In this document: piece by piece, positions 1-24,417 of the stretch
Layout: each line of letters starts with the position of its first letter
Numbering within the stretch: the stretch's first letter is position 1
Origin: a virus
Virus record (IMG/VR): IMGVR_UViG_3300017731_000047
Location: 1-24,417 of that record
DNA length: 24,417 nucleotides
Strand: one strand, 5' to 3'
The notes under the pieces: generated by a model
Told to the model about the DNA's origin: nothing
What the model saw: only the letters and a program-made list of their open reading frames with translations
The model's database searches: none
Translations under genes and position numbers: made by a program

Positions 1-726
1 AAAAACACTAAAACTATATTTGGTAATTTTATAAGACCAGAAGAATTTGCTGACGATATGTTGGAAGGTTTAGATCCTAATCAACCTGAAACTTGGAATG
101 CAGCTTTAGAAGATTTAGGACTAGAGGATTTTCAAGGAACTCTAGAAGATTTAAAAGAGTATATATCCAGTACTTTAAGAACAGGATCTGCTGAAGATAT
201 AAGAGCACAGATTAAGTTTCTAAATAAGAAACGTGAAAAGCCAGATCAATACTTATTAGGGGTCGAATATATTGCAAGAGAAGAGGATTATAATCCAGCT
301 GATAAATTAGAAGGAGACACACAGCTATACAAAATATTTCAGGATGCAGGATATGAAGGGTCAGAAGATGACTTTTACGAGAATGTATTCCCTGATTTAG
401 ATCCAGGATCACAGGAGATATTATCTCAAGTTGGGTCTAAAGATGGGAGAATAACATTAGAGGGATTTGGAAAAGATTACACAAACGATCCTTTTGCTGC
501 GTTCGCTGGAATAACCAGACTTACTGGAGATGATTCGGATATCTACGGAGGCGTAGACAAAGAAGAAGAGGAAGAAGAAAAAGACGTAGCTGATTCATTT
601 AGAATCTTTGCTGATGATGACGACGATGAAGATGAAAGTATATTTGGGACATATAAAAAGACTAAGTCAGGGCAAAATATATTAGATGATTATAAAAAAG
701 GTCTCGGTTTCGATAGTTTCTTTTAA
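1..726 (+). CDS. Large acidic phage protein, C-terminal part (5' end outside window), probably virion
   Basis: The reading frame is open from base 1 to the TAA at 724-726, so the gene starts upstream. The first in-frame ATG (base 58) is probably internal. About 241 codons are visible. The protein is very acidic, with a Glu run (KEEEEEEKD) and an Asp run (DDDDDEDE) near the C-terminus, and predicted helices near LEDLKEYISSTLRTGSAEDI. The segment around YLLGVEYIAREEDY reminds me of large structural or internal virion proteins of marine phages, but that is memory, not a search. It lies 8 nt before the next gene and heads the lysozyme cluster, which fits a late gene. No catalytic motif is visible. 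Being coding is near certain; function is low confidence. Confidence 0.75.
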   Translation, partial: KNTKTIFGNFIRPEEFADDMLEGLDPNQPETWNAALEDLGLEDFQGTLEDLKEYISSTLRTGSAEDIRAQIKFLNKKREKPDQYLLGVEYIAREEDYNPADKLEGDTQLYKIFQDAGYEGSEDDFYENVFPDLDPGSQEILSQVGSKDGRITLEGFGKDYTNDPFAAFAGITRLTGDDSDIYGGVDKEEEEEEKDVADSFRIFADDDDDEDESIFGTYKKTKSGQNILDDYKKGLGFDSFF

Positions 727-734
727 CTTTACAC

Positions 735-1034
735 ATGTCTGATAAACGTAAAAAAGCAGCAAGTGCAGCGAAGATAGCTAAGGATAAATTGGCATGCAAT
801 AAAGCAAAAAGAACTCCTAAACATCCTACTAAGTCTCATGTAGTAAAAGCATGTAAAGATGGTAAAGAAAAGATTATTAGATTTGGTCAACAAGGTGTAA
901 AAGGAGCTGGTAAAAATCCTAAAACAGCAAAAGAAAAAGCCCGTAAGAAGTCTTACTACGCCAGACATAATGCACAAGACTCTAAACCTGATATATTCTC
1001 AGCAAGATATTGGTCCCATAAGGTGAAATGGTAA
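735..1034 (+). CDS. Small basic protein, DUF6321-like
   Basis: 99 aa, strongly basic (Lys-rich), with no signal peptide or membrane segment. The Lys/Ala-rich N-terminus is followed by HPTKSHVVK, an IIRFGQQGV segment, KKSYYARHN and a C-terminal SARYWSHKVKW. This order (IxFG, then R/K-K-S-x-x-ARH, then SARYW) matches a widespread family of small phage proteins that I believe is Pfam DUF6321, function unknown. The basic character suggests nucleic-acid contact, but this is inference. The ATG at 735 lies 8 nt after the preceding stop and no clear Shine-Dalgarno is visible. It sits between a probable virion gene and the lysozyme. Confidence 0.75.
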   Translation: MSDKRKKAASAAKIAKDKLACNKAKRTPKHPTKSHVVKACKDGKEKIIRFGQQGVKGAGKNPKTAKEKARKKSYYARHNAQDSKPDIFSARYWSHKVKW

Positions 1035-1074
1035 ATAAAATTGTGTATGATTATAGTAAGAAGTAATTACTATT

Positions 1075-1749
1075 ATGTCCGGGTTTTCTAAAGCCATAGA
1101 GTTAATTTGTAAGTATGAAGTTTATAACGAACAGTCTTATTGTGACCCCGTAAGTAATAAAGAACCTTACACCTTTGGATATGGAACACAATACTATCCA
1201 GATGGATCTCCAGTTAAAAAAGGACACCGCTGTACCCAGAAGAAAGCTTTAGACTTTTTATTACATGAACTATATGTAATTAATGATGAGCTAGATAAAT
1301 TACAGTTAGATATTGATAGTTCGATGAAAGAATCTTTGATATCTTTTATACATTCAATAGGATGGGAAGCTTTTTTATATAGCAGCGTAGTTGATTATAT
1401 TACTGCTCAAAAGTATCATGCTGCCGCAGATGAGATGAATCGTTGGATATTTGACCATAATCATCAGGCATTAGGTCATCTATTACATAGAAGACAAGAA
1501 GAAACTAAATTATTTTTATCAGAAATAGATACCAATGTATCTTCGTTACCAAACATTCTTTTAACAGCTGTTAAAGAGTACTGTGGTCACCCAAATCAAA
1601 TACAGGCACTGGTAAATTTAGAGCAGAGAATGAACCCTTATATACTTACTGAGTTCATGAATACCTTCGCAATTGAGGTAAAAGATATAGGACCTACTGT
1701 AGGAAACGACACATATTACGAACTTACCTATGGTGATTTTGATAGATAG
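1075..1749 (+). CDS. Phage lysozyme (GH24 family endolysin)
   Basis: 224 aa. It should hydrolyse the glycan backbone of host peptidoglycan at lysis. The T4-type catalytic layout is visible: E15 (KYEVYNEQ), D24 (SYCDP) and T33 in YTFGYGT. The E-to-D spacing is as in T4 lysozyme (E11/D20), and a short insertion lies before the Thr (T4 T26). The family core continues with SFIHSIGWEAFLYSSV (about 90-105) and the C-terminal W...LGHLLHRRQEE helix (about 123-143). Residues about 160-224 form an extension beyond the usual GH24 length, of unknown role. There is no signal peptide, so a holin would be needed for access to the wall; a holin-like gene lies at 19819-20190 on the other strand. It could be virion-associated rather than a free endolysin, given the structural neighbour. 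Confidence 0.88.
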   Translation: MSGFSKAIELICKYEVYNEQSYCDPVSNKEPYTFGYGTQYYPDGSPVKKGHRCTQKKALDFLLHELYVINDELDKLQLDIDSSMKESLISFIHSIGWEAFLYSSVVDYITAQKYHAAADEMNRWIFDHNHQALGHLLHRRQEETKLFLSEIDTNVSSLPNILLTAVKEYCGHPNQIQALVNLEQRMNPYILTEFMNTFAIEVKDIGPTVGNDTYYELTYGDFDR

Positions 1750-1782
1750 GCGTAGAATAGGTGTAGAAAATAGTAACAACTA

Positions 1783-2082
1783 ATGGAAAATTCAGTTGAG
1801 CCAAAAGCATTCCAACTGCCGTTAGAGCTACAGTTTTCCATGAGGAAAGCTGAGATGAGAGCCACCGAGATGACTTGGGATCAGCTTTACTTCGCCTTGT
1901 TAAGCTTGTATCATCAACGTCTAATGGAATGGTACGCTCTCAAGTCTCTTATGGCAGAAGAAAATGTTGATATAGATTTTGATGTTCCAACGGACATTGA
2001 ACTATTAGATCTTGTCGCCAAATCTAAAAAACATCTTGAAGAAGAATTAGATGAAGATGACGATGAACCTCTAGCCATTTAA
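1783..2082 (+). CDS. nblA: NblA-like phycobilisome-degradation adaptor
   Basis: 99 aa. Residues 12-45 follow the NblA pattern: LPLELQF (12-18), then S, R21, M30, DQ33-34, and L42-Y43-x-Q45. This compares with L-x-LEQQFSxR...M..DQ...LY.Q in cyanobacterial NblA as I remember it. NblA proteins are about 60 aa helical hairpins that recruit Clp protease to phycobilisomes, and phage copies are known. Here an acidic tail of about 35 residues (ending in EEELDEDDDEP) follows the NblA-length core. The C-terminal Leu/Lys pair used for phycobiliprotein binding in Anabaena NblA is only partly kept (Leu at 56, Ala at 58). The match was made by eye. The gene overlaps the converging 2071-2340 gene by 12 bp. 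An unrelated helical protein remains possible. Confidence 0.6.
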   Translation: MENSVEPKAFQLPLELQFSMRKAEMRATEMTWDQLYFALLSLYHQRLMEWYALKSLMAEENVDIDFDVPTDIELLDLVAKSKKHLEEELDEDDDEPLAI

Positions 2083-2340
2083 GTTTATTAGCCTGTTTAA
2101 ATACCAATTAGCTTTCTTTAAGGACTCTGTTCCTCCTTTTTTACGTTCACGCCACATATACTTAGCTACATTACCTTTTAAATAACCACGGAATTCTTCT
2201 GGAGTAAGCTGTGCTTCTATTGCTTCTATGCATTCCACAGCACCAGCTGCATAGTGCATTGGTTTATCTACAGGATCAAAAAAATGTAAAGGTTTCTCAA
2301 GAGAAGGCATAGGACAGAAGCCGTCAGTACATTCTTCCAT
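2071..2340 (-). CDS. DUF3310 family phage protein
   Basis: 89 aa from the ATG at 2340. The DUF3310 signature is nearly complete: DPVDKPMHY, then VECIEAIEAQLTPEEF, RGYLKGNVAKYMWRERKK, and KKANWYLNRLI at the C-terminus. The family is common in phage nucleotide-metabolism and early regions and is sometimes labelled nucleotide kinase, but its activity is unproven. The frame stays open upstream to 2520, but the extra 60 residues are low-complexity and antisense-like. The ATG at 2340 is 8 nt after the stop of the upstream minus gene and is preceded by GGGAAG at a suitable distance, so I chose it. Its 3' end overlaps the NblA-like gene tail to tail by 12 bp. Confidence 0.88.
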   Translation of the reverse strand: MEECTDGFCPMPSLEKPLHFFDPVDKPMHYAAGAVECIEAIEAQLTPEEFRGYLKGNVAKYMWRERKKGGTESLKKANWYLNRLINLNG

Positions 2341-2348
2341 TGTTTTAT

Positions 2349-2666
2349 TTACTTCCCTGTTTTCGAATTCTGAGAGCCTAACGCCAGTAAGAGGGTTTTT
2401 GGTCTCACTGAAACCCCTGGATACCTTTCCACTGCTTCCTCCATCGATGGAATATAACCCGTCATACCCGGTCTCTGACCCTCCAGTCCCAGATTCTGTC
2501 TCTCCATTCCCTCTTCGCATACTGCTAATCCTCGATTATACATATCATACAGAGGAATATCATTTTTTTCATTATCTATTTCAGTACCGAAATCTTCTAC
2601 AGATAGACCTCTACATTTAACTTCGTCTTTAACGAAATCATTTAAAAAGTTAGTTGCACCAAGCAT
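2349..2666 (-). CDS. Hypothetical phage protein upstream of DUF3310 gene
   Basis: 105 aa, starting with MLGATNFLNDFVKDEVKCRG. It is mixed in charge, with Gly/Glu/Arg-rich stretches in the middle (about 48-75, EEGMERQNLGLEGQRPGM), and no membrane segment or recognised motif. The gene ends 8 nt before the DUF3310 start, so the two probably share a transcript. It starts 13 nt from the upstream ATG of the divergent plus-strand gene (40 nt from the start I prefer for that gene), so the promoters are back to back in a very small space. I do not recognise the family. Confidence 0.65.
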   Translation of the reverse strand: MLGATNFLNDFVKDEVKCRGLSVEDFGTEIDNEKNDIPLYDMYNRGLAVCEEGMERQNLGLEGQRPGMTGYIPSMEEAVERYPGVSVRPKTLLLALGSQNSKTGK

Positions 2667-2706
2667 GACTATATAGGGTATGATTTCTTTCTCTTACAAT
2701 GGTATC

Positions 2707-3093
2707 ATGGCAAGATTCTACGATCCTACTTACGACCCTACGCAAGACTCAGGTACTTCAGGGTCAGAGATAACCGACTTAAATCCTGAGCAAGGATATG
2801 ATGTAGACCTACGTCGTATTGATATAGATAAACGTGGAGACGTGGAAGATATAAATGATGATCAAGGCAGAGTTAAAAAATTCTTTAAAGCAGCAAAAGC
2901 AGCTGGTTCCTTTAGACAAAGATCAGGTTTTGATGAACCTTCTTTAGGAGGACGTATACCTGTAGGTAAAGCTGATATAGGAGGTGTTGAGTTGCCAAGT
3001 CTTAGAGGACGAAACTTTGGAGGACCTGGAGGAGGGTCTACAGAGTATGCAACTAAACCAAAACCACAGTTTGGTAAATCCTTTTATATGTAA
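2707..3093 (+). CDS. Hypothetical Gly-rich phage protein
   Basis: 128 aa from the ATG at 2707 (MARFYDPTYDP). An upstream ATG at 2680 would add 9 residues but would leave only 13 nt to the divergent gene. The N-terminal half is acidic (VDLRRIDIDKRGDVEDIND), followed by a basic helix (KKFFKAAKAAG) and a Gly/Pro-rich, probably disordered tail (FGGPGGGS) ending in FGKSFYM. No signal peptide or membrane segment is seen. The composition fits a small virion or scaffold component, but this is not supported by a recognised family. Its TAA abuts the TAG of the converging dCTP-deaminase gene with no gap. Confidence 0.65.
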   Translation: MARFYDPTYDPTQDSGTSGSEITDLNPEQGYDVDLRRIDIDKRGDVEDINDDQGRVKKFFKAAKAAGSFRQRSGFDEPSLGGRIPVGKADIGGVELPSLRGRNFGGPGGGSTEYATKPKPQFGKSFYM

Positions 3094-3666
3094 CTAAACA
3101 CCTATAGGTTTGTTTATATTTTTTCTTTTCCTTTCTGGATAATCAATATCACAAGGATTACCTCTATAAAATAACAATTGAGTAATGCCTTCATTGGCAT
3201 AAATTCTATTAAATAAGGAGGTGCAATTACTAATTTGTAATGTTAAATAACCCTCCCATCCACTTTCAGCTGGAGTTATATTACAGAAAATTCCTGACCT
3301 CGCATAACTAGATTTTCCAACAGCAACAACAGTAATATCTTTAGGTAATTTTAACTTTTCTTCTGCTCTACATAAACAATATCCAAAAGGGGGTAATATG
3401 AAGTATTTACCTCTCTCATCTTCGTGTAATTCAGTAGCTTTTAATATGTCGGAATCAAAATCTTTGGGATCACAAGTACCTGAGCCAGTGCCTCCAAATA
3501 GTAAGCATCTTTCTTCGGATAGACGTATGTCATACCCATAAGAACCTAAACCATAACTGAGAGTTTTCTTACCATCAATTTCCTTAATCTCCTTTGATAC
3601 AAAGGGTTCTATCATGTTTTCCTTTTCAACAAGATGTTTAATTTCCCAGTCAGATAAGATACTCAT
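3094..3666 (-). CDS. dcd: dCTP deaminase homologue with Gln at the catalytic Glu position
   Basis: 190 aa, full length for the trimeric dCTP deaminase/dUTPase fold. Dcd converts dCTP to dUTP, which feeds dTTP synthesis in the cytoplasm. Seen: SYGLGSYGYDIRL (37-49), ILPPF (90-94), the nucleotide-binding GKSSYARSGIF (117-127), NITPAESGWEGYLTL (129-143) and IYANEGITQLLF. At the position of the catalytic Glu (E. coli E138, in LEF), this protein has Gln144 in LTLQISN, encoded by CAA. Family knowledge says that Glu is required for deamination, so the enzyme may be altered or inactive. It is the last gene of the minus operon, 33 nt after the methyltransferase-like gene. Confidence 0.88.
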   Translation of the reverse strand: MSILSDWEIKHLVEKENMIEPFVSKEIKEIDGKKTLSYGLGSYGYDIRLSEERCLLFGGTGSGTCDPKDFDSDILKATELHEDERGKYFILPPFGYCLCRAEEKLKLPKDITVVAVGKSSYARSGIFCNITPAESGWEGYLTLQISNCTSLFNRIYANEGITQLLFYRGNPCDIDYPERKRKNINKPIGV

Positions 3667-3699
3667 AATCCCCTTTTGTGTTCTTCGAGTATATCTAAT

Positions 3700-4287
3700 C
3701 TAACAAAGGAGTCTACCTTTTTCATCATAAATATCTATGAACTTTTCTATCATTCTTGAAGAGTCCTCTATTGGTGGTAAATATACAAGAAAGGATGTAC
3801 AAGTTTTATGCGAACTAACACCTTTACTTGTATTTTTTAACAACGTAGGTGCAGTCTTTAATATACAAATAGGGAAGTCAAATATCTTTTGTTCGTATCT
3901 AATCATGTCCGGACAATTTGTAAAATAGAGTCCTTGTTTTACTTCTTTAGCTAACCACGATTTATATAACTTACGAAACCAAACTGCATGGGAAGAAGTT
4001 AAACTTGGAGATGATGCACGAGTCATCTTCCACTTATCATTTTTCTTGTCCCAAAAGTATGCACCACTTGGAGGAAAGAGATAAACATTACCGTACCATT
4101 GTTGACAATTAAGACCATCATCACTGGGCGTAAAGTAACTATCAGCCTCTACATATGTGTTTGCTACTTTTGAACTAGCTACATCTAATTCAATACCTTC
4201 TAATAGAGCATGAGCAGATGCAATTAGGTCGTAATTAGTAATTAATTCTAGGTCTTCTCTCCTTTTGGTGACATCATGTATAGGCAT
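3700..4287 (-). CDS. Dam-like phage N6-adenine methyltransferase homologue, variant motif
   Basis: 195 aa. The layout resembles the phage Dam family (PF05869): an ELDVASS motif (33-39) in the place of the LDVAAS SAM-binding strand, then YFTPSDDGL (51-59), W64 and GNVYLFPPSGAYF (66-78). In active N6-adenine methyltransferases motif IV reads (D/N/S)PP(Y/F/W); here it is FPPS (71-74), lacking both the catalytic Asp/Asn and the aromatic. The C-terminal half (SLTSSHAVWFRKLYKSWL, GLYFTNCPDMIRYEQKIFDF) looks well conserved and not degenerate. This may be a diverged phage subfamily with another reaction or a non-enzymatic role. The start overlaps the upstream stop by 1 nt (TAATG), indicating translational coupling. 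Confidence 0.65.
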   Translation of the reverse strand: MPIHDVTKRREDLELITNYDLIASAHALLEGIELDVASSKVANTYVEADSYFTPSDDGLNCQQWYGNVYLFPPSGAYFWDKKNDKWKMTRASSPSLTSSHAVWFRKLYKSWLAKEVKQGLYFTNCPDMIRYEQKIFDFPICILKTAPTLLKNTSKGVSSHKTCTSFLVYLPPIEDSSRMIEKFIDIYDEKGRLLC

Positions 4288-4691
4288 TAATTAAGAGAGC
4301 AAGGAGATGCATCTACTTTATCGAAGTTATCATAATCAATCTCAACATATCTAATACCTTCATTGTCCAGTATCATGTAACCAGATACTCTTGCTGGGTC
4401 AATTTGTTCTGCTTTATTTAATATTCTTTTTAAACTTTCACCTAAATCATCGTTATTAAGAGATTCACATAGACGTATATCTTCTCTAAGGTCATCTAAT
4501 GTACACCAAGCATCTTTTTCTTGTGTTGGTATTAGACGCATAACACCAGGACCTTTAAGTTTCCAGAACTTTAAATATTGTTCTCCTTGATCAGCAAGGA
4601 TGAATTTGATTGTTGTATCTAAAAAAGCAGCCTTCTCTGGGTCCATCTCTGGACCAATGACTGAGGCGATTAAGCGTTCTCTTCTGTTCAT
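4287..4691 (-). CDS. Hypothetical protein in early-type minus operon
   Basis: 134 aa, acidic and soluble in appearance, with no membrane segment. It begins MNRRERLIASVIGPEMDPEK and has a predicted helical centre (LDDLREDIRLCESLNNDDL) and a short beta-rich end (GIRYVEIDYDNFD). I do not recognise it. It overlaps the upstream gene by 4 nt (ATGA) and the downstream methyltransferase-like gene by 1 nt, so it belongs firmly to this operon and is probably produced in step with its neighbours. Confidence 0.72.
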   Translation of the reverse strand: MNRRERLIASVIGPEMDPEKAAFLDTTIKFILADQGEQYLKFWKLKGPGVMRLIPTQEKDAWCTLDDLREDIRLCESLNNDDLGESLKRILNKAEQIDPARVSGYMILDNEGIRYVEIDYDNFDKVDASPCSLN

Positions 4692-5149
4692 TTTTTTAGT
4701 AGTCCCTGTCTAGTTAATGAGTCAAGTAGTTTAGGCATCGGTTGATAAAGAACAACCATTTTTCCTAAAATACCACGCTTCTTTACTAATTTGCCATTAC
4801 TATCTCTTACTTTATTAAACTCTCCTGACCTAATTAAATATTCAGCTACACAACGTAATCGTCTTTTTAAAGGTAACTCAGCCTTGGGAAACTTACCGCA
4901 AATAGTATCTGGGGTCATATCTTTAAAAGCAATTCGTAATCTGTTCGCTAAAGTCATATTTGAATTAGCATCTTCTTCCTCATAAGTTTTAACATTTTCT
5001 AAGTATCTTTTTAAACAACCAGTGTCAAATGAACCTTCTGGAGGTATGAACATTTCCACTTGTAATTGTAAAGATTCGGATAGGGTTTCTTTATAGTTTT
5101 CTAAGGTAACTTCTGTTATATCGATGTTAATGAAGCGATGAGCTATCAT
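4688..5149 (-). CDS. Hypothetical protein, possible winged-helix DNA-binding protein
   Basis: 153 aa. The N-terminal 60 residues are acidic (DITEVTLENYKETLSES). The C-terminal half is basic and ends with helix-strand-strand features (LKRRLRCVAEYLIRSGEF, then VRDSNGKLVKKRGILGK, then VVLYQ) that look like a recognition helix followed by a wing. That structural reading is inference; I recognise no family. The gene overlaps the helix-turn-helix gene upstream and the gene downstream by 4 nt each (ATGA). A role in DNA binding together with the upstream HTH protein would be consistent with the position. Confidence 0.7.
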   Translation of the reverse strand: MIAHRFINIDITEVTLENYKETLSESLQLQVEMFIPPEGSFDTGCLKRYLENVKTYEEEDANSNMTLANRLRIAFKDMTPDTICGKFPKAELPLKRRLRCVAEYLIRSGEFNKVRDSNGKLVKKRGILGKMVVLYQPMPKLLDSLTRQGLLKK

Positions 5150-5562
5150 GTTAATTTACCGGAGCTAGTTGTTATATACATAGGTGAAGCTTTTTTACGA
5201 TAATCTTGTGAATTAAAGTCTCTATTTTTAGCAAAAGATTGTACTAATTGGTTCCACGGTATTCTTATCAATGCTTTTCTACCTGAATCAGGAGAAGCAT
5301 TTACATAATGTATACCTTCGACCCAACCTTTTTCCGGATTCTTTTTACCTAAAGCCATCCAATTGCGAAGAGTCTGATCTGAAACTCCCAGTCTACGAGA
5401 GCATTCTTCGGTGCTAATGTATTCATCTGCAAATGCTTGAGGGTTTAAAACATCTGTGGAATTGTTTTCATAACGACTATGCCAAATAGCCGATAAAATA
5501 TTCTTTATACCCTTTAATTCCCACGCTATATCTTCCAAACCTTTACGTAATCCTGGACTCAT
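5146..5562 (-). CDS. MerR/excisionase-type helix-turn-helix protein
   Basis: 138 aa. Residues 48-72 (YISTEECSRRLGVSDQTLRNW and following) read as a classic MerR/excisionase-type HTH: the residue pattern hxxxEhAxxLGVSxxTLRNW. A wing-like segment follows (GWVEGIHYV ... RKALIRIPWNQLVQSF, about 79-112). The N-terminal 35 residues (LEDIAWELKGIKNILSAIW) are helical and may mediate oligomerisation. It leads a five-gene minus-strand operon, so it is a candidate regulator of that operon. The ATG at 5562 has AGGAG about 8 nt upstream, the clearest ribosome binding site in the block. It is divergent from the plus-strand gene starting 50 nt away. Confidence 0.78.
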   Translation of the reverse strand: MSPGLRKGLEDIAWELKGIKNILSAIWHSRYENNSTDVLNPQAFADEYISTEECSRRLGVSDQTLRNWMALGKKNPEKGWVEGIHYVNASPDSGRKALIRIPWNQLVQSFAKNRDFNSQDYRKKASPMYITTSSGKLT

Positions 5563-5612
5563 GATACCACTCCTGTCGATTAGATGCTAATGTAAAAGTA
5601 AATAGTTTTTCA
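5563..5612. promoter_or_regulatory. Divergent intergenic region, start of minus operon and of fibre gene block
   Basis: About 50 nt separate the ATG of the minus-strand HTH gene from the first gene of the plus-strand block. Both transcripts must either start here or read in. The minus side carries an AGGAG ribosome binding site. An AT-rich stretch (TTTACTTTTACATTAG on the minus strand) could hold a promoter, but no box matches a consensus well. The assignment rests mainly on gene orientation. Confidence 0.35.
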
Positions 5613-5615
5613 GTG

Positions 5616-5903
5616 ATGGAAGAACAAGTACCTCCTAGTCAGCCACCGGTTAATCCTCAAATTACTCCGGAACAATTACAACAAATGAAAGCCCGTGCTA
5701 GAGACCTGGCTATACAACAAACTCTAGCTCAAAATGCACCTGTTTCGCCACCTCAACCTCAAGTAATTTATGTTAGAAGGAATCTAACACTTGCAGAGAT
5801 AGTTATTATTTTACTTTTGTCTTGTGGTTTAGTTACTGGAGTGCAATTTACTTGGAATGTTGTTAACGACTTTCTGCCAAGATTGGAGATAAATGTTAAA
5901 TAA
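5616..5903 (+). CDS. Small Pro/Gln-rich single-pass membrane protein
   Basis: 95 aa from the ATG at 5616; a GTG directly before it is an alternative start. The N-terminal half is Pro/Gln-rich and probably disordered (QVPPSQPPVNPQITPEQLQQ; PVSPPQPQ). A hydrophobic helix follows (LAEIVIILLLSCGLVTGVQF, about residues 62-81) and then a short tail (NDFLPRLEINVK). One predicted transmembrane helix near the C-terminus suggests a membrane-anchored protein in the host envelope. It stands first in the fibre-containing plus-strand block. The fold could serve lysis or envelope remodelling, but no family is recognised. Confidence 0.68.
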   Translation: MEEQVPPSQPPVNPQITPEQLQQMKARARDLAIQQTLAQNAPVSPPQPQVIYVRRNLTLAEIVIILLLSCGLVTGVQFTWNVVNDFLPRLEINVK

Positions 5904-5956
5904 GGGCTAGAATACTGGATCTATAATTGTTAAATAAGCATGCATATTTATAGGTC

Positions 5957-8182
5957 GTGGCAAATCGTAGAATTAGCGAGTTACAGGAACAGGCAGGTCT
6001 TCAATTAGCAGAAGATGATCTGTTAACAGTTGTAAATGTATCTGAGCCTGATCCTGGACTAAAGAATAAAAAGTTAACAATATCAGGAACAAAAGCATAT
6101 TTAAATATTCATTATTTGCCTAGGACAGGCGGGACTATCAGCGGAAGTACAATAATTCAAAATGATTTAACGGTATCCGGTGCAACGAGTATTGCGGGAT
6201 TATCAGTAACTGATCTATTAACAGTTAGTGGATTACTAGTTCAGCAGAATGCTACTGTTTCTGGAACTATCAGTGGTACCAACATAACTGGTGGTGCTAT
6301 TGAAGGTTCTACTGTTAAAGCAGTAACTTTTACAGGTACAACCGTTAATTCTGTTAGTGGACGTTTTACTACTCTTGTCAGCGGTACTACAGTCACTGGT
6401 ACTCACAGTCTATTTACAAACGTCACTGCTACTGAAATTACCGGAACTACTGTCACTGGCACAACTGCAAACTTCACTACAGTTAATGCCGTAGATTTAA
6501 ATGTTACTGATGACCTAGTAATAACTGATGATCTAGCAGTAGGTGGAGATTTAACCGTTACTGGAAATGCTTCGGTACTAGGTAATACAGATATAGGTAA
6601 TGCCACAAGTGATACGGTAACTTTTACAGCTCGTGTAGATGCTGACTTAGATCCAGCTACAGATGATCAGCATGACTTTGGTGCTGCATCTTTAAGATGG
6701 AAAACCCTGCATGGTGTAACTGTTGTTGCTACGACAGGAACTATAACCGATATCACAGCAACTAATATTACAGGTACGACAATCACTGGTACTTCTGCTT
6801 TATTTACCAATGCAACTGCAACAAATATTACTGGAACCACAGTCACAGGAACAACTGTAAAAGCTACTAATATCACAGGTGTAAATGTAATAGGAACCAC
6901 TTTAATCAGCGGAGCTACTATTTCTGGTGATACAGGACAATTTACTAATGTTACTGCTCAAGATTTTACTGTACAGGATGATTTCATAGTTGCAGATGAC
7001 GTAACGATAGGTGGGGATGCGACTGTAACTGGAACTATAGAAGGTAAAGGAACTATATCAGGAGCAATAATTACAGGTGGAACTAAGATATTATCTCCTC
7101 TAATAACAGGTGCAACTGTCGTTGGTACTACTACAGTTTCAGGTGCTACTGTTACAGGTACTTCTGCTTTATTTACTAATGCAACTGCAACTAATATCAC
7201 AGGTACCACAATCACTGGTACTACAGCTAACTTCACTACAGGTAATTTTGTAAATACAAATATTTCCAATAACTTAGATGTAACAGCTGCCACTACTATG
7301 GGAGGAAACCTAACAGTAACCGGTAATGCTTCGATATTAGGTAATGCAGATATAGGTAATGCAGATACTGATACTGTAACTTTTACTGCTCTTGTAGATT
7401 CAGCTATTCTTCCTGATGCAACTGCTAATAACAGAGATTTAGGAAGTAGTGCTAAGACCTGGAGAACAGTTTATGCAACCACAGTAGCTGCTACTACAGG
7501 AAATATAACCAACATTAATGCAACAGCTATTACTGGAACCACAGTCACTGGTTCTATAGCTAACTTCACTACAGTAAATGCAGTTAATTTAAATGTTACT
7601 GATGATATAGCTATAACAGATGATTTAGCTGTTGGTGGTGATTTAACAGTAACCGGTAATACTTCAATACAAGGTAATACAGATCTAGGTAATGCTACAA
7701 GTGATACTGTAACTTTTACAGCTCTCGTAGATTCTGCAATTATTCCTGATGCAACTGCTAATAACAGAGATTTAGGAAGTAGTGCTAAAAATTGGAGGGC
7801 ACTCTATGCAACTACTCTAGTAGCAACCACCGGTACTATTACTGAGATAAATGCTACTACTATCACAGGTACAACAGTTACTGGTACGAATGCAAACTTT
7901 ACTAATGTTACTGCTGTAGATCTAACAGTTACTGACGATTTAAATATAACTGATGACTTAGGAGTAGGTGGTGATTTAACAGTTACAGGAATTATAGAAG
8001 GTAAAGGCACTGTATCTGGAGTTACGGTAACTGGTACTAGTGCTCTATTCACGAATGTCACTGCTACCAACATTACTGGTACCACAATTACAGGTGGAAC
8101 CATCAAGATGAGTGGAGATACAGTAGCTACTCAGACCTTTGCTGAAGACAGTTCTATTGTCTTTGCAATTGCTCTAGGTTAA
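5957..8182 (+). CDS. Modular beta-repeat tail fibre-like protein
   Basis: 741 aa, rich in Thr, Gly, Val and Asn with hardly any Cys or Met. The N-terminal 50 residues (MANRRISELQEQAGLQLAED, then DLLTVVNVS) resemble the start of tail-fibre-like proteins of marine cyanophages. The rest alternates short ITGTTVTGT-type beta repeats with about 110-residue modules (VGGDLTVTGN, then GNATSDTVTFTA, then DLGSSAKxWRxxYATT), at least three copies. The protein ends ATQTFAEDSSIVFAIALG and has no S74 chaperone. The start is GTG, with ATAGGTC just upstream. Probably an extended fibre or baseplate-associated adhesin; trimeric assembly is inference. Confidence 0.82.
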   Translation: MANRRISELQEQAGLQLAEDDLLTVVNVSEPDPGLKNKKLTISGTKAYLNIHYLPRTGGTISGSTIIQNDLTVSGATSIAGLSVTDLLTVSGLLVQQNATVSGTISGTNITGGAIEGSTVKAVTFTGTTVNSVSGRFTTLVSGTTVTGTHSLFTNVTATEITGTTVTGTTANFTTVNAVDLNVTDDLVITDDLAVGGDLTVTGNASVLGNTDIGNATSDTVTFTARVDADLDPATDDQHDFGAASLRWKTLHGVTVVATTGTITDITATNITGTTITGTSALFTNATATNITGTTVTGTTVKATNITGVNVIGTTLISGATISGDTGQFTNVTAQDFTVQDDFIVADDVTIGGDATVTGTIEGKGTISGAIITGGTKILSPLITGATVVGTTTVSGATVTGTSALFTNATATNITGTTITGTTANFTTGNFVNTNISNNLDVTAATTMGGNLTVTGNASILGNADIGNADTDTVTFTALVDSAILPDATANNRDLGSSAKTWRTVYATTVAATTGNITNINATAITGTTVTGSIANFTTVNAVNLNVTDDIAITDDLAVGGDLTVTGNTSIQGNTDLGNATSDTVTFTALVDSAIIPDATANNRDLGSSAKNWRALYATTLVATTGTITEINATTITGTTVTGTNANFTNVTAVDLTVTDDLNITDDLGVGGDLTVTGIIEGKGTVSGVTVTGTSALFTNVTATNITGTTITGGTIKMSGDTVATQTFAEDSSIVFAIALG
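7410..7788 (+). repeat. 46-bp perfect direct repeat, two copies 333 bp apart
   Basis: Positions 7410-7455 and 7743-7788 are identical over 46 bp and lie exactly 333 bp (111 codons) apart inside the fibre-like gene. They encode the same PDATANNRDLGSSAK segment. Sequence around them is similar but diverged, so the module was duplicated and part of it kept or re-homogenised at DNA level. Confidence 0.9.
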
Positions 8183-8226
8183 CCCCTCATAAAATAGAAG
8201 AAATATTGATTAGGTTTTATAGATAA

Positions 8227-8607
8227 ATGGCTCGTTTTATCTCAGTCTGTCGAGCAGATGTTACCAATAATTCCACCGTTGCATCACAACAAGCAGTAAT
8301 TACTGGTTCGACAAATTCGAGTGGAGTACCTGCATCTACTTATGGAGTCATATTAAGTATTTTAGCTTCCAATAAGAATGCTAACTCACAGAATGTGACC
8401 GTGACTTTATTTAAAGGAGGAGTTGGTGGTACGGCTACTCGTTTAATCACTTCTGGAGTAGTACCAGCTCAGTCCTCCCTGGAGTTTATGACTGGGAACA
8501 AATTGATAGTTGAACCTGATGATGTCATCAAAGCTTATGCCAGTGCTACTAGCTCGATAGATATCACCGTTTCATATATGTTAAATCCTCAAGATACCAG
8601 TATCTAA
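8227..8607 (+). CDS. Small beta-rich virion protein
   Basis: 126 aa with no signal peptide. The sequence is beta-rich with evenly spaced hydrophobic strands: YGVILSILASN (39-49), QNVTVTLFKGG (55-65), VVPAQSSLEFM, KLIVEPDDVIKAYASATSS and DITVSYML near the end. This pattern (ILSIxxAN, then VPAxxSLE, then DDxIxAxA, then VSY) is one I associate with small structural proteins next to fibre genes in marine phages. It may be a fibre accessory or baseplate protein. It ends 2 nt before the first large S74 fibre gene, so the two are likely co-translated. Confidence 0.7.
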   Translation: MARFISVCRADVTNNSTVASQQAVITGSTNSSGVPASTYGVILSILASNKNANSQNVTVTLFKGGVGGTATRLITSGVVPAQSSLEFMTGNKLIVEPDDVIKAYASATSSIDITVSYMLNPQDTSI

Positions 8608-8609
8608 CC

Positions 8610-11600
8610 ATGCCTTACATCGGAAATCCAATATCAGATTTTAACGTCAGCACCGCTATGCTCAACACTGATAGTGTGACGAGCATTAAGATTGATGATG
8701 GAACTATTGTAAATGCCGATATAAATGACAGTGCAGCGATAGCAAAGACAAAATTAGCTGCTTTAGAAATAGTCAACGCAGATGTAAATGCGAGTGCAGC
8801 TATTGCCGGTAGTAAGATCTCTCCAACATTTACTACCGATGGATCTTTTAATTCAATATCTATAGGTAAAGGTGCAAACTCTGTTGCTGGTAACACTGTT
8901 CTTGGCGAAAGTGCTTTAGATGATGCTGTTACTGGTTTAAATAATACTGCTATTGGTAATTCAGCATTAACAGTTTTAACTTCTGGAGCAAACAACACAG
9001 CTGTAGGATCAGGAGCCTTAGATGCTAATACCACTGCATCAAACAACACTGCTGTAGGTCATAACTCATTAACAACTAATACTACAGGAGCACTCAATGT
9101 AGCTGTTGGACAAAGTGTGTTAAGAGACAATTCAACAGGCACACTAAACACGGCTGTTGGTGGCCACAGTATGATTAAAAACCAGACAGGTATTGAGAAT
9201 GTATCTATCGGTACAAGTGCTCTGGAAGATAATACCAGTGGTGATAGTAATGTAGCTGTTGGTCGTTCAGCTTTAGGAAGTAATACTACAGCAGATAGCA
9301 ATACAGGAGTTGGAAGATCAGCATTAGGAGCAAACACAACTGGAAGTCATAATGTTGCACTAGGTTATCAGGCATTAGATGCTAATACTACTGCTGGTTA
9401 CAATACTGCCGTAGGTTCTAATGCATTAGGAGCAAATACAACTGGACATACAAATACTGCTGTTGGTAATCAATCGCTTTTATCAAATGTAGATGGGTTT
9501 AGAAATACAGGACTAGGAAGCGATAGTTTAAGGTCTAATACAACGGGAATACAAAACGTAGCGGTGGGTAGTTTTGCAATGGATCAAAACACCACAGCAT
9601 CAAATAATACTGCTATTGGACATAATACTTTAAATCAAAACACAACTGGATCATTTAACACAGCAGTAGGATCAACCTCATTAGACGCTAATACAACAGG
9701 AGCGAAAAACGTAGCTTTAGGTCAGAACTCATTAAGTGCAAACATTTCAGGGTCTTTTAATACTGCTACAGGAAGAGGTGCTTTGGCTGCAAACACAACA
9801 GCAGATAATAACACAGCAGTGGGTAACGCAGCTTTGCAAGCAAACACAACTGGAACTCAGAACACAGCCTTGGGTGCTGAATCTTTAGATGCAAACACAA
9901 CTGCAAGTTACAGCACAGCCTTAGGATCAAATTCTTTAACAAATAATACTACTGGAAATAATAATACTGCAGCTGGATATGATTCCCTAGGAGATAACAC
10001 AACTGGATCATCAAATACTGCTGTAGGTATGCAGACTTTAAATAAAAACACAACTGGATATGATAACACTGCCGTAGGTGCTAATGCTTTAGATGCGTGT
10101 ACAACTGGTGATAACAACACAGCGATTGGTAAAAATGCTATGGGGTCTAGCACAACAGCATTTAATACTACAGCCGTTGGTAGTCAAGCTTTAGCTGCAC
10201 TTACAACAGGTGGGGCTAATTCAGCCTTTGGACATGACTCTTTAGCCTCAACAACTACAGGTGCAAGTAATACGGGAATTGGTTTTGAAACTCTAAAAGC
10301 AAACACAACTGGAGCAGATAACGTAGCTGTAGGTGCTTTAGCTTTAGATGCCAATACTACAGGAACTAGAAACACTGCTGTAGGAGATTTATCTTTATCT
10401 AGCAACATAGATGGTGAATATAACATAGCAGTAGGACATAAAGCTTTGGAACTTAATACAGTAGGAAGAAGGAGTACTGCTGTTGGTGCTTTTGCTCTTA
10501 GAACACAGGATCCAGCCAGTAGTGGTCTCATGTATAACTCTGCACTAGGTTATGCAGCGTTGTATTCAAATACAACAGGATTACAAAATACTCATATGGG
10601 TGGATTTTCCGGGTATTTAATGACATCTGGAAGTGGTAATACTGCACTAGGTTATGAATCTCTATATTCCAATACAACAGCAAGTAACAATACTGCTATA
10701 GGTAATTCAGCTTTAAGAGTAAACACAACTGGACATTCAAACGCAGCTGTAGGTGCTTTATCTTTAGATGCATGTACTACAGGAACTAGAAACACAGCAG
10801 TTGGGTTTGAAGCTGGTTCAAATATAAGTACTGCTAACGATAATACATATTTAGGAAGAAGAGCAGGTTTTGCAAATGCAACTGGAGAGAATAACGTAGC
10901 GATTGGTGTAAGTGCAATGGAAGATGCTAATTCAAGTGCCGAAAATAACGTATGTATTGGTAAAACATCTGGTTTTGCATTAACAGGTGATAACAATACT
11001 GCTTTAGGATACCAATCATTAAAAGCAAACACAAGTGGAAATAATAACACTTCTCTTGGTTTTAATTCTAGCTCTGGTAGAACCAGTGGAAATGATAACA
11101 CTGCTGTTGGTGCATATTGTTTCAACGCAACAGCGACAGGAGATAGTAATACAGGAGTTGGAAAATCTGCTTTGCATGATTGTACTTCTGGTCATAGTAA
11201 TGTTGCTGTTGGTTTAAATGCTTTATTTGCAACTACAAGTGGTGATAACAACGTAGGTGTAGGAATATATGCAGCAGATAGTATTACTACAGCATCACGA
11301 TGTACTGCTATTGGTGCTCAAGCTCTCGCTGCTTGCACTACAGGAAATGATAACGTAGCAATCGGATATCAAACGGCAGATGCAGTTACAACAGGAACAA
11401 GCAACGTTGCTATTGGTATCAGTGCAATGACAGCAGGCACAACTGCTAGAGATAACGTAGTTGTTGGTAGATCTGCTGGTACTTCTATATCAAGTGGCTT
11501 CAGAAATACAATTGTTGGTTATGAAGCGGCTACCAGCTTAACAAGTTCTCAAGAAAATACTTGTATTGGTAGTGACGCTGCTGATGAAATGACAACTGGG

Positions 11601-12170
11601 CGTTACAATACTATGATTGGTAACAACTCTGGTCACAACCTTACAACTGGACAACACAATGTTTTTGTTGGTCATGCAACAGTTTCTGTTGGTGGTAGTA
11701 ATGAAAAACAAATTGTCATCGGTACTGATATTAACAGCGTAGGTAGTTACCATATTACTATGGGAAGAGAGGGAGATAAAATTCACAACCAATTTAATAG
11801 TAATGCGTCTTGGACTCGTAACTCTGATGAAAGAAAGAAGAAAGATATACTTACAAATACAGATTTGGGATTAGGCTTTATTAATGATCTAAGAACAGTT
11901 ACTTATAAATGGAAAGCACCTTCTGAATTACCTGAAACTATCTCAGGATATGATAAAGAAATAACAGAAGCAAGTCATAAAGATAAAATGTATGGTTTCA
12001 TTGCTCAAGAAGTTAAAGCAGCATTAGATAAACACAGCATTACTAATTTCAATGGCTGGACTGAAGATAATAATGGTGAACAAGGCGTTTCATATGAAAT
12101 GTTTGTTATGCCATTAGTAAAAGCAGTACAAGAATTATCAGCAAAAGTCACAGCACTAGAGTCTGCTTGA
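8610..12170 (+). CDS. Giant fibre: YadA-head-like repeats with C-terminal S74 chaperone
   Basis: 1186 aa. The N-terminus (MPYIGNPISDFNVSTAM, about residues 1-80) is likely the virion attachment module. From about residue 85 to 1030 it is built of a 17-residue repeat of the form NTAVGxxALxxNTTGxx, similar to YadA/Hep_Hag trimeric head repeats but three residues longer than the usual 14. By span I estimate about 55 copies. The C-terminus is a peptidase S74 intramolecular chaperone: S1072-D-E-R-K-K-K-D-I holds the Ser-Lys dyad, followed by YGFIAQEV and a coiled-coil end (VKAVQELSAKVTALESA). Such domains trimerise the fibre and then cut themselves off. It probably binds the host surface. It has a paralogue at 12481-15828. 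Confidence 0.9.
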   Translation: MPYIGNPISDFNVSTAMLNTDSVTSIKIDDGTIVNADINDSAAIAKTKLAALEIVNADVNASAAIAGSKISPTFTTDGSFNSISIGKGANSVAGNTVLGESALDDAVTGLNNTAIGNSALTVLTSGANNTAVGSGALDANTTASNNTAVGHNSLTTNTTGALNVAVGQSVLRDNSTGTLNTAVGGHSMIKNQTGIENVSIGTSALEDNTSGDSNVAVGRSALGSNTTADSNTGVGRSALGANTTGSHNVALGYQALDANTTAGYNTAVGSNALGANTTGHTNTAVGNQSLLSNVDGFRNTGLGSDSLRSNTTGIQNVAVGSFAMDQNTTASNNTAIGHNTLNQNTTGSFNTAVGSTSLDANTTGAKNVALGQNSLSANISGSFNTATGRGALAANTTADNNTAVGNAALQANTTGTQNTALGAESLDANTTASYSTALGSNSLTNNTTGNNNTAAGYDSLGDNTTGSSNTAVGMQTLNKNTTGYDNTAVGANALDACTTGDNNTAIGKNAMGSSTTAFNTTAVGSQALAALTTGGANSAFGHDSLASTTTGASNTGIGFETLKANTTGADNVAVGALALDANTTGTRNTAVGDLSLSSNIDGEYNIAVGHKALELNTVGRRSTAVGAFALRTQDPASSGLMYNSALGYAALYSNTTGLQNTHMGGFSGYLMTSGSGNTALGYESLYSNTTASNNTAIGNSALRVNTTGHSNAAVGALSLDACTTGTRNTAVGFEAGSNISTANDNTYLGRRAGFANATGENNVAIGVSAMEDANSSAENNVCIGKTSGFALTGDNNTALGYQSLKANTSGNNNTSLGFNSSSGRTSGNDNTAVGAYCFNATATGDSNTGVGKSALHDCTSGHSNVAVGLNALFATTSGDNNVGVGIYAADSITTASRCTAIGAQALAACTTGNDNVAIGYQTADAVTTGTSNVAIGISAMTAGTTARDNVVVGRSAGTSISSGFRNTIVGYEAATSLTSSQENTCIGSDAADEMTTGRYNTMIGNNSGHNLTTGQHNVFVGHATVSVGGSNEKQIVIGTDINSVGSYHITMGREGDKIHNQFNSNASWTRNSDERKKKDILTNTDLGLGFINDLRTVTYKWKAPSELPETISGYDKEITEASHKDKMYGFIAQEVKAALDKHSITNFNGWTEDNNGEQGVSYEMFVMPLVKAVQELSAKVTALESA
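8870..11710 (+). repeat. 51-bp tandem repeat array in first S74 fibre
   Basis: Imperfect tandem 51-bp units encode the 17-residue repeat. Many units share the DNA core GCAAACACAACTGGA (for example near 9329, 9840 and 10300), while others differ by silent changes. A weaker 34-residue alternation of TTA- and TTG-bearing units is visible (NTTASN against NTTGxx). The limits are approximate. Confidence 0.85.
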
Positions 12171-12206
12171 TATAAATAGGGTTTTGCCCCTTTAAATTTA
12201 TAAATA
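12171..12206 (+). promoter_or_regulatory. Two TATAAATA boxes, candidate T4-type late promoters
   Basis: TATAAATA occurs at 12171-12178, right after the stop of the first giant fibre gene, and again at 12199-12206, 36 nt before the ATG of the next gene. This is the -10-like box of T4-type late promoters. In sequence this AT-rich, a few chance copies per strand over the window are expected, but two within 36 bp in an intergenic gap is suggestive. No sigma-factor gene is in the window to test it. Confidence 0.4.
12178..12194 (+). terminator. Weak hairpin after first S74 fibre gene
   Basis: AGGG (12178-12181) can pair with CCCT (12188-12191) around a TTTTGC loop, followed by a short T-rich run. 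The stem is only 4 bp, so this is a weak candidate for a terminator or transcript-processing site between the two fibre genes. Confidence 0.25.
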
Positions 12207-12242
12207 ATTAGACTATAATTTGTTTAGATAAATATATTTAAC

Positions 12243-12425
12243 ATGTCGCATCATTTTGACAAAAAGATAGAAGAACGTGCAGCACAATTACAAACAGCAG
12301 TTGAACAATATAACAACGCATTGAATGTAATGAACGCCACGAAAGAACAAATAATCAGTCTACAAGGAAGCTTGGCAGAACTAGAAACTCTCAAGAAAGA
12401 AGAAGAGGCAGAAGCAGAATCTTAG
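12243..12425 (+). CDS. Short coiled-coil protein between the two giant fibres
   Basis: 60 aa, almost entirely helical with heptad spacing (IEERAAQLQTAVEQYNNAL, then IISLQGSLAELETLKKEEE) and an acidic tail. It has no signal peptide or membrane segment. It lies alone between two paralogous S74 fibres, with its own candidate late promoter upstream. A fibre assembly helper or a structural peptide of the fibre complex is a reasonable guess, but no family is recognised beyond the coiled coil. Confidence 0.7.
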   Translation: MSHHFDKKIEERAAQLQTAVEQYNNALNVMNATKEQIISLQGSLAELETLKKEEEAEAES

Positions 12426-12480
12426 TCTCAAAAGTTACTAGATTTAAAATAGAGAATAAGTAAATAATTAGGGTAGGAAT

Positions 12481-15400
12481 TTGTCTTATATCGGCCAGAG
12501 ACCAGTAGTAGGCAGATACATTAAACTTGACCAGATATCAAGCGGCTTTAATGGATCTAGTACCGGGTTTAGTATGACCGCCGGTAGTCAAGCTGTGTTT
12601 CCTGGAACAGCCAGAAATTTATTACTGTCATTAGGTGGTGTAATACAAGAACCAGATACAGACTTCACAATATCAGGTTCCACATTAAACTTCACGACAG
12701 CTCCCGTAGCTAATACCACATTCTTTGCAGTTATATTCGGTGACATGCAGTCCACTGGTACTCCCAGTGATGGAACTGTATTACCTGCTTCGGTAGCAAC
12801 CGGGCTTGATTTTACTTTTAACTCTGTAGCTATAGGTAAAGGTGCAAACTCTGTTGCAAACAACACTGTTCTTGGAGAAAGTGCTTTAGATGCTTCTGTA
12901 TCTGGTGGAAATAATACTGCGGTTGGTAAAGAAGCATTAACAGCATTGACTTCTGCTACAAGTTGTACTGCTGTTGGTCACATAGCAGGGTTTTCACATA
13001 CAACTGGTAATAATTTAACTGCAATAGGTCGAGGTGCTGCATACGCAAACACTACTGGAGCAGAAAATACAGGTATTGGAGCAGGAGCATTATTTGATAA
13101 CACAACAGGTGGTTCAAATACTGCTGTTGGTAGATTAGCTTTAGAAAGTAACACTACGGCAGATAATAACACTGCGGTTGGTAAAAGTTGTTTAGCAGCA
13201 AACACAACTGGAATACAGAATGTAGCTGTAGGTGGTTTTGCTTTAGATGCAAATACCACCGCAAATGCCAACACTGCTATGGGTTATCAAGCGTCTAGGC
13301 TTAATACAACTGGAACTTTTAATACTTCTTATGGTCATCAATCTCTATATCACAATACGACAGGAGGATATAACACAGCTTTAGGTAAAGGTGCTTTAGT
13401 AACAAACACAACAGCATCTAACAATACTGCTGTAGGATTTGAAGCATTAAAAGCAAACACAACTGGAACAGAAAACGTAGCTGTAGGTTCTTTAGCCTTA
13501 GATTTAAATACAACTGGATCTTTTAATACTTCTATTGGTCATAACACTTTAACAACAAACTCAACAGGACAGCAAAACGTAGCTGTAGGAAGAATAGCTT
13601 TACAAGCAAACACTACTGGAAGTTATAATGTTGGACTTGGAGTAAATGCTTTAAATCAGAATACAACTGCAAATAATAATACTGGAGTTGGTTATTATGC
13701 ATTAAATGCAAACACAACTGGAACAGGTAACGTAGCTGTAGGTGCAAACGCTTTAGATGCAAACACTACAGCAGATAATAATACTGCTTTAGGTATTCAC
13801 TCTTTAGGTACAAACACAACTGGATACAATTGTGTTGGTCTTGGTGCTTACTCTTTACGCTATAACACTGATGGATTTGAAAATACTTCTATTGGTTATA
13901 ATTCATTATCTGCAAATACAACTGGTGATCTTAACACTGCTGTTGGTAGATCTGCATTAGCTAATCAAACTACCGCAAGTCATAATACTGCTGTTGGCTG
14001 GAAGTCTGGAGAAGATATCACTACTGGACAACAGAACACCGCTGTAGGATCTCAGTGTATGCAGAATGGTACAACTGCTGCTCAAAACACGGCTATCGGA
14101 GCATTTTCTTTAGAAACTAATACAAGTGGAGCATATAACGTAGCAGTAGGAAATCAAGCATTAAAAGAAAATACTACTGCTAGTAATAACACAGCAGTAG
14201 GTAAATCAGCGTTAGCAGAAAACACAACTGGAACAACAAACACTGCTGTAGGTGCTACTGCCTTAGACGCTAACACTACTGGAGGGTCTAACACTGCTCT
14301 TGGAATGAATGCTTTAGGTACTAACACAACAGCAAATAATAACACTTCTGTTGGTGCAAGTAGTATGGCTGCTAACACAACTGGAACGGCTAACGTTGCT
14401 TTAGGAGTTAATGCTTTAAATGCTAATACAACAGCAGATAACAATACAGGAATAGGTTTTCTTGCTTTAACAGCAAACACAACTGGAACGCAGAACGTAG
14501 CTGTTGGAGCTTTTGCTTTAGATGCCCAAACAACAGCTAATAATAATGTAGCTGTTGGTTATCAATCAATGACTGCAACTACAACAGGTTCATTTAATAC
14601 TGCTGTTGGATTAGTAGCACTGGCATCCAACACAACCGGGGCACAAAATACTGCTTATGGTTATAGAGCATTAACATCAAATACAACTGCTAGTTTTAAT
14701 ACAGCGATTGGAGATGGTTGTTTAGATCATAATACAACCGGCACTTTGAATACTGCTGTTGGAAGTGAAGCAATGGCAGCAAACACAACTGGAATAAGAA
14801 ATACTGCTGTTGGATATGGTGCTTTAGATGCAAACACAACTGGTGATTTTAATAATGCTTTTGGATATGCTTCATTAGGAAAAAATACAACTGCTGATGA
14901 AAATACCGCTTTTGGTAATAAAACATTAGAAGATAATACAACTGGTGCTGGTAATACGGCTGTTGGTAGTCATGCCTTAAGAGACAACACAACTGCAAGT
15001 AATAACACTGCTTTTGGTAATTATGCCTTGAACTCAAACACAACTGGACACTCTAACACAGCAGTCGGTAAATCTGCTTTACAAAATCCTACAACTACTA
15101 ATGCTAATACGGCTGTTGGTTTTGAAGCACTTAAAAACTCCACACATCAAGCTAATACGGCTGTTGGTTGTGAAGCATTACAAGAAAACACATCAGGTGA
15201 TACAAATACTGCTATAGGTGCTCTTTCTTTGACTGCAAATACTACAGGAGGCAATAGTACTGGTGTAGGAGGTCACACTCTTCAAAGTGCAACAACAGCA
15301 ACTGAAAATACCGCAGTAGGTAGACAAGCTGGTGCAAATGTTACTACTGGTATACGAAATACATTTGTTGGAAAAGGTGCTGGTGAAAACAGTATCACAA

Positions 15401-15828
15401 CAGGAGCTAATAACTTAATTCTTGGATTTAATGCCGTAGCTTCAAGTGCAACAGCATCAAATGAAGTCACTTTTGGTAATACTCAAATAAGTTCAGTACG
15501 TTGTAATACAACAAGTATTAGTTCACTTTCTGATAAAAGAGATAAAACAGAAATTATTGATTTACCTTTAGGAATTGAATTTTTAAATACTTTAAAGCCA
15601 GTAAAATTTAAATGGGCAACAAGAGATGGCAATATTAAAGATGGTAAATATCGTGCTGGTTTTATTGCACAAGATTTACAGGAAGCACAAAAAGGTAATG
15701 AATATCTTGATTTAATTCTAGATGAAAATCCAGACAGGCTAGAAGCAAGAGAAAATAATTTATTCCCTGTATTAGTAAAAGCAATACAAGAGTTATCAGC
15801 AGAAGTACAAGCACTTAAAGCTGCCTAA
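12481..15828 (+). CDS. Giant fibre paralogue: YadA-head-like repeats with S74 chaperone
   Basis: 1115 aa, starting at TTG after TAGGAAT. The N-terminal about 110 residues (MSYIGQRPVVGRYIKLDQIS, then an aromatic/beta segment with LLSLGGVIQEPDTDFTISG) form a different attachment module from the paralogue at 8610-12170. The stalk (about 120-990) uses the same 17-residue NTAVGxxALxxNTTGxx repeat, about 50 copies by span. The S74 chaperone begins around S1017-D-K-R-D-K-T-E-I, with AGFIAQDL and a terminal coiled coil (VKAIQELSAEVQALKAA). The two genes share almost identical DNA at the start of the stalk (12830-12857 and 8860-8887), so they are mosaics of common parts. Its TAA overlaps the next ATG (TAATG). 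Confidence 0.9.
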   Translation: MSYIGQRPVVGRYIKLDQISSGFNGSSTGFSMTAGSQAVFPGTARNLLLSLGGVIQEPDTDFTISGSTLNFTTAPVANTTFFAVIFGDMQSTGTPSDGTVLPASVATGLDFTFNSVAIGKGANSVANNTVLGESALDASVSGGNNTAVGKEALTALTSATSCTAVGHIAGFSHTTGNNLTAIGRGAAYANTTGAENTGIGAGALFDNTTGGSNTAVGRLALESNTTADNNTAVGKSCLAANTTGIQNVAVGGFALDANTTANANTAMGYQASRLNTTGTFNTSYGHQSLYHNTTGGYNTALGKGALVTNTTASNNTAVGFEALKANTTGTENVAVGSLALDLNTTGSFNTSIGHNTLTTNSTGQQNVAVGRIALQANTTGSYNVGLGVNALNQNTTANNNTGVGYYALNANTTGTGNVAVGANALDANTTADNNTALGIHSLGTNTTGYNCVGLGAYSLRYNTDGFENTSIGYNSLSANTTGDLNTAVGRSALANQTTASHNTAVGWKSGEDITTGQQNTAVGSQCMQNGTTAAQNTAIGAFSLETNTSGAYNVAVGNQALKENTTASNNTAVGKSALAENTTGTTNTAVGATALDANTTGGSNTALGMNALGTNTTANNNTSVGASSMAANTTGTANVALGVNALNANTTADNNTGIGFLALTANTTGTQNVAVGAFALDAQTTANNNVAVGYQSMTATTTGSFNTAVGLVALASNTTGAQNTAYGYRALTSNTTASFNTAIGDGCLDHNTTGTLNTAVGSEAMAANTTGIRNTAVGYGALDANTTGDFNNAFGYASLGKNTTADENTAFGNKTLEDNTTGAGNTAVGSHALRDNTTASNNTAFGNYALNSNTTGHSNTAVGKSALQNPTTTNANTAVGFEALKNSTHQANTAVGCEALQENTSGDTNTAIGALSLTANTTGGNSTGVGGHTLQSATTATENTAVGRQAGANVTTGIRNTFVGKGAGENSITTGANNLILGFNAVASSATASNEVTFGNTQISSVRCNTTSISSLSDKRDKTEIIDLPLGIEFLNTLKPVKFKWATRDGNIKDGKYRAGFIAQDLQEAQKGNEYLDLILDENPDRLEARENNLFPVLVKAIQELSAEVQALKAA
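12830..15450 (+). repeat. 51-bp tandem repeat array in second S74 fibre
   Basis: Imperfect 51-bp units encode the 17-residue repeat. The core GCAAACACAACTGGA recurs (for example near 13198, 13456, 13706, 14473 and 14780) and is shared with the array in the first fibre gene. A 28-bp block at 12830-12857 is identical to 8860-8887. The limits are approximate. Confidence 0.85.
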
Positions 15829-16037
15829 TGAATTTTATTGAACTAATTTATTTATTTTGTTTTGCTCTTGTAGTCGGAGCTGCATTTGCGTTTATGTATA
15901 GATCAATGGACCTGGTATTTAAAGAATTAGATAAACCAAAACGTCCCATACATCCAGAATTAAAAGATGTGAAAGATGGAGATGAGTTGTTAGTATTTAG
16001 GATTAAAGAGGATACTACCGAAGAAAACTTGCATTAA
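15828..16037 (+). CDS. Small N-terminal membrane-anchored protein
   Basis: 69 aa. One predicted transmembrane helix at residues about 4-24 (IELIYLFCFALVVGAAFAFMY) is followed by a charged, soluble tail (FKELDKPKRPIHPELKDVKD). The ATG overlaps the stop of the second giant fibre (TAATG), so its translation is coupled to the fibre. Position and topology would suit a lysis accessory or an envelope protein, but I recognise no family. Confidence 0.72.
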   Translation: MNFIELIYLFCFALVVGAAFAFMYRSMDLVFKELDKPKRPIHPELKDVKDGDELLVFRIKEDTTEENLH

Positions 16038-16082
16038 GATGTGCAAAACTTATAATGTATATATAAAAGACTACTGGTAAAC

Positions 16083-16364
16083 ATGGAAGAAAAGACAGCC
16101 GACGAAATTGCAGCGATTTTTTCTGCTGCCGGTGACAGTGTAACTGTTATTAATGCTGATGCTAACTTCGCAGCATATGGTACAAGAACGTCTGATTCAA
16201 CAACCACTGAAACTGAGTGGAAAGAAATGATCCAGAGAAATGTAGAACATCTTGAGATCATCAAAGCTTACAAGAAAGTAGATGAAACAACATCTATCTG
16301 GACATCTGAAGATTTCACAGCTATTGATGCAGCTATTACTTCAGGTAAAACTCTTTACTCTTAA
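16083..16364 (+). CDS. Small soluble phage protein, possible assembly chaperone
   Basis: 93 aa, acidic and probably helical at the start (EEKTADEIAAIFSAAGDSV). A C-terminal block is well formed: RNVEHLEIIKAYKKV, then SIWTSEDFTAIDAAITSGK. I have a memory of this C-terminal pattern in small proteins beside fibre genes of marine phages, without an assigned function. The box TATATAAAAG about 20 nt upstream could be a late promoter variant. The gene overlaps the next one by 1 nt (TAATG). Confidence 0.7.
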   Translation: MEEKTADEIAAIFSAAGDSVTVINADANFAAYGTRTSDSTTTETEWKEMIQRNVEHLEIIKAYKKVDETTSIWTSEDFTAIDAAITSGKTLYS

Positions 16365-16585
16365 TGCTTAAGAAGATAATTACAGCACTAGTTTTTGCTA
16401 ACACCATTATTCTGTTAGGAATAATTGGTGGTGGTTTTTACGCATATAGATATGTGACCAGTGGTAATTTTGAAAAGCTTATAAAAAGTAAAGTGATGGG
16501 AGATATACAAAAAGCTCTTCCTAGTGCAATAGAAAATAAGTTACCTTCTATCACAGGAAAATCTATACCTCTACCTATTAAGTGA
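16364..16585 (+). CDS. Small N-terminal membrane-anchored protein
   Basis: 73 aa. A hydrophobic helix at residues about 4-29 (IITALVFANTIILLGIIGGG, FYAYRY) works as an anchor or uncleaved signal. The outer part is short and basic/amphipathic (FEKLIKSKVMGDIQKALPSA) and ends in SIPLPIK. It overlaps the preceding gene by 1 nt and the following by 4 nt (GTGA), so the three are translationally coupled. With the next gene, which has a membrane segment near its C-terminus, it could form an envelope-spanning pair, but there is no lipobox or other spanin mark. Confidence 0.72.
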   Translation: MLKKIITALVFANTIILLGIIGGGFYAYRYVTSGNFEKLIKSKVMGDIQKALPSAIENKLPSITGKSIPLPIK

Positions 16586-17265
16586 GTATATCTGATATAT
16601 CAATCCCAGATATATCCATACCTAATGTCTCAGTTGAAATAATTCCTCCTGTCAGAGTGTTTGGTGGTTTTGTATCTAACCCAGCTTTTAGTGAACCTTC
16701 TTTATTACTACCTGGTTGCTATAAGACACACCGTGATGCGGATAAAAATCCTAATCTTGTAAACGACGATCCCACCGGTGCATTCTGGGCATGTCCGTGG
16801 GGTGAAGTACCTGAAATAACTCCTATTCCGTTTGATCGTTCTAAGATGATCTACTCAAATGATGAGGTAAAGGAAGAGAAAACAGAACAACCAGTAATAC
16901 TTAAAGAACAAACAAAGACAGAAGTACCGAAAAAGAAAGAGGAGAAAACATTCTTTCCTCCCTGCCCAGATCCTAATTCAAAGCTGAGGGTAGGCTCATT
17001 CGCTAATGAGAAACGCTTAGAACGAATTAAGGAATTTAAATATAATGAAGACAAGACACAATGCCTAACCATTTGGGAAGATGTCGATTATGTCTCTACG
17101 TGGATGCCAGAACCATCATTGGTCATAAACACAGTCATCATAGCCTCCATAGCGGCCACCTCACCCGCCTTAATTAATATAATCAAAGCGGCGACAAAAA
17201 ATATTATGAAAAAGATTACGGCTTCTCGGAAGAAACAGAATGATAGTGAGACTCAATCTGATTAG
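16582..17265 (+). CDS. Hypothetical protein with C-terminal membrane segment
   Basis: 227 aa with a GTG start overlapping the upstream TGA. The N-terminus is an SISDISIPDISIPNVSVEI repeat, followed by a compact segment with conserved-looking Cys, Trp and Pro (LLPGCYKTHRDAD; AFWACPWGEVPEITPIPFD). A charged Glu/Lys linker (about 93-125) leads to FFPPCPDPNSKLRVG, then CLTIWEDVDYVSTWMPEP. A hydrophobic helix (LVINTVIIASIAATSPALI, about 180-199) and a basic tail end the protein. Three Cys lie before the membrane segment. It overlaps the converging minus-strand gene tail to tail by 50 bp. Family unknown. Confidence 0.72.
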   Translation: MSISDISIPDISIPNVSVEIIPPVRVFGGFVSNPAFSEPSLLLPGCYKTHRDADKNPNLVNDDPTGAFWACPWGEVPEITPIPFDRSKMIYSNDEVKEEKTEQPVILKEQTKTEVPKKKEEKTFFPPCPDPNSKLRVGSFANEKRLERIKEFKYNEDKTQCLTIWEDVDYVSTWMPEPSLVINTVIIASIAATSPALINIIKAATKNIMKKITASRKKQNDSETQSD

Positions 17266-18034
17266 GCTTCGGCGTTAAAACAACATCCTTGCAAACTTCA
17301 TAGAAGGGTGAATTTTTTTTTACGTTTATTCCGGATTGCATTAGCGTCCCACAATGCTTTATCCGTCCAACGTGCCATTCGAGTTCGAGGTTCTTTAACT
17401 TCTGTTTTTGAATACCTATTTGTGTTGAAGCAGCATCTTTGCATAATTTACCAAGCTTTCTATCTAATGGGATACTGAAATTTAATGTGATTCCTGTTCC
17501 TAAAGAATAAGAATCCTTGTTAGTACCTGAGTAATTCTGGGACCAGTAGAGTATACGTCCGGGATTATCGGGCGTTCCGTCTCCGATGGGCGAACCATCA
17601 TCATCAAAATCTCCTACTATATCAGTCGGATCATATACTGGTGTTTCATATCTATGATCAAAAGGTCTTTGGAAATTTGTATTGAATGTTGAGAAGGGAG
17701 TAATATTCATCATAGGCCCCTGACAAACTATGTTTCCACCATATTGGTTGGTATGGAAACTCCCGTTATTAACATTATAATTCTGATTCGTAACGCTCCC
17801 TGTATTTGACTGACTTACTGCATTAGCTAATACTGCTGTAGGAGAAAGTAGTAATAGTAAAGCTACCTTTGAAAAATTGATTGTGTGATTTGTGTACTTT
17901 CCACGGTGATTTGTCGATTTATGGTTGTGACATTGGACAAGCCTGGTCCAGAATAACTTTCGCTTAATTGAAAGGCTGCTCCGTTTTCTGTTTGCTTCCA
18001 CGTTGGCTTTGTACTGAAATCTAAACCAGTCCAT
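17216..18034 (-). CDS. Exported Cys-containing protein; start uncertain
   Basis: The only ATG in frame (18034) gives 272 aa, but it overlaps the upstream gene by 172 nt and puts 50 basic residues in front of a typical signal peptide (FSKVALLLLLSPTAVLANA, about 54-72). No ATG, GTG or TTG occurs closer; the natural place would be the ATC at 17881. A -1 shift on a TTTTT run near 17871-17875 would also link the frames. The mature part has Asn/Gln-rich repeats (about 75-92), an Asp-rich stretch (DFDDDGSPIGDGTPD) and four Cys (104, 198, 228, 248), which suits export to an oxidising compartment. It ends within the 50-bp overlap with the plus gene. The C-terminal half (LEWHVGRIKHC; SPFYEVCKDVVLTP) looks conserved. 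Function unknown. Confidence 0.65.
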   Translation of the reverse strand: MDWFRFQYKANVEANRKRSSLSIKRKLFWTRLVQCHNHKSTNHRGKYTNHTINFSKVALLLLLSPTAVLANAVSQSNTGSVTNQNYNVNNGSFHTNQYGGNIVCQGPMMNITPFSTFNTNFQRPFDHRYETPVYDPTDIVGDFDDDGSPIGDGTPDNPGRILYWSQNYSGTNKDSYSLGTGITLNFSIPLDRKLGKLCKDAASTQIGIQKQKLKNLELEWHVGRIKHCGTLMQSGINVKKNSPFYEVCKDVVLTPKPNQIESHYHSVSSEKP

Positions 18035-18291
18035 GAATAACTAACCCCATCTGTAGTTCCAGTTGTGTTTACAGCACTTGGTACCATACTACCGCTATTC
18101 TGCATCTCAATGCCAGTGCCAGCAATGGTATAGGTATATCCTGAATTATAGTCCTTAGATACCACTGATTCAACTATAGTTTGAGTCGTTGTGGTAGTAG
18201 AATTCATCGTACCAGTAGTAAATGCACCTGATATGGGTGATGCTTTTAAAGGGACAGGTAAAAATATAAACAGCAATATCAACTGTCTCAT
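17863..18291 (-). CDS. Exported Ser/Thr-rich protein
   Basis: 142 aa with a signal peptide (MRQLILLFIFLPVPLKAS, cleavage probably after A17 or S18). The mature part is Ser/Thr/Gly-rich and beta-like (FTTGTMNSTTTTTQTIVES, then YTIAGTGIEMQNSGSMV), with few charged residues. It starts 1 nt after the stop of the preceding minus gene (TAAAATG), so the two are coupled. Its last codons overlap the region where the next signal peptide begins. Unknown family; a virion- or envelope-associated beta protein is possible. Confidence 0.72.
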   Translation of the reverse strand: MRQLILLFIFLPVPLKASPISGAFTTGTMNSTTTTTQTIVESVVSKDYNSGYTYTIAGTGIEMQNSGSMVPSAVNTTGTTDGVSYSWTGLDFSTKPTWKQTENGAAFQLSESYSGPGLSNVTTINRQITVESTQITQSIFQR

Positions 18292-18292
18292 T

Positions 18293-18781
18293 TTATTCCA
18301 ACGTTAGCCCCACGATAAATTGACCAGTAACACTAGTACCAGCTCCTCCGGCTACTATCGTTAAGTCATTTTTGGTATCAATAGTACCTGCAAGTGACCC
18401 TGCTGTACCTGCAGCTGTACTCGTCAAATCCCCGAATGGGCTTGTCTCACCAACTGTTAAGCTTGTAGCTACAGTATCTCCAGCTGTGTAACTAGAACTG
18501 AAACTGAAAGCATCACCATCTGTAAGCTGACTAGCTGTGATTGCTGTATAAGCATTTACGCCATTCGTTGCAGCTCCTAAGCCACCTACACTACCAGCTG
18601 TCGTTCCGTCGGTAGTATTGACTCCAGATCCACTTATGCTTAGAGAGTTACCAATCCGGTCTGCTGCTGTTGCTGCTGCCGAAACTTCCAGCTTTACTGA
18701 GCTAGAAATCGAGTGATAGATGTCACTTCGAGCTATAGAGGGGAAGGACAATAATATTAATAATGATAAATACTTCAACAT
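18293..18781 (-). CDS. Exported Gly/Ser/Thr-rich beta protein
   Basis: 162 aa with a clear signal peptide (MLKYLSLLILLSFPSIARS, cleavage likely before DIYH). The mature chain is Ser/Thr/Gly/Ala-rich with short alternating strands (LSISGSGVNTTDGTTAGSVG; DAFSFSSSYTAGDTVATSL) and a hydrophobic end (GQFIVGLTLE). The terminal strand ending in a non-polar residue is reminiscent of outer-membrane or pilus-like beta proteins, but this is weak. A TATAAAATA box just upstream of the ATG is a late-promoter-like element. First of three consecutive exported proteins. Confidence 0.72.
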   Translation of the reverse strand: MLKYLSLLILLSFPSIARSDIYHSISSSVKLEVSAAATAADRIGNSLSISGSGVNTTDGTTAGSVGGLGAATNGVNAYTAITASQLTDGDAFSFSSSYTAGDTVATSLTVGETSPFGDLTSTAAGTAGSLAGTIDTKNDLTIVAGGAGTSVTGQFIVGLTLE

Positions 18782-18804
18782 TTTATTTTATAGACAAGTA
18801 TTGA

Positions 18805-19269
18805 TTAAATTCTATCATCGCCAATTAATACCCGATCCTTATAATAATTGTTCAAAAGCCAAGAACTACTGTTGATTTTATAGTCTCCTCCTACACCCCA
18901 TTGGAATTTAACTCTTTTATTATTTGTGTAAGCATCTAGTTCTGGTGTGTTACCAACTATTCTGTCTCCTCCATTAGCAAATATAACTTCATCAGCTATG
19001 GATAGACATTTTTCTATAGCTCCACAAGCAGTTTTATCTGAGTCATCCCAATTTATAACCATTGAAACCATGTCTAAATGTTTAATAATATTGGATCTTT
19101 CATCCCAATCTTGAAATGCTTGCTTCTTTTTATCTATCAACCATTCGTCACTGTTTAAACCAATGACTAAAAAGTCAGATAATTCACTTGCTGCTTTGAA
19201 GTATTCGATATGTCCACTATGTATGGGATCGAATCCTCCTGTTACTAGCGTTAGTTTGTTTACGAACAT
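18805..19269 (-). CDS. Cytidylyltransferase-family nucleotidyltransferase
   Basis: 154 aa from the ATG at 19269; a TTG nine bases upstream is an alternative. The nucleotidyltransferase motif is intact: TLVTGGFDPIHSGHIEYFK, with the HxGH signature at about residues 17-20. Later family features are NSDEWLIDKK, FANGGDR (about 99-105) and a C-terminal SSSWLL in the place of the ISSS motif. Enzymes of this superfamily join a phosphorylated sugar, glycerol or choline to CMP/AMP (RfaE/HldE-C, TagD types); the exact substrate cannot be read from sequence. It starts 2 nt after the preceding gene's stop. A cupin and a glycosyltransferase further along the same strand suggest a role in sugar activation. 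Confidence 0.85.
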   Translation of the reverse strand: MFVNKLTLVTGGFDPIHSGHIEYFKAASELSDFLVIGLNSDEWLIDKKKQAFQDWDERSNIIKHLDMVSMVINWDDSDKTACGAIEKCLSIADEVIFANGGDRIVGNTPELDAYTNNKRVKFQWGVGGDYKINSSSWLLNNYYKDRVLIGDDRI

Positions 19270-19271
19270 GA

Positions 19272-19826
19272 TTAACAATCATTAAAGGATTTAGCAATTT
19301 CTCCTCCAACATCCGCACCTTTATTACCACCAAACATTGCAACCCATCCAGCAGCTAACCAGCCTACTACAGGGATTTGGGATACAGCTGGTGCAGCTTG
19401 TGCTCCAATAGATGTACCTATCAATCTCCCTGTGGATTCTCCAGCTCCTTCAGTTTTTATACAAGCAATTAACTCGTCAGTAATTTCTTCTCCAACTTTG
19501 GTAGATGTTTTACCAAGTAGAGTGTTCTCTTCGTATAAATCTACTTCCTCTTGTTTACCTCCGAAGAGACCTTTGGGAGTAGATGTTCTTGTACGAGTTA
19601 TAAGTTTCTTTGGATCATTTGCTCTGTAAGAAAGAGTGTAGCCGTTTTTAGTTGCAGTTAAGCGGTAAGAAGTGTAAGGACCTACCGGTATATTAAAGGA
19701 AGGGATTTTTTTATGGTTTGATGTACTTACTAAATAAGTAATCAAGGACACATTTGATGTACCTAATAAAACAGCGAGAGAGATTGAAAAGATAGATAAT
19801 CTTTTGTTTTCTCTGTTGCTATACAT
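19272..19826 (-). CDS. Membrane-anchored hypothetical protein
   Basis: 184 aa. A hydrophobic segment at about 10-33 (LSIFSISLAVLLGTSNVSLI) is probably an anchor. The middle is beta/charged (YRLTATKNGYTLSYRANDPK). The C-terminal 50 residues are Gly/Ala-rich and hydrophobic (AAPAVSQIPVVGWLAAGWVA, then FGGNKGADVGGEI), which could be a glycine-zipper-like membrane segment. There are two Cys, C117 and the final C184. The gene overlaps the holin-like gene by 8 nt. A membrane lysis accessory is possible. No family recognised. Confidence 0.7.
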   Translation of the reverse strand: MYSNRENKRLSIFSISLAVLLGTSNVSLITYLVSTSNHKKIPSFNIPVGPYTSYRLTATKNGYTLSYRANDPKKLITRTRTSTPKGLFGGKQEEVDLYEENTLLGKTSTKVGEEITDELIACIKTEGAGESTGRLIGTSIGAQAAPAVSQIPVVGWLAAGWVAMFGGNKGADVGGEIAKSFNDC

Positions 19827-20190
19827 TTTTCTTAGTATCCGTAGTAATTTTTAGAGGAGCTTGTTCTATTCTAATAATCTGTGTAGGAACAGATGCTGTA
19901 GATCCTCCAACCTTATCATCTTTCTTTTTCTTACCACCTGGAGTCACATTAAAAGTTGCTAGGCAACCCGTGAAAACGCTTGCTATGAAAGTGATGTCCT
20001 TAGGTGACTTATCATCAGAAATACCCGGTAAACTGATGTAGTTCAAAGAAATTATAAATCCGGCCCAGACCATAACGCCAAGCCGAATGAAGGTACCAAG
20101 AATAGCTAACTGCTCTTCTTTATCTTCAATAACCTCTTTTAATTTGGAAAGAGGATTTTTTGATTCTTGTTTTTCTTTTGCAGCTTCCAT
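19819..20190 (-). CDS. Holin-like two-helix membrane protein
   Basis: 123 aa. A charged N-terminus (EAAKEKQESKNPLSKLKEVI) precedes a hydrophobic helix at about 30-55 (LAILGTFIRLGVMVWAGFII, then SLNYISLP). A polar loop (GISDDKSPKD) and a second helix (ITFIASVFTGCLATFNV, about 66-82) follow, and then a basic tail (PGGKKKKDDK). Small size, two helices and a basic C-terminus fit class II holins, which permeabilise the inner membrane for the endolysin. There is no recognised signature, so the call is by topology only. The lysozyme at 1075-1749 would be the partner. It sits in a minus-strand cluster with two other membrane or exported proteins. Confidence 0.6.
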   Translation of the reverse strand: MEAAKEKQESKNPLSKLKEVIEDKEEQLAILGTFIRLGVMVWAGFIISLNYISLPGISDDKSPKDITFIASVFTGCLATFNVTPGGKKKKDDKVGGSTASVPTQIIRIEQAPLKITTDTKKNV

Positions 20191-20223
20191 ATATAAACGT
20201 AATGCTACATTAATTTTAAGCTA

Positions 20224-20394
20224 TTACTTCTTTGTGACAGGAAAGCCTAGTCCTTTTTTGACCATGATTAGAGCAGCGTCATCTAATTCTGTATCAGTAG
20301 ACTCAACTAATTTTTCTAGCAATTGAATTACTAACTTCTTAACTGAATCTGAAGTAGCAAATTTTATCAATATTGGTTTAATTAAAGCAATCAT
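20224..20394 (-). CDS. Small hypothetical protein (56 aa)
   Basis: An uninterrupted frame from the ATG at 20394 to the TAA at 20224-20226. The product starts MIALIKPILIKFATSDSVKK and continues with an amphipathic helix (LVIQLLEKLVESTDTELD), ending GLGFPVTKK. It fills the gap between two other minus-strand genes, has codon use like its neighbours, and ends 33 nt before the holin-like gene. The hydrophobic/basic start could touch the membrane. No family recognised. Confidence 0.6.
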   Translation of the reverse strand: MIALIKPILIKFATSDSVKKLVIQLLEKLVESTDTELDDAALIMVKKGLGFPVTKK

Positions 20395-20420
20395 TGTTTT
20401 ATGTGGTTAACACTCCTATT

Positions 20421-20855
20421 CTAAGACCTTTTCTTGTAAAAGAAAAATGATTTATGTTCTTCGGATATCACCCAAGGTATGTCTTCATGTGTAGCAAACC
20501 ATTTCTTGTAAATTCTGAAGAGTTGATCTGACTTTGCACCTTCTGCTCTAAACACTAAACAATCTCTATCAGGTATCTCTTTTATCCAGTCTTTTGCAGC
20601 ATTAACAGCTATACGTAAAGCTTTTACGTCTCTTTTTTTAGGGTAAAAATGGTTTAATTTTTTTACTCTCTTTCTTTTAGTTCTTTCATTTATCCAATCG
20701 TTTAAAGCTCTATTACTTTTAGAAGCCACCATTCCTACTAGCCAGAAATATTTTCCATTAGGAAATTTAAAAGGTCTTCTTATTACTTTGAATTTATCTC
20801 CGTTGGATAATTTATCCGTTATTACTTTCTTTTTTCTACTTAATTTACACGTCAT
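20421..20855 (-). CDS. Basic hypothetical protein
   Basis: 144 aa from the ATG at 20855 (MTCKLSRKKKVITDKL). The frame is open to 20903, but an upstream 45-aa gene overlaps there, and AAGG lies 6 nt before the ATG at 20855. Very basic, with clusters KLSRKKK, ERTKRKRVKKLNHFYPKKR (about 57-75) and a C-terminal FFFYKKRS. Trp/Tyr/Phe-rich segments (KYFWLVGMVASKSN; LFRIYKKWF) suggest a compact nucleic-acid-binding or nuclease-like fold. I see no catalytic motif. It overlaps the small upstream gene by 11 nt. Confidence 0.72.
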   Translation of the reverse strand: MTCKLSRKKKVITDKLSNGDKFKVIRRPFKFPNGKYFWLVGMVASKSNRALNDWINERTKRKRVKKLNHFYPKKRDVKALRIAVNAAKDWIKEIPDRDCLVFRAEGAKSDQLFRIYKKWFATHEDIPWVISEEHKSFFFYKKRS

Positions 20856-20982
20856 ATACCTTACATTGAGGTAGATAAGGCATTTGTTCACATGTTTTCT
20901 CAAATTTAGTAGATAAACTTCCTTTTTTATTTTTCTTTGCTTTTCCGTCTAACAGTAAATTGTAGAGTTTTCTAGCGTTCAT
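20845..20982 (-). CDS. Small basic hypothetical protein (45 aa)
   Basis: An uninterrupted frame from the ATG at 20982 to the TAA at 20845-20847. It starts MNARKLYNLLLDGKAKKNKK and ends PYLPQCKVYDV, with two Cys. The start lies 2 nt after the stop of the 20985-21713 gene and the end overlaps the next gene by 11 nt, the spacing expected for a coupled gene. Too short to place in a family. Confidence 0.6.
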   Translation of the reverse strand: MNARKLYNLLLDGKAKKNKKGSLSTKFEKTCEQMPYLPQCKVYDV

Positions 20983-20984
20983 TT

Positions 20985-21713
20985 TTATAAAGTAGTTGTA
21001 TAAGCGGTTAAGAATTCTGGGAACGGTTCATTTTCTTGTCTTTCTCTACTCCAGGCTGACTTCCATTCCGTTAAGGAATGATCATGAGCGTCATCTCCAG
21101 TGAAGTTAGGAGTTGTGTCACAGACTATGTTTGAGATATCAGTATCTTCAAATAGTAAACGAGTAAAGTCTTCTAAAAGTAGAACAGGGAATGGATCGGA
21201 GATCTCAACTACTACACCTACAGCATAATCTATTGGCTCATTCCTGACACTAGATATACAAATTAAATATTCTCCTATTGGTAAAGCAAAATATCTATCA
21301 TCTCCTCTGTCTAATCTTCTTGAATCAAAAGTATTATAAGTATCTGACTGTGCTCCTTGTACAGTTCCCAGATATGGATATTGTCTAGATCCGTCAGTTG
21401 TACTGGTTTGATCAATACTATCTGCCTGAAATATAGCTCTTCCTTCTATGGGATTTTTATTTAAATCATAAGCAGAAACGTTTACAAACTTAGGTTTAGT
21501 AGAACCATTAGCAATTATTATCCATCCACTTTGTTCTAATTTAACTTTGAACCAATGGTTAAATGAACCTCCTCCATACCCTCCTGCATTAGGTCTTGAA
21601 ACAGGACCTAAATTACCTTTTAAAACTCTAATAGAAGTTGAATTAAAAGTACCTATCTGTAGTGGATCAGCAGACGTCCTCTGTCTCTGTGGTCTCTGAC
21701 TTACACGGGTCAT
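20985..21713 (-). CDS. Probable beta-rich virion protein
   Basis: 242 aa with no signal peptide. The N-terminus is basic and polar (MTRVSQRPQRQRTSADPLQI), followed by beta-strand-rich sequence (FNHWFKVKLEQSGWIIIANG; PKFVNVSAYDLNKNPIEG; YFALPIGEYLICISSVRNEP) and an acidic, Asp/Glu-rich end (LLEDFTRLLFEDTDISN; DDAHDHSLTEWKSAWSRERQ). The central IIIANG...V-S-A-Y-D segment looks like a jelly-roll or Ig-like fold of secreted or virion proteins. The opening motif seems familiar from cyanophages but without an assigned role. Confidence 0.7.
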   Translation of the reverse strand: MTRVSQRPQRQRTSADPLQIGTFNSTSIRVLKGNLGPVSRPNAGGYGGGSFNHWFKVKLEQSGWIIIANGSTKPKFVNVSAYDLNKNPIEGRAIFQADSIDQTSTTDGSRQYPYLGTVQGAQSDTYNTFDSRRLDRGDDRYFALPIGEYLICISSVRNEPIDYAVGVVVEISDPFPVLLLEDFTRLLFEDTDISNIVCDTTPNFTGDDAHDHSLTEWKSAWSRERQENEPFPEFLTAYTTTL

Positions 21714-21729
21714 ATCTTATTTTGTAGTC

Positions 21730-22401
21730 CTACCCTTCATCATAATCTGGAGCAGCCTCTACATGCAAAGGATGTGCGATAGTTGCCTTATAAGAATCTC
21801 TAATTATTTCCTGATCTCTATTTAACATACGTGCTTTAGATATTCTCATTAATTTCTCAGCATCAAAATCAATGTGAAAAGGAGTTAATTTAGAAGGAGG
21901 AAAACCTGCATTCCAACTGGAGATCATGTGTAAAGGATTACCACACCAAGGGTTTCCACATAAACGTGTCACACTCATAGTTCCTATATCACCCCATGCA
22001 CATTGGTAAATAGCTTTATGTGCGTTTACGTTTTCTGATTTTTGTCTACTATAAAAAGTTCTGTAGGAGGGAAAACATACACGATTAGGACTCTTATTAC
22101 CTGTTAATTTCATGTTCCAACATTCATCAGGCTCTCCTATTTCTACTTTTTTCCAGAGTTTATAATATTTATTTTTAAAATCGTTAGTTAAAAAGTTTAA
22201 ATCAAAGCCACATATATTGGATTTAATTTTAAGTACACACTCATAACACCAATGATTTTCTATGTCCCTTATTTCATGTCCATGGGGACATTGGTATCCA
22301 CGATAATAACCATGATTATGTAACTCTGAATCATTTAATTCATGGATGTTTTTTACATGTCTGAAGTTCGTAGTTTCAAACGTTTTTATTACATTAGCCA
22401 T
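21730..22401 (-). CDS. HNH-type endonuclease homologue with zinc motif
   Basis: 223 aa. An N-terminal candidate zinc knuckle has C38 and H40/H42 before C52-Y-E-C55. The C-terminal half resembles HNH_3-type homing endonucleases: CWNMKLTG (94-101), NAHKAIYQCAWG (126-137), then RLCGNPWCGNPLHM (146-159), the family's H-x-C...C-x-NPxHL box. The His usually preceding the first Cys is Arg146, while N155 and H158 are kept. Such proteins nick or cut DNA and often spread as homing genes. Activity is uncertain because of the substitution. It starts 1 nt into the stop of the upstream HNH gene (TAATG). Confidence 0.72.
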   Translation of the reverse strand: MANVIKTFETTNFRHVKNIHELNDSELHNHGYYRGYQCPHGHEIRDIENHWCYECVLKIKSNICGFDLNFLTNDFKNKYYKLWKKVEIGEPDECWNMKLTGNKSPNRVCFPSYRTFYSRQKSENVNAHKAIYQCAWGDIGTMSVTRLCGNPWCGNPLHMISSWNAGFPPSKLTPFHIDFDAEKLMRISKARMLNRDQEIIRDSYKATIAHPLHVEAAPDYDEG

Positions 22402-22745
22402 TATATTTTAAATCCTGAAGCCATTATCTTTTTATTGTTAGGTGTCTTATAAGTCTCAATCAAAGGAGTCCTGTTATCTCTAGTTTCTCCTAGGTGTTGT
22501 ACGCTATGAGCATCAGGAGAGATTCCCATCCTTAAATAATAAACAACACGGTGAACCATATACACTTCGTTATCTATGGAGACCATATAATAACCAGTTG
22601 ATTTGTTTAACTTACCCACTGGATCACCTGGACTGTTGCTCGCCTTATTTACACGCCAAACTAACCCGTTTGGACACTGATTTGACAGCTTAAATAACTC
22701 GTTCAGCCGCCAAATTGGGGGCATTGGTTTATAATTTCTTGACAT
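22401..22745 (-). CDS. HNH-type endonuclease homologue, small
   Basis: 114 aa. The fold signature of small phage HNH endonucleases is visible: LFKLSNQCPNGLVWR (17-31), then GYYMVSIDNEVYMVHRVVYY (51-70, with VHR at 64-66), then VQHLGETRDNR (82-92). Compared with the usual VDHxDGxxxNNR..NLR box, the Asp before H84 is Gln and the NLR part reads TPLIE. The basic fold looks intact but catalysis may be impaired. It is first in the minus-strand block, following a candidate TTGACA promoter, and is coupled to the next HNH gene. Confidence 0.7.
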   Translation of the reverse strand: MSRNYKPMPPIWRLNELFKLSNQCPNGLVWRVNKASNSPGDPVGKLNKSTGYYMVSIDNEVYMVHRVVYYLRMGISPDAHSVQHLGETRDNRTPLIETYKTPNNKKIMASGFKI

Positions 22746-22775
22746 AAAACTGTGAATGAACTAATTTTCTTTTTG

Positions 22776-22802
22776 ATTTTAACTTAAATAACAATTTGTC
22801 AA
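22776..22802 (-). promoter_or_regulatory. Candidate sigma70-type promoter upstream of HNH genes
   Basis: On the minus strand TTGACA (22802-22797) is followed after 15 nt by TAAAAT (22781-22776), about 30 nt before the ATG at 22745. The -35 box is a perfect consensus. The spacer is 1-2 nt short, so strength is uncertain. Confidence 0.45.
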
Positions 22803-22828
22803 TAGTGTAATGTTTATTCGCTGTTATT

Positions 22829-22854
22829 TAAGTCTTATAAGTCTATTAATAGAC
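22829..22854. promoter_or_regulatory. Operator-like direct repeat and 14-bp palindrome
   Basis: TAAGTCT occurs twice, at 22829-22835 and 22838-22844, running into the perfect 14-bp palindrome GTCTATTAATAGAC (22841-22854). It lies about 25-50 bp upstream of the candidate promoter of the HNH genes. The arrangement suits a dimeric regulator site; the HTH protein at 5146-5562 is one possible reader. Confidence 0.4.
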
Positions 22855-22935
22855 CTTACATTTTGTCATAATATGTTATTTAGCTCACGACGAAAGTAAA
22901 AAGATTTCATTCTTAGTTTTAACAGAAAATGAAGT

Positions 22936-22973
22936 AAAAAGAAAACTCCCCCAGCTGTGATAGCAAGGGGAGT
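22936..22973 (-). terminator. Rho-independent terminator after cupin gene
   Basis: On the minus strand ACTCCCC (22973-22967) pairs with GGGGAGT (22951-22945), with an inner GCT/AGC pair and a short loop, followed by TTTTCTTTTT. It lies about 45 nt after the cupin stop and ends that transcript. Confidence 0.75.
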
Positions 22974-23018
22974 AGCACTTTGCAAACATGAACCTATGAC
23001 CGAGGGGACCCAAATCCC

Positions 23019-23456
23019 TCAACCAGATACTAACGCTCTTCCATAGTCGTCTTCAAGTCTTTCTATATCTTCTTCATATAATTCCTTTCCGTGTTGTAAT
23101 TCCAAGATAATTAGATCACCTCGCATAGCTTTTGCACGGTGCCAAGTATCAACTTCTATAGTAAATGTGTCTTTAGGATGAGCTAAATGCCAAGTACCAT
23201 CACAATAAACAGATCCAAAACCTGAAGCTATTGTCCACACCTCAGTACGATGATGATGTTTTTGTAAACTTAAACGATTACCTTCTTCAATACATATTGT
23301 TTTTACCTTGAAGTTTTCTCCTTCAAAAGTGGTTTGATACCATCCCCATGGTCTATAAATTTTTACATGATAATTATTCTTATCTTCTTCTATTTGTCTT
23401 CTATTTATACAACAATTACAGTTACAATCTTCCCCTGTAAGATTATCTTTAATCAT
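23019..23456 (-). CDS. Mannose-6-phosphate isomerase-type cupin
   Basis: 145 aa. The MannoseP_isomer cupin layout is complete: RPWGWY (35-40), FKVKTICIEEGNRLSLQKH (49-67), HHRTEVWTIASG (68-79), then DTWHRAKAM and LIILELQHGKELYEEDIERL, with DDYGR at the end. Such stand-alone domains interconvert mannose-6-phosphate and fructose-6-phosphate or act on related sugars, feeding GDP-mannose. The usual fusion to a GDP-mannose pyrophosphorylase is absent. The N-terminus carries an unusual Cys cluster (CNCNCC, 11-16). It lies 40 nt from the glycosyltransferase gene on the same strand and is probably co-transcribed with it. Confidence 0.85.
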   Translation of the reverse strand: MIKDNLTGEDCNCNCCINRRQIEEDKNNYHVKIYRPWGWYQTTFEGENFKVKTICIEEGNRLSLQKHHHRTEVWTIASGFGSVYCDGTWHLAHPKDTFTIEVDTWHRAKAMRGDLIILELQHGKELYEEDIERLEDDYGRALVSG

Positions 23457-23496
23457 GTTAATTTAGTTTAAAACTTTACTCTAACTATAACTAATT

Positions 23497-24417
23497 CTAC
23501 TTTTTAGATCCAATCTTTCTAGATTTTTTTCTCTTTTTAGGTTTAATTCTTTTTTCAGGCTCTATTACGGAGTGATCAACACCGTTCAATGTGTCCTGGA
23601 AGACCCCACCGAACTGTGATGCAATGTTTTTCCAATGAAATTGAGGATCAGTAGCTCTTAGGTAGCAGAGTTCCGCTGTCGCTTTAAGTTTTCCTCTATC
23701 TTCATACAGTTCATTAAGGATGCTTGTAAGGTGATCAGCATCTGGGCAAGGCATTTCCCTAGCAAAAGTGGTGTCGACATCAACATGATTACAATTTATA
23801 AGTTGTCCATAACCTTCAAATATCTCCTTACAAGAAGTGTGGTTAGGCACTACTTGGGCAACCTTACATGCAGCATGTTCAAAGTTCACCAGACCCCAGC
23901 CTTCGCCTTTACAAGTATTCACGCCTACATCACATACATTATATATAGTATTCAGCATGTCCACTTCAACGTTAGGAGGATCTTGAGTATTCGTGGTCAT
24001 TATTATTCTCCCATTAGGATCTAATCCACGTTTACGCATTTCCCTACTAAACAATGGCATGATATCCCAACCTTGATCCTTTAATCCCATATGCAAATAC
24101 ATTCTGGTATCTGGTTTATCCACTGCAAACTTGGCAAATGCTTCACAAGTTATATCCAATCTCTTACGGAATTGATTCCTATTACCGTTGAAAACAATAA
24201 ATAAATCTTCATCTAACTTTAACTTCTTTCTAGCCTTCTTTCTGTCTACTGGATAGAATTGACCCTCAGTTACGCCATGAGGAATCACTGCTATCGGTTG
24301 AGTTATTCCAGCTTTGATAAATTCTCTGGCTCCGAATTCGGTATATGAAACAATTCCATCCCAATCATTGGCAGTATCTGTTAAACAGCCGACCCAATTA
24401 TAAGAATCCATGGGACT
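23497..24417 (-). CDS. Glycosyltransferase, GT4-like, partial
   Basis: About 306 codons are visible. The frame is open to the right edge of the window, and the first ATG (24411) is probably internal, so the N-terminal part is missing. The C-terminal GT-B domain is recognisable: VIPHGVTEGQFYPVDR (43-58), the strand FIVFNGNRNQFRKRLDI, and the nucleotide-binding loop GEGWGLVNFEHAACKVAQVV with E183-H, like the EGFGLxxxEAxACGxPVV motif. It transfers a sugar from an NDP-sugar to an acceptor that cannot be read here. A basic tail (KRIKPKKRKKSRKIGSKK) is unusual and may bind membranes or nucleic acid. With the cupin and the cytidylyltransferase it points to glycan modification of host or virion. Confidence 0.85.
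   Translation of the reverse strand, partial: SPMDSYNWVGCLTDTANDWDGIVSYTEFGAREFIKAGITQPIAVIPHGVTEGQFYPVDRKKARKKLKLDEDLFIVFNGNRNQFRKRLDITCEAFAKFAVDKPDTRMYLHMGLKDQGWDIMPLFSREMRKRGLDPNGRIIMTTNTQDPPNVEVDMLNTIYNVCDVGVNTCKGEGWGLVNFEHAACKVAQVVPNHTSCKEIFEGYGQLINCNHVDVDTTFAREMPCPDADHLTSILNELYEDRGKLKATAELCYLRATDPQFHWKNIASQFGGVFQDTLNGVDHSVIEPEKRIKPKKRKKSRKIGSKK

Follow-up and report, generated by a model that had tools for sequence, protein, structure and literature searches.

A marine phage fibre pair with a 17-residue stalk repeat, whose stalk-and-tip halves appear to be exchanged at near-constant DNA

Positions 8610-15828 of IMG/VR record IMGVR_UViG_3300017731_000047 hold two long fibre genes side by side. 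We analysed a stretch of 24,417 nt of that record (the window). Judged by sequence comparison, the components of these fibres are ordinary, and such fibres are present in many marine phages. What is new is their organisation, which was absent from the preliminary description: adaptors are kept while bodies are replaced, the DNA joints at the stalk entrance are near-constant, and a 93-aa gene is linked to the fibres.

The window virus is marine and its host is probably cyanobacterial. By gene content and order it belongs to the S-EIV1 cyanophage lineage. Of 34 window genes tested, 18 have a match in S-EIV1, all outside fibres A and B and in collinear order. The comparison covered two stretches of Synechococcus phage S-EIV1 (KJ410740; 33,963 bases), which are collinear with the window genes of 1-5903 and the start of 5957-8182 (41-70% aa identity); four genes near the window's right end are collinear as well (36-67%). 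The fibre slot is different: S-EIV1 has one 601-aa protein there, whose end looks S74-like by eye and which has no 17-mers, whereas the window has paired 17-mer fibres. Two S74 fibres occur in 4 of the 8 lineage loci with a complete slot, so the pair characterises the closer relatives and is not unique to this virus. Two 17-mer fibres were also seen in 19 of the 160 loci with at least one, which is not a frequency since some contigs are present more than once in this set, as are fragments of the window itself. Scans of 8100-16700 gave no excess of promoters (25 sites, 28.6 expected from shuffles) or terminators (4 sites, 4.6 expected), and no tRNA genes were found in the window.

Table 1. Features of the fibre region and its right neighbours (window coordinates; L numbers denote related loci)
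Feature	Position	Strand	Remarks
Fibre A: adaptor, joint, 17-residue stalk, S74	8610..12170	+	1186 aa
Fibre A N-terminal adaptor	8610..8846	+	residues 1-79; 92% identical in L157
Fibre A 5' joint, FNSISIGKGANSVAGNTVLGESALDD	8847..8924	+	DNA-constant core 8874-8924
Fibre A stalk	8892..11639	+	17-residue coils, some irregular
Fibre A S74 intramolecular chaperone	11823..12167	+	S1072 + K1077; proposed 3' joint = last nine codons, 12141-12167
60-aa ORF between the fibres	12243..12425	+	coiled-coil-like by eye; open in L219, L157, L220; diverged in L230
Fibre B: adaptor, joint, 17-residue stalk, S74	12481..15828	+	1115 aa; TTG start
Fibre B N-terminal adaptor	12481..12816	+	residues 1-112
Fibre B 5' joint, FNSVAIGKGANSVANNTVLGESALDA	12817..12894	+	DNA-constant core 12844-12894
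Fibre B stalk	12862..15408	+	17-residue coils
Fibre B S74 intramolecular chaperone	15529..15825	+	S1017 + K1022; proposed 3' joint = last nine codons, 15799-15825
69-aa gene, phrog_275	15828..16037	+	separates fibre B from the 93-aa gene; 100% identity in L219, next to the fibre B end that L219 shares
93-aa protein gene	16083..16364	+	candidate partner of 17-residue stalk fibre

From Table 1, the two adjacent frames are open over the full lengths first reported. The mosaic build proposed in the preliminary description is also borne out, as the N-terminal adaptors of A and B differ and their C-terminal regions have 33% identity across 118 residues. The word "giant" was too strong: with a rise of 0.48 nm per coil, the approximately 56 coils of fibre A and 51 of fibre B would correspond to roughly 27 and 25 nm.

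Both fibres match the S74 model PF13884 well above its cut-off of 22 bits (A: E 5.7e-11, 43 bits; B: E 6.1e-10, 39.7 bits). The catalytic serine of Peptidase_S74 is accompanied by a lysine at +5, and both were found here, with the serines at the positions claimed before; the two columns are invariant across 34 fibre-B-type sequences. These features are common to the known S74 chaperones, such as those of endosialidase, the GA-1 neck appendage (3gud) and a tail fibre (8jov). In profile comparison, the window domains matched 8jov with E 2.4e-4 and 3gud with E 0.089, the matched 3gud chain starting at the same serine. They differ from the known chaperones in sitting after a putatively YadA-like stalk and in last codons whose DNA seems to vary less than expected. 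By analogy with the family, S74 would trimerise the fibre and probably cut itself off before Ser1072 or Ser1017, and the end of the stalk would after this release become the host-facing tip.

The preliminary description took the pair to be two self-cleaving adhesins for dual receptor binding. We regard this as a possible reading that falls somewhat short of an even chance. Differing S74 and stalk bodies do adjoin, and the paired slots in half of the complete lineage loci are consistent with it. A related beta-roll, that of CbpF, binds its receptor by a loop of the roll, according to the available part of PMC13432900, which also fits. On the other hand, A and B could together build a single fibre complex, or work one after the other.

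The stalk period is 17 residues and not 14, as had been noticed from the sequence. At lag 17, the residues of A (95-1010) have an autocorrelation of 0.412 and those of B (128-985) one of 0.448, far beyond the shuffle maxima of 0.149 and 0.164 (200 shuffles each, 175 lags scanned), while at lag 14 it is only 0.05 and 0.078. The consensus by phase is N-T-A-V-G-x-x-A-L-x-A-N-T-T-G/A-x-x, and where the two arrays are regular, no unit lacks Gly5 (76 of 76). Irregular coils are those of 13 residues at the entrance and of 14 residues at the end of fibre A, and others elsewhere. The earlier claim that the two fibres share the same repeat holds for a common repeat family and not for a recent copy: synonymous codon identity between A and B is 0.493, compared with 0.454 expected from codon usage. 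Copying between the fibres is unsupported, except for the first unit (86% DNA identity). Recent tandem growth was also rejected, because neighbouring and distant repeats hardly differ at synonymous sites (0.481 and 0.44 in A; 0.538 and 0.534 in B). Fibres of PHROG 4636, 6002 and 23837 match A and B in both repeat and S74 regions, and are carried by the marine phages Roseobacter CRP-1, Pelagibacter HTVC111P and HTVC112P, Methylophilales Venkman and Prochlorococcus P-SSM2; none of the 139 and 133 matching records reaches 60% identity to the window fibres. In cellular genomes, a scan found 17 loci with related repeats, of which 12 are Bacteroidota by title.

The stalk, which would be trimeric, is likely a beta-roll as far as single-chain AlphaFold2 models indicate. 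The fold proposed in the preliminary description is matched for fibre B and not for fibre A. The model of fibre B residues 801-1115 (mean pLDDT 84.5) was best aligned to trimeric-autotransporter heads, namely CbpF (Z 17.3) and YadA (Z 15.2, rmsd 1.9 over 139 residues). When the model of fibre A residues 1-300 (mean pLDDT 67.7) was compared with 20 chains, no adhesin head was matched. The glycine-punctuated coil motif of the YadA-like heads (YadA, BpaC, CbpF) is also seen in the window stalks, and the fibre B model aligns with these heads at Z 12-17. The head coil of YadA repeats every 14 residues; in contrast, the window stalks have 17 residues per coil over more than 50 coils, with 13- or 14-residue coils only at the edges. 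Also, the trimeric autotransporters end in a membrane anchor, where fibres A and B have S74 instead. The Pfam YadA-head model gave no match at E 10 in the window fibres, in a search whose HMMER filters drop weak matches, and a single-sequence search found no relatives of solved structure.

Alternatively, the coil could be of the kind seen in LpxA and GlmU, a triangular left-handed beta-helix with about 18 residues per turn. The period of 17 is close to this number, the fibre B model aligns with GlmU and LpxD chains at Z 12.6-14.5, and the sole weak sequence match of the stalk in the PDB is a CA3 chain (E 0.018 and 0.051), which we take to be of the gamma-carbonic-anhydrase type. Nevertheless, we consider this fold unlikely: the best structural matches are the adhesin heads already named, no hexapeptide motif was found by eye, and the short entrance and exit coils of fibre A argue against it. 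We describe the stalk as a putative left-handed beta-solenoid, a YadA-like roll that would be widened by three residues per turn.

Comparison with related loci indicates that bodies have been replaced behind kept adaptors or flanks in L157 and L221, and in part in L230. In L157, the adaptors are kept at 92% and 96% aa identity while the S74 domains are only 30-35% identical to those of the window. L221 combines adaptor B, kept at 90%, and part of adaptor A (38 aa, at 74%) with bodies that lack 17-mers. L230 has seven upstream genes (2680-5903) in common with the window at 97-100% aa identity and adaptor B at 84%, with S74 domains 24-33% identical and a different start of fibre A. Its genes nearest to the slot are less alike (88% and 92% on the left; 71%, 77% and 70% on the right, after one at 97%), and therefore its flanks are not uniformly fixed. 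The first approximately 45 residues of adaptor A recur on non-17-mer bodies in L158, L159, L167 and L168, three of the four being cut by a contig end. L219 has a J gene of the Prochlorococcus siphophage type, whose product has 52% identity to its counterpart in Prochlorococcus phage MED4-117, and L219 lacks the left-flank genes of the window; its DNA is 96.4% identical to the window over 12113-12955, which spans adaptor B, and 95.7% over 15775-16124. This locus is one contig without a right flank, for which a chimeric assembly is possible. Among cultured phages, residues 22-71 of adaptor A recur at 78% in Prochlorococcus P-SCSP1 phages, and adaptor B recurs at up to 54%.

The DNA of the entrance joint is conserved beyond what the protein requires. 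Across 31 stalk entrances, codons 10-26 have a synonymous identity of 0.86, which falls to 0.45-0.51 from codon 44 on; for the 395 pairs with unlike adaptors, it is 0.762 in codons 1-26 against 0.470. A codon-blind search found the joint in at least 80 loci (at least 119 stretches), and 70 non-redundant loci among the matches listed were compared. The joint has a synonymous codon identity of 0.85 in these 70 loci, where 0.431 is expected from codon usage, and the value is still 0.85 in the 1423 of 2415 pairs, among the matches listed, with unlike adaptors. The stalk reaches 0.46-0.49. As a control, five S74 stretches conserved in protein score 0.50-0.56 compared with 0.49-0.52 expected. The stalk itself is slightly above expectation (0.47-0.48 against 0.40) and identity upstream of the joint is raised over all pairs (0.53-0.71), so shared ancestry may explain part of the joint signal.

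The entrances could also have spread once, with the joint recording recent common ancestry and not continuing exchange: the raised identity reaches the next coil (0.66) as well as the upstream side. We find this improbable, since in the same pairs the stalk just past the joint is close to background, and ancestry alone is expected to keep at least one flank, whereas the adaptors are unlike in 1423 of these 2415 pairs. Least likely is a function of the nucleotide sequence itself (mRNA structure, a nuclease or recombinase site, or a regulatory element): although third positions in the core are near-invariant (all 31 entrances have AAC and 30 have GCA), four joints gave no stable RNA fold (z 0.97, 0.29, -0.94 and 0.73) and the window has no Rfam match, on which grounds an RNA element was rejected, and the constancy fades gradually on both sides without a sharp edge (downstream 0.85, 0.66, 0.47).

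At the S74 end the effect is modest and weaker than at the entrance. The last nine codons have a synonymous identity of 0.729 against 0.442 expected in 172 tails (0.75 before correction for residue composition; the corrected value is used). Where the tails are unlike, the pairs score 0.603, with 0.441 expected. The excess was also seen in a set of 33 tails. The 36 codons ahead of the tail are slightly above expectation as well (0.50-0.63 against 0.46-0.54), and the last 17 codons of the 12 fibres from six close loci have no excess (0.513; neighbours 0.534 and 0.566).

The 93-aa gene, for whose product no known relatives were found, lies behind a 17-mer fibre in all 74 testable loci among the 80 found by its sequence. 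The median gap between fibre and gene is 25 nt; in the window it is 254 nt. All six phage records with the 93-aa protein also match fibre A, and the association between stalk and 93-aa gene is broken in 5 of 91 loci. A homologue is absent at E 0.01 from 133 of the 139 phage records matching fibre A. Synonymous identity along the gene varies between 0.47 and 0.83 by stretch, uncorrected for composition, and we base nothing on it. The protein may act in fibre assembly or at the tip.

From these comparisons, stalk-and-tip halves appear to be exchanged between unrelated ocean phages at near-constant DNA. We think it probable that the stalk and S74, often with the 93-aa gene, form a host-recognition cassette that can be exchanged, with homologous recombination at the constant joints as the agent. 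The adaptor would attach each fibre to the virion, and the stalk and S74, usually with the 93-aa gene behind, would recombine onto different adaptors via the short near-constant DNA at the cassette ends, which is clear at the stalk entrance and weaker in the last S74 codons. A swap would thus bring a new host-contact surface and leave virion attachment unchanged. More tentatively, we propose that unrelated marine tail types share a standard connector, in which the entrance and S74-end joints plug one pool of stalk-S74 units onto many adaptors, each unit usually with its own 93-aa partner (a tip adhesin or a stalk-specific assembly factor of an undescribed family).

The distal tail fibre adhesins of T-even phages reportedly swap at conserved motifs, the glycine-rich islands of gp38. 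As proposed for the window, host-contact segments are exchanged there via short conserved stretches; in the window these would be a joint before a putative beta-solenoid stalk and the S74 end instead of islands in gp38. In the metaviromic islands of marine phages, tail fibre C-termini are the most variable (available part of PMC3909814); that part of the paper describes neither joints nor a paired slot nor a linked 93-aa gene, which set the window apart. Among the listed titles and abstract openings of the open-licence literature, no work on 17-residue rolls in phage fibres or on constant fibre joints was found, and a search by the repeat letters gave only unrelated word matches among the matches listed.

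Swapping of these halves may be a way in which these viruses change their attachment to host cells. If this is true, the unit exchanged in many ocean phages could be recognised in their sequences as the segment that runs from the joint to the end of S74. Metagenomes would then allow host-range turnover to be counted, and the pace of trade in attachment parts among phages of different tail types to be measured. The undescribed 93-aa partner would be a concrete target for the laboratory.

The two fibre reading frames, the 17-residue period of their stalk and the S74 chaperone domains, as given in the preliminary description, were all borne out, and the fibres themselves are new representatives of an already known kind of protein. 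What is new in modular fibre exchange is the combination of a constant joint at the stalk entrance, bodies replaced behind kept N-terminal adaptors, and a linked gene of 93 aa.

Features of the window (L-numbers denote other loci compared with it)
Feature	Position	Strand	Remarks
741-aa protein	5957-8182		third repetitive fibre-like protein; 111-residue repeat, no S74 match; start 43.8% identical to S-EIV1 AHV82255; L230 frame longer (886 aa)
126-aa protein	8227-8607		phrog_1276-like, ahead of fibre A; 90-94% identical in 7 of 16 matching loci, 32-75% in the rest (identical L156 excluded)
Fibre A	8610-12170	plus	1186 aa; adaptor, residues 1-79
60-aa ORF	12243-12425	plus	between fibres; conserved in L219, L157, L220, diverged yet open in L230; weak phrog_20003 match (E 0.0012)
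Fibre B	12481-15828	plus	1115 aa; adaptor, residues 1-112
69-aa gene	15828-16037	plus
93-aa gene	16083-16364	plus
Nucleotidyltransferase-like gene	18805-19278	minus	by eye
Cupin-like gene	23019-23456	minus	by eye
Glycosyltransferase-like gene	23497-24411	minus	by eye; matches S-EIV1 region with glycosyl transferase annotation

The stalk entrance, [FI]NSxxIGKGANSVAGNTVLGESALDA, is present behind unlike adaptors. Among 31 entrances, synonymous codon identity was 0.86 over codons 10-26, 0.64 over the following 17 and 0.45-0.51 further on, and 0.56-0.64 ahead of the entrance. To guard against bias, IMG/VR was scanned with a codon-open pattern (exceptions: Ser as TCN only and Leu as YTN), which gave at least 119 stretches; all 80 loci among the matches listed were used. 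After removal of segments at least 85% alike, 70 loci stayed, and with Ser and Leu codons excluded the identity was 0.85 in the joint, 0.46-0.49 in the stalk and 0.53-0.71 upstream. A single exact 33-base tract occurs in 29 of these 70 joints. For 87 non-redundant joints out of 102, stalk codon usage predicts 0.431 in the joint; deeper in the stalk the value was 0.47-0.48 where 0.40 is expected. We read the joint as a site of homologous recombination. Recent common ancestry and a function at the nucleotide level are the rival explanations of its constancy. The pairs with unlike adaptors (identity at most 30%; 1423 of 2415) gave 0.85 in the joint, 0.46-0.51 in the stalk and 0.37-0.46 far upstream; pairs in all such comparisons are not independent, because the sequences share ancestry. 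As a control, five protein-conserved S74 stretches (33 of 34 sequences) showed little excess, at 0.50-0.56 against 0.49-0.52 expected.

At the other end of the body, the last nine S74 codons, a proposed 3' joint, showed a synonymous identity of 0.729 against 0.442 expected (172 non-redundant of 222 tails), and the 36 codons ahead of them 0.50-0.63 against 0.46-0.54. The value was 0.603 against 0.441 in 10,187 unlike-tail pairs. In 12 fibres of six close loci, the last 17 codons showed no excess over neighbouring codons.

Bodies were compared in eight loci with both slot flanks, the window included. Two S74 fibres occupy four of the eight slots (window, L157, L221, L230), three of which have 17-mers in both fibres; L221 joins the same two adaptors to a different repeat body. 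The more distant complete slots (L224, L226, L228, L229) contain other genes, and their adaptor-B frames are 222-223 aa long. L157 keeps the window's adaptors at 92% and 96%, with S74 domains 30-35% identical. L230 has seven genes in common with the window (2680-5903) at 97-100% aa identity, and for genes closer to the slot the values are 88% and 92% (left side) and 97%, 71%, 77% and 70% (right side); its adaptor B is 84% identical, its fibre A has a different start, and its S74 domains are 24-33% identical. L219, judging by its genes, belongs to a different kind of phage. It yielded no counterpart of the left-flank genes of the window, and directly ahead of its fibres stands a 1206-aa gene whose product has 52% identity to the host specificity protein of Prochlorococcus phage MED4-117. 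Its DNA, from a contig that lacks the right flank, matches the window at 96.4% over 843 bases, which run from the end of fibre A (its last codons) across the 60-aa ORF and adaptor B as far as the second 17-mer, and at 95.7% over 350 bases starting at the last codons of fibre B. Two contigs that come from a single data set, L156 (compared as proteins) and L076 (as DNA), are 100% identical to the window on either side, but each stops within the stalk of fibre B, so that for a short part of it the window record is the sole source.

The 93-aa gene was searched by its own sequence. Within the best 80 of 292 relatives, it lies at most 800 nt behind a 17-mer stalk fibre in all 74 loci whose upstream sequence reaches 1000 nt (the other six have less), with a median gap of 25 nt and five gaps above 200 nt; in the window the gap is 254 nt and holds the 69-aa gene. 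Of the 91 loci in which gene 16582 has a relative, 77 have both stalk and 93-aa gene and nine neither; the gene occurs without a stalk in three (L416, L223, L029) and the stalk without the gene in two (L108, L019). Since most of the 91 had been retrieved by way of the stalk or of the gene, a fair test comes from the own-sequence set and from the loci to which adaptor B led. Among these adaptor-B loci, the window, L157, L220 and L230 carry the gene, and the lineage loci without slot 17-mers (L221, L222, L224, L226, L228, L229, L232) lack it; L223 has it though its adaptor-B fibre is almost without 17-mers, the preceding fibre having some. All six phage records with the gene also have a fibre A match, and in HTVC111P a glycosyl transferase gene sits between fibre and gene. 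The protein is conserved at both ends, with a middle of varying length. It belongs to no described family: searches with 22 aligned members found nothing in PHROG at 0.01, in Pfam at better than E 0.01 or among PDB chains at E 10.

Among 50,697 phage records, a set from which records very near the window were possibly left out, none matched the 24,417-base window record closely in DNA. Over genes 1-5903 and into the first part of 5957-8182 the window is collinear with Synechococcus phage S-EIV1 (aa identity 41-70%), and at the right end four more genes have matches in it (36-67%), which by sequence comparison makes the window a member of the S-EIV1 cyanophage lineage. S-EIV1 is described as representing a lineage of polar freshwater Synechococcus (PMC8790148). 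The host of the window phage is probably a cyanobacterium. Related repeats also occur in 17 loci of cellular assemblies (L239-L255), of which 12 have titles that point to Bacteroidota.

Where the arrays are regular, Gly at repeat position 5 is invariant (76 of 76 units), and positions 6, 7, 10, 16 and 17 are the most variable. The repeats are old, because adjacent units have nearly the same synonymous identity (0.48 in A, 0.54 in B) as far-apart ones (0.44, 0.53); codon usage predicts 0.44 and 0.47, so fibre B is somewhat higher than expected. The beta-roll proposed earlier found agreement in one fibre model and not in the other. AlphaFold2 modelled residues 801-1115 of fibre B from 34 sequences with a mean pLDDT of 84.5. 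Foldseek alone gave nothing at E 0.001 (top CbpF, E 0.021), and when 212 of its candidates were aligned in a second look, the matches included CbpF (Z 17.3, rmsd 2.6, 175 residues), YadA (Z 15.2, rmsd 1.9, 139 residues), BpaC (Z 14.1), BoaA (13.2), AtaA (12.8) and EibD (12.2), together with GlmU and LpxD types (Z 12.6-14.5). For residues 1-300 of fibre A (12 sequences, mean pLDDT 67.7, residues 1-82 below 50), the best matches in a comparison with 20 chains were to an antifreeze beta-helix (Z 13.8), to GlmU and to a phage spike, with no adhesin head among the 20. A YadA-type roll in the stalk is likely, though unproven.

The S74 Ser and the Lys at +5 (S1072/K1077 in A, S1017/K1022 in B) are invariant in 34 of 34 aligned fibre-B-type C-termini, whose profile matches tail fibre 8jov at E 2.4e-4 and gives a weak hit (E 0.089) to 3gud, a chain that starts at the equivalent Ser. 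Both fibres are predicted from this family to cleave themselves at S74. Since by eye the last 17-residue coils lie no more than about 55 residues (A) or 40 residues (B) from the Ser, the end or flank of the stalk would be the host-facing part once S74 is cut off. The related beta-roll CbpF is described as binding its receptor via a loop of the roll (PMC13432900). Dual receptor binding by the two fibres is a reasonable guess.
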